A stretch of DNA of 64,000 bases. It comes from Dysgonomonas sp. BGC7. Lineage in GTDB: Bacteria > Bacteroidota > Bacteroidia > Bacteroidales > Dysgonomonadaceae. A program made the position numbers and the translations under genes. Below, piece after piece: positions 1 to 64,000 of this stretch. The stretch spans positions 1 through 64,000 of the forward strand of contig NZ_CVRP01000003.1 in NCBI RefSeq assembly GCF_001261735.1, read 5' to 3'. The notes below the pieces were generated by a model. That model had not been told where the DNA came from, searched no databases, and was given only the letters and a program-made list of their open reading frames with translations. Numbering within the stretch: position 1 is the stretch's first letter; every line of letters starts with the position of its first letter.

Positions 1-924
1 GCTGGGTACTTAGCCTACATTGTTTCGACCCGTGTCCGCACCGATGGTTCGATAATCAGCGACAGCAAAAATTACGAACGTAGCAGAAAGATTACAGACC
101 TTTTGGAGCAAGAATACGGTCTGCACTCCAAAGAGAAAAATCAAGGCGAGACATGGCAACTTAACCCAATAGACGTTAGCCAGGGGAACTTAAAGAAACA
201 GGTGGCAAACGTCATAAAATCGCTCTCGGAGATGTATTGTTTTCAGACTTTGGGAGAATATCGTGCTTTACTCTCCTTATACAATATAGGAGTAGAGGAA
301 ATCAAAGGAGAAAACAAGGGTAAAGCATATCGGGGATTGGTCTATTCGGCATTGGACGGTGAGGGTAAGCGTGTTGGTACACCTTTAAAATCCTCTCTGT
401 TTGGTAAGGATCACGGTTTAGGTAGATTAGAAAAACGATTTGACAAGTCAAAAGAAACAATCAAAGCCACAGGCATAGCCAAACAAACCCGTACTAATGT
501 TTCTGCGTCCTTTGCAAATACCCGTACAGAGAATGAGTTCCGAGCGGATTTGCGGGAAAGAGGTATTGACCTTGTATTACGTCGTAACGATGAAGGACGC
601 ATCTATGGGGCTACGTTTATCGACCATAACCAACGGGTGGTTTTTAATGGTTCTCGTTTAGGTAAAGAATTTTCTGCAAATGTTCTCAACGAACGCTTTG
701 CGGATAATTCACCTCATGAATATATACAAGCTCCAGTACCGAAACGTTCCGATAATCAGCAAACAACCTCCAATCAGCAACCACAATCAACACACTCCGA
801 GACGAATGATCCGGTAGGGAGTTTATTCTCTGTCTTTACACCCGAAGTTGCGGGAACAGACAACAAACAGCCGACCTTAAAGCGTAAGAAAAAGAAGAAA
901 CGCAGGTACGGAAGGCAACAGTAA
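1..924 (+). CDS. Conjugative relaxase (MobB/MobA family), C-terminal part, 5' end outside window
   Basis: The reading frame is open from base 1, so the gene starts left of the window; an internal TTG at 103 is not the start. The visible N-terminal stretch reads STRVRTDGSIISDSKNYERS and then EQEYGL, which is the strand after the catalytic histidine cluster in Bacteroidales relaxases. Such relaxases nick the element at oriT and lead the DNA into the recipient. The rest is helical and ends in a basic tail (KRKKKKKRR, about residues 295-303 of the visible part). A Gln/Thr/Ser-rich linker lies just before it. The mobC gene follows after 33 bases, consistent with one mob operon. The catalytic Tyr and HxH motifs are not in view. 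Confidence 0.85.
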   Translation, partial: AGYLAYIVSTRVRTDGSIISDSKNYERSRKITDLLEQEYGLHSKEKNQGETWQLNPIDVSQGNLKKQVANVIKSLSEMYCFQTLGEYRALLSLYNIGVEEIKGENKGKAYRGLVYSALDGEGKRVGTPLKSSLFGKDHGLGRLEKRFDKSKETIKATGIAKQTRTNVSASFANTRTENEFRADLRERGIDLVLRRNDEGRIYGATFIDHNQRVVFNGSRLGKEFSANVLNERFADNSPHEYIQAPVPKRSDNQQTTSNQQPQSTHSETNDPVGSLFSVFTPEVAGTDNKQPTLKRKKKKKRRYGRQQ

Positions 925-957
925 ATTTAGAATTCTAACAATTAAAAAATAACAATT

Positions 958-2967
958 ATGCAAAATGAGGATGATTTGAGAGGACTTGCCAAAGTCATGG
1001 AGTTTATGAGAGCCATAAGTATTTTATTCGTTCTGATGAATATTTATTGGTTCTGCTATCAGACAATACACGAGTGGGGAATCAATATAGGAGTGGTAGA
1101 TAAAATTCTAATGAATTTTAATCGTACCGCAGGATTATTCAATTCAATCCTGTGGACGAAAATATTTTCTGTGATTTTTCTTGCTCTGTCCTGTCTGGGA
1201 ACAAAGGGTGTAAAGGAAGAAAAAATCACATGGAATCATATCTACGTGTGTCTTGTATTGGGATTTGTGTTTTTCTTTTTGAACTGGTGGCTTCTTTATT
1301 TGCCACTTCCTAAAATAGCTAATGCAAGTTTTTACATTTTTACTATTTCGGTTGGCTATATTTTATTATTGATGGCGGGTACATGGCTGAGCCGTTTACT
1401 AAAAAACAACCTGATGGATGATCCGTTCAATTACGAAAACGAATCCTTTATGCAAGAAACCAAGCTGATGGTAAATGATTATTCGATAAATCTGCCAACG
1501 AAATTTTGGTACAAAAAGAAGCAATGGAAAGGATGGATAAATGTAGTGAATCCGTTTCGGGCAGCTATTGTGTTGGGTACTCCGGGTTCAGGTAAGAGTT
1601 ATGCCGTTGTTAACCAATTCATCAAACAACAGATTGAGAAAGGTTATACAGGTTATATTTACGATTTTAAGTTTCCTGACCTTTCTACTATTGCCTATAA
1701 CCATCTGTTAAACAATAGAGAAGGTTACGAGAAAGTGCCTACTTTTTATGTGATAAATTTTGATGATCCTTCCCGTTCGCATCGTTGCAATCCGATTAAC
1801 CCTTCTTTTATGGATGACATCTCGGATGCTTATGAGAGTGCATACACGATAATGTTAAATTTGAACCGAACGTGGGTGCAAAAACAAGGAGACTTCTTTG
1901 TGGAATCTCCAATTATCTTATTCGCTGCAATTATCTGGTACTTGCGAATTTATAAGGATGGAAAGTATTGTACTTTTCCTCATGCCATAGAATTTTTGAA
2001 CAAGAGCTATGAAGATATTTTCCCGATTTTGACTTCGTATCCAGACCTAGAAAATTACCTTTCGCCCTTTATGGATGCGTGGAAATCCGGAGCTGCCGAT
2101 CAACTTCAGGGGCAGATTGCAAGTGCTAAAATACCGCTTTCTCGTATGATTAGTCCGCAATTATATTGGGTAATGTCGGGTGATGAATTTACATTGGATA
2201 TTAACAACCCTGACGATCCTAAAATATTGGTAGTGGGTAACAATCCCGACCGTCAGAATATTTATGGAGCGGCATTGGGATTATATAACTCCCGAATCGT
2301 CAAATTGATTAATAAGAAGGGGCAACTCAAAAGTAGCGTTATAATTGATGAGCTACCGACAATCTATTTCAAAGGGCTTGACAACTTGATAGCTACTGCC
2401 CGAAGTAACAAAGTTGCAGTTCTACTTGGTTTTCAAGATTTTTCTCAGCTAAAGAGAGATTATGGTGATAAAGAAGCTGCTGTAGTAATGAATACCGTCG
2501 GTAATATCTTTTCGGGACAAGTGGTTGGCGACACAGCAAAAACTTTGTCTGAACGTTTTGGAAAAGTGTTGCAGAAACGCCAGTCTATGACCATAAACAG
2601 AAATGATAAATCAACTTCCATTTCTACGCAATTGGATAGTTTGATTCCTGCGTCGAAAATAAGTAACTTAACACAAGGGATGTTCGTGGGAGCGATAGCA
2701 GATAACTTCGATGAGCGAATAGAACAAAAGATTTTTCATAGTGAAATCGTTGTCGATAATGAGCGGGTAGCCACTGAAACGAAAGTGTACAAGAGAATAC
2801 CTGTTATCACCAACTTTGTGGATGAGTACGGTGTAGATCGCATGAAGGAAATGATTAAGGAGAACTACGACCGTATCAAAGCTGAAGCCAAACAGATAGT
2901 CGTTGAAGAGTTACAACGTATAAAGGACGATCCGGAGCTTTGCCATTTGTTGCCGAAAGAGGAGTAA
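958..2967 (+). CDS. mobC: Conjugal transfer coupling protein MobC (TraG/VirD4-type ATPase)
   Basis: This 669-residue protein has the YWFCY motif at residues 30-34 that names the N-terminal domain of Bacteroidales MobC proteins. Several membrane segments follow in the first 150 residues. The ATPase domain has Walker A GTPGSGKS at about 207-214 and Walker B VIIDE at about 461-465, followed by a conserved stretch (ATARSNKVAVLLGFQDFSQL). Proteins of this family couple the relaxase-DNA complex to the mating channel at the inner membrane, using ATP. It lies 33 bases after the relaxase gene on the same strand. Length is normal for the family and nothing looks broken. Confidence 0.93.
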   Translation: MQNEDDLRGLAKVMEFMRAISILFVLMNIYWFCYQTIHEWGINIGVVDKILMNFNRTAGLFNSILWTKIFSVIFLALSCLGTKGVKEEKITWNHIYVCLVLGFVFFFLNWWLLYLPLPKIANASFYIFTISVGYILLLMAGTWLSRLLKNNLMDDPFNYENESFMQETKLMVNDYSINLPTKFWYKKKQWKGWINVVNPFRAAIVLGTPGSGKSYAVVNQFIKQQIEKGYTGYIYDFKFPDLSTIAYNHLLNNREGYEKVPTFYVINFDDPSRSHRCNPINPSFMDDISDAYESAYTIMLNLNRTWVQKQGDFFVESPIILFAAIIWYLRIYKDGKYCTFPHAIEFLNKSYEDIFPILTSYPDLENYLSPFMDAWKSGAADQLQGQIASAKIPLSRMISPQLYWVMSGDEFTLDINNPDDPKILVVGNNPDRQNIYGAALGLYNSRIVKLINKKGQLKSSVIIDELPTIYFKGLDNLIATARSNKVAVLLGFQDFSQLKRDYGDKEAAVVMNTVGNIFSGQVVGDTAKTLSERFGKVLQKRQSMTINRNDKSTSISTQLDSLIPASKISNLTQGMFVGAIADNFDERIEQKIFHSEIVVDNERVATETKVYKRIPVITNFVDEYGVDRMKEMIKENYDRIKAEAKQIVVEELQRIKDDPELCHLLPKEE

Positions 2968-2971
2968 ATGG

Positions 2972-3000
2972 TTAGAGCCGCATTTAATCTGCGGCTCTAA
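2972..3000. terminator. Perfect 10-bp hairpin between convergent genes
   Basis: TTAGAGCCGC and GCGGCTCTAA form a perfect 10-bp stem around a 9-base loop, four bases after the mobC stop and just before the stop of the convergent CoiA-like gene. Neither strand has a clear T run, so termination is inferred from position and stem strength. Confidence 0.5.
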
Positions 3001-3003
3001 CTA

Positions 3004-3822
3004 TTATCTACGCCATTTTTTACGATATATTTTGACTGGATAGATAGACCTCTTTTTTCTATAATATATTGGTCGCTGCATATTTCGTTGTCTTTGTTTT
3101 TGCGTTTCTATATATTCTTGTTCCATTTCATCCATAAATGCAGTAACTCGCTCGCTCCACTTCCCATTTAGAACAGTCTTAACGAAGGCCCCTCGCGGTA
3201 TTTCCGCATATACAGCATTATATTCGTCATGGCTAGGAAATAGGCAATAAAGGTTTCTACGAATAGGATCGGCACTGGCGACATTGTCGAGGCCTAGAAA
3301 GTCGAACACTACTGGAACCGAACTTTTCAGCCAGTTGCTAGGAAAAAACTCATATCCAAATTCGGCTTTTCTTATACCCGGTTTCAATTCTATTGAACCA
3401 AATTTTCCACCCTTAACAAAGCGTGGAAAGTCCCGTGATAGTCGTGTCCCATCGACAACCCACACCATCTTTTTATAGAATTCCTCTCGTGAAATACGTT
3501 CCTCCGGATTGATAAAGGAATGTTGAAACTCTATAACCAGTCCGTGTTCGGTTCGTACATCCGCTATATGTTTCTCTCCAGTTTGTTCATCGGGCAAGAA
3601 AATTTCCTGCCATTCTGCGGGAAATTTATTCTTCCATGTACGATGCCATTCGGTTTCAGTCTCCCACCAGCTATCGCACATTCTCATATTTTTATGCGCC
3701 CAATGATGTGTTTTTTGAATACCGCATTTTGCAATAACCGAAGCACCACATCCAGGACACACCGCATCCATAAGATCGGGCATAGCTTCCGTAGGTTTAT
3801 CGTTTATCAGTGCAAAACGCAT
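3004..3822 (-). CDS. CoiA-like nuclease-fold protein
   Basis: This 272-residue protein has the layout of the competence protein CoiA family. A zinc-finger-like CPGC (residues 22-25) and a His cluster (HHWAH, 39-43) lie at the N-terminus. A restriction-like core follows, in which HIADV supplies D88 and VIEFQHS supplies E98-x-Q100. CoiA-family proteins have a PD-(D/E)XK-type fold, and this copy has Gln where the classical motif has Lys. The C-terminal tail is very basic. It is the last gene of the five-gene minus-strand block, 30 bases after its upstream neighbour. In Bacteroidales ICEs such proteins are common accessory genes; their role in transfer or defence is not established. Family assignment is fairly secure, function is not. 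Confidence 0.7.
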   Translation of the reverse strand: MRFALINDKPTEAMPDLMDAVCPGCGASVIAKCGIQKTHHWAHKNMRMCDSWWETETEWHRTWKNKFPAEWQEIFLPDEQTGEKHIADVRTEHGLVIEFQHSFINPEERISREEFYKKMVWVVDGTRLSRDFPRFVKGGKFGSIELKPGIRKAEFGYEFFPSNWLKSSVPVVFDFLGLDNVASADPIRRNLYCLFPSHDEYNAVYAEIPRGAFVKTVLNGKWSERVTAFMDEMEQEYIETQKQRQRNMQRPIYYRKKRSIYPVKIYRKKWRR

Positions 3823-3852
3823 ATAAATATCAATAATTATTAAAAATATCTT

Positions 3853-4398
3853 TTATCGGTCACTTTTTATCCATTTAAAGCAGTGCATATTACCTAAATC
3901 AATTCGCATAATATATTCGTCTTCGCCCATAAACTCATCTAAAAACCTTTCGGTAAATCCACAACCTCCAGAAGCCTTTGCTTTTTCTAAAACATTCACA
4001 AGGGGATAAAAAGAATACCTATACTGACCGGGACTTCTATGTTCGTCAATTTTTAGATTCTCTTTTGTATCACAGATTATTAAAGAGCCTTTTCCATCAC
4101 TAAACCTTCTTGCACATTCCAATCGTCCTGTAAAACTTGCTATTTTACCATTCTTACTAAGTCTTTCGCACGCCCTAAATAAAAATGGTCGTGTTGTGGG
4201 CAAATAATTCTTTAACACAATATCCCACACGTCAAATAAGGCTTTTCCTTTTCCGGAAGCATCGGTACAACACCACTCAATAATAAACCCTCTGGTCAGT
4301 CCAATTATCTCCGAACCTTTCTGCAAAATATCAATTAGATTTTGGGCTATTTCATCTTTCTGATTTTTTGACAATCTATATTGGAATTTATCATTCAT
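3853..4398 (-). CDS. Unknown protein; candidate ADP-ribosyltransferase fold
   Basis: I do not recognise this 181-residue protein as a whole. Its motif order resembles R-S-E class ADP-ribosyltransferases. There is an Arg in FLFRAC (R75), then an SFT step (S88-F89-T90) followed by ECARRF and a Gly-rich turn into SLIIC, where ARTs have S-x-S/T...A..F. Near the C-terminus is EDEYIM (E159-D-E161), in the place of the catalytic E-x-E strand. These are visual similarities only. Its start overlaps the stop of the upstream HEPN gene by 8 bases, so the two are probably translated together. An effector or toxin role acting with the HEPN protein is inference. It could instead be an unrelated small protein. 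Confidence 0.55.
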   Translation of the reverse strand: MNDKFQYRLSKNQKDEIAQNLIDILQKGSEIIGLTRGFIIEWCCTDASGKGKALFDVWDIVLKNYLPTTRPFLFRACERLSKNGKIASFTGRLECARRFSDGKGSLIICDTKENLKIDEHRSPGQYRYSFYPLVNVLEKAKASGGCGFTERFLDEFMGEDEYIMRIDLGNMHCFKWIKSDR

Positions 4399-5263
4399 CT
4401 GTACTGACCTTTTTTATTTTACTCAAATCATTAATTGTAGCTTTTAATACCTGCCATGATATTTTAGCAGTATCTATGTCTGGATTGAATTGGCTACTCA
4501 TTTGCTGGTAAGGATGAATATAATTTCTAAAATCTCTCAAAGAATGGCTAAATTTTTTCACATCCAATCCAAGAAATCCAATATTATGAGCAACATCTAT
4601 AAGGTTGTTTAAAGTCCAATTCTGAAATTGCAAGACCTTTCCAGTTTCCTTATCCCTTGGACTTGAAGGCGATTGATTAAATTCTTTCATATTTTTCAAT
4701 GCAACACCTAATAATAATCCTTCTAATACACTACCACACATGATTATAACAGAAAGAGAAGCTCCTGTCTTTATACTCTTTTCTATCTCAATTAATCTTT
4801 GATTTAGAACATCAAGTACTAAAGTATCTATGCTCAATTTTTCTAACGATATATTTTGATATTCTTTTTTCAAAAAATCTTTCTCGGCATCCACTGAATC
4901 TGCATCTACCGTTTTATCGGGCACTCCCCTCAAACGATTGGCTATTCTTAAGCAATCATTAAATAAAATAGCATCCGTTTTAGAATATTCTACTCCCTTG
5001 ATTTTTTGGTGTGCTTTTCGATAAGCAAGTAATTCATTAATTAAAGTTCCAACGGCTTTATCCGATTCCAAATGCCAAAACGCTCTTAAACGATTCGCTT
5101 TAGAATCTCCGAACATTTCATATTTTGATGTATAAATATCAACATGACAAACATCAAAAATAAACTGTTGAAAAGACGGGTTTGAGAAATTCAACACATA
5201 ACCACTACTCATTTCAAACAATGTTTCTAACATTAATTTTTCTGGTTGTTTTATGCTTGCCAT
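4391..5263 (-). CDS. HEPN-domain protein with an abortive-infection-like N-terminal domain
   Basis: The 290-residue protein has two parts. Residues about 8-85 contain GYVLNFSNPSF, VDIYTSKY and SKANRLRAFW. This pattern recalls N-terminal domains of predicted abortive-infection proteins (my recollection, not a search). Residues about 145-285 look like a HEPN domain, with an amphipathic helix (CGSVLEGLLL) followed by RDFRNYIHP. There R243 or R246 with H250 fits the R-x(n)-H motif of HEPN RNases, although the exact spacing varies within the family. It is the first gene of an overlapping pair with the candidate ADP-ribosyltransferase downstream. Likely role: RNase or ligand-binding partner in a two-gene defence or toxin-antitoxin unit. 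The HEPN call is moderately secure; the function is inferred. Confidence 0.65.
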   Translation of the reverse strand: MASIKQPEKLMLETLFEMSSGYVLNFSNPSFQQFIFDVCHVDIYTSKYEMFGDSKANRLRAFWHLESDKAVGTLINELLAYRKAHQKIKGVEYSKTDAILFNDCLRIANRLRGVPDKTVDADSVDAEKDFLKKEYQNISLEKLSIDTLVLDVLNQRLIEIEKSIKTGASLSVIIMCGSVLEGLLLGVALKNMKEFNQSPSSPRDKETGKVLQFQNWTLNNLIDVAHNIGFLGLDVKKFSHSLRDFRNYIHPYQQMSSQFNPDIDTAKISWQVLKATINDLSKIKKVSTDE

Positions 5264-5282
5264 TTTTTATCTTTATTAATTA

Positions 5283-6068
5283 CTATATTCTCCCTCTTTT
5301 TTTTGCCAAATATGCGGATAAGGAGAGAGATAAACCAACCAACAACTCTACCTCATCAAAGTCAGGATCACCACCTTCTCTTAAATGCCGACCTTGCTCT
5401 GACGAAAATCCCCATATTTTTTCAATGACTATATCCAATGGCGAAGGCACAATAGCCCTGTTTTGCTTAATTAATTCACCCAATGTTTGCTTCCTATTCC
5501 CTACGATTTCCCTTGCAATACACTCTAAACAAGCTAATGAATGCTGAATAGCTCCTGTTTTATCTGGACTTGGTTTTTTTGATAGATCACTGATGGCTTC
5601 TGATATCTCATGCTTCGCAGTATCAAAGCCATTCTTGATTACTATTTCTTTTGATTCTTTCAATTTTTGTTCAAATTGATTATCGCCTCTAAAGACTATC
5701 TTTCCATCTTCAAGTTTCCATCCGATACCTCTTTCAAGGAAAAAGTCGTTTATTTCTGAATCAAAATCAGTTTGTTGAGATTGAAATTTTCGTGATAGTG
5801 CTTCAATAACATCATAAACTTTCCACCAATCACAGTTTGAAATCAGTTCTCTTATTTCCATATCAATATTGGGAAATTCACTCCAATTACCGTCGTCTGG
5901 AGAAACTCGTAAAACTTGACAAATAATAGGTCTTATTTGTTTGGGCGTAAACCCTAATGCGTATAAGGTTTGTATAACATAACTGCGAAGGGCATCAGGA
6001 GCATCTTCTCTAATTATAATTTCTACTTCTTTCCCAGAATATCCTTCTCTTTTTGAAAAACTGTTCAT
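5283..6068 (-). CDS. AbiJ-like protein (AbiJ N-terminal domain type plus HEPN-like C-terminus)
   Basis: The N-terminus (FSKREGY at 4-10, IREDAPDALRSYV, then NWSEFPNI and WWKVYDVIEAL by about residue 110) matches the conserved signature of an AbiJ N-terminal domain class. The C-terminal third (GAIQHSLACLECIAREIVG, IEKIWGFSSEQGRHLREG, ELLVGLSLSLSAYLAKK) has the helical pattern of the HEPN-like domain usually paired with it. No R-x(4-6)-H motif is obvious there, so it may be non-catalytic. The length of 261 residues is slightly short for the family but complete. AbiJ was first described as a lactococcal phage-abortive protein. Here it lies 19 bases upstream of the HEPN gene and 135 bases downstream of the nuclease/NTPase gene on the same strand, so it could share their transcript. 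Confidence 0.65.
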   Translation of the reverse strand: MNSFSKREGYSGKEVEIIIREDAPDALRSYVIQTLYALGFTPKQIRPIICQVLRVSPDDGNWSEFPNIDMEIRELISNCDWWKVYDVIEALSRKFQSQQTDFDSEINDFFLERGIGWKLEDGKIVFRGDNQFEQKLKESKEIVIKNGFDTAKHEISEAISDLSKKPSPDKTGAIQHSLACLECIAREIVGNRKQTLGELIKQNRAIVPSPLDIVIEKIWGFSSEQGRHLREGGDPDFDEVELLVGLSLSLSAYLAKKRGRI

Positions 6069-6203
6069 CTATTTTTAATAATTTATTTCTAAATCAAGTG
6101 GTGTATGCTTTTGCAATATCCTTAATTATTGCACTTTACAAAAGTAATAAATAATAAAATATCATATGAATCCTTCTGTTTTTGTTTTCTTTAATCTTGC
6201 AAA

Positions 6204-8603
6204 TCAATCTGACTCTTCGCTTTCTCCTATCTTCATTTCAAGCAACTTTTTGTATAATGCTTTTTTTTCAATAGGGTCTTTCACATCCTTAGATAGATAT
6301 TCCGCCATAAAACCATCAAAATATTTATTAAATCTTTTTACATAGTTTTCTGATCTTTGAGTTAACTCTGGATCGGTGTTATTTATTATTGTTCGTAATG
6401 CTAAATATATTCTATATAGCAAGTTAAAATTATTTTCCTCGAATGCTTTTTCGTAAAGCCATTCTATTTCGTTTGGCATTTGAAAAAAGCATTTTTGAAT
6501 TGATTGTACAAAAGGTTCAATTACACCTTCGTGTCCACTAATTATAGAACCAACCCCATCTAAATCGAAGCTTTCCAATGCTTTTATGTTGTTTAACGAT
6601 CTAACATCTGCTCTGCGAAGTAACTCTTTGCTTGAACCTACTTCATATAAGAGATGTAAATGAAAAGCATATATAGAGTATTCTTTATTATCAACTAACC
6701 CCAGTGGATATGCAGCTAGTTGAGATAGAATTACATAAGGTAAAAAATCAGCAATAAAACCTCCTTCGTTTATATCATCATCAAAGTTCATTTGAATATG
6801 TCCGACACCTTCTACATACATTAAAGTTTTTGTTCCTTTTTCAATCTTCTCTAATAGTGGCGGCATTTTTAATAATTCTTGAACTAAGTTGGAAAATAAT
6901 TCAACTTCATTGGCTTTTGCTATTTCCAATAAAACTCCATTTGCAACAATATCGCAATAAGGGATTGATATAGTTGTATCAAGAAGTAATTTGCATAATT
7001 CAGTTGTCGATTTCTCCTTTTCTTGTATCATCATTTTAGTAATTAGAGATATTGAATGCACTGCGATTAATTCTTGAATCTTAGGGTAAATAATAGTCAT
7101 TCCATTTCGGATTTCACGAAAAACAGCAATAGATGATTTTATTAAATCATTAAAATCATCTGGAAATTTTTTTTTGAAAATATCAGTTGTTATTGCTCCA
7201 CTACCTGAAGCCATTATACTTAGATCAATGTCTTTTTTTCTCAACTCACTTTCTATAAAAAAGCAATACGTAATTTTTCTATATAAATCATGAATTTGTT
7301 TTGTATAGGTTTTGTTAGATGTGATCGCTTTTAGTAGATTCAAGTTTGGAACAGCATCAATTTTTGTAAATTGACCGTCTTTAATCCCTCCATGATAAAG
7401 AGAAACTAAATGTCGTAGAATACGAGGTTCACGATATTCTGGTGTATAGTGCCCTCCATGCTCAATTAACACCTTATACTTATCAAAAATTGAACTGTTT
7501 GTTATATCATATTCTTCATCGTTAAGTTCATCTAATTGGATTAATTTACTTTGGTCTCCAATAATTGTTTTATATTGTCTATTCTCAACAAAAGCAATTC
7601 TTTTATAATTAAACTCGTCTATGCTATATAATGTGTGATGATTTACTCCTTTAAAAATATCTATTAACTCTATAATTTCGCTCTTAATGGATTCAGGAAT
7701 ATCGTTGTTGAAATTATCTAATAGTAAGTAAAACTTACCATCAGGCAAATGAATTAATGAATTAATTAGCCATTCTCTGATTTTATCTTTTGTAATCAAA
7801 ACTTTAGTGTTTTCGGTAAAGTGATTCGCCAATTGCTGAAAGATTGAATAATTATGGTCATTGCAATCTAAATAAAGTAAGAAGTTTTTTTCAGATTTTG
7901 TTTTGTTAAAAAACTGATACAATAAATTTGTTTTTCCAGTGAAAGCTGAACCAACAATCCCTATTAAAGCTGCCCCGTCGGTAAAAAGAGTTTGTATTTG
8001 TTTTAAACATTGTCTTTCAATTTGAAAGTCAATGCAAATCGGTTTTGTAAAGTCATTAACCGTTCCCAATAATCTTTCAAATTTCACTTCCGTTATTTGG
8101 TTAATTATTTTAGAGAATAGATCGGGTTCTTTATTTAGTAAAACACTAATTGCATCTTTAAAGTCATTTATTGCAAGTTGAAAAGAGTTATCAATTAGGT
8201 TCTGTATATACTCCAGATCAACATTCGTTTTGCTAATATTTTCTTTAGTGTATGTGTTGTAGAATAGATTGTCTTCGCCATTTGATATCAATGTTAGTGG
8301 AGGCATTGGATGAATCAACCTTGCATAAGATATACCCTGTGAAATATCTTCATCGGTAAGAGTTAATCCTTCTCTTTTTAATTCTAGAAGGATCGTATTT
8401 TTATCATCAACAGTTAAAAGAACATCAAAAATAGCTCTTGCTGGATTAACAGAAGGTTCTTTTAAATTAACAACAACATTGTGATGTCCAAATTTTATGC
8501 TGAATGACTTTTGATATTGAACATTAACCATTCTAAAGGTCGGAAAAACAGAGGTCAAGACTCCGTCAATTCTAGCTTCTAATGTTGCCTCATTTTTTGC
8601 CAT
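6204..8603 (-). CDS. PD-(D/E)XK nuclease fused to a P-loop NTPase with helical C-terminus (putative defence protein)
   Basis: This 799-residue protein starts with a restriction-type nuclease domain: D60 in AIFDVLL, E74-x-K76 in LLELKRE and a QxxxY motif (Q89 to Y93). This arrangement resembles HsdR N-terminal and related nucleases. A P-loop ATPase follows, with Walker A GSAFTGKT at 218-225 and Walker B FYLLLDNF with D296. The remaining 450 residues are mostly helical without a motif I recognise; repeats or a sensor domain are possible. The architecture of effector nuclease, NTPase and large C-terminal sensor recalls STAND/Avs-type antiviral proteins, but I cannot assign it to a named system. 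The start agrees with MAKNEATLEARI and is followed by an uninterrupted frame. A possible promoter lies about 190 bases upstream (8797-8828). Confidence 0.7.
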   Translation of the reverse strand: MAKNEATLEARIDGVLTSVFPTFRMVNVQYQKSFSIKFGHHNVVVNLKEPSVNPARAIFDVLLTVDDKNTILLELKREGLTLTDEDISQGISYARLIHPMPPLTLISNGEDNLFYNTYTKENISKTNVDLEYIQNLIDNSFQLAINDFKDAISVLLNKEPDLFSKIINQITEVKFERLLGTVNDFTKPICIDFQIERQCLKQIQTLFTDGAALIGIVGSAFTGKTNLLYQFFNKTKSEKNFLLYLDCNDHNYSIFQQLANHFTENTKVLITKDKIREWLINSLIHLPDGKFYLLLDNFNNDIPESIKSEIIELIDIFKGVNHHTLYSIDEFNYKRIAFVENRQYKTIIGDQSKLIQLDELNDEEYDITNSSIFDKYKVLIEHGGHYTPEYREPRILRHLVSLYHGGIKDGQFTKIDAVPNLNLLKAITSNKTYTKQIHDLYRKITYCFFIESELRKKDIDLSIMASGSGAITTDIFKKKFPDDFNDLIKSSIAVFREIRNGMTIIYPKIQELIAVHSISLITKMMIQEKEKSTTELCKLLLDTTISIPYCDIVANGVLLEIAKANEVELFSNLVQELLKMPPLLEKIEKGTKTLMYVEGVGHIQMNFDDDINEGGFIADFLPYVILSQLAAYPLGLVDNKEYSIYAFHLHLLYEVGSSKELLRRADVRSLNNIKALESFDLDGVGSIISGHEGVIEPFVQSIQKCFFQMPNEIEWLYEKAFEENNFNLLYRIYLALRTIINNTDPELTQRSENYVKRFNKYFDGFMAEYLSKDVKDPIEKKALYKKLLEMKIGESEESD

Positions 8604-8796
8604 TTGTTACTATTATTTTATTTAATGATGATGTGTAATGTATCCTTCGCTACTGAATTTCTCATTAATTTACCGTTCTCTACAGATTTTATAACAATAT
8701 ACAGACTTTTTCTTTTGCTCATTATCACGATCATATAAATTTCACAAAAAACAGATCTTTCCCGATAGAACAGTAAAGCGGGAAGTAAAAACACCC

Positions 8797-8828
8797 CAAA
8801 TCTAAAACCCTCCCTAGACAACTCCAGA
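8797..8828 (-). promoter_or_regulatory. Possible promoter of the minus-strand defence block; 8604-8926 otherwise without a gene
   Basis: On the minus strand TAGATTTG (8804-8797) fits the Bacteroidota -7 consensus TAnnTTTG. TCTG (8828-8825) lies 20 bases upstream, one mismatch from the -33 element TTTG. It would start transcription about 190 bases before the nuclease/NTPase gene. In the rest of the 323-base gap I see only a short unsupported 71-codon frame and a small inverted repeat, GCATTA/TAATGC, at about 8891-8906 before the DUF3945 gene. Confidence 0.35.
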
Positions 8829-8926
8829 CACAAGCTGCCATTCGTTTAAAACCTTGCAATCAGTCCATTACTTCGTTTTATATTCGCTCTGCATTAATAG
8901 TAATGCAGAATAAAACATCATTTATT

Positions 8927-10477
8927 ATGGATCAAAACAAAGTAAAATCCGAAGAGCCTAAAGTCTTACTGACCCAAGGCGAAGATGGCAAACTAAAAGT
9001 CATCACAGGGGAGCAGGACGGTAAACTCAAAACCGTTGAACCCACCAAAGAAAATTCCGACCAGTTTTTGAAGGTTGACACCAACAGCAACTTTCTGGAA
9101 AACTTCTTCAAAAAGATGTCGGCACAGTTCAATCATCCCTCACATACCGGTGTTTATGCCGTCGGGATGTCAGCCGTAGATAAAATAGCGGCTTTCTTAG
9201 ACAAACTTATTCGCATCGACCACACCGACAAAGCCCTCGATCCGTATCGCCTTAAATTTGATGGTAAGGTAAAGATACATATTGAGCTAACGGGCAAGTT
9301 CCAACCTTTGGATCTCAATAAGATCGATTGGAAAGAAAGTGAAAAGCTGGGACTCTCCGGTGAGAAATTACAGGATGCCCTCAAAGCGATGGTTTATGGA
9401 CACAAGTCACCCGGTCTGGTGGATATCAAACCTACTATTGATGGAAATGAGTTTCCGATGCAAGCTCGTTTGTCATTAGAACCACAGAAAGATGGCAGTA
9501 TCAAGTTAGTGACACACCCCAAGCAGGAACAACCCGATTTTGAGAAACCTTTTATGGGTGTGGTCTTTTCCGAACAGGATAAAGAACAACTCCAAAAGAC
9601 AGGGCATGGGGCACGTGTATTTGAGCTTGAGATCAACGGAGAGAAAATACCTTCAGTTATCTCTCTCGATAAACTGACGAACCGCCTTGAAGCTGTACCA
9701 CTCTCCGAAATCAATATTCCGCAGACGTTGAAGAATGCCCCTCTTTCTCCCGAACAACAACAGGGCTTGAAAGAAGGCAAAGCCGTATGGGTTGAAGGAA
9801 TGGATAAAAAGGTGAAGTCGGGAGAAGAACCCCAGAAGATTGACCGCTTCGTACAATTCAATGCAGTCAACAAAAACTTCGATTTTAAGTTCAGTGACGA
9901 ACAACGTCAGCAGCATAATCAGCAGCGACAAGCCAAACAAGGAGAAGGGCAAGAAAAACCACTTCCCAAAGCCCGCAAGATGGATGAGGTCTGGGTTTAT
10001 TCCAAACAAGGAGGTGTACAACTTAGTAAAGAAGAATTTACCAAGCTATGTAACAAGGAACCGATTTTTGTAGAGGGTATGCAATCCCGTCCCAAACAAC
10101 CACAACCCGATGCTTCGGGAGCACAAAAAGTAGAAGCTACCGATCAGAAAGGGCAAAAATACAATGCATGGGTATGGATTGATGAAGACAAGGGCAAAGT
10201 CCGCCATACCTCTAAACATCCCAACCAGATACGAGCCATCGAAGCAAAACAAGCGGCAAAAGATTCTCAGAAAGTGACTCCTGCTACCGAGAGTAAAACA
10301 CAGGTGGCTGTCAATAACGAAGGCAAGACCAACGAAGCGACCAAACATTCTAAGGAGCCGCTAAAGCAAGGTCAGACACAACCTACCGCCAAACAAGTAG
10401 AGAAGAAAGAGCAGAAACAACAGGAACAAAAACAATCTCCTGCTGCTCCTAAAAAAAGCAAAGGACGTAAGATGTAG
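8927..10477 (+). CDS. DUF3945/DUF4099-type ICE protein
   Basis: This protein belongs to the DUF4099/DUF3945 family found just upstream of topoisomerase III in Bacteroidales ICEs. I place the start at 8927 (MDQNKVKSEEP); an ATG at 8903 in frame would add eight atypical residues. The N-terminal part (about 50-180) contains TGVYAVGMSAVDKIAAFLD. The middle (about 200-370) is made of repeated segments of the type GVVFSEQDKEQLQKTGHGARV, with a second similar segment about 60 residues later. The last 100 residues are low-complexity and rich in Lys, Gln and Glu, ending KKSKGRKM. No enzymatic motif is visible. Its function is unknown; conserved position suggests a role in DNA processing or excision. 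A leader repeat and topB follow. Confidence 0.8.
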   Translation: MDQNKVKSEEPKVLLTQGEDGKLKVITGEQDGKLKTVEPTKENSDQFLKVDTNSNFLENFFKKMSAQFNHPSHTGVYAVGMSAVDKIAAFLDKLIRIDHTDKALDPYRLKFDGKVKIHIELTGKFQPLDLNKIDWKESEKLGLSGEKLQDALKAMVYGHKSPGLVDIKPTIDGNEFPMQARLSLEPQKDGSIKLVTHPKQEQPDFEKPFMGVVFSEQDKEQLQKTGHGARVFELEINGEKIPSVISLDKLTNRLEAVPLSEINIPQTLKNAPLSPEQQQGLKEGKAVWVEGMDKKVKSGEEPQKIDRFVQFNAVNKNFDFKFSDEQRQQHNQQRQAKQGEGQEKPLPKARKMDEVWVYSKQGGVQLSKEEFTKLCNKEPIFVEGMQSRPKQPQPDASGAQKVEATDQKGQKYNAWVWIDEDKGKVRHTSKHPNQIRAIEAKQAAKDSQKVTPATESKTQVAVNNEGKTNEATKHSKEPLKQGQTQPTAKQVEKKEQKQQEQKQSPAAPKKSKGRKM

Positions 10478-10491
10478 GAATATAAAATAAT

Positions 10492-10530
10492 AAAAGGGTC
10501 TGAGACTCCACCACTAAAAAATCAACGTTA
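10492..10530 (+). repeat. Leader repeat copy 1, directly before topB
   Basis: AAAAGGGTCTGAGACTCC followed by ACCACTAAAAAATCAACGTTA ends two bases before the topB start codon. A related copy lies at 13546-13580 just before the DUF1896 gene, and an inverted near-identical copy of its second half at 13453-13475. The first half can form a small hairpin (GGGTC-N3-GACTC). In the second copy the stem is kept while the loop differs, which suggests an RNA element rather than chance. Confidence 0.6.
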
Positions 10531-10532
10531 AA

Positions 10533-12641
10533 ATGAAAATAATAATAGCAGAAAAACCATCTGTGGCTAAGAGTATAGCAGCCATAATTGGAGCGAATAA
10601 TAAGAAAGACGGCTATATGGAAGGTAACGGATATGCCGTTACGTGGGCATTCGGGCATCTGGTAGGACTTGCCATGCCGGAGCATTACGGTATTGCAGGA
10701 TTTCAGAAAGAGAACCTGCCGATACTTCCCCAAGAGTTTAAACTATTGCCCCGACAAGTCAAAGAGGGCAAAGAATATAAGAACGATCCCGGTGTGATGA
10801 AACAACTCAAAGTAATCAAGGAGTTGTTTTCTCAGGCTGATGGAGTTATTAATTGTGCTGATGCCGGACGTGAAGGGGAACTCATATTCCGCTATATATA
10901 CCAATATATAGGATGCACCCTTCCGTTCGAAAGACTTTGGATCAGCTCTCTTACCGACAGAGCCATCAAAGATGGTTTCAAAACCCTTCGTCCCGGAGCA
11001 GATTATGACAATCTGTATGCTTCTGCAAAAGCCCGAAGTCAGGCAGACTGGCTCGTAGGGATTAATAGCAGTCAGGCACTCTCGATCTCCGCAGGTTATG
11101 GTGTTTGGTCACTAGGCAGGGTACAGACCCCAACACTGGCGATAATTTGTAGTAGATATTTAGAAAACAAAGATTTCAAGCCACAAACTTATTTTCGTTT
11201 GAAACTCCATACTGCTAAGGAATCTACAACATTTGCTGTTCATTCGACAGATAAATACGACAGTCGAACCCACGCACAAGAAGTTACGGCTAAGGTCAAA
11301 GCAGCGAGAACGATACTTGTTACAGCCGTGGAACGTAAGAAAGTCAAACAAGAACCACCATTATTGTATGACCTGACCACGCTTCAAAAGGAAGCCAATA
11401 GCAAACATGGTTTTTCAGCAGATAAAACTCTGACGATAGCTCAAAGTCTGTATGAAGCTAAGAAAATTTCCTATCCACGAACAGGTAGCCGTTATATTTC
11501 CGAAGATGTACTGGAGGAAATACCACACCTGATTGCTACACTTCGCTCGCATGCTTATTTTAGAGATTACATCGATGGACGATTTGATACCAAACTCAAT
11601 ACCCGTTCGGTCAATGATGCAAAAGTTACCGATCATCATGCTCTCATTATCACAGATGAGTCTGCAAGCAATCTATCCAAAGACGAACAACTTATCTACG
11701 ATATGGTTGCCGGACGTATGTTGGAAGCCTTTGGCGAACCATGCATGAAAGAGAACACCACCGTATCATTTGATGCCGATGGTGTACACTTTTCATGCAA
11801 AGGAAGCGTTACACTCGTCCCCGGCTGGAGAGCGGTATTTGAAGCTAAAGACGAGTCAAACGATGAAGAGGATTCTATTGCTTTACCTGTTCTTTTGGAA
11901 GGAGATAAGCTTTCTGTTCGTGATTGCGAGATTCAGGAAAAGCAAACCAAACCTCGCCCACTACATACTGAAGCTAGCTTATTGAATTCGATGGAGTCAG
12001 CGGGCAAAGAAGTAGAAGATGAGCAACAGCGTGAAGCGATGAAAGAATGTGGAATAGGTACACCTGCTACCCGTGCATCCATTATTGAAACGCTCTTCTC
12101 CCGTGAGTATATTGTCCGAGAGAAAAAGTCTCTAGTTCCTACCAATAAAGGATTGGTGGTTTATCTGGCGGTCAAGGATAAGAAAATTGCCGATGTCGCT
12201 ATGACAGGGCAATGGGAAGAAGCCCTCAATAAAATTGCTTTGGGTAAGATGGATGCCGCTACATTCCATAAAGGAATAAAAGTTTATGCTTCACAGATCA
12301 CTACTGAGCTACTTTCTACTGCTATCGAACGCACGGATAACCGTAATACCTGTTCCTGCCCCAAATGTAAGAACGGGCAGATGGTATTTTACCCGAAGGT
12401 CGTAAAATGCAAAGATGAAAGTTGTGGACTGACCGTATTCCGTAGCATTGCTAAAAAAGAACTGACAGACGGACAACTGACTGACCTTTTAATGAATGGC
12501 AAAACCTCATTGATAAAAGGGTTCGTAAGTTCCAAGACTGGAAATACGTTCGATGCAGTTATTAAATTCGATGCGGATTACAAAACAGTTTTTGAGTTCC
12601 CGCCACGCAAAGGTGACAGCAAGAAGAAGCGATCGAAGTAG
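10533..12641 (+). CDS. topB: DNA topoisomerase III (type IA), the exc homologue of the ICE
   Basis: The 702-residue protein begins with a TOPRIM domain (MKIIIAEKPSVAKSIA, then DADGREGELIFRY-type acidic residues near 100-120). The type IA active site is SYPRTGSRY with the catalytic tyrosine at Y314. A C-terminal zinc-finger region has CSCPKC near 606-611 and a paired Cys set 20 residues later (CKDESCGL). Type IA enzymes relax and decatenate DNA through a transient single-strand break. In CTnDOT the equivalent gene (exc) sits in the excision operon downstream of xis. The stop codon abuts the convergent GNAT gene with only 2 bases between, which is unusual for this backbone and points to an insertion after topB. 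Confidence 0.95.
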   Translation: MKIIIAEKPSVAKSIAAIIGANNKKDGYMEGNGYAVTWAFGHLVGLAMPEHYGIAGFQKENLPILPQEFKLLPRQVKEGKEYKNDPGVMKQLKVIKELFSQADGVINCADAGREGELIFRYIYQYIGCTLPFERLWISSLTDRAIKDGFKTLRPGADYDNLYASAKARSQADWLVGINSSQALSISAGYGVWSLGRVQTPTLAIICSRYLENKDFKPQTYFRLKLHTAKESTTFAVHSTDKYDSRTHAQEVTAKVKAARTILVTAVERKKVKQEPPLLYDLTTLQKEANSKHGFSADKTLTIAQSLYEAKKISYPRTGSRYISEDVLEEIPHLIATLRSHAYFRDYIDGRFDTKLNTRSVNDAKVTDHHALIITDESASNLSKDEQLIYDMVAGRMLEAFGEPCMKENTTVSFDADGVHFSCKGSVTLVPGWRAVFEAKDESNDEEDSIALPVLLEGDKLSVRDCEIQEKQTKPRPLHTEASLLNSMESAGKEVEDEQQREAMKECGIGTPATRASIIETLFSREYIVREKKSLVPTNKGLVVYLAVKDKKIADVAMTGQWEEALNKIALGKMDAATFHKGIKVYASQITTELLSTAIERTDNRNTCSCPKCKNGQMVFYPKVVKCKDESCGLTVFRSIAKKELTDGQLTDLLMNGKTSLIKGFVSSKTGNTFDAVIKFDADYKTVFEFPPRKGDSKKKRSK

Positions 12642-12643
12642 AA

Positions 12644-13294
12644 CTATAGATCCAATTTCATATTGTAATTGTAATAACAGCCCTTCTTCAGTTGAATTTC
12701 ACCTTCATCCAATTTTTGGAATCCTAATCGGGTATAAAAAGTGACGTTTTCCGGAAGTTGGGTTGTTAAACCAACAGTATGGCATATTCGATTTATAGAT
12801 CTTAATTTTTGCAAGCAATTGTCGATCATATAAGAACCAATCCCTGAACCCTGATAGTTCGCTTTTACGGCAACCATTGACAAATAATAATATTCATTGG
12901 CTCCGATGGCATTGGTTAGAAGCTGTTTATTGAGAGCATCCATCTTAAGCATTGTGCGTAAAGCCGAGAATCCAAAACTCATAATAAATCGAGGTATTCC
13001 GATTTTGAGATAATCGCGAAATTCCGATTTTATTCCATTGGGAGGTAATAAGCTGAATACTCCTATTATTTCCATTGAGTTTTTCATTCTAACGACTTTT
13101 GTCACAGACTGTCTTCTGTTTATTAGAAATAGATTGGTCTTGAATAACCAGAACAACCCATCTCGCAATCTATCCTTGTTTACGAAGATTGAAGCATAAG
13201 CAAGATTCGATTCAAAAGCATCTACTAAAATAGTAGCGGCTTCATCATATTCAGATTCTTTCAAGTTATCTATTCGGACATCAGGTAATGACAT
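12644..13294 (-). CDS. GNAT-family N-acetyltransferase (cargo insertion)
   Basis: This 216-residue protein carries the acetyl-CoA binding signature of the GNAT fold (NYQGSGIGSYMID, with Q148-x-x-G-x-G) after a strand ending in LSMVAVK. Residues 10-60 match the divergent N-terminal helices common in GNATs of unknown substrate. It may acetylate a small amine or an antibiotic; nothing in the sequence shows which. It lies on the opposite strand to the ICE backbone, between topB and the DUF1896 gene, and has its own promoter at 13333-13364. It is probably cargo that entered the topB/DUF1896 junction. Confidence 0.85.
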   Translation of the reverse strand: MSLPDVRIDNLKESEYDEAATILVDAFESNLAYASIFVNKDRLRDGLFWLFKTNLFLINRRQSVTKVVRMKNSMEIIGVFSLLPPNGIKSEFRDYLKIGIPRFIMSFGFSALRTMLKMDALNKQLLTNAIGANEYYYLSMVAVKANYQGSGIGSYMIDNCLQKLRSINRICHTVGLTTQLPENVTFYTRLGFQKLDEGEIQLKKGCYYNYNMKLDL

Positions 13295-13332
13295 GGCAAT
13301 TGCTGTTTGATATTACGATTCAATGAATCATG

Positions 13333-13364
13333 CAAATTTAGATATAAGTGATCGGATACGCAAT
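13333..13364 (-). promoter_or_regulatory. Promoter of the GNAT gene
   Basis: On the minus strand TAAATTTG (13340-13333) matches the -7 element TAnnTTTG exactly. ATTG (13364-13361) lies 20 bases upstream, one mismatch from the -33 element. The predicted start of transcription is about 30 bases before the GNAT ATG. Confidence 0.55.
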
Positions 13365-13452
13365 GACACCAAGCAAGAAGCGACCATTGAAATAATAATT
13401 TCACTATCTTTACCACTGAAAGGTCTTTGTTTTACGATTCGGAATAGTCGTT

Positions 13453-13475
13453 TAACATTGATTTTTTAGTGGTGG
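13453..13475 (-). repeat. Inverted copy of the topB leader repeat
   Basis: Read on the minus strand this is CCACCACTAAAAAATCAATG plus TTA. It matches 22 of 23 bases of the sequence before topB (10508-10530). It also faces the plus-strand copy at 13560-13580, so a transcript running through both could fold the two into a long hairpin that encloses the terminator at 13475-13506. Confidence 0.6.
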
Positions 13476-13506
13476 CATCCGGGGCTAAGCTCCGGATGCT
13501 TTTTTC
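13475..13506 (+). terminator. Strong rho-independent terminator upstream of the DUF1896 gene
   Basis: GCATCCGGGGC and GCTCCGGATGC form an 11-bp stem (one G-T pair) with a TAA loop, followed by six T. No plus-strand gene ends just before it. It either terminates a leader transcript (attenuation) or is left over from before the GNAT insertion. Confidence 0.8.
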
Positions 13507-13545
13507 TTTTCCGATTGTAAGCTTCATCCTTACAAAAGCAATAAC

Positions 13546-13580
13546 AAAAGGGTCTTCGACCTCCACTAAAAAATCAATGA
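13546..13580 (+). repeat. Leader repeat copy 2, directly before the DUF1896 gene
   Basis: AAAAGGGTCTTCGACCTCC followed by ACTAAAAAATCAATGA ends one base before the ATG at 13582. It matches the leader of topB (10492-10530) with a small deletion. GGTC-TTC-GACC keeps the mini-hairpin of the other copy with a changed loop. Confidence 0.6.
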
Positions 13581-13581
13581 T

Positions 13582-14025
13582 ATGGCAACAAAACCAAATA
13601 CGTCAGCCGTAAAATTCTCTTATTTTCGGCTATCCCTATTATCTTACCTACGAGATACCCACCCCGATAAAACTTCCGACTTCGATTTTATAGCTGTACG
13701 TGGCGATGCTGCGGCAGAGGCGTATAGCCAAGCTATAAAATCAGGTCATACCCACGACCAAGCAGAAGTAATCTCTTCACAAGTCCTGTATGAAGGTTTG
13801 CACTTCTCTACCTACCGAACCCTTGTGACTATTCTCTGGGAAGAATTTTCCGAAGAAGTAAATCCGGCACAAGCCGAAGGCATAGCAATAGAACTATTGT
13901 CTCGACTTATGGGTACAATTCAAAAATACACCTTGTCTGATGATTTTGCCGATACCCCGGAGTATAATCAGTTTTACACGGAACTGACTGGCGAAATACA
14001 AATCCTGCTCGAAAATGGCTTATAA
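13582..14025 (+). CDS. DUF1896-family ICE protein
   Basis: The 147-residue protein has the DUF1896 features: an N-terminal [17 protein letters not shown] segment, then a helical stretch ending with [14 protein letters not shown]. In Bacteroidales ICEs this family is found immediately upstream of the large methylase/helicase gene, as here. Its 3' end overlaps the start of that gene by 11 bases, so the two are probably translationally coupled. Biochemical function is unknown; it may be an adaptor for the large protein. Confidence 0.8.
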
Positions 14026-17000
14026 TAAGAAAGCCCATCTTCGGGACAATATCGAAGCGATCCGCATTGCATTTGCTCTCGATAGAGAAAAAAGACAGGC
14101 TACTGATGCAGAAAAAGAAAAGCTGGCAGCCTATTCTGGTTTTGGTGGGATAAAAGCCGTGTTGAATCCCGCCGCCAAACAGGAAGATATAGCCCATTGG
14201 AAAGCTTCAGAGCATGATCTGTTCCCTCTGGTAACTGAATTACATGAAGTGTTACGGGAGGCAGCTAAAGACGATGCCGAATATAAACGTTATGTCAGTT
14301 CGCTGAAAAATTCGGTGCTGACTGCTTTTTATACTCCAAAGCCTGTTGTAAATGCTTTGTCACTGGCTCTGAACAACAGTGGAATTAAACCTCTTCATTT
14401 TCTTGAACCTAGTGCCGGAGCCGGAGTATTTATGTCCTCATTCAAAGAAACCGTACCGGATGCTGAAGTTACAGCCTTTGAAAAAGACTTGTTGACAGGT
14501 AAAATTCTCTCACACCTGCATCCACAAGATAAAATACGGATTGAGGGTTACGAGAAAATGGAAGGACGATACGCACAACATTATGATGTGATAGCCTCTA
14601 ACATTCCTTTCGGGGATGTCGCTGTATTTGACCCTTTGCTCTCCAAGCATGAGATACCCGCAGTTAGCCAATCGACAAAGGCAATCCACAATTACTTTTT
14701 TACCAAAAGCGTGATGGCTGCACGCGAGGGTGGATTAATAGCCTTTATCACTTCGCAGGGTGTTCTCAACTCGGAACAAAACAAACCAATTCGTGAACAC
14801 CTGATGAATAGTTGCAATATCGTATCAGCTATCCGTTTACCTAACAATCTGTTTACAGAAGAAGCAGGAACGGAGGTCGGTAGTGATTTGATTATCCTGC
14901 AACGCAAGAATTTAACGATCTTGCCGACCCAAAGGCAGCAGGATTTTATCGAATCCCGCAAACTATCCAATGGCATATTCGTAAACAATCTCTTCAAAGA
15001 CTTCGACAGGGTGGTACAAACGGATGTAAAAGTAGGTACAGACCCTTACGGTAAACCTGCAATGGAATTTACCCATTCCGGAGGAACGGAAGCTATTGCA
15101 GCTACACTGTATCGGATGCTGAATGAAGATTTTTCCAAACATCTCGATCTGGAGCATTACTTATCTCATGCTCCCCAAATACAAGAACAGCAGCCTATTG
15201 TAACTCCGATAGAGAAAATCTCTGTTTCGGATATGGTGGAGCAAAGTCCTAAGTCGGCTTATGAACCTACACTCGAAGATTTAGTCCATTTCTATCCTTT
15301 TGGAGAAGCCAGAAACCGAAAGGTATGGGCGGAACTGTCCGAGCAGGACAAGAAAGCTGTTGTGGAGCCACGTATTAACTCTCCAAAAGAAGAAACGAAA
15401 GTTATACCTGAAACAAAAAAAGATACAATCATCAAGGATAAAGCCAGTGGCTTGTTTGTAAATAAGGACACAGGAGAAGTAATAGAACAAAAGAAAGTAT
15501 CGCCTCCTGATATCCAGCAACAGCCGATTGTAACCTTATACGACCTGTTTGGTTTTTCTGCCGAAGAACGTTCACAAATCAAACAACCCAAACATTCCCG
15601 TCGTCGTATGACTATGCCACAGCAAAAGGGAGTACAAGCTAAAAGTCCGTCAACAAGTAAACCGACCGAATCACCCGAACAACGCACTGAGCGATTGGAA
15701 AAAGAACGTGCAGAGCGATTGAAGCCCATTGCGATGCCTATACCCGAAAACGGATTGCCGAAACACTATAAAAATGGCTCATTGGTAACCGATACAGATA
15801 ATCGTATAGGTTATTTGCGGGATATGGACGGACATCAACCGATGTTCCATCCTTTGGAACTGTCACCGAGCCAGCAAAAACAGGCATCGCTCTATATCGA
15901 AATACGTGACACCTATAATCATTTGTATAATAACGAAGCCGATACACTCAAAGAAAATCCCGCATTACGGCAGATGCTTAATCGCCTATACGACGATTTT
16001 ACACAAAAGTTCGATAATCTGAACGATGCAAAGAATCTCGATCTCATCAAGATGGATACCGCAGGACGAGAAATACTTTCGTTGGAACGCTACCGAGAAG
16101 GTAAAGCGATCAAGGCTGATATTTTCGAACGTCCTGTAGCTTTTAATCCCGATGAGATTTCTAAAGTGGATAATGCCTATGAAGCTCTTGTCTCCAGTCT
16201 GAATAAATACGGAACGGTGAATTTAGATCACATGGTCTCTCTGACAAACAATACGCAAGAGGGCATACTTGATGAACTGAAAGGTAAGATCTATTTCAAT
16301 CCGCTTGTCGGGAGCTATGAGGTAGCAGACAAGTTTGTATCGGGTAACGTTATTTCAAAAGCTGACGAAGTACAAAATTTTATCGACCGCAATCCTGACC
16401 ATGAAGCTGCCAAAGATTCTCTGACCGCTCTACAGGATGCTATACCCAAACCGATAGCTTTCGACGATCTGGATTTCAATTTCGGGGAACGGTGGATACC
16501 TTCGGGTATCTATGCTGCTTTTGCATCCTACCTTTTTGAAACGGATGTAAATATACATTATGCCCCCAGCAGAGATGAGTTCAGTATAAATTCTGATACT
16601 AAAAATGCCAAAATCAAAGACCAATATGCTGTTAAAGGGGAGAGCCGTACCTTCGATGGCATTGCCCTGATGCGTCATGCCTTGCACGACACCACTCCCG
16701 ATATTACAAAAACAATCCGGGTAGATGGTAAAGAGACAAAGGTACGTGATGGAGAAGCCATTCAGCTAGCCAACACCAAGATAGATGAAATGCGTAACGG
16801 CTTTTCGGAATGGCTCAGAGAGCAGACTCCCGAATTTAAGGACAGGCTTGCCGATATGTATAACCGCACGTTCAACTGTTTTGTGCGACCCGAATATGAC
16901 GGTTCACACCAGACTTTTCCCGGACTCGATCTGAAAGGTTTAGGTATTCCTGACTTATATAATAGCCAGAAAGATGCTATCTGGATGCTTAAATTGAATG

Positions 17001-19657
17001 GAGGAGGGATCATTGACCATGAAGTGGGTGGCGGTAAAACGCTGATTATGTGCTGCGGTGCAATGGAAATGAAGCGGCTCGGATTGGTGAACAAACCCCT
17101 TATCACAGGGCTGAAAGCCAATGTTCACGAAATTGCACAGACCTTTTGTACGGCATACCCTGATGCAAAGGTACTCTATCCGGGTAAAGAGGATTTTACA
17201 CCTCAGAACCGCAATCGTATTTTCAACGAAATGAAAAACAACAATTGGGATGCAGTGATTTTAACACATGAGCAGTTTGGAATGATTCCTCAATCTCCGG
17301 AGATACAACGAAGCATCTTACAGGCTGAGCTCGACAGTGTGGAGGAAAATCTCGATGTACTACGCTCGCAGGGTAAAGAGGTATCGAGAGGGATGCTCAA
17401 AGGTTGTGAGAAACGAAAAGCCAACCTTGAAACTAAATTGGAAGGAATAGCTCACCAGATTGAAAACCGTAAGGATAACATGTCGGATTTTCGAATGATT
17501 GGTATAGACCATTTGTTCGTAGATGAATCTCACAAATTTAAAAACCTGACTTTTACCACCCGCCACGATCGTGTGGCAGGCTTAGGCAATACCGAAGGTA
17601 GTCAACGGGCACTCAATATGCTTTTTGCTTTGCGTACCATACAAGAACGCATAGGCAAGGATTTAGGAGCTACTTACTCATCGGGAACAACGATTTCTAA
17701 TTCATTGACAGAGCTATATCTTTTATTCAAATACCTTCGTCCCAAAGAATTGGAAAGACAAGGTATCAACACCTTCGATGCGTGGGCGGCTATTTTTGCT
17801 AAAAAAACCAAAGATTACGAGTTTTCGGTTACCAACCAGATTGTACAAAAAGAACGTTTCCGCTATTTTATCAAAGTACCGGAACTGGCTTCTTTCTATT
17901 CTGAGATTACTGACTATCGAACAGCACAGGATATTGGTATAGACCGTCCCGAAAAGAACGAAATTTTACACAACATACCACCTACACCCGACCAGCAGGA
18001 GTTTATCGGTAAGCTGATGGAGTTCGCTAAAACAGGAAATGCCACTCTTTTAGGGCGTGCACCGCTTTCGGAACGGGAAGAAAAAGCAAAAATGTTGATA
18101 GCAACCGACTATGCCCGAAAAATGTCGCTCGATATGCGGATGATAGACCCCGACAAATATGGCGATCATGTGGACAACAAAGCCAGCCATTGTGCGGCAT
18201 CCATAGCTGACTATTACAAAAAATACGATGCACAGAAAGGAACACAATTTGTATTTTCGGATTTGGGAACCTATAAACCAAACCAATGGAGCCCATACAC
18301 CGAAATAAAACGAAAATTGGTAGAGGATTACGGCATCCCTGCATCCGAGGTACGGTTTATTCAGGAGGCAGGCAGCGAGAAAGCACGCAAAGCGATGATC
18401 AAGGATATGAATGCGGGTAGAATTCGTGTTATGTTCGGCTCGACTGAAATGCTGGGAACAGGTGTAAATGCTCAGAAACGTGCGGTAGCGATTCATCATT
18501 TAGACACACCGTGGCGGCCGTCAGATCTGGAGCAACGCGATGGTAGGGCGATACGCAAAGGCAATGAAATAGCCAAACTGTATGCTGATAATAAGGTCGA
18601 TGTGAAAATATACGCCGTAGAAAAATCATTAGATGCTTACAAGTTTGGCTTACTACACAACAAGCAATTATTTATCAAACAGCTTAAAAATAATAATCTG
18701 GGTAGTCGTACTATCGACGAGGGTAGTATGGATGAGAAAAGTGGCATGAACTTTTCTGAATATGTGGCTATCCTGTCGGGGAACACAGAATTGCTGGAGA
18801 AAGCAAGGATAGAAAAGAAGATAGCTGCTTTAGAGAGTGAAAGGCAAGCTTTTGTTCGTGGAAAATCATCGAGTCGATACAAGTTGGAAAACATCATGCA
18901 GACCGTAGATTCCAATAAAGGATATATTGATCGCATTTCCAAAGATGTGGAAGCCTTCAACAGCAAGGTACAGGTTGCTCCTGATGGGACACGGCTTAAT
19001 CCTGTCAAATTAGATGGATTTCAAGCCACTGATCCTATTGCTATTGGAAAGAAGTTGAATGAAATAGCAGACAAAGCACGTACACATGGAGCCCACGAGA
19101 AAATCGGTTCGTTATATGGATTTAATTTATTGGTCAAATCAGAGACTACGAATAAAGACGGCTATGATTTGGTACAGAACCGATTTTTTGTGCGTGGAGA
19201 GGGGCAGATACTCTACAACTATAATTACGGGAGTTTGGCGGCAGATCCTAAAACTGCTTCGATGAATTTTCTGAATGCACTCGATTCTATGCCCAAACTC
19301 TTAGAAAAGTACCAACAGGATACTGACAAGCGGATGCAGGATGTACCCGTTCTAAGGCAGGTAGTGGAAGGTGTGTGGTCGAAAGAGAACGACCTGAGGG
19401 ACTTGAAAACAGAACTCATAGCTTTAGAACGTAAGATAGAGCTTTCATTAAAACCTATCGAACAAAGCGAAGGACAAGAAAATGTTTCTGAAAAGAATCA
19501 GGCTCAATCTCAGAATAACCCAAAATCGACAGTGATTCAAGATGCCCTTATGCCAAATACTTTGCAAGGAGTGAAAGACGTTATGGGAGACAGATTTGTT
19601 ATTGCATCGGTGGGTAGTAGTCATCCTAAGGAAGAGAAAAGAGGTATAAAGTTCTAA
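14015..19657 (+). CDS. N6-adenine methylase / SNF2-type helicase fusion of the ICE backbone
   Basis: This 1880-residue protein combines an N-terminal methyltransferase and a C-terminal superfamily 2 helicase. The methylase has the SAM-binding motif [11 protein letters not shown] (about 130-140) and a catalytic SNIPFG in place of NPPF/Y (about 195-200). A linker of about 750 residues follows, which includes low-complexity parts near 475-570. The helicase has VGGGKT at about 1003-1008, VDESH at about 1168-1172 and [11 protein letters not shown] at about 1505-1515. Similar giant proteins are found in many Bacteroidales ICEs and in phages; they are thought to protect or remodel transferred DNA, though no direct role is proven. 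The start overlaps the DUF1896 gene. A terminator follows 8 bases after the stop. Confidence 0.9.
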
Positions 19658-19665
19658 ATGAAGAT

Positions 19666-19698
19666 GACCGTAGAAAAATAATTCTGCGGTCTTTTTTT
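19666..19698 (+). terminator. Terminator after the methylase/helicase gene
   Basis: GACCGTAGAA and TTCTGCGGTC form a 10-bp stem with one G-T pair and a 6-base loop, followed by seven T. It overlaps the last bases of the convergent HTH gene. Confidence 0.85.
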
Positions 19699-20020
19699 AT
19701 TCTTTTTCTTCTGTGACCTCAGCCATGTTATCGTTATCTCTAAAATGATCCCGAATAAATTTTTCTACGTTTTTCTCTGTGTAAAATATCTTGTGATGGA
19801 TCATTATATAGGTCAATTCTCCTGCCGAACGGTAACGCTGTAAGGTGCGTTTGCTTACGTTCAGCATCTGGCATAAGTCTTGATTGTCCAAAAGCCGTTC
19901 ACCATTCAGTACGTTATGTCGTCCGCTCATTATATCCATAAATTTATCTAATCGGTCAAAGCGTCCCATGAATTGCTCGAACCATGCCTGCATCCAACTC
20001 GTCAGATCATTATTTTCCAT
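19697..20020 (-). CDS. Helix-turn-helix excisionase-like protein (Xis2-type)
   Basis: This 107-residue protein has a MerR-like winged helix in its middle: LLDNQDLCQMLNVSKRTLQRYR (about 43-64), then GELTYIMIHHKIFYTEKNVEKFIRDHF. This is the standard form of the small Xis2c/Xis2d-type DNA-bending proteins of CTnDOT relatives, which help the integrase excise the element. The first 40 residues (WMQAWFEQFMGRFDRLDKFMDIM) are an amphipathic helix typical of the group. It lies next to rteC, which in CTnDOT activates the xis operon. Which of several xis paralogues it corresponds to cannot be told from sequence alone. Confidence 0.8.
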   Translation of the reverse strand: MENNDLTSWMQAWFEQFMGRFDRLDKFMDIMSGRHNVLNGERLLDNQDLCQMLNVSKRTLQRYRSAGELTYIMIHHKIFYTEKNVEKFIRDHFRDNDNMAEVTEEKE

Positions 20021-20143
20021 GTCTCATTATATTTACTTGTTTATATTTTCTACAAGTTTATTCTGTTTTGAAATGGAAAAAGTGGTACCTACCACTACAA
20101 GTACCACCATTTATCTTATAATTTATTGAATATAAACCTTGTT

Positions 20144-20750
20144 TTATTTATAGAGTTTGTCTACTTCGTTCTTATAAACTGCCAGAAGTCGCTCCAACAT
20201 GGAAGAGGAATTCTTTTTGCGCTCCATTGTGCGAGTCTTACGACTATAAATGTTTTTGGGAATCTTAACATTGAACAGAAGCTTTAAACCATGTATAATT
20301 TCGGTAAAACTAATTAGTTCACCGGATGCTTTACGAATCAGTTTGATGTTATAAATAGCGATTGCTAGTTCTATTAGATCTGCGATCGTTCCTCCCCAGA
20401 TATATGCAATAGGAGATGATCCTATTTTGCTTTTTAGTGGTACAGGGTGTAGTTTAGTCCATTCTAAAGCAATGGAAAGAAATGATAAACTACGAGCGAT
20501 GTAATTTAGTATAGGAACTTTTTTTTTCTAACCTTTTATTGTTGAATATAGCTTGTATTCTATACAATTCTAAACGAGTGTAATGAATGATAAAATAAGC
20601 AGGTATTTCTTCTGTCTGGGAAGTGCAAAGTGAAGTAACTGTGTATATAAAGTCATCATATACTAATGAAAACTCTTGTTCGCTGGGGTTAAACGTTCCA
20701 TCTATTTTTTTTAATAAACAGAACAACTGCGTGTTTACTAATCTTTTCAT
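20144..20750 (-). pseudogene. rteC: rteC regulator split by a one-base frameshift in an A9 run
   Basis: The N-terminal 74 codons run from 20750 (MKRLVNTQLFCLLKK) and are open to a stop at 20490. The C-terminal part is in another frame, from about 20527 down to a stop at 20144-20146. It reads VPILNYIARSL, then ALEWTKLHPVPLKSKIGSS, YIWGGTIADLIELAIAIYN and RTMERKKNSSSMLERLLAVY, which is the typical RteC C-terminal domain. The frames meet at nine A on the minus strand (20519-20527). Removing one A restores a single frame of about 200 codons. RteC is the activator that turns on excision genes in CTnDOT. Either the gene is switched off, it is phase variable, or the extra base is a sequencing error. 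Confidence 0.75.
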
Positions 20751-20774
20751 GGCTTTTATTTTTAAGTTTAACTT

Positions 20775-20825
20775 AAGATAGAGAGTTACACCCTATTTGA
20801 ATAGTTCTCTATCTTATCTTCATTG
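20775..20825. terminator. Hairpin downstream of the MFS efflux gene
   Basis: AAGATAGAGA and TCTCTATCTT form a 10-bp stem around a 31-base loop in the 116-base gap between the MFS gene and rteC. The long loop and lack of a T run make a terminator role uncertain. Confidence 0.35.
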
Positions 20826-20866
20826 TAGATTATATTACTCATTATGCGTTTTACATTTGCTTACCT

Positions 20867-22456
20867 CTAATAAGGAATGTTGCCTTTTCTTAATTTCAAA
20901 ATGACATTTTTCATTTGAGGCAAGAGAAGTAAAATAACTATTACGAGAATCACACCTATCAACATTAGATCATAATAATCCCGGGTAGCACGAGCCAATA
21001 TTTGTTGACCTATCATTTGATTAAATGAGTCTGTCGATACGGATTTTGACATATATATATCGTTACCTGCATTCATATATTGGTTTTGGATATCCTGTAG
21101 AGTAACAGGTAATTGAGGGTTAGTCTCCGTCAGAGTCTCTCGAACTTTTTCCCTAACAGTTGATTTTGTAAATAGTTGAAGTTCATTACTAAAAGCCAAA
21201 CTAGCTGTAAACCCTATGAATCTTGCAAATATTCCCATAAGTGATGCATTAAAAGCAATCTTTGGTGGTGCCGAGGAGACGGTGAATGAAACAATCGGAA
21301 CAAATAAAACACCAGTTGCAATACCATAGATAAACATAGGAAGAACGAAGTCGATTGTTTGTCCCTGTACAGAAACAAAAAGTATCATATAGACATAGTA
21401 TAATGCCATTAAACTAAACCCAACTATGATAATTCTTATTAGGTTAAATCCCATCAATATAAATCGGGAGGTAACAAACGTAGCTAGAGCAGTCCCCAAA
21501 ATTACTGTAATCCATATTGGAATACAATTGAGAGGATCATTTCCTAAAATAACTTCAAGATAACCATAAGCAAGACCGGTACTTCCTTTGAATATATAAA
21601 ACGTAAAAAGCAATAATAGCCCAATAACAAAATTCTTCTCCTTGAAAATATGCAAGTTGATTAAAGGCCTTTTACGCTTCAATTCTCTAATAACAAAAAG
21701 TATAAAGATGACTAAATTGCTTAAACTGAGCCGAACTATTAATGAACTATCCAACCATCCTAATTGTCGTCCATATACAAGTATGTATCCTAATATTAAA
21801 ATAAAAGACACATAAAACAAATAGCCTATCCAATCCACCCTATATAGGGGTATTTTTTTTGTAAATCTAGCTTTACTATTCATTGTAAGTACTAAAAAGA
21901 ATGTCAAGATGATTAGTATGATATTAAATCCGTAAAAAAGCCAGTTAAAGTCAAAAAAATGAGTCACTATACTAGTATATATGGAATAAAATGGAACAGC
22001 AATTTGTATACTACCGTAAAGAAGGCTGTAGGCAATAACACGCGCACGTACAGACTGTAATCGTGGAAAAATAAGCTGTAACACAATACCTGACATCAAC
22101 GCACAGGTAATCCCTTGAAAAAACTGACAAATAACGAATAGAGTCCAGTCTTTGAAATGAAAACAAACGACTGAACATATAGTATTTACAGTCAGTGCTA
22201 TTAATAAATATTTCCTTGGAACAAAGTACTTTACAATACGAAAATCCAGTGCTAAAAAAGCCACAGTTGAACCATAAATAACCACCATACCATACTGGAC
22301 ATCGGTAGCTTGTACGCCGTAAAAGCCCATTGCTGCAACGGGACTGCTGTAAAAAGCAAAATTGAATAGGGAGGTTATCAGAATGGCAAATATTACGGAT
22401 ATTGCGAGCCATTCAGATACCCATGGTTTGAAAACTGGGATTTTATGTGCTTGCAT
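20867..22456 (-). CDS. MFS drug-efflux transporter (DHA2/EmrB-like)
   Basis: The 529-residue protein consists of about 14 hydrophobic segments, the number typical of DHA2 exporters such as EmrB. The loop between segments 2 and 3 has VKYFVPRKYLL in the place of the usual DRxGRR. A non-membrane insert of about 60 residues lies near 420-480, before the last membrane helix. It starts 3 bases after the HlyD-type adaptor gene, and the TolC-type gene is first in the same run. Together they make a tripartite pump spanning both membranes. Substrate unknown. As ICE cargo next to an AraC regulator, a drug, bile or fatty acid efflux role is likely but inferred. Confidence 0.85.
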   Translation of the reverse strand: MQAHKIPVFKPWVSEWLAISVIFAILITSLFNFAFYSSPVAAMGFYGVQATDVQYGMVVIYGSTVAFLALDFRIVKYFVPRKYLLIALTVNTICSVVCFHFKDWTLFVICQFFQGITCALMSGIVLQLIFPRLQSVRARVIAYSLLYGSIQIAVPFYSIYTSIVTHFFDFNWLFYGFNIILIILTFFLVLTMNSKARFTKKIPLYRVDWIGYLFYVSFILILGYILVYGRQLGWLDSSLIVRLSLSNLVIFILFVIRELKRKRPLINLHIFKEKNFVIGLLLLFTFYIFKGSTGLAYGYLEVILGNDPLNCIPIWITVILGTALATFVTSRFILMGFNLIRIIIVGFSLMALYYVYMILFVSVQGQTIDFVLPMFIYGIATGVLFVPIVSFTVSSAPPKIAFNASLMGIFARFIGFTASLAFSNELQLFTKSTVREKVRETLTETNPQLPVTLQDIQNQYMNAGNDIYMSKSVSTDSFNQMIGQQILARATRDYYDLMLIGVILVIVILLLLPQMKNVILKLRKGNIPY

Positions 22457-22459
22457 CTT

Positions 22460-23506
22460 TTAATCTTTTAAAACGTATACATTGGCATTCATTCCCGGAG
22501 AGAGTTTTTCTAATTTTTCAGGCGTATCTGTAAGTTTGATTCTGACAGGAATACGTTGGATAATTTTAACAAAATTACCTGTAGCATTATCTGGTGGAAG
22601 CAAGGAATAACGGGAACCTGTTGCTGGAGAAAGCGACTCTATAACTCCACTAAATTTTTCATATGGAAAAGCATCGACATCTATAGATACAGCCTGTCCA
22701 ATCGTGAAGTTAGCGATCTGAGTCTCTTTGAAGTTGGCCATAACCCATTTTTCTTCGGATTTGTTTACTAAGAAAGCTAACGTTTGTCCTGCCTGTATCA
22801 ATTGCCCTTCTTGGATAATCTTTTTACCAATTTGTCCATCAAAAGGAGCTGTGATCGTGGTATATCTAATATCTAGTTCCTGTCTTTCAAGTAATGCTTC
22901 TTTGATTTTGATTTCTGCCTCTATTGCATTACGCTGTGCTCTGAAATCATTTAGTTTAGATTCGGCTACGAGTAAAGAAGCTTCTGCCTGATCATTATCT
23001 GATTGTGCAATAGACAAAGACGCACTGATATTGTCGAATTTTTGTTGTGTAGTAGATTCATCTGCCAGAAGATTTTTATAGCGGTCAAACTCCCTTTGTT
23101 GCTGATTCAGCCTTGCTTTTACACTTCTTAATTGAGCCTTTATAACCTCAATATTCTTGATTTGCGTTTCTTCATTTGCTGCTAGAATAGGTAATTTAGC
23201 TTGCGAACTCATCAACTCTGCTAACGCGACATCTTTTTTAAGCCCGTATTCATCAAGTTCAATAACCACAAGTGTATCTCCTTTTTTAACCTGCTGATTG
23301 TCTTTGTAATAAATCTCACTTATATATCCGCCGACTTTTGCATTGACAGGAGACAAATATGCATCGATCTGTGCATCGTTAGTCTGTTCATAACGGTAAC
23401 CTTTAAAAAAATATATAGCTCCCCAGATAATGATTCCTATAAATAAGGCTATTCCAAACCATTTAGTTAGGATTAATATCATTTTATCCGTTTTATTTTT
23501 GTTCAT
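22460..23506 (-). CDS. HlyD/EmrA-family periplasmic adaptor
   Basis: The 348-residue protein has one N-terminal membrane helix (about 12-33), then the first half of a lipoyl domain (AQIDAYLSPVNAKVGGYISEIYYKDNQ). Next comes a long coiled coil (about 80-205) and the second half-lipoyl (DIRYTTITAPFDGQIGKK). A beta-barrel domain follows. This is the standard order for EmrA-like adaptors, which bridge the MFS pump to the outer-membrane channel. It lies between the TolC and MFS genes, with 10- and 3-base gaps, so the three form one operon. Confidence 0.9.
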   Translation of the reverse strand: MNKNKTDKMILILTKWFGIALFIGIIIWGAIYFFKGYRYEQTNDAQIDAYLSPVNAKVGGYISEIYYKDNQQVKKGDTLVVIELDEYGLKKDVALAELMSSQAKLPILAANEETQIKNIEVIKAQLRSVKARLNQQQREFDRYKNLLADESTTQQKFDNISASLSIAQSDNDQAEASLLVAESKLNDFRAQRNAIEAEIKIKEALLERQELDIRYTTITAPFDGQIGKKIIQEGQLIQAGQTLAFLVNKSEEKWVMANFKETQIANFTIGQAVSIDVDAFPYEKFSGVIESLSPATGSRYSLLPPDNATGNFVKIIQRIPVRIKLTDTPEKLEKLSPGMNANVYVLKD

Positions 23507-23516
23507 AATGTTTTTA

Positions 23517-24854
23517 TTAAATAATTCCTACAATTGCTAGTAGTCGGATGTGACTAAGTTTTAAGTTTGTTTGTGCCGTAGTTAGATTAAACTTTGCCTC
23601 TAATAATGTATTTTCTGCTTCCAAAAGATCTGTTAGAAGAGATTCTTGATTTAGATAACTATTTCTAATAACTCGAACCGTTTCAGCCGTTCTCATAATA
23701 TTTTTTTCGGCAGTCTCAATAGCCTCCCAAGCTAATTGCTGTTGTAAATAAGCTTCTTTTATTTGAAGGGTTATCTCGTCTTTTTTTATGTTCGCTTTTT
23801 CTTTTGCCAGATTATTCGCGACCTGAGCTCGTGCAATGGAGTGTCTTCCCTTGTATAAATTATCTATAGAAAACTGCACTTTGATCCCTATTTGACCAAA
23901 TCCCCATAAATCATTTGAATACGGATAAAACGAAATCTGAGGATAAGTATAATTGTAATTGGAATATAAGGAAACTTTAGGTAACAGTGTTGACTTAATC
24001 TGTTTGATATTTAGTTCACTCCATTTGATTTCACTATTGACAATCTTATACTCAGGAGATTGATTGAGTGCGATATAGACATAATCAGTATAATTAGACT
24101 GAGGAATGTTGTTTATTTCAATAGCACTTTGATAGCTGATAGCTAATTCCGCTTCATTTTCACGCCCCATTAGAATATTAAGACGCTGTTTCGCTATTTC
24201 AATCTTCTTGTCAATATCTGAAAGGTTTAATTCTAATTGAGACAATTTCACCGAGATTCTCAGTACATCACTCTTTAGCACAGTGCCATTTTGATGTAAG
24301 CTTTCTATTAGTAACAACTGTTTCTTTTCTGTTTCAATTTCTGCATCAAGAAAATCATGGAAGTGCAAAAACTTATATAAATTGAAATAAGCAACCGCAA
24401 CATGATATTTTACACAGTGTTTTTGCAGTTCAACGTCATATTGCTTTCGTGTCATTTCTTCCTTCTTCATCACAACATTTCTTTTGTCTTTTCCTCCATC
24501 GAAAAGATTAAAGTTTAAGTTGTATCCCACTCCATACCCATAGCCTTTTACTGATACATCTTGTGGAGAGGAAAATAGTCCATCATCATAGATCAGAAAT
24601 TTGGAATTGAGTTTTATATTTCCACCTATCGAAAGTTCAGGGAGCAGAAGATCTTTGGCTTCGAGTACCTCTAAATTGCTTTGCTGAAGACTTAAACTCG
24701 ATAATTTTAGTTGTCGATTATTAGCTTCGGAAACTTTCCAAATTTCCTCCAAACTAAAAATTTGGGCGTTTTTTGAGTTCTGAGTATAGAGTAATTGAAT
24801 AAATAGTAGCAATAGTGCTCCCAAAAATAAGATTCTCTTGTATTGTTGTTTCAA
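23517..24854 (-). CDS. TolC-family outer-membrane efflux protein
   Basis: The 445-residue protein begins with a hydrophobic signal segment (ILFLGALLLLFIQLLY). It has the two-repeat OEP pattern: SLEEIWKVSEANNRQLKLSSLSLQ in repeat 1 and long coiled-coil helices with ALNQSPEYKIVNSEIKWSELN in repeat 2. It is the first gene of the efflux operon, so the outer-membrane channel comes before the adaptor and pump. Length and domain order are normal. Confidence 0.88.
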   Translation of the reverse strand: MKQQYKRILFLGALLLLFIQLLYTQNSKNAQIFSLEEIWKVSEANNRQLKLSSLSLQQSNLEVLEAKDLLLPELSIGGNIKLNSKFLIYDDGLFSSPQDVSVKGYGYGVGYNLNFNLFDGGKDKRNVVMKKEEMTRKQYDVELQKHCVKYHVAVAYFNLYKFLHFHDFLDAEIETEKKQLLLIESLHQNGTVLKSDVLRISVKLSQLELNLSDIDKKIEIAKQRLNILMGRENEAELAISYQSAIEINNIPQSNYTDYVYIALNQSPEYKIVNSEIKWSELNIKQIKSTLLPKVSLYSNYNYTYPQISFYPYSNDLWGFGQIGIKVQFSIDNLYKGRHSIARAQVANNLAKEKANIKKDEITLQIKEAYLQQQLAWEAIETAEKNIMRTAETVRVIRNSYLNQESLLTDLLEAENTLLEAKFNLTTAQTNLKLSHIRLLAIVGII

Positions 24855-25311
24855 AATGATGTAATTATTAATATGTACGGCAAAATTACTCGTGATAATA
24901 AATTACTCTTTGCATATAATTAGCCTAATATTTATTGCATTTGGCCAGATTGAGGTTCTTAACCTGTTTATAATATATATTATTTATCAAAATCCTGATT
25001 TAAATCAGCTATATGTTATTTTTTTATGAAAGGCTCATTTACTTGAAAATAGAAAAAAATGATATCCAAGTTCTGTCTAATTATTGTATGAAGATACCAG
25101 AAAAAGGTTGAAGACAACAGGTAATAAAATTCTATTAAAAAAGTGTTCTGGTAAATATCGAGTTTAAGAATATTCAAGGAAGCATTACTATAATATGCCA
25201 TTCGCTAATTCAGGGACTAGCCTAATGTTGGGTAGTGCCTCTTATTATGTAAAGTAATAAATATATTATTAAACGAAGAGTTTTTCGCCCTTAACACTAA
25301 ACAAGATTTTT
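24855..25311. other. Intergenic region upstream of the efflux operon
   Basis: No gene is convincing in this 457-base AT-rich gap. A minus-strand TAATTTTG (24888-24881) fits the -7 promoter element and lies 27 bases before the TolC gene start, but I see no matching TTTG 19-21 bases upstream. It is a plausible target for the neighbouring AraC regulator, whose gene ends at 25312. Confidence 0.4.
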
Positions 25312-26118
25312 TTAATATCTGGCTTTCAAAGAAACCATTATCTGAAAATCTTTTGGACGCATATTGGTCAATTGATGGAAAACATTGCTGAAAGCAGAAA
25401 GGCTAGAATAGCCAATGCTATAAGCTATTTCTGTAATATTCATATTAGAATCTCTCATTAATTCCATAGAACGTATCACTCGTAACATTTTTAAGTATTG
25501 AACAAATGATATATGAAGCTTCTGTTGGAATAGACGAGTCATACTGCGTACACTCAGTCCAAAAAAAAGAGAAACTTCCGGCAATGTCATTGATTCATGA
25601 ATATTATCTCGTAGATATTGAATTATTTCCAATGTTTTTTTATCCGTTGTCGTTGGCAATTGAATTGAAAAGCGTTTCAGATTTTCGTTCGATAATAAAT
25701 GTTTCATGGTTAGTAAGAGTTCATACTTCCAAGTGCCAGGAAAAGCATTACCATCCCAACCTATTGTAAAATGAAGCATTTCATGTAATAAGGGACTAAC
25801 AGGGTATATACCTAATTTTTGATAAAAAGGGTGCTCTAAATCATTTTCATCAACAAAATATATATTTTGAATATGTAAATCCTTCGTATTAAACAAAATA
25901 CGATGCGGCTGCAATTTAGGAATCCATATATAATGATGGGAAGGTATATAATAGTTTGTAGTATCTGTTTGCAAATAGGCAATTCCACCAAATACAAGCA
26001 ATAGCTGTCCTCTTTCATGTGAATGAAGGGGAATTTCATTTTCAATTTGTTGATTCATAACGAAAATAGAAGCATCAAGACTATCGATATTTTCGGATAA
26101 ATAATTCAAGTAATTCAT
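25312..26118 (-). CDS. AraC-family transcriptional regulator
   Basis: I choose the start at 26118 (MNYLNYLSEN), which gives 268 residues; an upstream in-frame ATG adds 26 hydrophobic residues unlike the family. The N-terminal half is a cupin-type sensor (PLHSHERGQLLLVFGGIAYL, then HYIWIPKLQPHRI). The C-terminal 100 residues are the double helix-turn-helix of AraC proteins (LPEVSLFFGLSVRSMTRLFQQK and NITEIAYSIGYSSLSAFSNVF). It is divergent from the cytidylate-kinase-like gene and upstream of the efflux operon, so it could control either. The ligand is unknown. Confidence 0.9.
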   Translation of the reverse strand: MNYLNYLSENIDSLDASIFVMNQQIENEIPLHSHERGQLLLVFGGIAYLQTDTTNYYIPSHHYIWIPKLQPHRILFNTKDLHIQNIYFVDENDLEHPFYQKLGIYPVSPLLHEMLHFTIGWDGNAFPGTWKYELLLTMKHLLSNENLKRFSIQLPTTTDKKTLEIIQYLRDNIHESMTLPEVSLFFGLSVRSMTRLFQQKLHISFVQYLKMLRVIRSMELMRDSNMNITEIAYSIGYSSLSAFSNVFHQLTNMRPKDFQIMVSLKARY

Positions 26119-26123
26119 GTGGC

Positions 26124-26155
26124 CAAAATTAGCTAAAAATAGGCTTATTTTCAAA
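26124..26155 (-). promoter_or_regulatory. Promoter of the AraC gene
   Basis: On the minus strand TTTG (26155-26152) is separated by exactly 20 bases from TAATTTTG (26131-26124), a full match to the Bacteroidota -33/-7 consensus. The predicted transcript would begin at or within a few bases of the chosen ATG at 26118, so the mRNA may be leaderless, or the true start may be the ATG at 26058. On the plus strand TACTTTTG (26178-26185) may be the -7 box of the kinase/ECF operon. Confidence 0.6.
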
Positions 26156-26276
26156 ATACAACTATTGTTTTCCTCTCTACTTTTGTCAAGAATCATTAAA
26201 TATAGAAATTGATGAAATAATGGACTGTACTGTTTCTCTTAGATGTAGTAAAGCTCAATTGATAAAAGATCAAAAC

Positions 26277-26906
26277 ATGAAGGATAATTATATAATTAAT
26301 ATCGAACATCAATTCGGAAGTGGCGGTTGGCAGATAGGTAAAATTTTATCAAAGCGGTTAAACTTTCTGTTTTGTGATAGTAATAAGTTGATTTCATTAG
26401 CCTCACTGCAGAGTGGGTTATCAAAATATTTTTTTGAAAAGATAGATGAAAATCACCAATTTATATTCGATATTGGATTACATGTATTGGGAATTTCCTC
26501 TCCATACAATAATTTCATGAATAATTATTTAAGTGAAGAAAATCTTTTTAAAATTCAAAGCGATGTTATTTACGATTTAGGACAAGAAAAATCGTGTGTA
26601 TTCATGGGACATTGTGCAGACTATATTTTCCGTAATTATCCTCATGTATTAAATGTATTTATTAGTGCAGAACAGAGTGATCGTATACAACTAGTCCAAA
26701 ATCACTATCAGACAACTGAGAAAAATGCACTTAAGCTAATAAAGAAATATGATAAACGACGAGCGAGATATTACAATTACTACAGTAACAAAGAGTGGGG
26801 AGTAATTGAATCATATCACTTATGTATCAATGCTTCTGCACTTGGAATTGAAGCAACTGCTGACTTTATTCAGAATTTTTTTAACCAAAAACTACAACAG
26901 TCATAA
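26277..26906 (+). CDS. Cytidylate-kinase-like protein
   Basis: Starting at 26277 (MKDNYIINIEHQFGSGG) gives 209 residues; 19 codons upstream are open but not family-like. The glycine-rich turn FGSGGWQIG at about 13-21 is typical of the cytidylate-kinase-like family, whose members lack a classical Walker GKS/T. The central VFMGHCADYIFR (about 103-114) corresponds to the conserved G-R/H-x-A-D step, and the lid follows (DRIQLV, KKYDKRRARYYNYY, about 146-185). These proteins often sit with membrane transporters and their substrate is unknown. Here it is the first gene of a run leading to an ECF transporter. Confidence 0.75.
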   Translation: MKDNYIINIEHQFGSGGWQIGKILSKRLNFLFCDSNKLISLASLQSGLSKYFFEKIDENHQFIFDIGLHVLGISSPYNNFMNNYLSEENLFKIQSDVIYDLGQEKSCVFMGHCADYIFRNYPHVLNVFISAEQSDRIQLVQNHYQTTEKNALKLIKKYDKRRARYYNYYSNKEWGVIESYHLCINASALGIEATADFIQNFFNQKLQQS

Positions 26907-27041
26907 AAGCTAAACATTTAGGCTGCCAGAAGCAAACAATATACCTATTTGTAAATGACATATTTTGGGGCTATCTCTATTTTGAACAAAAGATCTAATA
27001 ACTATATATCAGAAAGTTAGTTATGAATTAATTAAATAGAC

Positions 27042-27326
27042 ATGAAGACTATATCGGTAAATGAACAAATTGGAAATCTGCAGTTTGTACAAGAAATGCA
27101 GAAGGAAATTATTTGTTTATTATGTAGATTAGATATTCCTTATGACGAACTGGAGGTTTTGTTACCGTTAATTCTAAATAAGAGTGATAACTCATCTATA
27201 AAGAGTTTATTTCAATTGTATGCTTTTGAAGAAAAGGACTGTTGGAAAACCTGTAAGGTTATTAAAGGAAAATATAAAAACTCAGATATTTGTCCAAGCA
27301 TACATAAGCATTTAAAAAACCATTAA
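27042..27326 (+). CDS. Small protein of unknown function with paired cysteines
   Basis: The 94-residue product has an amphipathic helix and CxxC (C25-C28), CxxxC (C67-C71) and one further Cys near the end, which could bind a metal or a Fe-S cluster. It has no recognisable family. It lies 135 bases after the kinase-like gene and 56 bases before the ECF S-component, in the same direction. Codon use is AT-rich like its neighbours. I consider it a real gene because of its position and clean frame. Confidence 0.55.
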   Translation: MKTISVNEQIGNLQFVQEMQKEIICLLCRLDIPYDELEVLLPLILNKSDNSSIKSLFQLYAFEEKDCWKTCKVIKGKYKNSDICPSIHKHLKNH

Positions 27327-27382
27327 CGAGCTCCCTTACTAAGTTAAGGCCTCCATTTTCAATAAATAAAAACATTAGAAAT

Positions 27383-27970
27383 ATGAATAATAAAATTAAT
27401 ATCAAAGATTTAATAACTATAGGTGTTTTTGCTGCGATTTACCTAACTCTGTACTTTTTTATAATCTTTCTTGTCGTTATACCTGTGTTGGTACTTACTT
27501 CTCCTGCTGTTGCAGCATTAATTACAGGCATACCTTTCATGCTTTTCCTTTCAAAAACTGAAAAATTTGGAATGGTAACTATTATGGGGACGATACTTGG
27601 ATTTATCATGTTTGTTACTGGACATGGATGGCCTGTTTTTATTATGGGTATGATTTGTGGAGGCTTGTCTGATTTAATTTTCAAATCAGGTAGTTACAAA
27701 AACTGGAAGAGTCTTTTAGTTGGATATTGTGTTTTCAGTTCATGGACAATAGGTGCAATATTAAATATGTGGTTGTTGGGAGAAACTTATGTAAGGCAAC
27801 ATCTTGGAGAAAGCTTCGGTTCGTCAGGAGTAGATTCTTTGGTCTCTTTAATTTCTAATTACTGGACACTGGTTCTAGTCGTTATTTTCTTAGTTATAGG
27901 TGCAGTTGCCGGGGCTTATCTTGGAAAAGCTGCATTAAAGAAACATTTTAAAAGAGCTGGTATCGTTTAA
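27383..27970 (+). CDS. ECF transporter substrate-binding component (MptD/Trep_Strep type)
   Basis: The 195-residue protein is almost wholly hydrophobic with five or six membrane segments and a central GHGWPVFIMGMICGGLSDLIF stretch that is characteristic of the MptD/Trep_Strep S-component group. It ends 2 bases before the T-component gene, and the fused ATPase follows. S-components bind the vitamin or other nutrient; in this group the substrate is not known. Membrane location is clear. Confidence 0.85.
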   Translation: MNNKINIKDLITIGVFAAIYLTLYFFIIFLVVIPVLVLTSPAVAALITGIPFMLFLSKTEKFGMVTIMGTILGFIMFVTGHGWPVFIMGMICGGLSDLIFKSGSYKNWKSLLVGYCVFSSWTIGAILNMWLLGETYVRQHLGESFGSSGVDSLVSLISNYWTLVLVVIFLVIGAVAGAYLGKAALKKHFKRAGIV

Positions 27971-27972
27971 TT

Positions 27973-28716
27973 ATGTCTAAAAAAATATTACAATACAATG
28001 TAGCCGATAGCTACTTGAGACTTGATCCCAGAACCAAGCTCCTTTTGATGTTATCAGTAAGCTTTATCATGATCCTAGGAGGGACAAGCGGCATTATGTT
28101 TTGTGTTCGATTAACTTTGATTATAATCATATTCATCTTATTATTTATCAGTCAAAGATCTAAATATGCTTTATCATATGGAAGTCTATATCTTATTGCC
28201 TGGTATGCCGAGATGTATTTTATTGGTAAAACAAGCGGATTCATAAACTATATAGCAACCTTGTTTTCAATAATTGTCTTAAGATATATGCCTTGTATAC
28301 TAACCGGTTATTATTTAATATCAACTACTCGCGTAAGTGAATTTATAGCTGCTATGGAGCGGATGAAAATAAGCCAGAAGATAATAATTCCATTTGCTGT
28401 AATGTTTCGGTTTTTTCCGACCATATATGATGAATCGAATTCAATTAAAGATGCAATGCACATGAGAGGTATTGGCTACAAAAGTCTAATCACAAGTCCA
28501 ATAGTTTTTTTTGAATATAGGGTGATTCCTCTTTTAATGTCTTTGGTTAAGATTGGAGACGAATTAACAGTCGCTGCAATTACAAGAGGTCTAGGAAGTC
28601 CTGTGAAACGTACAAATATACATAAAATAGGATTCGGTGTGTGGGATATGTTATTTATAACTATTTCAATTATAGCACTAATCTGCTTTATATTATCTCA
28701 AGGAGGAGTATTATGA
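27973..28716 (+). CDS. ECF transporter transmembrane T component (CbiQ-like)
   Basis: The 247-residue protein begins with LDPRTKLLLMLSVSF, the family signature. It has two coupling motifs: MRGIGYKS (about 176-183) and TRGLGSP (about 210-216), corresponding to the Ala-Arg-Gly helices that contact the ATPases. Its stop overlaps the ATG of the ATPase gene (ATGA), so the two are translationally coupled. Confidence 0.88.
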   Translation: MSKKILQYNVADSYLRLDPRTKLLLMLSVSFIMILGGTSGIMFCVRLTLIIIIFILLFISQRSKYALSYGSLYLIAWYAEMYFIGKTSGFINYIATLFSIIVLRYMPCILTGYYLISTTRVSEFIAAMERMKISQKIIIPFAVMFRFFPTIYDESNSIKDAMHMRGIGYKSLITSPIVFFEYRVIPLLMSLVKIGDELTVAAITRGLGSPVKRTNIHKIGFGVWDMLFITISIIALICFILSQGGVL

Positions 28717-30185
28717 TAGATTTGAGGAATGTCTGCTTTTATTATCCGGAAAGCACTAAAAGCGCACTAAAAGATATTAATGTGAAGATAAATAAAGGGG
28801 AGGTCATTCTGATTTGTGGGGAGTCAGGTTGCGGAAAAACGACAATAACACGACTGATAAATGGTTTGATCCCTTACTTTTATAAAGGCACTTTTTCCGG
28901 AGAGGTACTTATAAATGGGGTGGATGTCTGCGAAAATTCTATTTATGAAACATCTAAAAAAGTAGGTTCTGTTTTTCAAAATCCCAGATCGCAATTCTTT
29001 AACTTAGACACAACAAGCGAATTAGCGTTCGGAGCTGAAAATATGGGCTTAGAGGCTGAAGAAATTAAACAACGTATAAATAAAACAATTTCCGATTTCC
29101 AAATATACGATCTAGTCGATCGAGATATTTTTCTCCTTTCAGGTGGAGAAAAACAGAAAATAGCTTGTGCTTCTGTTTCTGTTTTGAACCCGGATATAAT
29201 AGTTTTAGATGAGCCTACATCTAACTTAGATGTTTTTGCCATTGACGATATACGTATACTTATTGAAAACTGGAAAAAGCTAGGGAAGACTGTTATCATA
29301 GCGGAACACCGATTGTATTTTTTAAGGGGCGTTGCAGATCGTATTTTGTATATGAACAAAGGATGTCTCGAAAAAATATACACAGCCTCTGAATTTGAAG
29401 TTTTATCTCAACAGGAAACTGAAAACATGGGGTTGCGAACACTTTCGTTTCAAAGACTGATAGCTAATACAAATTCTTTACGAATAAACAATTCTGAGAT
29501 TATATTCACCGATTTTTATCATCGTTATAAGCGAAATAAAAATTTAGCCCTAAATATAAATCGTTTGGCAGTTCCCGAAGGGGCAATTATTGCTGTTTTT
29601 GGGCAAAATGGTGCAGGAAAATCAACATTCGCCAGATGTCTTTGCGGACTAGAAAAAAACTTTAAGGGTAAAATAAAATTTCAAAATAAAGAATTTAAGA
29701 ATAGGCAAAGAATAGACAAATGCTACATGGTGATGCAAGATGTGAATCATCAATTATTCACTGAAAGCGTTATGGATGAAATTTCACTTAGCCAAAAACA
29801 ATCAAACGAGGGACAAGTGGGGAAAATAATGAGAAGTCTAGATTTAGAGGATTTCAAAGATCTACATCCGATGTCTTTATCTGGCGGACAAAAACAAAGG
29901 GTCGCGATTGCAAGTGCAATTGCAAGCGAAAGAGATATAATTGTATTTGATGAACCGACAAGCGGGTTGGATCTACACCATATGTATCAAGTTGCAACCG
30001 ATCTACAACAACTTTCTGATATGGGAAAAACCTTGTTTATCGTATCTCATGATTTGGAGTTTATTTTTAAGTGTTGCAATTATTATATTCATATAGAAAA
30101 AGGAGAAATCAGAGATAGCGGTTATTTAGATACATCTGGTTCAGAAAAAGTTCTTTCTTATTTCTCTTCTGCTTTAAAATTATAG
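28713..30185 (+). CDS. ECF transporter fused duplicated ATPase
   Basis: From the ATG at 28713 the protein has 490 residues and two ABC ATPase domains. Domain 1 has Walker A GESGCGKTT (36-44) and signature LSGGEKQK (about 143-150). Domain 2 has GQNGAGKST (about 297-305) and LSGGQKQR (about 389-396). Walker B sequences VLDEPTSNLD and VFDEPTSGLD complete both sites. Fused A1-A2 subunits are common for this transporter class. An ATG at 28641 lies inside the T gene and is not used. It is the last gene of the operon. Confidence 0.9.
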   Translation: MIDLRNVCFYYPESTKSALKDINVKINKGEVILICGESGCGKTTITRLINGLIPYFYKGTFSGEVLINGVDVCENSIYETSKKVGSVFQNPRSQFFNLDTTSELAFGAENMGLEAEEIKQRINKTISDFQIYDLVDRDIFLLSGGEKQKIACASVSVLNPDIIVLDEPTSNLDVFAIDDIRILIENWKKLGKTVIIAEHRLYFLRGVADRILYMNKGCLEKIYTASEFEVLSQQETENMGLRTLSFQRLIANTNSLRINNSEIIFTDFYHRYKRNKNLALNINRLAVPEGAIIAVFGQNGAGKSTFARCLCGLEKNFKGKIKFQNKEFKNRQRIDKCYMVMQDVNHQLFTESVMDEISLSQKQSNEGQVGKIMRSLDLEDFKDLHPMSLSGGQKQRVAIASAIASERDIIVFDEPTSGLDLHHMYQVATDLQQLSDMGKTLFIVSHDLEFIFKCCNYYIHIEKGEIRDSGYLDTSGSEKVLSYFSSALKL

Positions 30186-30898
30186 GATGTATCTAGCTAA
30201 TCATAAGGCTCTAATCACTAAAAAAAGGAAATATTGTTCATGAAAATCAATTATTTTAAAATAATCTCGAACTGAAACATCGGTAAATAATCTAAGAACA
30301 CAAACCTTGCAAATAAAAATTATAAATTTCTATGAGAGGCAGATATTGAATACGAATATTTCCCAAATGGGCTTAAAGAGGATATTATTTGTGCAATCTC
30401 AGCAAAAACGAATAGACCGAATTGGAAGACACAGTACATTTATATTCATTTTGCTACTTGTGAAAAATGAAGGGTCGAGTTGGGTGAACATAAAATATAA
30501 AGCCGTATATTTTTTACAACTGCATTATGTCACTTCACCTCAAAAATATCTAAGCCTCAAAATCTGCAAGACGTTGATCTCAACTGCCTGATATATTTAG
30601 AAAAGTAAGAATTTCAGTTAGAGAACAAAAAAATATTAGCAAGAGTCGCTGTAGATATGGATGATACTCCAAGTTAATGTATTAGATCGTTGATTACTAA
30701 ATTATATGTTGAAGCCAATCAAAAAAAATATATTAGAAATCTGAACAACGCAAGGATTATTTTCTACCTTTACAAAAGGTAAGTCGCTCTTTACATAGTT
30801 AGAAAATTAAGCATATCTAAGAACCAAGCTGGTTGCTAAATCGTTACCTGTTGCTGAAAACAAACTCATAAGATATTCATTTTCAGATTATAACAAAA
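30186..30898. other. 713-base region without a convincing gene
   Basis: Between the ECF operon and the truncated integrase the sequence is AT-rich. One 94-codon plus-strand frame beginning with TTG (30307) has no family features. The integrase reading frame stops at 30899, and I see no remnant of its missing catalytic end here. The region may be a deletion or recombination junction. Confidence 0.5.
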
Positions 30899-31945
30899 TC
30901 ATATATGTCTTGCAACGTGAAATGTTAAATTTTTTCGGATATCACAGACTTCTGCTATTTCCTTCAGATATTCATTAGTCTTCTGATTGGTATATGTGCT
31001 AAATATTAAATCTGCATTTTGGGTGTTTAGATATTTTCCTATCAGTTGTATGGGGATGGGTAGTAACGGGATATAGGACATTACGTCGGTTTTCTTTCTT
31101 TTGATGAATATCCAGGAGCTGCCATCATTCATTTTTTGAATATTGTCTTTTCGTAGATGGCAAATCTCAGCAAATGATAAACCAGTGTAGCAAGAAAATA
31201 TAAACAGGTCTCTAACCAAGGTTAAACGCGGTGTTTTAAACTGTTTCTGGCGGATACGGTCTATTTCCTCTTTGGTGAGAAAGACCGGCTGCTTTTTATC
31301 AAACTGGTATGTATAGAATACGAAAGGGTTGGATGAGATCACCTGCATTTTTTGTGCATAGATAAAAATAGCCTCCAACTTCTGCATGAATTTTTGTGCG
31401 GTATCATTCGAGCAACTATGCTCTTCTCGAAGGAACAGATAAAATTCCTCTAAAAATCGCAGATTGACCTTGCCTATCGGAATATCTGTCACTTTATATT
31501 TTTCTTCAATAAAATTTTGTAAACGTCGCCAAGTTAGTTCATATCTGTAATAGGTTTCTTTTGTTAAATTCTTCCCTATCCTCGATTTCAAATGTTTCAG
31601 ATGATATTCGAACTGATGACCTAACAAGTCATGGTCTTCGGGTGTTAAGTATGCATTTTTGACCATTTGAGGAAAAATCCGATCATACTTCCCGGACAAT
31701 TCTCTATAATGGCTATACAGTTCCATACGAATAGTAGTTAAACAGTCATTAATCTGAAATGCCGCAGCTGTGCGTCCAGAAGCTTTGCCGCTTTTCTGGT
31801 TCCAAAGATGAGGGAGGATTTCTTGTTGTGTACTAAACTGAAGATATTCTCCATCTATTGTTATTCGCACCATAATTGTGCAATATCCATTCTGTTTGAC
31901 TTCATTTTTCTTAATAAAAAACAAAATACTGAATGTGCTCTTCAT
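30899..31945 (-). pseudogene. Tyrosine integrase truncated at the HxxR box
   Basis: The 348 residues match ICE integrases: an arm-binding N-terminal domain (FSILFFIKKNEVKQNGYCTIMVRI), a core-binding SAM-like domain (about 115-215) and the catalytic start SCYTGLSFAEICHL. The position of the usual Arg I is Ser, as described for IntDOT. The protein ends FHVARHI and stop. The HxxR pair is therefore the last element present; the following LGH histidine and the nucleophilic tyrosine, about 40-50 residues on, are missing. This copy cannot catalyse strand exchange. It may be the original integrase of the large ICE, disabled by a later rearrangement. Confidence 0.85.
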
Positions 31946-32130
31946 TCTTTATGCTGTATTTCATATGAATAACTAAAAAATCATACCTGAAAATTTCTAA
32001 TTTCCTAAGTATGATTTCAGTATATTTAGCTTAAGTATATATCTATAATAATCTGTTAACAAGAAATCTACACATCTAAGGTTCTATCTTCATGAATATT
32101 ACGGGTATTGGCTTAATTGACTGTTTATTA

Positions 32131-32170
32131 AATAAATAAAAGCAAAATGATCTTAATCCGTCATTTTGCT
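32131..32170 (-). terminator. Terminator-like hairpin after the tRNA fragment
   Basis: Reading the minus strand, AGCAAAATGA pairs perfectly with TCATTTTGCT around a 10-base loop, followed by TTTATTTATTT. It lies 11 bases beyond the 3' end of the tRNA fragment, as expected for a native tRNA terminator. Confidence 0.6.
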
Positions 32171-32180
32171 GTATTTTAGT

Positions 32181-32214
32181 TGTGGAGAATAACGGATTCG
32201 AACCGTTGACCCTC
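32181..32214 (-). other. tRNA 3' end fragment (T arm and acceptor half), probable att remnant
   Basis: On the minus strand the sequence gives a complete T arm, AACGG-TTCGAAT-CCGTT (32207-32191), then acceptor strand ATTCTCC and discriminator A, ending CA. GAGGGTC before it fits a variable loop. Beyond it no anticodon arm or 5' half can be found. It is therefore a displaced 3' half of the kind left by integration in a tRNA gene. Its stem sequences differ from the tRNA-Ser at 38253, so it belongs to a different tRNA (perhaps Ala), which I cannot assign. Confidence 0.6.
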
Positions 32215-32698
32215 TTTTTGAAATTGTTAAAATACAGATGATATTTCTTTGATATGCCCTATTTTATATGAATATTAAGGCAAAGAATGTAGTAGTACAA
32301 AGATAGGTTCTGTTCTATATAAGAACAAATAATTTCACATCTTTTTTCTGATATTTAATATATTAGAAACTCATTATTATTTATATCCATTTTAGAAGGA
32401 TTATTATATATATCAAATAGCATAAGGAAAAATATAAGAATCTTTAGATCATAGACTGTTACACTACAGCATTAATTTAAAGCATAAAAGATAAGTTAAG
32501 ATCCCACATAAAACAGAACAGATAGCTCTGTTTATAAATCAAATAAATAACATAAACAAAATCTGGTATTTTTCTTAGATGCATTGAATCTATATATTTT
32601 ATAAAACCAAGAGAAATTATTACCGTACAACAAAAGATGTCTAACATTCTATTTTGTATATTTGTTGAAATTCTGTTAGACTTTAAAGACTTCAATAT
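32215..32698. other. AT-rich gap between tRNA fragment and decayed gene
   Basis: This stretch has no supported gene. A 72-codon minus-strand frame at 32477-32695 lacks any family features. The composition is more AT-rich than the core genome, as in the ATPase/HNH genes to the right. Confidence 0.45.
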
Positions 32699-32984
32699 AT
32701 GCTAGAAACACTTCTACTCTTAATTGCATAAGGAATTACTACAGGTGCAACGTCTGAAGGTGGACAACACTCCTAGACAAACCGAAAGAACATTTAGCAT
32801 TATTATCAAAAGACAATTATATTGAAGTTGTAGTGGCTCTTGAAGAGTTTATCGCGAAAAATATATTGATATTGAATCTCTAAGCTTCGCCATAAACAAG
32901 ATTAAAGAACATTATAAAGAGAAAAAAGCTAAAGAACATACATTTAAAGAAGCTTTAGCTATTTATGATATAGAAATAAATTGA
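32699..32984 (+). pseudogene. Decayed small gene upstream of the Septu-like pair
   Basis: Three frames join into a plausible protein of about 95 residues. It begins MLETLLLLIA, then a TAA at 32729, then GITTGATSEGGQH in the same frame. A shifted frame gives LDKPKEHLALLSKDNYIEVVVALEEFIAKN. A third gives DIESLSFAINKIKEHYKEKK and EHTFKEALAIYDIEIN with a stop at 32982-32984. At least one nonsense change and two frameshifts separate them. The continuous coding character across frames supports a dead gene. Its end lies 7 bases before the ATPase gene, so it may once have been the first gene of that operon. Family unknown. Confidence 0.5.
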
Positions 32985-32991
32985 CTTTAAT

Positions 32992-35349
32992 ATGAATAAA
33001 CAATTTAAAATAATAGCGATTAAACCCCTAGAAGGTTGTGCCTCGTATATTTTAAAAAGATTACAAAGAAATCGACTTTATTATTTATGCAATGGGTATG
33101 AAATATCTGAGCATGATATTAAAATCGTAGGAAAAGATATACTAGATAATAATTTTTTTCAGATAGAAGAAGGTAAGCCTTATATTAATATCTCTGCCAT
33201 TGTTGGGAAAAATGGAGATGGTAAAAGTTCTCTTATTGAATTAATGATAAGAATTCTGAACAATATCGGAAAACTTTTAGATTTTGAGAATAAAAATGAA
33301 ACTCTCTCATATGTAAGGGGAGTCTGTGGAGAAGTGTATTATTCTATTTTGGAGAATGACAAAGAATATACCTATCGAATCAATTCTACTTCAAAGAATG
33401 GTATTAATATATTAAAAATAAAAGATTATAGTACATCTAAAGAATTAACAGTATATGTTGATGATGAAGGAAAACCTATACTAAATGATTCTGTTAGTAG
33501 GCAACAATATGAATATCTTTTAGAGAAAATGAAGGCATCTTTTTTCTATACTATTGTTTCAAATTATTCTCTATATTCCTATAATGTGAATGAATTATCT
33601 CCTAAAGAAGGAGAGTGGATAAAGAATGTTTTTCACAAGAATGATAGTTATCAAACACCAATAGTGCTACATCCTTATAGGAACAACGGAAATATTGATG
33701 TCAATAACGAATATTACTTGTCATTGCAAAGGCTTCTTTACTTATTTTCCAAATATGAATCCTTTCGCTCTATAGGGAATCAAAAAGTAGAACTATTAGC
33801 TTTAAAAAGAGTTACACAATCAAAGCTTCTGAGTGATACTTTTAAGAGATATTTCGAGAGTATAAAATCCAAGAATCTACTAAATAAAGAAATCGAATTA
33901 ATAAAAGGACTTGATAAACAGTCAAGAGATGAATATTTAGAAGGTATACTTAAAATTTTAGATAATGATATCTTCATCAAAGTTGAAGAGTTAACTCTAA
34001 AAGGAGAAGGTGTAACCTATAAAAATAGTATATCTGATATAGAGATATTACTTAATAATTTAAACTATAGAGGTAATATCCCGATAAAATTAAATGTGGC
34101 TCAATATCAGAGAATAATACTTGTTCAAGAATTAAGTGATTTACTATTAAAAAAATCATTGAATAGTTACACAGACTTTAAATATCAAGATTTTCATTAT
34201 TGGCAGAACAACAATAATCCAAAACCTAAGTCTGAAAGACAATTGACCTGTGAATATATTTTATATAAAATAATTCACATTTTCGAAAGATATCCAGAAT
34301 ATAAAGGCATTCTTGATATGTATGAAAACCAATGTTTTTTTCTTTATCAACCAGATAACGTACTGCAATACCGAAAAAATGAATTAGAACGTGGCTTGCT
34401 ATTAGTAGAAAAAGGTATTAGAGAAAAATCACATATAACACTCAAACTTAGACAAGCGATTAATTACCTTAAAAATATAGATAAAGAAATTACTTATTTT
34501 GATTTGGAAGAAGAAACAAAGAAATCGCTATCAGAATTTGAAATTATTAAAAAGAAAACCATAGGTTCGGATTCTGAATATTTAATTTCATTAGATATAT
34601 TGAAAGATTACTTAGAGCTTGAAATTGAAACTACAGATAGGCTGGAATTATTACCTCCTCGTATATTTGATACTGAGATTTATATAAAACAGCAAAAAGA
34701 CAATGAATATACACCTCTATCTCTTATCAGTTCTGGTGAAAGACAGATGTTATATGTTATCAGTTCCATTATCTATCACTTACAGAATCTAAACTCTGTC
34801 TCCGGTGACTTAATCAAATATAACAATGTAAATATTGTATTAGAAGAGGTTGAATTATATTTTCATCCTGAATATCAAAGACAATTTATAAAATATCTGA
34901 TTGATACTATAAATAAATCGAATCTCAGTCATGAAACTTGCATAAACCTGACTTTTGTTACCCATTCTCCATTTATACTTTCAGATATACCTAAACAAAA
35001 TGTCCTATTCTTAAAAGATGGTATACCGAATTATGATATGCAAGAGAATACCTTTGGGGCTAATATATACGATCTTCTACATTGCAGTTTTTTTCTCGAA
35101 GAATATAGCGGAGACCTTGCTCTTATAAAGATTAAGAATTTAATTGATGAGATAAATTCTATCCAAAATAATGCTTCAAAGTTTAAAGTTGAAAATATTG
35201 AACAAAAAATAAAATTAGTGGGCGAACCTTTTATAAGAACTCAGTTATATCGTACATTGTATGAAATAGTTGGAGACAAAGATAAATTTAAGATTATAGA
35301 GTTAAGAACAGAATTGGAAGAACTCGAAAAAAGAATAAAAAATGATTAA
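32992..35349 (+). CDS. AAA/ABC-type ATPase, Septu PtuA-like
   Basis: The 785-residue protein has Walker A VGKNGDGKSS (about 71-80), a long helical middle with a possible coiled coil, and an ABC-type signature LISSGERQML at about 577-586. Walker B-like IVLEEVELYFHPEYQR follows at about 615-630, then FVTHSPFILSDIP. That combination is the OLD/AAA_21 pattern of PtuA and related defence ATPases. The gene overlaps the HNH nuclease gene by 8 bases, the pairing that defines Septu systems. It is longer than the PtuA proteins I know of, so a variant is likely. Codon use is strongly AT-rich compared with the core genes after 38.4 kb, which indicates transfer. Confidence 0.8.
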   Translation: MNKQFKIIAIKPLEGCASYILKRLQRNRLYYLCNGYEISEHDIKIVGKDILDNNFFQIEEGKPYINISAIVGKNGDGKSSLIELMIRILNNIGKLLDFENKNETLSYVRGVCGEVYYSILENDKEYTYRINSTSKNGINILKIKDYSTSKELTVYVDDEGKPILNDSVSRQQYEYLLEKMKASFFYTIVSNYSLYSYNVNELSPKEGEWIKNVFHKNDSYQTPIVLHPYRNNGNIDVNNEYYLSLQRLLYLFSKYESFRSIGNQKVELLALKRVTQSKLLSDTFKRYFESIKSKNLLNKEIELIKGLDKQSRDEYLEGILKILDNDIFIKVEELTLKGEGVTYKNSISDIEILLNNLNYRGNIPIKLNVAQYQRIILVQELSDLLLKKSLNSYTDFKYQDFHYWQNNNNPKPKSERQLTCEYILYKIIHIFERYPEYKGILDMYENQCFFLYQPDNVLQYRKNELERGLLLVEKGIREKSHITLKLRQAINYLKNIDKEITYFDLEEETKKSLSEFEIIKKKTIGSDSEYLISLDILKDYLELEIETTDRLELLPPRIFDTEIYIKQQKDNEYTPLSLISSGERQMLYVISSIIYHLQNLNSVSGDLIKYNNVNIVLEEVELYFHPEYQRQFIKYLIDTINKSNLSHETCINLTFVTHSPFILSDIPKQNVLFLKDGIPNYDMQENTFGANIYDLLHCSFFLEEYSGDLALIKIKNLIDEINSIQNNASKFKVENIEQKIKLVGEPFIRTQLYRTLYEIVGDKDKFKIIELRTELEELEKRIKND

Positions 35350-36373
35350 TATACCATATAACGATATTCTAGCAGAGAATCATTGGGAGAAAATAAAGGA
35401 TCACCTTGTGAACCGAATAAAAGAGGTATTAAAACAAGGTTATACCAATAAAAGGAAATATAAGGTTCGAACACAATGTAGATCTTTTTTAAATAACTTA
35501 TTGAAAGAAGACCCTGTAAATTCAGCAAATTATCCAAATTTAAGAGAATTAGTGATTTCACACCCTAACAGACTGAGAGATATTATTATACAATATAAAA
35601 ATGATTATCCAAATCTTTTTATTGGAAATAAAAAACAACCCTGGAGTAGCTTTAAAAGGATCATTTATAACATTTTCATTGATAGCTGCTATGATAATGC
35701 AATTTTCTCGAAAAAAGATTTCATCAAGAATATTGATATAAATACTTGTACTTATTGTAATAGGGGATATATCTACAGTGTTCATTCTCATAGTGGGGAT
35801 GTTAAGCCTCAAATTGACCATTTTTATACTAAAAGTATTTATCCTTTCTTGGGAATATCATACTACAATTTAATACCATCATGTTCTGTTTGTAATGGTT
35901 TTGGAGCAAAAGAAGAACATGACCCACTACTCTTTACAGGAAGAGACGTAAATGCTAATTTATCCTATCAAGAGCAATTAATAAATCCCTATGAAATAGC
36001 TACAGATGATATTAAATTTACATTTAATTTATTGACACCTAATTTATTTGGCAATTTCATTAATATAAATATACAAACGCCAACAAAAGGATATAATAAA
36101 TTTCTAAAATTAAAACAGTTTTATAATGGACACACCGATCATGTTGAAGAATTAATTTTTAAATCAAAAATTAAATATCCAAAATCATATAGAAATACAA
36201 TTGAAGAATTATTTCGGAAAGAAGGACATGCCATAAGTACTAGTTTCTTTTATAGAATTCTAATCAATAATTATGTGTTTAAAGAAGAACTCCATAAAAG
36301 ACCCCTATCAAAATTATATAGAGATATAGCTTTGCAATTAAGAATTATTACCCCGGAAGATATAACACCATAA
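35342..36373 (+). CDS. HNH endonuclease, Septu PtuB-like
   Basis: The 343-residue protein has a zinc-binding CTYC (C136, C139), then QIDHFYTKSIYPFL with D159-H160. SYYNLIPSCSVCN follows, with N176 and a second Cys pair C181/C184. This is a classic HNH core with a structural zinc. The N-terminal 130 residues are helical and lack a known domain. The ATG lies inside the end of the ATPase gene, so the two are co-translated. In Septu the ATPase senses or regulates and the HNH protein cleaves nucleic acid. Together the pair probably gives phage resistance, which is inferred from the family. Confidence 0.8.
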   Translation: MINIPYNDILAENHWEKIKDHLVNRIKEVLKQGYTNKRKYKVRTQCRSFLNNLLKEDPVNSANYPNLRELVISHPNRLRDIIIQYKNDYPNLFIGNKKQPWSSFKRIIYNIFIDSCYDNAIFSKKDFIKNIDINTCTYCNRGYIYSVHSHSGDVKPQIDHFYTKSIYPFLGISYYNLIPSCSVCNGFGAKEEHDPLLFTGRDVNANLSYQEQLINPYEIATDDIKFTFNLLTPNLFGNFININIQTPTKGYNKFLKLKQFYNGHTDHVEELIFKSKIKYPKSYRNTIEELFRKEGHAISTSFFYRILINNYVFKEELHKRPLSKLYRDIALQLRIITPEDITP

Positions 36374-36784
36374 CCAAACAGCCAATATTACATTCTTGAG
36401 GTATCATAAATTATAATAGCAAAGACTTAATCTGGCCGTGCTTTTTTATGATTCTCAGGTTTCTATTATAAGTTTACACCTTCCTCAATAACCTTTTAAT
36501 AAACTGATAAAAAACACTAACTAATCATTCTCAATTTCATCAATAGAAATATAGAAGCCGTTTTCGAAACATTATGAGCAAAAAATGAAAGCTTGCTTTT
36601 TTGTATATTCTCTAATTTTCCCGTTGTATTTTCAATCAGATTACATAATATTTAGACAAAATCAAGAAATGAAGTTATGTTACAGAATATTACATTATCA
36701 AGACTTAATATTTATATTTTGCAATCATTCAGATTATAACTCAAACAAGTAGAAACGCTCGAATTTTTAATATTAATATATAAG
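36374..36784. other. Intergenic region between the HNH gene and the integrase
   Basis: This 411-base AT-rich stretch separates two convergent genes. I see no convincing gene, strong hairpin or promoter. Confidence 0.4.
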
Positions 36785-38014
36785 TCAATCAAACCTTATA
36801 CTATCCTGAGCTTTCTCCATATCTCTCATTATACTGCTATCAAGAATTTGAGCATAATGGCGTGTCATTTTAGTATCCGAATGCCCCAACATTTTAGCAA
36901 CATTCTCTATCGACACACCATTGGCAAGCATCAGGGTCGCAAATGTGTGCCGGGCTGTGTGCGTCGAGACTTGCTTATTAATTTCGCACAAGTCAGCAAT
37001 CTCCTTGATGTAAGCATTCATCTTCTGATTACATAACACAGGGAGCAAAACATTCTTCTCCTGACATCGAGTATGGCTCTTGTATTTTTCTATTATTTCT
37101 AAAGGAATTTCCAGCAAAGGAATATTACACATATTCTTTGTTTTTTGCCGTTGTTTTCGAATCCATTTATTGCCGTTAGTATCAATAGAAATATGATCGT
37201 GTGTCAATTGTTTGACATCCGAAAATGCAAGACCGCTGAAACAACAAAACAGAAACACATCCCGTACTTGTACCAAGCGCTCAATAGTGAATTCCTTATT
37301 ATAGATCTTTTCAATTTCATGCTTTTCCAGAAAATCTCGCTCAACAGGTTGTAATGAAAATTTGATATCTATAAACGGATCTTTTTTTAGCCATTCCTTC
37401 TGAATTGCAATCCTTGTTATCTTCTTAAAATTTTTCAGATATTTTGTAGTAGAGTTATGATTGCATTTTCGAACAGTTTTCAAATACAATTCATAATCCT
37501 CTATGAATTGTCTATTCATTTCATCGAGATAGATATCATCCTTTTTATAGGTCTGCTGTATAAATTCTTGAGTATGTTTAAAACTGGTTTCATAACGGTC
37601 AACTGTTGCTGGTGACATGTCTATACCGGCAAGCTTGTGGCACTTTTCATTGTGTTCACGAAAGACCTCAAGCAAAGTATGCCGTTCCGGTTTATCTTTT
37701 CCTAAAAAACGATTAATTACCGCCTCAGCAGTAATACGTTCAGTATCGTCTTGTTCGAAGTCCCGGTGAATCCGAATAAACTTCGCCCGAATTGAATCGA
37801 GGTACATATTCAACTCTTTCGCAAGAAGAGAACGCTCGTACGCCTTACCCTTAGCGGAATCCCATAGTTTTGGATTAATTGTTTTCTTAGCAGTTGTATC
37901 CCCTCTGATTCCATCTACGGTGACTCTAATAACTATCGCAGCTTCGCCATGTTTGTTAAGTCTTGTACGACGAATATAAAATGCTACGCTGAAAGTGGAT
38001 CTTTTTTGTGTCAT
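36785..38014 (-). CDS. Intact site-specific tyrosine integrase
   Basis: The 409-residue protein is a complete Bacteroidota-type integrase. It has an N-terminal arm-binding domain (FSVAFYIRRTRLNKHGEAAIVIRV), a SAM-like core-binding domain (about 110-215) and a catalytic domain. The catalytic set includes HTARHTFATLML (HxxR), MLGHSDTKMTRHYAQI with the conserved His and the nucleophilic Tyr near 393. The Arg I position is SGLAFSDV, so Arg is replaced by Ala. It lies 238 bases from tRNA-Ser with its start toward the tRNA, the usual arrangement for an integrase next to an attachment site. Confidence 0.93.
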   Translation of the reverse strand: MTQKRSTFSVAFYIRRTRLNKHGEAAIVIRVTVDGIRGDTTAKKTINPKLWDSAKGKAYERSLLAKELNMYLDSIRAKFIRIHRDFEQDDTERITAEAVINRFLGKDKPERHTLLEVFREHNEKCHKLAGIDMSPATVDRYETSFKHTQEFIQQTYKKDDIYLDEMNRQFIEDYELYLKTVRKCNHNSTTKYLKNFKKITRIAIQKEWLKKDPFIDIKFSLQPVERDFLEKHEIEKIYNKEFTIERLVQVRDVFLFCCFSGLAFSDVKQLTHDHISIDTNGNKWIRKQRQKTKNMCNIPLLEIPLEIIEKYKSHTRCQEKNVLLPVLCNQKMNAYIKEIADLCEINKQVSTHTARHTFATLMLANGVSIENVAKMLGHSDTKMTRHYAQILDSSIMRDMEKAQDSIRFD

Positions 38015-38103
38015 TTCTGAATGCTTTTATTAATTACAAAGTTACAGTATCTAGGTGAAACTAAAACCATGCAAAACATTGAATAACAGCGGAAAAGAAT
38101 CCA

Positions 38104-38155
38104 ATCTGTGGGCAATTTTAGAAAATATTTTCTGCCCACCAGATAACCCACAGAT
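38104..38155. repeat. Nested inverted repeats, candidate integrase arm or att sites
   Basis: ATCTGTGGG (38104-38112) pairs with CCCACAGAT (38147-38155). Inside it GTGGGCA (38108-38114) pairs with TGCCCAC (38133-38139). Three GTGGG-type elements thus lie within 52 bases between the integrase and tRNA-Ser. Protein-binding sites for the integrase or its accessory factors are a reasonable guess. Confidence 0.5.
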
Positions 38156-38189
38156 ATACTTCTGTATTATGCACTTTTCTTCTTTCGAT

Positions 38190-38230
38190 AAAAAAGAAAA
38201 ATCGCTGTAAGTGTGCAACTTACAGCGATT
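38190..38230 (-). terminator. Terminator of tRNA-Ser
   Basis: AATCGCTGTAAGT (38200-38212) and ACTTACAGCGATT (38218-38230) form a perfect 13-bp stem with a 5-base loop, followed on the minus strand by TTTTCTTTTTT. It begins 23 bases after the tRNA 3' end. Confidence 0.85.
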
Positions 38231-38252
38231 CAACTTCTTTTTCTATGCTACT

Positions 38253-38340
<88 letters not shown>

Positions 38341-38471
38341 AGTACTATTTAGTACAGCGCTTTCCTTCAAAAGCGTTGCAAATGTAGGCCTTTTTTTTGT
38401 TTCTACAAACAAAATCCGATGTTTTTATTCACATTTTTCACAATAGCCTATAAATCAATTAATTTATTTTA

Positions 38472-39719
38472 TTACACGATATATCTACCCAAATCACTAT
38501 TAGGATCTAAAACTGTAAAATCAAGCCCATACTCAATCATTCGTGCAATCAGCCCATTATAATCATCAATAGTCTCCAGCTCAATCCCCACAAGAGCAGG
38601 ACCATTTTCTTTTTCATTCTTCTTCATATACTCGAACCGCACAACATCATCATGCTCTCCCAATACCTTATTCACAAAATCCTTCAAAGCATTTGCCCTC
38701 TGAGGAAAACGAATAATGAAATAATGCTTCAAGCGCTCGAAAATCAAAGATCGCTCCTTTATTTCCTGCATACGGTCTATATCATTATTACTTCCACTTA
38801 CAATACAAACTACATTCTTTCCTCTTATCTCCGAAGCGTAATGATTCAGAGCCGAAATACTTAAAGCTCCCGCAGGCTCAACCACGATGGCATTTTCGTT
38901 ATAAAGCTTCAATATCGTACTACAAGCCTCTCCCTCGGGGACTAAACAAACATCATCCACCACTTCCGAACAAATAGAATAAGTTATATCCCCTACTCTT
39001 TTCACAGCAGCACCATCCACGAATTTGTCTATATTCGCCAAAGACACCGGATGACCTGCTTGCAGAGCAGCTTTGAGGCAAGGAGCTCCCTCTGGTTCTA
39101 CAGCTATAACTTTAGTGTTTGGAGAATGCTCTTTCAGGTATGCTCCTACTCCTGAGCACAAACCGCCACCACCTACCGGTATAAAAATATAGTCAATATT
39201 GATATGGGGGGCCTGTTTGAGTATTTCCATCCCGATTGTACCCTGACCTTCGATAATACGAAAATCATCGAAAGGAGGAATAAAAGTCATACCGTTTTCT
39301 TCTGTATATTGTATTGCTGCCTGTGCACAATCGTCGAAAGTATCACCCGTAAGAACGATCTCAATATATCCATTACCAAACATTTTCGTCTGCTTTATCT
39401 TTTGTTTCGGAGTTATTTTAGGCATAAAAACAACACCTTTCACTCCCAACTCGTTGCAACTATAAGCAAAACCCTGAGCATGATTCCCCGCACTCGCACA
39501 AGCAACACCTTTGTTCAACACACTTCTGTCAAGGCTGCTTATCATATTATAAGCCCCTCTGAGTTTATAAGAACGTACAACTTGTAGATCCTCGCGTTTC
39601 AAGTAAATATTTGCCTCAAAAAACTTAGATAAAGAATTAATATACTGTAAAGGAGTTTCCTTAACCACTCCTTTTATCCTATCTTTTGCACTATCAAAAT
39701 CTAAACCAAACGATTTCAT
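38472..39719 (-). CDS. ilvA: Threonine ammonia-lyase (threonine dehydratase)
   Basis: With the start at 39719 (MKSFGLDFDSAKDRIKG) the protein has 415 residues; an upstream in-frame ATG at 39767 has no family support. The PLP lysine is K52 in RSYKLRGAYN and the phosphate loop is PVGGGGLCSG (about 181-190). After the catalytic domain a short C-terminal regulatory domain of ACT-like type runs from about 330 to the end. The enzyme converts threonine to 2-oxobutanoate, the first step toward isoleucine. It is transcribed from its own promoter (39765-39794), divergent from lepA. Confidence 0.95.
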   Translation of the reverse strand: MKSFGLDFDSAKDRIKGVVKETPLQYINSLSKFFEANIYLKREDLQVVRSYKLRGAYNMISSLDRSVLNKGVACASAGNHAQGFAYSCNELGVKGVVFMPKITPKQKIKQTKMFGNGYIEIVLTGDTFDDCAQAAIQYTEENGMTFIPPFDDFRIIEGQGTIGMEILKQAPHINIDYIFIPVGGGGLCSGVGAYLKEHSPNTKVIAVEPEGAPCLKAALQAGHPVSLANIDKFVDGAAVKRVGDITYSICSEVVDDVCLVPEGEACSTILKLYNENAIVVEPAGALSISALNHYASEIRGKNVVCIVSGSNNDIDRMQEIKERSLIFERLKHYFIIRFPQRANALKDFVNKVLGEHDDVVRFEYMKKNEKENGPALVGIELETIDDYNGLIARMIEYGLDFTVLDPNSDLGRYIV

Positions 39720-39764
39720 CAAAGCTCCCTTCCTGTTATTTTCTAATAATGAATAATAAAAGTG

Positions 39765-39794
39765 CAAAAGTAGGAAAATAATAAAGCCTCCAAC
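39765..39794 (-). promoter_or_regulatory. Promoter of ilvA
   Basis: On the minus strand TACTTTTG (39772-39765) matches the -7 element, with GTTG (39794-39791) 18 bases upstream as an imperfect -33 element. Predicted transcription starts about 40 bases before the ilvA ATG. Confidence 0.45.
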
Positions 39795-39979
39795 TATAAT
39801 TTTAACTAAAACCTGACAAACTTATACAGATATTTGCAAAAAAAACGAAAACAAATCCTTACTGCACTGAAACATATACTAAACCAAAGATAAAGATATC
39901 AGCATTTTCTCTTAAAAAATTCTTTATTTCTACGTTGCACAAATAGAGAATAACAATAAAACCATTCATATCTTTTTCG

Positions 39980-39987
39980 TATATTTG
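39980..39987 (+). promoter_or_regulatory. -7 element upstream of lepA
   Basis: TATATTTG matches TAnnTTTG and lies 65 bases before the lepA ATG. No TTTG is found 19-21 bases upstream, so the -33 element is weak or different. This is the only clear signal in the 333-base ilvA-lepA gap besides the ilvA promoter. Confidence 0.4.
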
Positions 39988-40052
39988 CGCTCTAATTTGG
40001 GGTAGTATATCTATTCCTTTTTTAATACGATAAAAGAAGATATTATTATAGG

Positions 40053-41840
40053 ATGAATAAAATACGAAATTTTTGCATTATTGCACATATCGATCATGGT
40101 AAGAGTACACTTGCAGACAGGCTTTTGGAATACACAAAAACCGTTGAAGGCAAAGACCTGCAAGCACAGGTACTCGACAATATGGATCTCGAAAGGGAGC
40201 GGGGCATTACCATCAAAAGCCACGCCATACAGATGGAATATGTGTATAAAGGTGAAAAATTTATACTCAATCTTATAGATACTCCCGGACACGTCGATTT
40301 TTCATACGAAGTATCACGCTCCATAGCCGCCTGCGAAGGAGCTCTCCTTATTGTAGATGCAGCACAGGGAATACAAGCTCAGACTATTTCGAATTTGTAT
40401 ATGGCTATTGAGAATGATCTGGAAATAATTCCTATACTCAACAAAATAGACCTACCCAGTGCGATGCCCGACGAAGTAGAAGATCAAATCATAGAATTAT
40501 TGGGCGTAAAACGAGAAGAAATAATACGTGCCAGTGGGAAAACAGGAGAAGGAGTATATGATATACTAGATGCTATAATAGAACGTATACCTGAGCCAAA
40601 AGGAGATCCGGAAGCCCCATTACAGGCTTTGATCTTCGACTCGGTTTTCAACTCATTCCGTGGCATCATAGCCTACTTTAAAGTTGTAAATGGCTCTATA
40701 AAAAAAGGAGACATGGTAAAATTCTTTGCCACAGGTAAAGAATACGATGCTGATGAAGTAGGAGTACTTAAGCTAACAATGTCTCCACGCGATGAAATTA
40801 CTTGTGGAGACGTAGGTTATATAATATCAGGTATAAAAACCTCGAAAGAGGTAAAGGTAGGAGATACCATCACACATCTAAAAAATCCATGTAAAGAAGC
40901 GATTGATGGATTTGAAGAAGTAAAACCGATGGTGTTTGCCGGAGTATATCCGATAGAAAGTGAAGACTTTGAAGATCTGCGAGCCTCATTAGAAAAGCTA
41001 CAGCTAAATGACGCATCACTGACCTTTCAGCCCGAATCGTCTGTTGCTCTTGGCTTTGGATTCCGTTGCGGATTCTTAGGGTTGTTGCACATGGAAATCA
41101 TTCAGGAACGGCTCGACAGAGAGTTCAACATGGATGTGATCACCACTGTACCCAACGTGTCTTATATAGTTCATGACAAGAAAGGCAATACGAAAGAAGT
41201 ACACAATCCGGCCGGACTACCCGATCAGACATTAATCGACTACATAGAAGAACCTTACATACGTGCATCTGTGATAACAAACACAACGTATATAGGCCCT
41301 ATAATGACTCTATGTCTGGGTAAGCGAGGCATTCTTATCAAACAAGAATATATATCGGGAGACCGTGTCGAAATCATCTATGATATCCCTCTCGGAGAGA
41401 TCGTTATAGACTTCTACGACAAGCTGAAAAGTATATCGAAAGGTTATGCTTCGTTCGACTATCACATGCACGATTATCGAGAAGCCCGCCTTGTAAAACT
41501 GGACATATTGCTCAATGGAGAATCTGTCGATGCTCTATCTACACTTACACATATCGACAATGCCGTCAACTTTGGACGACGGATGTGTGAGAAACTAAAG
41601 GAACTGATACCTCGTCAGCAATTCGACATTGCTATACAAGCCGCTATCGGCGCTAAAATTATTGCCCGTGAAACAATAAAAGCTGTTCGCAAAGACGTTA
41701 CAGCAAAATGTTACGGAGGCGATATTTCACGTAAACGTAAGCTGCTAGAAAAACAAAAAGAAGGTAAGAAACGTATGAAACAAGTGGGTAACGTAGAGGT
41801 ACCACAAAAAGCCTTCTTAGCAGTATTAAAATTGGATTAA
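40053..41840 (+). CDS. lepA: Elongation factor 4 (LepA GTPase)
   Basis: The 595-residue protein has all G motifs: AHIDHGKST (11-19), DTPGHVDF (about 77-84) and NKIDLP (about 131-136). LepA-specific C-terminal sequences follow, including [19 protein letters not shown] and [24 protein letters not shown]4 is a ribosome-binding translation GTPase that acts on stalled or misassembled ribosomes. It is the first gene of a tight run with a flavin reductase (7-base gap), a GyrI-like gene and speA. Confidence 0.98.
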
Positions 41841-41847
41841 ATAAGAG

Positions 41848-42354
41848 ATGACACAATTTAAAGAAATAAATATAAAAGACTTTACGCCCGATTCATTTGG
41901 TCTGAAAAACAAATGGATGCTGGTTACAGCAGCTAAACCTGATGGTACCGTAAATACTATGACTGCCAGTTGGGGAGGCTTTGGAGTAATGTGGAACAAA
42001 GAAGTCGCATTTGTAGTAATACGACCTCAGAGATATACACGTGAGTTTGTAGAAAGTACAGAATCATTTTCTCTTACTTTCTTCGACAAAAAATATCTTA
42101 AAGACCTGAGCTATCTGGGCAAAGTTTCGGGCAGAGACGAAGATAAAATAAGTAAATCGGGACTAACCGTATTGAAGGACGAAAATATTCCCTATTTCGG
42201 AGAAGCTCAAATTGCAATATTTGCAAAAAAACTTTTTGTGCAGCGTATAGAAGAGTCTGCTTTTCTCGACCAAGAAATTGTAGATCACTGGTATCCTCAA
42301 AAAGATTTTCATTACTTATACATAGCCGAAATCACTAAGATATTGGAACAATGA
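41848..42354 (+). CDS. Flavin reductase family protein
   Basis: The 168-residue protein matches the FMN-binding split-barrel flavin reductase family: MLVTAAKPDGTVNTMTASWGGFGVMW near 25-50 and RPQRYTREFVESTESFSLTFF near 60-80. Such proteins reduce or bind flavin and the substrate here is unknown. It begins 7 bases after lepA and overlaps the next gene by 4 bases (ATGA). Confidence 0.85.
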   Translation: MTQFKEINIKDFTPDSFGLKNKWMLVTAAKPDGTVNTMTASWGGFGVMWNKEVAFVVIRPQRYTREFVESTESFSLTFFDKKYLKDLSYLGKVSGRDEDKISKSGLTVLKDENIPYFGEAQIAIFAKKLFVQRIEESAFLDQEIVDHWYPQKDFHYLYIAEITKILEQ

Positions 42355-42824
42355 AAAAGGAAGAAGAAGTTACATTAGAAAAATTTACCGTAGCAGGTAT
42401 CTCCGTGCGCACTACGAACCAAAATCATCAGTCGCAGGAAGATATTACAAAACTGTGGGAAGCTTTTTTCAGAAATGCTTACATACAGCAAATGCTACCC
42501 AACAAGGTATCTGACGACATCTATTGTATCTACACTGATTATGAGAGTGACTATACAGGCCCTTATACAACAATACTGGGCTATAAGGTATCTACTGCTG
42601 AAGGGATACCCACCAACCTCAGTCTCATTATCAGGGATATTCCCTCGAGCAAATATTGCAAATATATATCGGAAGGAGAGCTGCCATATGCTGTTGGCAA
42701 AACATGGGCACATATATGGCAATCGAATATAGACAGGCGTTATCTTGCCGATTTCGATGTTTACGGAGCAGAATCCAAAGACCCGAAAAACGCGAAGATA
42801 ACTACCTTTTTATCCATTAAATAA
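42351..42824 (+). CDS. GyrI-like / AraC effector-binding domain protein
   Basis: The 157-residue protein is a stand-alone effector-binding domain: a start of the type VTLEKFTVAGISVRT, a central IYCIYTDYESDYTGPYTTILGYKV, and the end HIWQSNIDRRYLADFDVYG. In related proteins this fold binds small hydrophobic ligands or DNA gyrase. No DNA-binding part is present. It is co-transcribed between the flavin reductase and speA; what it binds is unknown. Confidence 0.8.
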   Translation: MKKEEEVTLEKFTVAGISVRTTNQNHQSQEDITKLWEAFFRNAYIQQMLPNKVSDDIYCIYTDYESDYTGPYTTILGYKVSTAEGIPTNLSLIIRDIPSSKYCKYISEGELPYAVGKTWAHIWQSNIDRRYLADFDVYGAESKDPKNAKITTFLSIK

Positions 42825-42845
42825 TTTATTACTTTACAAGAAAGA

Positions 42846-44738
42846 ATGAGAAAATGGCGCGTCGAAGACTCATCGGAACTGTATAACATACAGGGATGGG
42901 GTATTAATTACTTTTCTGTCAACGAGAAAGGTAACGTAGTCGTAACTCCGCGAAAAGACGGAGTAGCTGTTGATTTGAAAGAACTGATGGACGAACTGCA
43001 ACTTCGTGATGTATCAGCACCTGTATTAATCCGCTTTCCGGATATCTTGGACAATCGTATCGAGAAGATATCCACATGCTTTAAACAGGCTGCCGAAGAA
43101 TACGAATACAAGGCACAGAATCATATTATATATCCTATCAAGGTGAATCAAATGCGCCCTGTTGTAGAGGAGCTTATAAGCCATGGTAAGAAATTTAACA
43201 TAGGACTCGAAGCCGGATCGAAGCCGGAGCTTCATGCAGTGATAGCGATCAACACCGAGTCTGATTCTCTTATCATCTGTAATGGGTACAAAGACGAGAG
43301 CTATATCGAACTGGCGCTTCTGGCTCAGAAGATGGGCAAGCAGATATTTATTGTAGTGGAGAAACTAAACGAACTGTCTCTCATTACCAAAGTTGCCAAA
43401 AGATTGAAAATAGTTCCTAATATAGGTATCCGTATCAAACTGGCAAGTTCGGGCAGTGGTAAATGGGAAGAATCGGGTGGCGATGGAAGCAAGTTTGGAC
43501 TCAACTCGAGTGAACTGCTTGAAGCCCTTGCTTTTCTCGAAAAAGCAAACATGCAAAACTCGCTTCGTCTTATCCATTTCCATATAGGAAGCCAAATAAC
43601 AAAAATACGCCGTATAAAAACAGCTTTGCGCGAAGCTTCACAGTTTTATGTACAGTTGCATAGTATGGGATTCAATGTAGAATTTGTCGATATAGGTGGA
43701 GGACTTGGCGTGGACTACGATGGCACACGCTCTTCGTATAACGAAAGTAGTGTAAATTATTCTATTCAGGAATATGTAAACGACTCTATAGCAACTATGG
43801 TGGATGCTGCCGATAAGAACAATATCCCCCACCCCAATATAATTACCGAATCGGGAAGATCTTTGACTGCACACCATTCGATACTCGTATTCGAAGTATT
43901 GGAAACTGCTACACTACCCGAATGGGACGAAGATGCAAATATCTCGGAAGACGATCACGAATTGGTGAAAGAGTTATACGAAATATGGGATAATGTATCT
44001 CAGAGCCGCATGCTCGAAGCATGGCACGATGCCCAGCAGATAAGAGAAGAAGCATTAGACTTGTTTAGCTTGGGCTTACTAACCCTAAAAACAAGAGCTC
44101 AGGTAGAACGCCTGTATTTCTCTATAGCCCGCGAAATATTTCAGATAGCAGGACGGGCAAAACATGCTCCGGAAGAACTGAAGCAGCTATCGAAATTGTT
44201 GCCGGATAAATATTTCTGTAACTTCTCTCTGTTCCAGTCTCTACCCGACTCGTGGGCTATCGACCAGGTATTCCCTATCATCCCTATCCATAGACTAGAC
44301 GAGAAACCAGACCGTACAGCAACTTTGCAGGATGTGACTTGCGACTCGGACGGAAAAATAGATAATTTTATATCTAACGGCAACCAATCGTCATACCTGC
44401 CTGTTCACTCAAAGAAAAGAAACGAACCTTACTATCTGGGAGTCTTTCTTGTGGGCGCATATCAGGAAATATTGGGAGATCTACACAACCTATTTGGCGA
44501 CACAAATGCCGTGCATATATCTGTAGACAAAGAAAGTTATAAAATAGAGCAAATGATAGATGGAGAAACTGTAGCTGAGGTTCTTGACTATGCTCAATAC
44601 AATGCTAAAAAGCTTGTAAGAACTGTTGAAACATGGGTAACAAGCAGCGTAAAACAAGGAACAATAACAGTAGAAGAAGGTAAAGAATTCCTTTCCAATT
44701 ACCGTTCCGGTTTGTATGGATATACTTACTTAGAGTAA
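42846..44738 (+). CDS. speA: Biosynthetic arginine decarboxylase
   Basis: The 630-residue enzyme belongs to the large PLP-dependent SpeA family. The PLP lysine is K99 in YPIKVNQ, and the glycine loop is VDIGGGLGVDYDG (about 278-290). The C-terminal beta-barrel carries conserved acidic and Cys residues (LQDVTCDSDGKIDNF), the decarboxylase active-site loop. It converts arginine to agmatine, a route to polyamines or carbamoyl-putrescine. It is the last gene of the lepA run, 21 bases after the GyrI-like gene. A terminator follows. Confidence 0.95.
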   Translation: MRKWRVEDSSELYNIQGWGINYFSVNEKGNVVVTPRKDGVAVDLKELMDELQLRDVSAPVLIRFPDILDNRIEKISTCFKQAAEEYEYKAQNHIIYPIKVNQMRPVVEELISHGKKFNIGLEAGSKPELHAVIAINTESDSLIICNGYKDESYIELALLAQKMGKQIFIVVEKLNELSLITKVAKRLKIVPNIGIRIKLASSGSGKWEESGGDGSKFGLNSSELLEALAFLEKANMQNSLRLIHFHIGSQITKIRRIKTALREASQFYVQLHSMGFNVEFVDIGGGLGVDYDGTRSSYNESSVNYSIQEYVNDSIATMVDAADKNNIPHPNIITESGRSLTAHHSILVFEVLETATLPEWDEDANISEDDHELVKELYEIWDNVSQSRMLEAWHDAQQIREEALDLFSLGLLTLKTRAQVERLYFSIAREIFQIAGRAKHAPEELKQLSKLLPDKYFCNFSLFQSLPDSWAIDQVFPIIPIHRLDEKPDRTATLQDVTCDSDGKIDNFISNGNQSSYLPVHSKKRNEPYYLGVFLVGAYQEILGDLHNLFGDTNAVHISVDKESYKIEQMIDGETVAEVLDYAQYNAKKLVRTVETWVTSSVKQGTITVEEGKEFLSNYRSGLYGYTYLE

Positions 44739-44747
44739 CATAAAATC

Positions 44748-44785
44748 AAAAGCCCCTTTAGCTAAAAAGCTAAAGGGGCTTTTTT
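44748..44785 (+). terminator. Terminator after speA
   Basis: AAAAGCCCCTTTAGCT and its exact complement AGCTAAAGGGGCTTTT form a 16-bp stem with a 4-base loop, continuing into a short T run. Confidence 0.93.
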
Positions 44786-45027
44786 AATTTTAATCAATAC
44801 CTTTTTATAAATTCAGAAATTCCTTTACTGTTTCTGATAGGTTTCATCCTAAACCCACAATTATCGATTTCACCTATACCATATTCACGAAATCGATAAC
44901 AATCATTTATAAAAAACACCTATCAGTAAATAAGCACATTACAAAAACATCCTCGAGGCTCTCGAGAAGCAAACCAATTTATTTTTATATTTTTTATAAA
45001 AAAGAGACAAACAAATGTGTACAATTG

Positions 45028-45058
45028 TTTGTAGAGAATCAAATATGATATACTTTTG
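45028..45058 (+). promoter_or_regulatory. Consensus promoter with a long leader before the secreted-protein gene
   Basis: TTTG (45028-45031) is followed after exactly 19 bases by TACTTTTG (45051-45058), a full consensus match. Transcription would begin near 45065, leaving about 270 untranslated bases before the ATG at 45335. The rest of the 44786-45334 gap is AT-rich without a gene. An imperfect inverted repeat ACAAATG/CAATTGTTTGT lies around the -33 box. Confidence 0.65.
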
Positions 45059-45334
45059 CCCCACATAATAGACAGAAGACAAATATAAAAAACTAAAACA
45101 TTTTTTGTTTTTTAATACTCAAAAAGAAGACAACACATAATAATTTTATTTTAACAATAATATCTGAAGACAAAGTATTAATTCAAACATCTTTTATACG
45201 ATTTCTATTAATTGTAATTCATTGAATTTCTCTGAATAGAATTCTACAGTTCCCTATGCGATACAATTTAATAAAGACCCATTAAATGTATCATAAACTT
45301 TATTGCAATATTAGAACTACTTAACTTTATAAAA

Positions 45335-47416
45335 ATGAAAAAAAATTATTGTATCAAAACTACAATCTTTCTACTATTCCTCAACTTGATCCTAGCTTTG
45401 CCCATACAAGCACAAGTAACAATAGGAAATAATGAGAAACCTGAGAAATATTCTTTACTACAAATTAAAGACAAAGCGGCTGTAGAGGGAGAACAACCCG
45501 ATGCTGCCACAGCTGTGACGGGAGGGTTGTTACTACCTCGTGTAGAGCTGGAGAAAAAAACAGAATTGCTTCCATTCGTAACACCAGAAGTTGTTGCTGC
45601 AAACGATGCAGAATATCAAAAAAAAAAACTACTACATACCGGACTGATCGTTTACAATCTTATAGAAAATCAGGAAGAAGATCTGTGCAGAGGTGTCAAC
45701 CAATGGACAGGTAAAGAATGGGAATGTTTTCAGATAAAGAAAGGACAGGCAATATTTACAATAAATAACTGTAGCACCGATATTAAAGTATTTGGTGAAT
45801 ACGGAAATGGAGTTGCGCTCACAGGGAGCAATTATGTTGCCATAAAAGTAAATGTAGAAAAAATAGGAACATATTCTATTTCGGCTACTGTGACCGATTC
45901 GCAAAATGATAACGGCTATTTCTTTCTGGCATCGGGCGAATTTATGTCGCTTGGCGAGTATACTATTATATTGCTGGGCATGGGGACTCCTGCCAACTTT
46001 CAGACAGATGAGTTTACCGTTGCTATAAACGGAGTACGTCTGAACGGAGAAAATTCTCCTTGCACATTTAATATTCAGGTAAAAGATACTTCTATCAGGC
46101 CTAAATATACAATGAATTGTTCCCTTACTCAAGTACAGGGAGAATATTATGAAGAAAAGGTACTAGATGCCACAAACTATATTGAAGTAACACTCACAGT
46201 AGACCCAAGCTCTTTTACTGCACCATACGAGATAGAAACAAACGAAGTAGATGGTATAAAGTTTAAAGGAAGCGGAATACTTACTTCTTCGCCTCAGATA
46301 GTGAGACTATATGGAGAGGGAGTACCATTCGATCAGCGGGATAAGAAATTTTATATAAAAACAAATAGCGAATCCAGCACTGCCACTTGTATCGCAGAAG
46401 TATTTATTATTATACCTCCCAAAAGACTGATGGCGATAGGATATACTGCAACACGGTATGGCTATAACTGGGCACAAGTGGGAGGAACATCCAGTAATAC
46501 GACTGTAGGTAAAATAACAAAATCGAACTGGATGATTACCGACCCTATGAATTTTGGACCACTAAAGACAAGTATTGTAAGATACAGCGGTTTTACCAAT
46601 AAGGGAACTGCAGAGTTTGCTAATGGAATTGCAACTATAAATAACACTGATAACCTATACCTGAGGAGACAGGGGTATTATTCAGGAGCATCAATGAATA
46701 CACAGTTCGAAAGAGATGTGTTAGGCTATAATGATATTAAGGGGATGGATATCGTAGTTATAGGATGGACAGAACAGGCGGGTTGGAATATGACTGATGC
46801 CCAAGCTGATGTTTTGAGACGATTCTGTCAACAAGGAGGTATTCTTCTCGTATTTAACGAGTCTACAGCTTTAAATACAACTTTGCTTAGAACCTTTTTC
46901 CAAAAGTCTGATATAACGACCGTATCCGGAGCAGCTAATCCTGCCGGATCTCTATATCGTTTTGCCAACAATCCTACTGACCCTGTGCTTAACGGGCCAT
47001 TTGGAAATATATCAGGACTTTTATGGGGCGAAGATGCTTCAACGACTCGTTATGCGACAAACTTACCGCTCGAAGAAGTAGAACTATATTCTTCAAATAA
47101 AAACATATTATCATCAGCATCTGTCGAAGTGGAAAATGCGGCAACAGCCTTTCGGCATAGGGAGCTACCTTTCATATGGGTTGGTGATGGCGGGTTTACA
47201 TCCGGATCAATCGATCTGATAGGTGTAACCAGTCTTACAATATGCCCTTTTTTGATAGGCGACAAAGTAATAAATGGTGTGACATACCAAAACTACCCTT
47301 TACCAAAAGTCTTTGGCTCATCGACAAACAAAGCGTACAATTCTGTTTTCGCAGCTAATGCCTTTGCTTGGTGTATCAAAAAAGCAGAAGAGCTCAAACG
47401 CTCACTTGGTAATTGA
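45335..47416 (+). CDS. Secreted protein of unknown function (Bacteroidales type)
   Basis: The 693-residue protein has a clear signal peptide (hydrophobic core about 11-24, ending QAQ) and then VTIGNNEKPEKYSLLQIKDK. That opening is shared in style with the FISUMP protein at 56398-58359. Repeated beta-rich modules occupy about 120-360 (Cys-containing, Ig-like). The C-terminal third (about 365-690) has MAIGYTATRYGYNW and VIGWTEQAGWNMTDAQADVLRRFCQQGGILLVF, a stretch resembling a glutamine-amidotransferase-like Rossmann unit. I cannot name the family. It probably acts at the cell surface. It has its own promoter and is followed by a two-way terminator. Confidence 0.65.
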   Translation: MKKNYCIKTTIFLLFLNLILALPIQAQVTIGNNEKPEKYSLLQIKDKAAVEGEQPDAATAVTGGLLLPRVELEKKTELLPFVTPEVVAANDAEYQKKKLLHTGLIVYNLIENQEEDLCRGVNQWTGKEWECFQIKKGQAIFTINNCSTDIKVFGEYGNGVALTGSNYVAIKVNVEKIGTYSISATVTDSQNDNGYFFLASGEFMSLGEYTIILLGMGTPANFQTDEFTVAINGVRLNGENSPCTFNIQVKDTSIRPKYTMNCSLTQVQGEYYEEKVLDATNYIEVTLTVDPSSFTAPYEIETNEVDGIKFKGSGILTSSPQIVRLYGEGVPFDQRDKKFYIKTNSESSTATCIAEVFIIIPPKRLMAIGYTATRYGYNWAQVGGTSSNTTVGKITKSNWMITDPMNFGPLKTSIVRYSGFTNKGTAEFANGIATINNTDNLYLRRQGYYSGASMNTQFERDVLGYNDIKGMDIVVIGWTEQAGWNMTDAQADVLRRFCQQGGILLVFNESTALNTTLLRTFFQKSDITTVSGAANPAGSLYRFANNPTDPVLNGPFGNISGLLWGEDASTTRYATNLPLEEVELYSSNKNILSSASVEVENAATAFRHRELPFIWVGDGGFTSGSIDLIGVTSLTICPFLIGDKVINGVTYQNYPLPKVFGSSTNKAYNSVFAANAFAWCIKKAEELKRSLGN

Positions 47417-47434
47417 TTATAATAGGATATAAAT

Positions 47435-47466
47435 AAAAAGGCTGGAAATTCTTTTCCAGCCTTTTT
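47435..47466. terminator. Two-way terminator between convergent genes
   Basis: AAAAAGGCTGGAA and TTCCAGCCTTTTT form a 13-bp stem with a 6-base loop, and both flanks are A- and T-rich. It can serve both the secreted-protein gene and the minus-strand operon ending at 47469. Confidence 0.9.
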
Positions 47467-47468
47467 AT

Positions 47469-48521
47469 TTATACATAAGCAGCAAAATCTGCAATAGCTT
47501 TATCTAAGAGTTTTTTCATAGAACTACTCTGCTCCGAGAAGCATGCCACTTCGCTTACTATTTTATTCTTTTTCACCACCCGATTCCATATACCTATTAT
47601 TTCTCCATTGTAGAAAACGGCAGGCTTAAAAACTCCATTACTTACTATTACTTTCTTGTGATGCTCTTTTGCTACTATTTCTTTACGATCCTTGTAGCTA
47701 ACAAAGAGTTCGTCGAAGGCAGGCATAAGATGTATTATATCCTCATCGAAAACATGAGGTAAAGAAGAATTATGAAATATGTATATCTGATCATTCACCG
47801 GTTCGAAGATAAATTCTGAACGAATTAGTTCAAGACTTCTTTTTGCATCCGAAGTTGTGAGCCCCGACCACCAGATAAAGTCTTGTAAAGTTGCAGGGCC
47901 ATGACTGCCGAAATATTTATTTGCCAACCTGTATAGAGCTTCGTCTTTCGACAGAGACTCTTTTTGCGGAGCTATTTCTTCCAAAAGCCGGTAGGTCTGT
48001 TTCTTTTCTTTTACTATACCACTGCATACAATACCATCAAGTTCGGCATGATACATAATATGGTTGAGATGGTGAGTATCTACATCTATATTATGCTCCT
48101 TAAGCCTGACACCAAGTTCTTGACGGGTAAGGTTAGATTCTTTTTCGAGGATTTTACTTATCAGTAAATTTGTTTTCACTACAATTTCATCTGTAAGCCC
48201 TGTGTACTTGTCGTAGGAGCGAACCGCTATTTTCACTCTCGGGGTACTCAATCCCATTATCCAACGTATATCGTCGCGGGAAACGAAATGCCATGTAGGC
48301 CTCATTATATGGGTTCTTATGATGTCTCCTTTGTTTACAGCCTCTTCCACTTGCAGGTCTTTTATTCCGGGAATACGTACTCCTATAGCCCATTTAGCCA
48401 TATTGAAATCCTGAGCCTGCATAGCTCCCATATATGATACAATGTCTTTAGGAGTAGTAAACCTTGTAGATATTAACTGTTGATTTGCAAGACGAAGTGT
48501 AAGCAATGTAGCTTTGTCCAT
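47469..48521 (-). CDS. AlkZ/YcaQ-like winged-helix DNA glycosylase
   Basis: The 350-residue protein has the HTH_42 fold of AlkZ enzymes. The characteristic QxQ motif is present (Q35-A-Q37 in MGAMQAQDFNMAKWAIG), followed by THIMRPTWHFVSRDDIRWI. Winged-helix glycosylases of this family remove alkylated or crosslinked bases. It is the last gene of the six-gene minus-strand run and lies 55 bases after folC. The precise lesion is not predictable. Confidence 0.8.
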   Translation of the reverse strand: MDKATLLTLRLANQQLISTRFTTPKDIVSYMGAMQAQDFNMAKWAIGVRIPGIKDLQVEEAVNKGDIIRTHIMRPTWHFVSRDDIRWIMGLSTPRVKIAVRSYDKYTGLTDEIVVKTNLLISKILEKESNLTRQELGVRLKEHNIDVDTHHLNHIMYHAELDGIVCSGIVKEKKQTYRLLEEIAPQKESLSKDEALYRLANKYFGSHGPATLQDFIWWSGLTTSDAKRSLELIRSEFIFEPVNDQIYIFHNSSLPHVFDEDIIHLMPAFDELFVSYKDRKEIVAKEHHKKVIVSNGVFKPAVFYNGEIIGIWNRVVKKNKIVSEVACFSEQSSSMKKLLDKAIADFAAYV

Positions 48522-48576
48522 AATTAGATAAAAGAAAGTGGTTAATTAGTATCTGAGACCTTCGTACTATCAGATT

Positions 48577-49869
48577 TTATTTATAATCGAGAGCAATCAG
48601 AGCATCGGCTACTACAAAATTACTACCTCCTATAAAAATAAAATCGTTAGGCGCAGCCCAGTCTTTTGCAGCCTTCACTGCTTCGGCAACAGTAGGATAA
48701 GAGTATCCCATGAGTCCGTTTTTCTGCCCTAGTCTTTGCAACTCCCTCTCATTTATAGCACGGGGAATGGATGCTCTCGAAAAATAGTAAATAGCCTTCT
48801 TGGGAAGCATAGACAAAACGGACGATATATCTTTATCATTCACCATACCCAAAACAATGTGAAGTGTATTATACTTTTCTGCTGCAAGCTGCTCTACAAT
48901 ATATTTTATACCTGCTACATTGTGCCCTGTATCGCAAACTATTTTAGGGCTTATCTCCTGTATAATCTGCCAACGTCCCATCAGTCCTGTTAGTTCCGTA
49001 ACATAAGCAAAACCACTATAAACAGCTTTGGATGGTATAATATAGCCTAATTGCTGTAATTGGTGTATGGCACATAATACGGTTGCTGCATTTTTTATCT
49101 GGGCATACCCTGATAACTGATCTTTGAGGTGCGAATAGTACTTAGTATCGAGTAGCCATCCACTGGCTGTTTTTAGTTTCGATGATATAATTTTTTCGTC
49201 TTCGGCAAATATAATGGGTGCCCCTACTCTACTTGCCGTATCTTCAAATACCTGTCTTACTTCACCTTCGGCTTCTCCTATTACGGTCGGTATTCCGGTC
49301 TTTATTATTCCGGCTTTCTCTCCTGCTATTTTTTCCAGTGTATTTCCTAGAAACTGAACATGATCTAAGCTGATATTTGTAATAATACTTAGGTCGGGCG
49401 TAATAATATTGGTACTATCCAGGCGTCCGCCAAGACCAACTTCGATCACTGCTACATCGACATCCATATCGGCGAAATACTGAAAAGCCATAGTCATGGT
49501 CAATTCAAAAAATGAGGGGTGTATGGGTTCGAAAGTATCTTTATGATTGGCTACAAAACCGACAACATAATCCTGAGATATTTTCTCTCCGTTGATGCGT
49601 ATACGTTCTCTGAAATCGATAAGATGGGGAGATGTATAAAGTCCGACCTTGTAACCGGCTTCTTGTAATATGGCTGCTGTAAGATGCGAAACAGAGCCCT
49701 TTCCGTTAGTGCCCGCCACATGTATTGTCTTATATTTTCGGTGCGGATGACCAAAGTAGTTATCTAATGCCAAACTATTGTCCAACCCTTCTTTATATGC
49801 CGATCCACCTACTTTCTGATATACAGGTAGCTGGTTGAATAAGTATTCTATTGTTTCCTGATAAGTCAT
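48577..49869 (-). CDS. folC: Folylpolyglutamate / dihydrofolate synthase
   Basis: The 430-residue protein has the ATP-binding loop GTNGKGS (53-59) and the Mur-ligase signature VAVIEVGLGGRLDSTNII (about 136-153), with NISLDHVQFLGNT following. FolC adds glutamate tails to folates and in many bacteria also makes dihydrofolate. It starts 4 bases after the CAT-like gene ends, so the two are in one operon. Confidence 0.95.
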   Translation of the reverse strand: MTYQETIEYLFNQLPVYQKVGGSAYKEGLDNSLALDNYFGHPHRKYKTIHVAGTNGKGSVSHLTAAILQEAGYKVGLYTSPHLIDFRERIRINGEKISQDYVVGFVANHKDTFEPIHPSFFELTMTMAFQYFADMDVDVAVIEVGLGGRLDSTNIITPDLSIITNISLDHVQFLGNTLEKIAGEKAGIIKTGIPTVIGEAEGEVRQVFEDTASRVGAPIIFAEDEKIISSKLKTASGWLLDTKYYSHLKDQLSGYAQIKNAATVLCAIHQLQQLGYIIPSKAVYSGFAYVTELTGLMGRWQIIQEISPKIVCDTGHNVAGIKYIVEQLAAEKYNTLHIVLGMVNDKDISSVLSMLPKKAIYYFSRASIPRAINERELQRLGQKNGLMGYSYPTVAEAVKAAKDWAAPNDFIFIGGSNFVVADALIALDYK

Positions 49870-49873
49870 TACT

Positions 49874-50518
49874 TTAATTTTCTATTTCGCATGAGTAAAT
49901 GAAACTTTGCAGTTCGTCTATAAACTTTGCAACATGCAGCCCATCCATCAGAGCATGATTGACGGTTATCGACACAGGCAGCATTATTTTATGCTCGTAA
50001 TTGAAATATTTACCAGTCGATATTTTAGGTATTCCCCTATTATTGCCAAAAGACATTGCATGTTTCATGTCTGTAAACTGAATAAAAGGTACAGGAGAAT
50101 AATGAATTACATCGGCACGGTCGGTATCGGGAGTTACTCCTATGCCCGATGTCGATTTCACCTTCGCTATAGCTTCGGTTCCATTGCCGACAAATATATC
50201 TAAATCGTGATTATATTCAAAGAAAGAAAAGCTGAATGTGCCATCGGCTCTGCCTATTGTAGATGTAGGATGAATTACATCATAGCAAACGACAGACTCA
50301 TCTTCTATTCTGTAACGAAACTCTTCCACACTATTCACTGCTTGCATTATTTTGTACAGAGAATACAGAAAGAACGACGCATTGTTTTGTTTTGCCAGTT
50401 TATAGACATTCGAAAAGTCAATATTCACAGTCACACCGAAAAACGGATCGTCCAACGTCCTGAAAAGACTATAATGCTCTTTTCTGTTCCACGATTCTAT
50501 ATCTATTGTTCTTTTCAT
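49874..50518 (-). CDS. Chloramphenicol-acetyltransferase-like protein
   Basis: The 214-residue protein has the type A CAT fold signatures: ESWNRKEHYSLFR, near-N-terminal FFGVTVNIDF, and the catalytic motif NHALMDGLHVAKFI with H188 and D192. The chloramphenicol site cannot be verified by eye, and chromosomal CAT-like proteins in this phylum often lack proven resistance activity. It lies between radA and folC in the operon, a chromosomal rather than cargo setting. Confidence 0.8.
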   Translation of the reverse strand: MKRTIDIESWNRKEHYSLFRTLDDPFFGVTVNIDFSNVYKLAKQNNASFFLYSLYKIMQAVNSVEEFRYRIEDESVVCYDVIHPTSTIGRADGTFSFSFFEYNHDLDIFVGNGTEAIAKVKSTSGIGVTPDTDRADVIHYSPVPFIQFTDMKHAMSFGNNRGIPKISTGKYFNYEHKIMLPVSITVNHALMDGLHVAKFIDELQSFIYSCEIEN

Positions 50519-50541
50519 TTCTATATATCTGTTAAAAATAA

Positions 50542-51909
50542 TTATCCGAAAAGCTGCCTGAATGCCTCTTCTACTTTTCGCACCTGTACTATTTCGATAT
50601 TAACCTTCGAGGTAAAGCCCTTCAGATTGTTCTGAGGAACAAGTATTTTTGAAAAGCCAAGCTTTTCAGCCTCCAGAATACGCTGTTCTATTCTATTTAC
50701 AGGACGTATCTCGCCCGACAAACCCACTTCTCCGGTCATACATACATGTTTCTCGATAGAAATATCGAGGCTTGACGACAGCACAGCACTTATTACAGCC
50801 AAGTCCATTGCCGGATCGTTTACTTTAAGTCCTCCTGCAATATTGAGAAATACATCTTTTTGTATAAGCTTAAATCCTGCACGCTTTTCGAGTACTGCCA
50901 GCAACATATTCATACGGCGAAGGTCGAAACCTGTCGCAGAGCGTTGCGGTGTGCCATAAGCGGCTGTACTCACAAGAGCCTGCGTTTCTATAAGGAACGG
51001 ACGAACCCCTTCTATAGCAGCAGCAATAGAAACACCACTAAGTCCTTCGTGGTTTTGGGTAAGAAGCAGTTCGGACGGGTTACTTACTTCACGCAGTCCA
51101 TTCTGACGCATTTCGTAAATACCAAGTTCGGCCGTACTACCAAAGCGATTTTTTATACTTCGCAATATACGATACATGTAGTGCTGATCTCCTTCGAACT
51201 GTAGCACTGTATCTACTATATGCTCCAACACTTTAGGACCGGCTATACTTCCTTCCTTATTGATGTGCCCGATAAGGACTACAGGTGTGTTTGTCTCTTT
51301 TGCAAATTTGAGTATCGCCGCCGAACATTCACGCACCTGCGATACACTTCCCGGTGAAGATTCCACCACATCGGTAAAGATGGTCTGAATAGAATCTATA
51401 ATAACAAATTCGGGCTTTAGATTTTGTATGTGAACGAATATCTGCTCCAGATTTGTTTCGCAAACTATAAAGCAATTCTCACTATTAGAGTTTATGCGGT
51501 CGGCTCTCAACTTTAGTTGACGGGCACTTTCTTCTCCCGATATATATAGCGTTTTCAAGCTGTTAAGCCCAAGTACAGTTTGTAGAATAAGAGTAGATTT
51601 TCCGATACCGGGCTCTCCTCCGATGAGAACCAATGAACCTGGCACCAACCCACCTCCCAAAACACGGTTAAACTCAGCATCGTGTAAGTTGATACGAGGT
51701 TCCTCAGCAGTTTCTACATCTTTGAGAAGCAAAGGTTTTGCCTTCGATGTTTCGAACGGATGCAAACCACCTTTGGCAGGAGACTTATCTTTACTTATTA
51801 TTTCCTCTACATATGTATTCCATTCGCCGCAAACAGGGCACTTACCCAACCACTTGGGAGAATCGTTGCCACAGTTGCTGCAAACATATACTGATTTTAA
51901 TTTCGCCAT
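50542..51909 (-). CDS. radA: DNA repair protein RadA/Sms
   Basis: The 455-residue protein has the four-Cys zinc finger (C10, C13, C24, C27), a RecA-type Walker A GGEPGIGKST (97-106), and the RadA-specific KNRFG motif (in SIKNRFGST). A C-terminal Lon-like domain follows (SSSLDISIEKHVCMTGEVGLSGEIRPV). RadA promotes branch migration in recombination. Its first 13 bases overlap the end of the secreted protease gene. Confidence 0.97.
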   Translation of the reverse strand: MAKLKSVYVCSNCGNDSPKWLGKCPVCGEWNTYVEEIISKDKSPAKGGLHPFETSKAKPLLLKDVETAEEPRINLHDAEFNRVLGGGLVPGSLVLIGGEPGIGKSTLILQTVLGLNSLKTLYISGEESARQLKLRADRINSNSENCFIVCETNLEQIFVHIQNLKPEFVIIDSIQTIFTDVVESSPGSVSQVRECSAAILKFAKETNTPVVLIGHINKEGSIAGPKVLEHIVDTVLQFEGDQHYMYRILRSIKNRFGSTAELGIYEMRQNGLREVSNPSELLLTQNHEGLSGVSIAAAIEGVRPFLIETQALVSTAAYGTPQRSATGFDLRRMNMLLAVLEKRAGFKLIQKDVFLNIAGGLKVNDPAMDLAVISAVLSSSLDISIEKHVCMTGEVGLSGEIRPVNRIEQRILEAEKLGFSKILVPQNNLKGFTSKVNIEIVQVRKVEEAFRQLFG

Positions 51910-53732
51910 AATATTTTTTCTGTTCTCGAAACGCCCTTCTTTGTTTTTATCTGCACAATGTAAACCCCGCTTTTGAAATATTCCATACCTACGGAATAGG
52001 TCTTTAGGTTTACATTCTTCTCGTTGCGTAGAACATCTGCATCTAAATTAATCAATCTTATCTGATCTATAGCGTCTTCTTCATTATAAGCTGTTACAAC
52101 AAGATTTTTCCCCACCAGATCCATTACTATATCTACCGGCTGAGTCACTACCGTTACATAGATATCTATAGATTTATCTTTACTATCGGTTACGGTTATT
52201 GTAGCGTTTCCTTTTCCTGTCGCTGTTATCGTTATCAGGTTGTTGGCTACACTTGCCTGAATAATAGACAAATCTGAAGAAGATACAATATAACTACCTT
52301 CGTCACCTATAATTCTCACCGAAGTTGTTGTATTAGGCATCATGGATATTCTGGTCTTTTCCAATCCGAAACTATACAATCCTTCAAGCTTTTTAGCGCC
52401 TGTATTTGAAGGATCCAAATAGGTTTTCAGATGAGTATCTACTCCGGTAAATTCAGGAGCTCCCGTATATTTATCCCAATTATAGTAAAATCCGCCATAA
52501 GAATCGACTTTATTTTTATCGGCAGAATTACACAAAAAATTCTCTCCACCAGTAAGAGTTCCTACAATCAGCCCATTGTTGTTGAATAACGGAGCACCTG
52601 ACGAACCACCTTCTGTGACTCCATCGGTATATTTTATATCCCAATAGCAATATGCAGCCCCGCCTTTCCAGTTTGTCTTTGTTGGAGAATCTTTGTACAG
52701 CGATATTTTTTTCACATCGCCCAATGGATGATGTATTACTGTTCCATTCTTTATGTTCGCAGAATTGTCCTCAACGTCCCACCCGTTGAAGTAAACATCC
52801 CAATCGTCGGGTATAGATTCGGACAACTCCAATAATGCACCATCTCCACCCTTGCCAATCGGATTGAGAACTTTGACATCCGAACCTTTTAGAAATTTGT
52901 ACTCGGGTGCTTTCTCTGTATTTTCGCAAGATGGGGTTTCGTACCCGAAATAGAAGTATGTATTATTCTTTATCTGTTCGGGCGTCATATTTTCTACACA
53001 ATGGTATGCAGTAAGCACATAAGGTTTTTTATCATTACTTGTATTATTGATAAGAGTACCCGAGCATAAATAAAAAGTATTTGCTTTTTTCAGTCTTATC
53101 TGAACCACACCTTTTTTTTGCTTCTGCCACAATTCGCCTTCGGTACAGTTTACATTTATCATACAGCTACCCGATTCTTCGTACTCGTGGAGAACTTCCG
53201 AGTATTTATAGCCTATGTACGACAATGTAAATTTAGGTTTTTCGCCATCCTCTCCCGACACATATTCCAAGACAACATTGTCTCCCTTAAGCCCGTCTAT
53301 AGAATAAGCACCTCCACGGGGATTATCCTTGTGACTAAACACAACTGCATCTTTCAGCTCATTCTTATTATAAACATATAATTGTGCATCTTCGGGAAGG
53401 TAAAATTCATCGAAGTTCACAAAAAAGGCTTTTGCATCGGGTACATCTATTACCAGCTTCCATACATTTTCCGAAGAAGGAAGCTTTGTCCATGTACCAA
53501 CAGTATCGGCGTTTATGTTCAAAGCATATGCCTTTGCCTCTTTTAATGCCCTACCCTGTTTTCGGCCGACAATATCTGCAACAGTATATTTTGTCTGTTT
53601 GGTATCTACAATAAGCGATATTTGTGATTTATCTTTATTCAGTGTGTATTGCGCCGTTTGAGACATCGCAGGAGCAACAGCAAACAGTGATACCGCTAAA
53701 AGATATAAATATGTAAACAGTTGCTTTTTCAT
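51897..53732 (-). CDS. Secreted trypsin-like serine protease with type IX secretion tail
   Basis: The 611-residue protein has a signal peptide (LFTYLYLLAVSLFAVAPAMSQ). It then has a chymotrypsin-like fold with the His motif TAYHCV (about 244) and the Ser motif GGSSGAPLF (about 372-380), resembling lysyl endopeptidase proteins. After a bacterial Ig-like domain (about 460-530) it ends GVYIVQIKTKKGVSRTEKIL, the conserved last strand of a type A T9SS sorting domain. It is therefore exported across both membranes by the type IX system. It overlaps aroK by 4 bases upstream and radA by 13 bases downstream, an unexpected location for a surface protease. Confidence 0.88.
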   Translation of the reverse strand: MKKQLFTYLYLLAVSLFAVAPAMSQTAQYTLNKDKSQISLIVDTKQTKYTVADIVGRKQGRALKEAKAYALNINADTVGTWTKLPSSENVWKLVIDVPDAKAFFVNFDEFYLPEDAQLYVYNKNELKDAVVFSHKDNPRGGAYSIDGLKGDNVVLEYVSGEDGEKPKFTLSYIGYKYSEVLHEYEESGSCMINVNCTEGELWQKQKKGVVQIRLKKANTFYLCSGTLINNTSNDKKPYVLTAYHCVENMTPEQIKNNTYFYFGYETPSCENTEKAPEYKFLKGSDVKVLNPIGKGGDGALLELSESIPDDWDVYFNGWDVEDNSANIKNGTVIHHPLGDVKKISLYKDSPTKTNWKGGAAYCYWDIKYTDGVTEGGSSGAPLFNNNGLIVGTLTGGENFLCNSADKNKVDSYGGFYYNWDKYTGAPEFTGVDTHLKTYLDPSNTGAKKLEGLYSFGLEKTRISMMPNTTTSVRIIGDEGSYIVSSSDLSIIQASVANNLITITATGKGNATITVTDSKDKSIDIYVTVVTQPVDIVMDLVGKNLVVTAYNEEDAIDQIRLINLDADVLRNEKNVNLKTYSVGMEYFKSGVYIVQIKTKKGVSRTEKILWRN

Positions 53733-54250
53733 AATACATTTATCAATTGCTTAATATAGCGATCTATATCATCTCTGTTTATTAACTCTTCTGTTTCGAA
53801 TATTACACCTGCCTGCGAATAGAAAGGCTCTCTTTTATCGAGGCTCTCTAATATGAAAGCGTATAATTCCTCTTCATTCTTATCTCTTATAAGAGGACGC
53901 TTCTCCTTACATGTATTCAGTCTTGCCGATAAGGCCTCAGGCGTGGCTTTGAGGTATATGGTGGTTCCTGTACTATTCATATAAGCCATATTGTCGAAAA
54001 AGCAAGGAGTACCTCCTCCTGTAGAAATAACGACATCTTCAAATTCACCTACTTCTTTCAGCATATTACTTTCTATATTACGAAACTCATTCTCGCCCAG
54101 CTCACTGAATAACTGGCTTACTGTTTTCTGGAATCTCGTTTGTATAAAGTGGTCAAGGTCGATAAAATCAAGATTCAACTCTTTCGCAAGTTCTCGTCCG
54201 GCGGTAGTTTTTCCGGCTCCCATATATCCAATCAGAAATATTCTTTTCAT
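53729..54250 (-). CDS. aroK: Shikimate kinase
   Basis: Starting at 54250 (MKRIFLIGYMGAGKTTAGRE) gives 173 residues; ten codons upstream are open but not family-like. It has Walker A GYMGAGKT (8-15), FIDLDHFI, and STGGGTP, matching AroK. The enzyme phosphorylates shikimate in aromatic amino acid synthesis. It is the first gene of the minus-strand run. TATTTTTG on the minus strand (54285-54278) is a -7 candidate 28 bases before the start. Confidence 0.95.
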   Translation of the reverse strand: MKRIFLIGYMGAGKTTAGRELAKELNLDFIDLDHFIQTRFQKTVSQLFSELGENEFRNIESNMLKEVGEFEDVVISTGGGTPCFFDNMAYMNSTGTTIYLKATPEALSARLNTCKEKRPLIRDKNEEELYAFILESLDKREPFYSQAGVIFETEELINRDDIDRYIKQLINVL

Positions 54251-54348
54251 TCTATAGCATCCGTCTTTGCATTTATACAAAAATAGAAATAAAATATATA
54301 AGGTCGATTATAGCCTGCAATATAATTACTTCTATTTTTAGATTTATT

Positions 54349-54364
54349 GTCTAAAAACATAGAC
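54349..54364. promoter_or_regulatory. BlaI-type operator, upstream copy
   Basis: GTCTA-AAAACA-TAGAC is a perfect 5-6-5 inverted repeat. A second copy with the same half-sites lies 29 bases further on (54378-54393), inside the promoter of the BlaI-like gene. Paired palindromes with identical halves are the pattern expected for a dimeric winged-helix repressor that controls its own operon. Confidence 0.7.
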
Positions 54365-54371
54365 AACAAAT

Positions 54372-54402
54372 TTTGTCGTCTAGTTTTTTAGACATACATT
54401 TG
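54372..54402 (+). promoter_or_regulatory. Promoter of the BlaI/M56 operon with operator in the spacer
   Basis: TTTG (54372-54375) and TACATTTG (54395-54402) are separated by exactly 19 bases, a full consensus. The second operator GTCTA-GTTTTT-TAGAC (54378-54393) fills the spacer, so repressor bound there would block polymerase. Transcription would begin near 54409, a few bases before the ATG at 54426. Confidence 0.75.
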
Positions 54403-54425
54403 CTGTGTACTAAATATTAAAAGAT

Positions 54426-54806
54426 ATGCAATTGACAAAAGCCGAAGAACAAATAATGCACATATTGTGGGATATAGAAAAAGGTTCGGTACAAGATATT
54501 CTGAAAGAGTTTAAAGATTCTAAACCAGCCAGAACCACCATTGCCACAGTGCTCGGAATTCTCGAAAACAAAGGATTTGTTGCTCACAGCAATGAAGGAC
54601 GTGTAAACATTTATACTCCATTGATGGCTAAAGATGAGTATTCGAAGAAGCAACTCTTTGGTTTTATGAAGAATTACTTTGATGGTTCTTTTTCTTCCAT
54701 GGTTTCTTTTTTTGCCAAAGAGTCGAATATGAGCATAGAGGAAATGGATAAAATAATGGAAGAGACAAGAAAAGCTCTTGAAAAAGAAAACGACCTAAAT
54801 AAATAA
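54426..54806 (+). CDS. BlaI/MecI/CopY-family repressor
   Basis: The 126-residue protein is a winged-helix BlaI-type repressor: LTKAEEQIMHILWDIEKGSVQDIL, TTIATVLGILENKGFVAHSNEGRVNIYTPL and a C-terminal dimerisation and cleavage region. In this family, derepression follows proteolysis of the repressor. It lies 3 bases before the M56 peptidase gene, its likely signalling partner, and under a promoter carrying two palindromic operators. Confidence 0.93.
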   Translation: MQLTKAEEQIMHILWDIEKGSVQDILKEFKDSKPARTTIATVLGILENKGFVAHSNEGRVNIYTPLMAKDEYSKKQLFGFMKNYFDGSFSSMVSFFAKESNMSIEEMDKIMEETRKALEKENDLNK

Positions 54807-54809
54807 GGC

Positions 54810-56330
54810 ATGGAAGAATTTATGACCTATCTCGTAAAAGTAGGAGTATCTCTGGGAGTATTTCTATTTATTTACTTCTTGTTTTTTCGTTCAGCCACAT
54901 TTTTCCGGTTCAATCGAATCTTTCTTCTAGCCGGAATTGTATTTTCTTTTGTAGTTCCCACTATCAAAAACTCATATAATGTTTTAATAACCATTCCGCA
55001 AATTCAATTTATTGAAGATAGTAATATTGTGGAAGAAGCATATAAAGATCAGTCGTCAGCAATAAATATCTGGAGTATTTTGTTCATTATCTATGTCACA
55101 GGTATCGTACTTTTGCTGATGAAAAACATAAAGATGTATCATAAAATATATAAGCTTGCCCGCAAAGGGAAAAAGAGTATAGAAAACGATACAAGAATAA
55201 TTGAAAACAAGTCTGTAACATCTCCTTTTACATTCTTCAATTATGTATTCATAAACTCAGATAAGCTAAACGACACAGAAAGAAATTTGATATTAAAGCA
55301 TGAAATTACTCATATAAATCAAAAACACTGGATAGATCTTTTGTGCGGAGAATGCATGCTCCTGCTGCAATGGTTCAATCCGTTAGTTTGGGTTTACATA
55401 CACTTTTTAAAAGAGAATCACGAGTTTTTGGCAGACAAGTCGGTGATAGATTCCGGAACTTCACCCGCTTTGTATCAAGCTGTATTACTCAATCAAGAAT
55501 TTCAAATTCCTGTATTTAAATTCTCCAGTTCGTTCAATTATTTAAAACCACTTAATCGACTAAACATGATGAAAAAAGAAAAGAGTGCATCGTGGAAAAG
55601 AATATCCGCATTGCTTATTGTTCCGGCATTTGGAGTTTTATTGTGGGCTTCGGCCGAACCCAACTATGTTTATATTACAGAGGAGACAGAGAAAGAATAC
55701 GTTGTGCAAGATACTGTACCTCTCAACGGCAAACCTATAAATATAACAGTAAACAGGACTTCATTCAACAATGATTCTCTCAAGGTCGTTATTGTAGGAA
55801 ATAAATCGGATGAAAATAAATCCGATAAGAAAACACTCATAATACAGGTTGCCAATGATACTGCGCAAAGAGAAAAAATAACGAGCAGTAATATGAACTT
55901 TATGAAAGATCTATTAATTATTTTGGATGGACAAAGAACTGATAAGTTTAACATTCAAGATATTGCCCCCGAAAGTATAGATAATATTAGTGTACTGAAA
56001 GATAAATCTGCAACAGATATTTATGGCGAAGAAGGAAAGAACGGGGTTGTTATAATTCAGACCAAAGAATACATAAGAAATAATCCTGATAAGAAACTGA
56101 AAAGGCTGGATTTTAACATCAAAGTAAATAATGCAAAAGAGCTCTCTAATAATTTAAAGAATCCTCTACTTATAATTGATGGCAAAGAAGAACTAGCTAC
56201 AAGCATAGATCTGATAAAGATAGATCCTAACTCAATAGAATCTATTAAAGTATATAAAGGAGAAGAAGCCATAGAGGAATATGGAGAAAAAGGGAAAAAC
56301 GGAGTAATAGTAGTCACATCGAAAAAATAA
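54810..56330 (+). CDS. BlaR1-like M56 metallopeptidase with duplicated plug-like repeats
   Basis: The 506-residue protein has membrane helices at about 10-28, 38-52 and 83-103 and a zinc peptidase motif LKHEITH (about 162-168). A conserved WIDLLCGECMLLLQWFNPLVW membrane stretch follows, then a further membrane helix near 263-282. After that comes a periplasmic tail. The tail carries two copies of a motif like LLIILDGQ...ISVLKDKSATDIYGEEGKNGVVIIQT (about 365-415) and SIKVYKGEEAIEEYGEKGKNGVIVVTSKK (about 480-506). The motif resembles the plug region of TonB-dependent receptors. BlaR1-type enzymes sense a signal and cleave the repressor. The signal sensed here is unknown. Confidence 0.88.
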   Translation: MEEFMTYLVKVGVSLGVFLFIYFLFFRSATFFRFNRIFLLAGIVFSFVVPTIKNSYNVLITIPQIQFIEDSNIVEEAYKDQSSAINIWSILFIIYVTGIVLLLMKNIKMYHKIYKLARKGKKSIENDTRIIENKSVTSPFTFFNYVFINSDKLNDTERNLILKHEITHINQKHWIDLLCGECMLLLQWFNPLVWVYIHFLKENHEFLADKSVIDSGTSPALYQAVLLNQEFQIPVFKFSSSFNYLKPLNRLNMMKKEKSASWKRISALLIVPAFGVLLWASAEPNYVYITEETEKEYVVQDTVPLNGKPINITVNRTSFNNDSLKVVIVGNKSDENKSDKKTLIIQVANDTAQREKITSSNMNFMKDLLIILDGQRTDKFNIQDIAPESIDNISVLKDKSATDIYGEEGKNGVVIIQTKEYIRNNPDKKLKRLDFNIKVNNAKELSNNLKNPLLIIDGKEELATSIDLIKIDPNSIESIKVYKGEEAIEEYGEKGKNGVIVVTSKK

Positions 56331-56397
56331 AAAGAATAAAGAAGGGGTTTGAATAAATCCCTTCTCTATTTTAACTTGCTATTTATATCTGAATATA

Positions 56398-58359
56398 TTA
56401 ATTTTTCTTGCAACGAACTGATAAATAAGCATTACGACCATAACCATAATTTGCTATACCCGGATCATCATTATAAAAAACTCTATCGTAGGCGCTATAT
56501 GGCTCCGCATTGGCAGAACTGCTGGTCCAATAAACTCCGGCCTGTCGTTGTTCCGATATTACTTCATTTACCACATATCCGCAAAATAATATATTAAAGC
56601 CACCTTCATCGAGCCTTCTGGATACACCTTGTGCCCCATCTACGAACTCTTCGCATGTGTTTACCATTGCGGCTCCATGATGCCCTCTGTACCCTTCAGT
56701 AAAGAAATAGCTGAGTAGGTCGGTAGGCTTAGTATATATATCTTTAGACACCAATGCGTATTTTGTTGTATTTTTTATTATTTCATTTTCCAGCATTGTC
56801 CATTCCCTATCGCTGGGCAAATGCCATCCGTTGGGACAGATACCCTGTATGGGAGAAGAAGCAAGCCCTCTCTCGTCGGTGTGAATATTATTTTTGACTG
56901 TTGCTGTTGCCGCAGCAAAATTATATAGAAAACCCATATCGGGATTAGTATTATAATACAACGGACTGGTAGGATCTCCTCCATCCACATTTGGATAAGC
57001 CCAATAGGGATTGTAATAGCTCTTTATATAAGTCGGGTTTCCTAAAGCAGCAGAAGATATATTCGAATCATACTGTTTAGCACCCAAATTTGTAGTCATC
57101 CATCGTCCGGCATCACCAAAATCGGCTGATACAAATTCATTGTATACTCCATTCTTAGCCAGATGACGTACAACTTTTGTTCCCCAGATATTTGCACCCG
57201 AAGTAACATCAGGTGTGGCTGTTTCTGTTATCTTACTTGCATCCTGACTACCTTGACACTGAACCACCCTAACCTCAACATCCAACGCTTTATTATCCGG
57301 ATCGGCAAATTTGATTGTCGCATATTTGTAACGGTTACCGGGACTACCCTCTGCACCCAATAGCAAAAAAGGCGAAGATACTTTTTCGTTATTAGACAGT
57401 ACTGCACCATTCTCTGTTTGTGTATAAGAGGTCAATATATTACTCAGACTACCTTCTGTAACACTAGCCTTTGCTTGCCAAAGACTATTGCTGTTAACTG
57501 TTAATGTCTTTGATACATCCCCTTCTTTTATTGTTATAAGTGATACCGGATATTGGTTCTTCTTATCTTTTATATCTATTATATAATTGGTCTGATTCAA
57601 TTTTACTTCTTTGAAAGACCCGCTACCGCACGAATTGGCAGGTAGATAAATTGTTATTGAAGACTCTTTTGTTTTCCACGGAATGGAAAGAATCTCTCCA
57701 CTTGTAAAAGCATTGGCTGTTACAGATAACTCAGCCGAGCCCGAATCCCATTCTTTAGGATTGTCCGGTACAATCTGTAGTTGACTCAACCCTCCACCTA
57801 TGCCCGATATGGGACCCGACCATGTAGCTTTGTCGGAAGAGGTAAAACCAAATGAGGCAACCACAGGAGCGAATGCACGCTTATCCGTACCACTAGGTAT
57901 ATGCAACACATTGGGCAAAGATTGTAGAGACGCCGATGGAGTAGCAATAGGTAGCGATGTGTTTATCCCTCTCCAGTCCTCACCTGTCCATATGTATACG
58001 CCTTTGCCGAAAGGGGCGCATTCATTCATATTGAAGACTATTAAGCCTTTATGCCAAACATCCTGATTGTTTTTTTTAGCTTCTGTATCGTACTCTTGCA
58101 CAGGAGTACCTTCAGTTCCTAACTCTTCAAACATAGGGTACAAATTATTCAGGCTGCTCAGGTTGACCCGGGGCAACAACAAGCCTCGCTTCGAATTTGA
58201 ATTATCTACAAGACTACTACCTTCTTTCAGATCAAGCAACGCTCCCGATGTAGGAGGTATATTTGAACCAATTGTTACTTGTGAATAGGAAAAGGTAGGA
58301 ATAGCAAACAAAAAAAAGAAGATACAAAGTATCAATAAGAAAAGTAAATGCAATTTCAT
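56398..58359 (-). CDS. Secreted FISUMP-domain protein
   Basis: The 653-residue protein has an N-terminal hydrophobic signal sequence (LHLLFLLILCIFFFLFAIPTFS) followed by QVTIGSNIPPTSGALLDLKEG. A central beta-rich domain lies at about 140-380. The C-terminal FISUMP domain (about 395-652) is recognised by ICPNGWHLPSDREWTMLEN and YLSVRCKKN. Such proteins are found on the surface of many Bacteroidales; function is unknown. Two hairpin arms (AGAAGGG/CCCTTCT at about 56340-56365) between it and the convergent M56 gene may be a weak terminator. Confidence 0.8.
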   Translation of the reverse strand: MKLHLLFLLILCIFFFLFAIPTFSYSQVTIGSNIPPTSGALLDLKEGSSLVDNSNSKRGLLLPRVNLSSLNNLYPMFEELGTEGTPVQEYDTEAKKNNQDVWHKGLIVFNMNECAPFGKGVYIWTGEDWRGINTSLPIATPSASLQSLPNVLHIPSGTDKRAFAPVVASFGFTSSDKATWSGPISGIGGGLSQLQIVPDNPKEWDSGSAELSVTANAFTSGEILSIPWKTKESSITIYLPANSCGSGSFKEVKLNQTNYIIDIKDKKNQYPVSLITIKEGDVSKTLTVNSNSLWQAKASVTEGSLSNILTSYTQTENGAVLSNNEKVSSPFLLLGAEGSPGNRYKYATIKFADPDNKALDVEVRVVQCQGSQDASKITETATPDVTSGANIWGTKVVRHLAKNGVYNEFVSADFGDAGRWMTTNLGAKQYDSNISSAALGNPTYIKSYYNPYWAYPNVDGGDPTSPLYYNTNPDMGFLYNFAAATATVKNNIHTDERGLASSPIQGICPNGWHLPSDREWTMLENEIIKNTTKYALVSKDIYTKPTDLLSYFFTEGYRGHHGAAMVNTCEEFVDGAQGVSRRLDEGGFNILFCGYVVNEVISEQRQAGVYWTSSSANAEPYSAYDRVFYNDDPGIANYGYGRNAYLSVRCKKN

Positions 58360-58842
58360 CTCAATCTCTAAAATTAAAAAGTTTGTAAGTTGTAGTTTTT
58401 ATTATACGCTGATAAACAGCTCGCTCTATTATTGTAAAGGATAATATCAGTTTAATATGATACACTGAAACAATGATGAATTATCCGTTGTGCCTAACAG
58501 AGGCAAAACAGAGGAAAGACATTCACCTTTTGTGATAAAACCGGAGGAATCAGTTTTAACAGTATCCTTATTTTCTCTAAAATTGAAATAGTTTTTTGCA
58601 AAAGTGCGAACTAGATAATCTTCACGCAAACCCTTTAGGCCTTTGTTAGTATAATCTTATCAAAATTACACATATACACCTGTAATAAAACAACTTACAA
58701 AATACATCAAAGTATAATTGTTAGGTTTTTACAATATAAAAGTAGATTTAAAAAGTGTTTTGAAATAGAAATAAGAGAGCTAAAGTATTAAGGAAAGTAG
58801 AATTGAGCCGATATAATTATATTCTGTATTTATACATTAAAC
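58360..58842. other. Intergenic region upstream of the FISUMP gene
   Basis: This 483-base stretch holds no supported gene. One 60-codon frame on the minus strand (58447-58629) has no family features. A minus-strand TAATTTTG (58668-58661) fits a -7 element without a -33 partner. Confidence 0.4.
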
Positions 58843-58882
58843 AAAAAAGAGAGTATATCAATAAATTGACATACTCCCTCTT
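58843..58882 (-). terminator. Terminator of the nadABC operon
   Basis: On the minus strand AAGAGGGAGTATGTCAA pairs with TTGATATACTCTCTT (a bulge and a G-T pair) around a short TTTA loop, followed by TTTTTTG. It lies 23 bases beyond the nadC stop. Confidence 0.8.
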
Positions 58883-58904
58883 GGTTGTATCTTTTTCTGA
58901 ACTG

Positions 58905-59771
58905 TTAAAAAGCTTTCAGACTCAAATCAATATTTGGCGCTGCATATATTATAGCTCCCGAAGAGATATAGTCAACACCTGTTTTAGCAATATCGTGCAC
59001 GGTCTCCTTAGTTATTCCTCCCGAGGCTTCTACTTTTGCCCTGCCACCTATCAGTTCCACTGCGGCAGCCATTTCGAAAAGCGACATATTGTCAAGCATT
59101 ATTATATCTACAGCATTGGTTGCCAAGGCTTCTTTTACTTCGTCTAGATTGCGGGTTTCCACCTCTATCTTCAGGTTCTTATCTTTTTCTTTCAGATATC
59201 TGACAGTAGCTTCTACTGACTTGGTTATGCTTCCCGCATAGTCATTATGATTGTCTTTGAGCATTATCATATCGAACAATCCGTATCTGTGATTTTGTCC
59301 GCCACCGATATATACAGCCCATTTTTCGCACATTCGGAATATGGGTGAAGTCTTGCGTGTATCTAGTATTCTGGTGTTAGTATCTGCCAGCAATTCTACC
59401 ATCTCATGCGTATAGGTGGCAATACCACTCATACGTTGCATACAGTTAAGCACCAGTCGTTCCATAGTTAGGATAGAACGAGCCGATCCTGTGACAATGA
59501 AAGCAATATCTCCTTCCTTCACTGTATCTCCATCGCTTTTGAACGATTCTATTTTAAGATCTTTATCGTAATAATAGAATATTTCTTTCGCCAAATCGAC
59601 TCCGGCCAATATACAATCATGTTTTATCAGCAAGCGGGCTCTCTGTTGCAAGCCTTCGGGCACACTGGCCAGAGTGGAATGATCTCCATCTCCTACATCT
59701 TCTTTTATGGCTTCGTCTATGAAGTGATATAGTCTTTCGTCGGTGACATAAGAAGGTCTATTTTTTTTCAT
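58905..59771 (-). CDS. nadC: Nicotinate-nucleotide pyrophosphorylase (carboxylating)
   Basis: The 288-residue protein has EDVGDGDHSTL near 20-30, TRKTSPIFRMCEKWAVYIGGGQNHRYGLFD (about 136-165), KIEVETRNLDEVKEAL and EASGGITKETV (about 250-260). All are landmarks of quinolinate phosphoribosyltransferase. It converts quinolinate and PRPP to nicotinate mononucleotide. Its start overlaps the end of nadB by 14 bases, so the pair is co-translated. It is the last gene of the operon. Confidence 0.96.
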   Translation of the reverse strand: MKKNRPSYVTDERLYHFIDEAIKEDVGDGDHSTLASVPEGLQQRARLLIKHDCILAGVDLAKEIFYYYDKDLKIESFKSDGDTVKEGDIAFIVTGSARSILTMERLVLNCMQRMSGIATYTHEMVELLADTNTRILDTRKTSPIFRMCEKWAVYIGGGQNHRYGLFDMIMLKDNHNDYAGSITKSVEATVRYLKEKDKNLKIEVETRNLDEVKEALATNAVDIIMLDNMSLFEMAAAVELIGGRAKVEASGGITKETVHDIAKTGVDYISSGAIIYAAPNIDLSLKAF

Positions 59772-61341
59772 CTAAGTCTTTATTATAAAATGTACCTTTA
59801 TTTTCGGTTTGCTCTATACTTTGTCCTATGATAAGAAATGCGATACTAACCAGATTACGCAATTCCGACAACTGAGGGGAAAGAATCGAGAAATTATATA
59901 TCTCTTTTACCGAACGGTATATTTCGTCCTCTTTTTGTTTTGCAAGTTTCAATCGGCGATTGCTGCGCACTATGCCCACAAGGTCGCTCATCAGGGTTTG
60001 CAGCTCTTTACGAAGATAGTTTAACAACACCATCTCTTCATTTACCTTCATCCCTTCCTGATTCCATTCGGGTATCTTGTGCAGTTGATCGTAATTGAAA
60101 TTATCACCAGTTAGCCGTTCTACTGTTTTCAGTGCTGCTCGGTGAGCAAAAACCAAAGCTTCTAGCAGGGAATTAGAAGCCAAACGATTTGCTCCGTGAA
60201 GCCCGGTATTAGAGCATTCTCCTACAGCAAACATATTCTTTATTGTACTCTGCCCAAACAAGTCTACGTCTATTCCTCCACACAAGTAGTGGCTGGCTGG
60301 TACCACCGGTATCAGGTCTGTGAACATATCCAACCCGGCATCTTTACACTGTTTGTATATATTGGGAAAATGTTCTAAGAACTTTCTCTGATCGAGATGG
60401 CGACAGTCGAGACAAACATAATCATCGCCACGCAGCTTCATCTCACTGTCTATGGCCCGGGCAACTATATCGCGTGAGGCAAGTTCTTCTCTATCGTCAT
60501 ACTTATACATAAAAGGTTCGCCCGAAGCTGTACACAACTTTGCTCCAAAGCCTCTCACCGCTTCTGAAATAAGGGGTAATTGACCGGTTATAGGACTATA
60601 GAAAGCTGTAGGGTGAAACTGGATGTACTGCATATTGCTGATCTTGGCTTTTGCTCTGTGTGCCAATCCAATACCATCCCCTGTTGCAATAATAGGATTA
60701 GTCGTATTTTTATATACATGCCCACAACCGCCTGTTGCCATCAGCGTTATCTTTGCCGACATCTTAATTATGCGCTGTGCTTTCATATCTAGCACGTAGG
60801 CGCCATAACAGTTGAGATTATATTTGTCGAAAGATTCTTCTGGTATGTGGTGTTCTGTAATCAGGTCTATTACATAATGATGGTTGAGCAGTTGTATATT
60901 TTGCAGGTGCTTGACCGCATCGAGCAATGCTCTTTCTATTTCGGCTCCGGTAATGTCTTTGTAGTGTACTACCCGATTTTCTGTATGTCCGCCTTCTCGT
61001 CCCAGATCGTAAGACTGAGAATCGTCCTTATCGAAGTTTGCCCCCCACTCTGCTATTTCACGTATGCGTTCAGGGCCTTCTTTTACTACCACTTCTACAG
61101 TCTCTCTCTTGCAAAGCCCATCGCCGGCACGCAATGTGTCTTCGATATGTTTATCGAAACTATCTTTCGAAAAGTCCGTGACTACAGCGACGCCACCCTG
61201 AGCGTATTTGGTGTTAGACTCTTCATCATCCGACTTGGTAATGATGGTTATTCTTGTATCAGGCTGTTGCTTTGCAATCTTTAGCGCATATGACAAGCCC
61301 GAAATCCCCGAACCAATCACCAATACATCTGTATATATCAT
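59758..61341 (-). CDS. nadB: L-aspartate oxidase
   Basis: The 527-residue flavoprotein has the FAD-binding GSGISGLSYALK (11-22), the substrate loop NTKYAQGGVAVV and HTENRVVHYKD. The succinate-dehydrogenase-like HGANRLASNSLLEALVFAHRAA lies at about 382-403. It oxidises L-aspartate to iminoaspartate for quinolinate synthase. It lies 74 bases after nadA and overlaps nadC. Confidence 0.96.
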   Translation of the reverse strand: MIYTDVLVIGSGISGLSYALKIAKQQPDTRITIITKSDDEESNTKYAQGGVAVVTDFSKDSFDKHIEDTLRAGDGLCKRETVEVVVKEGPERIREIAEWGANFDKDDSQSYDLGREGGHTENRVVHYKDITGAEIERALLDAVKHLQNIQLLNHHYVIDLITEHHIPEESFDKYNLNCYGAYVLDMKAQRIIKMSAKITLMATGGCGHVYKNTTNPIIATGDGIGLAHRAKAKISNMQYIQFHPTAFYSPITGQLPLISEAVRGFGAKLCTASGEPFMYKYDDREELASRDIVARAIDSEMKLRGDDYVCLDCRHLDQRKFLEHFPNIYKQCKDAGLDMFTDLIPVVPASHYLCGGIDVDLFGQSTIKNMFAVGECSNTGLHGANRLASNSLLEALVFAHRAALKTVERLTGDNFNYDQLHKIPEWNQEGMKVNEEMVLLNYLRKELQTLMSDLVGIVRSNRRLKLAKQKEDEIYRSVKEIYNFSILSPQLSELRNLVSIAFLIIGQSIEQTENKGTFYNKDLDEKK

Positions 61342-61415
61342 CCTTCTGGCTGTTAGCTATCAGCATGTAACCTTTAGCTTTTTTGCAATTATTTTGTTTA
61401 TATAATTATATCATT

Positions 61416-62420
61416 CTACTTGATAGACTTAGACAGCTCAAGCATTTTATTAATCGGCTTGAGGGCTTTTAGCCGTATTTCTTCGTCCATCAATATTTCC
61501 GGCTGCTCGTATTTCATACACAGATACAATTTCTGCATTGTGTTCAATTTCATAAAATGACATTCGCTACAGTTGCAGCTGTCATCGTTAGTCAGTGCGG
61601 GTATCAATACCTTTGAAGGAGCTCTTTTCTTCATCTCGTGCAAAATTCCCTCTTCGGTGGCTACAATAAACTCTTTACTGTCGTCTTCTACTACAAAATC
61701 GAGCAGATTAGCTGTAGATCCTACAAAATGGGCAACCTGCAAAACAGGCTTCTGAGCTTCGGGATGCGCAATCAGTTTTGCTTTAGGATGTTCGAGCATT
61801 TGTTGCGCGATTCTCTCGAGAGAGAAAGCCTCATGCACAATACATGCTCCGTCCCAAAGTATCATATCGCGTCCTGTTACCTGATTTATATATCTACCCA
61901 GATTCTTATCGGGTGCAAAGATTATCTCCTGATCTTTTGGCAACGAATCTATTATATGACGGGCATTGGAAGATGTTACTATTATGTCGCTCTCTGCTTT
62001 TACAGACGAATCGCAATTTATATAACTTACCACTATTGCGTTAGGGTGCTTCTTCCTCAACTCGCGCAACCCCTCACCCGAACAAGAGTCGGCAAGAGAG
62101 CAGCCTGCAAGCAAATCGGGTAAAACTACTTTTTTGGTAGGGTTCAGTATTTTTGCAGTTTCTGCCATAAAATGGACTCCACAAAACACGATAAGATCTG
62201 CATCCGTTTTTTCGGCAGCACGTGCCAGCTGCAAGCTGTCTCCCAAAAAGTCGGCTATATCCTGAATGTCTCCCGTCTGATAATAATGCGCCAATATAAT
62301 CGCATTTTTCTCTTTACGCATCCGGTTTATTTCCTCAACGAGATTTATCCCTTTAGGTATTTCCATGTTCAGGTAGCCTTTTGCAGATAGTGCAGCCACA
62401 GCATTTTTTAGTTCTGTCAT
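61416..62420 (-). CDS. nadA: Quinolinate synthase
   Basis: I place the start at 62420 (MTELKNAVAALSAKG), giving 334 residues; 14 upstream codons are open but lack family signal. It has NAIILAHYYQTGDIQDIADFLGDS (about 39-62) and Fe-S ligand cysteines in VFCGVHFM (about 79), DGACIVH (about 193-199) and SCNCSECHFM (about 287-297). It condenses iminoaspartate with dihydroxyacetone phosphate. TATTTTTG (62467-62460, minus strand) is a -7 promoter candidate 40 bases before the start. First gene of nadABC. Confidence 0.95.
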   Translation of the reverse strand: MTELKNAVAALSAKGYLNMEIPKGINLVEEINRMRKEKNAIILAHYYQTGDIQDIADFLGDSLQLARAAEKTDADLIVFCGVHFMAETAKILNPTKKVVLPDLLAGCSLADSCSGEGLRELRKKHPNAIVVSYINCDSSVKAESDIIVTSSNARHIIDSLPKDQEIIFAPDKNLGRYINQVTGRDMILWDGACIVHEAFSLERIAQQMLEHPKAKLIAHPEAQKPVLQVAHFVGSTANLLDFVVEDDSKEFIVATEEGILHEMKKRAPSKVLIPALTNDDSCNCSECHFMKLNTMQKLYLCMKYEQPEILMDEEIRLKALKPINKMLELSKSIK

Positions 62421-62562
62421 ATTTAATTCTGTAAAATAAAGCTTCACATAATCAGATGGCAAAAATACTTATAAAATGTGATTAAAACCACTTTGGAGGC
62501 TATAATTTCATAGTTTCGAAAACTTGTACTACATTGCATACTGAATAAGAAATAGTGAATAG

Positions 62563-63705
62563 ATGAAAAAGATTATAGTACTCCTTTTCCTAACGATGTG
62601 TTACTCAACTTTTTTTGCCCAAGACAAGTTGACAGAAGAGTTAAAATCTTTAGCCGAGAACAATCGTTACGGACAGATAGTTAAAGATTATACTCAGCAT
62701 ACTAACGACTATCCGGCCAAAGCTCTGTATTATATAGGGCTGGCATATTATATGACCGAGGATGACAATAACGCTCTTAAATACATTGACCGTTCTATAG
62801 AAAAAGATGCGTCTGATGCTACTCCTTATTATATAAAAGGATGTATACTGAACTATATGAAAAAATATACCGATGCAGTCACTAATTTCGAAAAAGCAAT
62901 AACACTGGATGCAATCAATCCAAAAGTTTACAGTGCATTGGGAGATTCTTTTTACAGTCAGCAACAATATGCAAATGCACTGGATGCTTACCGAAAAGCA
63001 ACTGCACAACAAGAACCCGACAGCAGAGCCTACTATATGATAGCTAAAATATATTCGGAGACAGGGGACAAACAGAATACACTAAAGGCTTTCTACAAAG
63101 CAAAAGAAAACATATCGCCCGAAACATCACTATATGCAAACGTATTGTACAACATAGGACTGATGGAGTTTCTTAATGAAAATATGGATAAAGCCGAACT
63201 CGCCTTTATAGACCTTATACAAGTATCACCCGAAGACTATCAGGCTTATGCTAAACTGACACAGGTTTATTATCATCAAAGAGAATATGAAAAAGCACAA
63301 CCATATAAGGATGCCATATACAAAGCTCACGAAGCCGGGAAGCTGAAAGGTACTAATTTGCAAGATATGTTTTGTTTCGACCAGTTTCTATGGAATAATA
63401 AGTTTGTACAGGCTTTTGAACGTTACGAAAGCGGGAAGAAAGACGACATCTACAATAAACATCTTTTTTATCTGACTAATGATAAAGGAGATATCGAATG
63501 TCGTATTCAGACAGAATATTCTCCCATTTCCGATTCGCTGGGAAGTAGTAAATATTTGTTAGGCATGAACAAAAATGGAGTACATTCTACTTTCAATATA
63601 GGATTCGACGATGATTTTGCATACGACAATCTTAAAAATACGGTTGTAAATATACTCGAAGGTAAAATACAGCCTACCACCAGCCTTGTACCCTCACAGA
63701 AATAA
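62563..63705 (+). CDS. Exported TPR protein
   Basis: The 380-residue protein has a signal peptide (IIVLLFLTMCYSTFFAQD) and at least five tetratricopeptide units between about 25 and 250 (for example AKALYYIGLAYYMTEDDNNALKYIDRSI and PKVYSALGDSFYSQQQYANALDAYRKA). The last 130 residues are not TPR-like. Function is probably protein-protein interaction in the periplasm. It is divergent from nadA. Confidence 0.85.
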   Translation: MKKIIVLLFLTMCYSTFFAQDKLTEELKSLAENNRYGQIVKDYTQHTNDYPAKALYYIGLAYYMTEDDNNALKYIDRSIEKDASDATPYYIKGCILNYMKKYTDAVTNFEKAITLDAINPKVYSALGDSFYSQQQYANALDAYRKATAQQEPDSRAYYMIAKIYSETGDKQNTLKAFYKAKENISPETSLYANVLYNIGLMEFLNENMDKAELAFIDLIQVSPEDYQAYAKLTQVYYHQREYEKAQPYKDAIYKAHEAGKLKGTNLQDMFCFDQFLWNNKFVQAFERYESGKKDDIYNKHLFYLTNDKGDIECRIQTEYSPISDSLGSSKYLLGMNKNGVHSTFNIGFDDDFAYDNLKNTVVNILEGKIQPTTSLVPSQK

Positions 63706-63726
63706 AGATAGATACTGAAATAAAAT

Positions 63727-63759
63727 AAAGAGGCTCGGAGTTATTATCCGAACCTCTTT
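63727..63759. terminator. Two-way terminator after the TPR gene
   Basis: AAAGAGGCTCGGA and TCCGAACCTCTTT form a 13-bp stem with one mismatch and a 7-base loop. A/T-rich flanks make it usable from both sides, and the next gene is convergent. Confidence 0.8.
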
Positions 63760-63782
63760 AATATATACTATTAATCAACCGT

Positions 63783-64000
63783 TTAAGACAATGCGGCTAT
63801 AGCAGAACCTATAAGGTTGGCATTCTCCATTTTGGCGACATGCACCTTCACACCCTCAAGACCTAGCTCGGCAAGGAGAACATCAAGTTCTTCCATCACC
63901 ATATCTTTATAGTTCTTTCCTTTTCTGTATTCACTCCAGAAGAGGCTGCCTTCGGCTACCAAACGAATTTTCTTGATCGACGGATTATGATCTACCATAA
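63783..64000 (-). CDS. C-terminal end of a probable hexokinase-type sugar kinase (partial)
   Basis: The frame is open to the right edge, so the gene starts beyond the window. The last 71 visible residues include VAEGSLFWSEYRKG, VKVHVAKMENANLIGSAIAAL and stop. The order of a glycine-containing strand and a final N-L-I-G-S-A-I-A-A-L helix resembles the ATP-binding end of hexokinase- and ASKHA-type kinases. I cannot confirm the family without the catalytic part. Confidence 0.45.
   Translation of the reverse strand, partial: MVDHNPSIKKIRLVAEGSLFWSEYRKGKNYKDMVMEELDVLLAELGLEGVKVHVAKMENANLIGSAIAALS

Follow-up and report, generated by a model that had tools for sequence, protein, structure and literature searches.

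Interchangeable defence cargo has been described for Pseudomonas islands and Tn7-like elements (accessible portions of PMC12629846 and PMC8649781), a CoiA-domain protein is listed among validated E. coli anti-phage systems (accessible portion of PMC9519451), and DUF4145 HEPN domains share operons with restriction-modification genes and also form fusions with restriction endonuclease and helicase (accessible portion of PMC3710099). Here we analyzed a stretch of 64,000 nucleotides from Dysgonomonas sp. BGC7 (contig NZ_CVRP01000003.1, positions 1 to 64,000; the window), in which five genes, g1 to g5, lie within an ICE. As in the mobile-element defence hot spots, fixed backbone genes, mobC and a DUF4099/DUF3945 gene, here border a swappable stretch of predicted defence genes; the accessible portions of the literature found on such hot spots do not name this slot.

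The sequence-only reading had placed five minus-strand genes between these borders, and a check of the ORF list bore this out, spacings included. The gaps, from g1 to g5 in coordinate order, are 30, −8, 19, and 135 bases, g2 and g3 overlapping by 8 bases, and none of the five ORFs is short or interrupted (Table 1). The G+C content of the interval is 0.329, versus 0.384 in mobC and 0.435 after the interval, and megablast of the block against plasmids gave no match. The inverted repeat behind mobC is a possible terminator; a consensus terminator scan returned nothing at that position, and a comparable repeat was seen by eye behind mobC at another locus (L052). A Bacteroides-type promoter pattern occurred 11 times in the window versus 2.8 expected; the cargo interval had a single plus-strand site and no minus-strand site. 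Sigma-70-like sites in the region numbered 32 versus 27 expected, giving no signal. A TACTTTTG box in the gap between g5 and g4 was noticed by eye only.

Table 1. Features of the cargo site and its borders in the window
Feature	Position	Strand	Evidence or remarks
mobC, coupling-protein gene; left border of cargo site	958..2967	+	Bacteroidales MobC NF041326, 1110 bits vs cut-off 900
Inverted repeat, directly after mobC stop	2972..3000	.	TTAGAGCCGC ... GCGGCTCTAA; spotted by eye
Exchanged cargo stretch	2981..8814	.	No homology to sister ICE G000:C11
g1, CoiA-like, 272 aa (CoiA_N N-terminus and CoiA nuclease-like domain)	3004..3822	-	CoiA_N, CoiA_nuc
g2, 181 aa; ADP-ribosyltransferase-like signature	3853..4398	-	Motif; without profile match
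g3, 290 aa; helical N-terminal part and C-terminal HEPN-like domain (FRNYIHPYQ)	4391..5263	-	Conserved stretch and structure model
g4, 261 aa; AbiJ_NTD4 at the N-terminus, R227-H228 invariant in the C-terminal part	5283..6068	-	AbiJ_NTD4, PDC-S32
g5, 799 aa; PD-(D/E)XK-type nuclease, P-loop NTPase, and long C-terminal part	6204..8603	-	phrog_26510, conserved residues
DUF4099/DUF3945 gene; right border of site	8903..10477	+	Profile match to both DUFs; 91% identity in sister ICE

The same genome contains a sister ICE that matches positions 17 to 20769 of the window save the exchanged cargo stretch, the sole long non-homologous one, and 49 bases at 15160 to 15208. Backbone homology ends at 2980, just past mobC, identity is 84 to 86% on either side of the swap, and the slot of the sister ICE holds unrelated cargo, AbiH and Ymh genes among it. 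For a wider comparison, 69 mobC loci (68 plus the window) were available, with a DUF3945-like match downstream in 39 and none in 30; the 24 intervals used were all those with MobC identity of at least 79.5%, plus L080 (77.7%), the 15 excluded loci being L081, L176, L177, L181-L186, L188, L189, L203, L204, L206, and L210. Two further loci stand outside the 69, L061 (G019; a 3.2 kb contig) and G704, which was found later, and several loci may represent one and the same ICE, as L079 and L197-L199 have equal MobC identity. The delimited intervals measured 162 to 7490 bp, the one of 162 bp being gene-free, and cargo differed almost entirely across the 23 others. Minus-strand ORFs made up 51 of 74 at the site, irrespective of cargo.

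The scans covered 69 cargo ORFs with a length of 100 aa or more (an antisense ORF in L153 was omitted; families are the first 25 listed), and single-protein tables covered 19 of these, from 14 of the 22 other gene-bearing intervals. A firm defence-type match appeared in only 5 of these 14, namely, AbiH and Ymh in L076, HEPN_Toprim in L160, PDC-S31 in L164, PDC-M01A/PtuA in L169, and an S8 peptidase with an AAA protein in L192, where the IteS and IteA models match one member each. The single-protein scans gave a sub-threshold SMC/PHP protein in L159 and no Pfam or PADLOC match for cargo of L155, L156, and L161, and arsenic-resistance, flavin-reductase, and reverse-transcriptase families were likewise present among the matches listed. 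From tallies, size, and sequence, we infer ABC-3C in L153, AbiE in L080, SIR2 and HerA in L076, and a methylase in L077 and L193. What lies between mobC and the DUF3945 gene is a cargo slot of this Bacteroidales ICE family; the hot spot with interchangeable contents that had been proposed is backed by the sister-ICE swap and the other intervals, a good part of whose cargo is defence-like.

We consider it probable that three or more conflict units, independent of one another, are gathered in this slot as a mosaic. The first, adjoining mobC, would comprise the CoiA-type nuclease and the ADP-ribosyltransferase-like g2; the second, the AbiJ-NTD4 protein g4 beside the HEPN protein g3; and the third, g5, in which a predicted PD-(D/E)XK nuclease is joined to a P-loop NTPase. 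Each unit would detect infection or foreign DNA independently, upon which the HEPN/AbiJ unit would cut RNA and halt growth (abortive infection), NTP-dependent recognition by g5 would release DNA cleavage, and CoiA would serve as a nuclease with g2 as an NAD-using modifier. Several unrelated units may widen the range of blocked phages, and a host keeping the ICE would, we propose, therefore be favoured. The defence role of every unit is that of a candidate.

The classes read from the letters held for CoiA, AbiJ-like, HEPN, and PD-(D/E)XK/P-loop, some with sub-threshold profile scores, while ADP-ribosyltransferase for g2 kept motif support only. Sequence searches for solved relatives of CoiA, g2, g3, g4, and g5 yielded none that was convincing. 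The clearest assignment is g4, which resembles AbiJ and PDC-S32 proteins, scoring 95.0 bits with AbiJ_NTD4 versus a gathering score of 34 (8e-27) and matching PADLOC PDC-S32 over residues 1-256 (5.8e-24). AbiJ proteins of this kind would end in a HEPN fold with a catalytic R and H; the C-terminal R227-H228 of g4 was invariant in 5/5 aligned sequences, and its plasmid relatives, at 23 to 49% identity, were often labelled AbiJ-NTD4 among the matches listed. Unlike those proteins, g4 lies 19 bases before the HEPN gene g3, an arrangement absent from both g4 plasmid contexts examined, where the neighbours are other than those in the window.

The largest protein, g5, matched phrog_26510 (1.6e-33) and resembles a plasmid orphan annotated as a type I restriction endonuclease (95% coverage at 23 to 24% identity), with the same PD-(D/E)XK and P-loop residues; D60, E74-x-K76, and the P-loop G218..GKT are conserved in relatives from a Ti plasmid and a Rhizobium plasmid. 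HSDR_N_2 (23.4 versus 25), HSDR_N (20.1 versus 25.1), and NB-ARC (13.8 bits versus 23.5) stayed below their cut-offs, AAA_14 was sub-threshold, and a weak PADLOC MTase_II match (0.0085) covered the nuclease part only, residues 48-123. In a profile scan, g5 had no SWI2/SNF2 or ResIII match, and none of the five genes matched a methyltransferase or specificity family. A type I restriction subunit was rejected for g5, as HSDR_N is below cut-off and the scan gave no helicase domain in it and no HsdM or HsdS beside it. Full-length relatives occur on plasmids, the two best annotated beside AbiE and a TIGR02391/Ymh gene: the pTi_LBA4404 relative overlaps the TIGR02391/Ymh gene and adjoins AbiE and ABC-3C, and that on Rhizobium pMK-3 overlaps a TIGR02391 gene and adjoins AbiEii, whereas g5 in the window lies 135 bases before g4. 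Scans of viral collections with g5 gave nothing, and, apart from the window, phrog_26510 and a g5 profile matched genomes of the class only weakly or in part; the strongest match (E 2.4e-13, in G169) has neighbours that looked Dnd-like by eye.

For g1, CoiA_N scored above its Pfam cut-off (33.3 bits versus 26.3) and CoiA_nuc marginally below (19.2 versus 20.3). It is like CoiA-domain proteins in its CoiA_N match and unlike them in adjoining g2 in two ICEs. In the second of these (L153), an 87% relative of g1 with one internal stop occupies the same place, and the pair is followed by different cargo.

A signature of ADP-ribosyltransferases is R - S-x-[ST] - E-x-E. Searches of g2 with Pfam, PADLOC, and PHROG-type profiles, among others, found no family; a sequence search found no solved relative, and a structure model from two sequences was unusable (pLDDT 38.4). 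The protein shows the signature in R75, S88-F89-T90, and E159-x-E161, in which R75, S88, T90, E159, and E161 are invariant in 6/6 sequences and F89 is Y in L212. With a pattern written after seeing g2, 6 of 959 ORFs matched, all of the g2 family, as did 8 of 50,000 shuffles. Purifying selection acts on g2 (dN/dS about 0.14 to 0.18). It is the most novel part of the block, and naming it an ADP-ribosyltransferase is a guess from the motif. Tentatively, g2 may found an undescribed small ADP-ribosyltransferase family tied to Bacteroidia conjugation genes, element-borne and with CoiA as an occasional partner, which would mark a host or invader target and guard the niche of the ICE against phages or rival elements. 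Viral collection scans with g2 returned only L212, and on a phage contig a g2 homologue adjoins terminase genes; the phage homologue perhaps serves that contest from the other side, for attack or counter-attack.

The position of g2 bears on another reading, in which CoiA and g2 are a resident conjugation-region module acting in transfer (e.g., on rival elements, incoming DNA, or coupling-protein function) and only g3 to g5 are exchangeable defence cargo. All 5 g2 copies found in genomes of the class, counting the one in this genome, are at a distance of 61 to about 890 bases from the mobC 3′ end, whatever follows, and a comparison of the window with L153 shows less silent-site divergence for CoiA and g2 than for mobC (pS 0.36 and 0.45 versus 0.60). 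However, 65 of the 69 mobC loci lack g2, 2 of the 4 carriers having been fetched because of it, so g2 is not needed for transfer. The G704 copy is moreover broken and on the strand of mobC, the L153 CoiA has its internal stop, and g2 relatives are found on a Sphingobacterium plasmid as well as a viral contig. We regard a transfer module as unlikely.

HEPN proteins have a four-helix fold and carry the motif R-x(4-6)-H. In g3, F245-R-N-Y-I-H-P-Y252 is invariant in 27/27 sequences, among them R246 and H250 at the spacing R-x3-H; R243-x6-H250 fits the spacing, with R243 not invariant. The g3 model (pLDDT 89.8) placed HEPN-type chains at the top upon re-alignment, while Foldseek gave nothing at E ≤ 0.001, and the sole profile match, DUF4145, was sub-threshold (13.7 bits versus a gathering score of 23.1). 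Stretch and model thus support a HEPN domain in g3. Related loci number 41, from many phyla; an AbiJ-type gene adjoins g3 in 4 of them, in either order, as it does in the window, and g3 is paired with AbiJ_NTD3 genes in three loci. It is like the DUF4145-like HEPN proteins of restriction loci in its HEPN-type stretch, its predicted fold, and the frequent restriction neighbours of its relatives, and unlike them in that the DUF4145 model is not reached and no restriction genes adjoin it here.

Restriction genes lay near 17 of the 41 g3 loci versus 4 of 60 mobC loci, a control not matched for species or length; this link is partly circular because the queries were drawn from four of the g3 loci (L016, L019, L026, and L036; Dcm from L077), without which the count is 13 of 37. 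On another reading, a restriction-modification locus was lost and left its HEPN part, g3, as an orphan, the block, whose interval has no methyltransferase, being a decaying remnant. We find this improbable: the five ORFs and the HEPN stretch are intact, selection maintains g2, three loci pair g3 with AbiJ_NTD3, and no restriction match was found in the first nine g3 loci (L001-L009) or near the closest g3 relatives. In L008, a neighbour looked HsdS-like by eye.

That the genes travel together was true in part, CoiA and g2 recurring in L153 and g3 lying beside AbiJ-type genes elsewhere, the whole set at none of the other mobC or g3 loci compared. In a tblastn search (E ≤ 1e-4) of the stretches fetched for all 69 mobC loci, some of them short (e.g., L178, L180, and L191, 2.6 to 3.3 kb), the 68 others held relatives only of CoiA and g2 (L153) or g2 (L052 and L053), and g3, g4, and g5 were in 0/68. 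One new defence system, with g5 sensing and cutting DNA and g1 to g4 as effectors of one operon, would suit the single strand, the three tight gaps, and the g2/g3 overlap, but is very improbable and was rejected because no second copy was found in the 68 other mobC loci or 41 g3 loci and relatives of g2, g3, g4, and g5 have different neighbours, and shared orientation says little because most cargo at this site, of whatever kind, is encoded on the minus strand.

When elements are compared at this one site, tight same-strand packing of five genes no longer resembles a single system, and the mosaic of separate units is the reading we favour. With its borders kept and its contents varying, the mobC-DUF3945 slot offers a fixed address for defence-gene hunting in Bacteroidales, and some of its intervals carry genes that no Pfam or PADLOC model matches. 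If its reading is true, g2 would provide a new family of enzymes, open to testing and with a link to conjugation.

ORF calling on the window recovered the five minus-strand ORFs with the sizes and spacings that the sequence-only reading had assigned to them, and profile searches placed MobC at the left border of the slot and a protein carrying DUF4099 and DUF3945 at its right border. The window begins at the start of contig 3 of the assembly, so that the element is cut within mobB. From its MobC family and from named relatives, we assign the window to the order Bacteroidales and the class Bacteroidia. A second ICE in the same genome (G000:C11) encodes a MobC 97% identical to that of the window, and DNA comparison revealed 82-86% homology between the two elements over window positions 17-20,769, except at 2,981-8,814 and in one 49-base gap. 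In the sister ICE, the replacement cargo consists of four minus-strand genes, read as SIR2 (402 aa), HerA-like (623 aa), Ymh (268 aa) and AbiH (456 aa). The Ymh and AbiH assignments come from per-protein matches, those of SIR2 and HerA from our own reading plus a one-member HerA tally. The mobC-DUF3945 slot is thus a real cargo site.

Features of the window and of related loci
Locus	Position	Strand	Feature
Window	958-2967	+	mobC
Window	3004-3822	-	g1, CoiA
Window	3853-4398	-	g2, ART-like motif
Window	4391-5263	-	g3, HEPN-like
Window	5283-6068	-	g4, AbiJ_NTD4
Window	6204-8603	-	g5, PD-(D/E)XK + P-loop
Window	8903-10477	+	DUF4099/DUF3945 gene
Window	14015-19657		1880-aa ORF in ICE backbone; DNA matches in other ICEs
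Window	15160-15208		second, small sister-ICE difference; 49 bases, ~199 in sister
Window	~20769		end of sister-ICE homology; probably near right end of element
Window	38253-38340		tRNA-Ser, sole tRNA gene of window
L088 (Sphingobacterium faecium plasmid pWB1, also carrying floR, estT, erm(F))	4343-4876		g2 relative, flanked by tet(X2) and short mobC
L212 (viral contig)	326-931		g2 relative directly before genes reading as small and large terminase
L085 (pTi_LBA4404)	5344-14973		AbiE, g5 relative overlapping TIGR02391/Ymh gene, and ABC-3C system side by side

The window was then set beside 68 other mobC loci (69 in total), of which 39, including the window, possess a DUF3945-like gene downstream of mobC, and 24 of these were used as delimited intervals. 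Their lengths ranged from 162 to 7,490 bp (median, 3,436 bp), the minus strand carried 51 of the 74 interval ORFs of at least 100 aa and, in 16 of 23 gene-containing intervals, the first gene, and G+C was below that of mobC in 22 of 24. Similarity between cargoes was rare, with eight pairs detected (BLASTP, 1e-5), among them the CoiA and g2 pairs shared by the window and L153, an ICE of the same genus. Together with the sister-ICE swap, this comparison upheld the proposal that the slot is a cargo hot spot with interchangeable contents. The near-empty state of the site is seen in L165 (G676:C15), where 162 bp without an ORF follow mobC, and this locus can serve as a good guide to the ancestral junction.

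Per-protein matches identified AbiH and Ymh in the sister interval (L076), HEPN_Toprim in L160, a subtilase and an AAA ATPase in L192, a YobI-type ATPase in L154, PDC-S31 in L164 and PDC-M01A/PtuA in L169, and sub-threshold matches to SMC and PHP were obtained in L159. Firm defence-type matches occurred in 5 of the 14 intervals having at least one protein scanned singly. Among the families listed, tallies over 69 cargo proteins added C5 methylases, GmrSD_N, Vsr, AbiEii, AbiJ_NTD3, ABC-3C MC3, DUF3732, multiubiquitin and E2 proteins, and the NCBI anti-phage models IteS, IteA, Ppl and HerA. Arsenic-resistance, flavin-reductase and reverse-transcriptase families also appeared, indicating that not all cargo is defence. 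The proteins tested from L155, L156 and L161 gave no Pfam or PADLOC match; tested genes of these intervals and of L158 lacked a family match and are candidates for new cargo functions, and L156 and L158 have one gene in common (54% identical).

No library recognised g2 in profile searches. Genomes bearing g2 numbered 2/149 (order), 2/198 (phylum), 3/101 (family) and 2/385 (phylum), each count including the window's own genome and the samples overlapping in part. The distinct copies number five with that of the window, and each is located next to the 3' end of mobC: CoiA stands between the two genes in the window and L153, and g2 directly adjoins mobC in three other genomes (G020, G243 and G704). 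Four of the five run in the opposite direction to mobC, and the fifth, that of G704, is broken and shares the strand of mobC. Among 72,556 plasmid records, g2 was found in one, from Sphingobacterium, adjoining a different, short mobC. The gene is under selection, with dN/dS of ~0.18 against L153 and ~0.14 against the g2 locus L052. R75, S88-x-T90 and E159-x-E161 are invariant in 6/6 family sequences, and a signature built, after g2 had been seen, on the R-S-E motif of ADP-ribosyltransferases matched 6/959 ORFs (every one a member of the g2 family) and 8/50,000 shuffles. Judged from this motif, g2 is a putative ART.

The suggestion that the five genes form one travelling set did not hold when 69 mobC loci and 41 g3 loci were searched. 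Across all 69 mobC loci, g3, g4 and g5 were not found outside the window, and CoiA and g2 occurred together in a single further ICE, L153, where the genes after the pair encode proteins of 657, 162 and 395 aa and look to us like an ABC-3C system. In L052, g2 is followed by genes that look similar by eye, and in L053 by unrelated ones. The other four window genes were not beside g3 in its 41 loci from many phyla (tblastn E <= 1e-3), except in L028, which has g4-like sequence in two pieces. Silent-site differences between the window and L153 were 0.36 for CoiA, 0.45 for g2 and 0.60 for mobC; the smaller values suggest that the CoiA-g2 pair moved after the two ICE backbones split. A mosaic of independent units is the most likely reading of the block, and we hold it with good confidence. 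That CoiA and g2, the genes nearest mobC, have a role linked to conjugation is considerably less probable; this reading overlaps the mosaic by concerning just one of its units. A single five-gene system, for which the tight window arrangement would speak, is very unlikely.

The g3 HEPN-like domain is paired with two kinds of N-terminal half (L001-L041), and in four loci (L033, L036-L038) lies near the N-terminus of a ~1080-aa protein, after an Eco57I-like methylase gene. Strong AbiJ_NTD4 and PDC-S32 matches were obtained for g4, whose plasmid relatives (24 records, at least 80% of the protein covered in 21) had, in the two contexts examined, an AbiE neighbour in Methylocystis and assorted genes in Pseudomonas. 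Two relatives with 24% identity to g5 retain its D60 and E74-x-K76 (PD-(D/E)XK-type) and its Walker A motif; plasmid matches to g5 came from 15 records, of which 12 covered 80% or more of the protein and 11 were from Agrobacterium. The relative overlaps a TIGR02391 gene in pTi_LBA4404, confirmed there as Hypoth_Ymh, and in a Rhizobium plasmid. No TIGR02391 gene follows on the same strand in Sinorhizobium, and a 356-aa protein without a Pfam match follows in Pseudomonas, so that the pairing is not obligate. We rejected g5 as a type I restriction enzyme because profile searches of the five genes revealed no methyltransferase or specificity gene and its HsdR domain scores fell below the cut-offs.

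Cargo hot spots of mobile elements are in general already known. Within the open-licence literature searched, we found neither a description of a defence hot spot between mobC and the DUF3945 gene nor one of an ART at the mobC-adjacent position of g2. The validated anti-phage systems listed in PMC9519451 include a protein with a CoiA domain, and PMC5729914 describes a Bacteroides ICE with mobC truncated by a reverse-transcriptase gene. For the genes of the block, we infer roles in defence, each by a mechanism of its own, at a site where Bacteroidales ICEs exchange their cargo.
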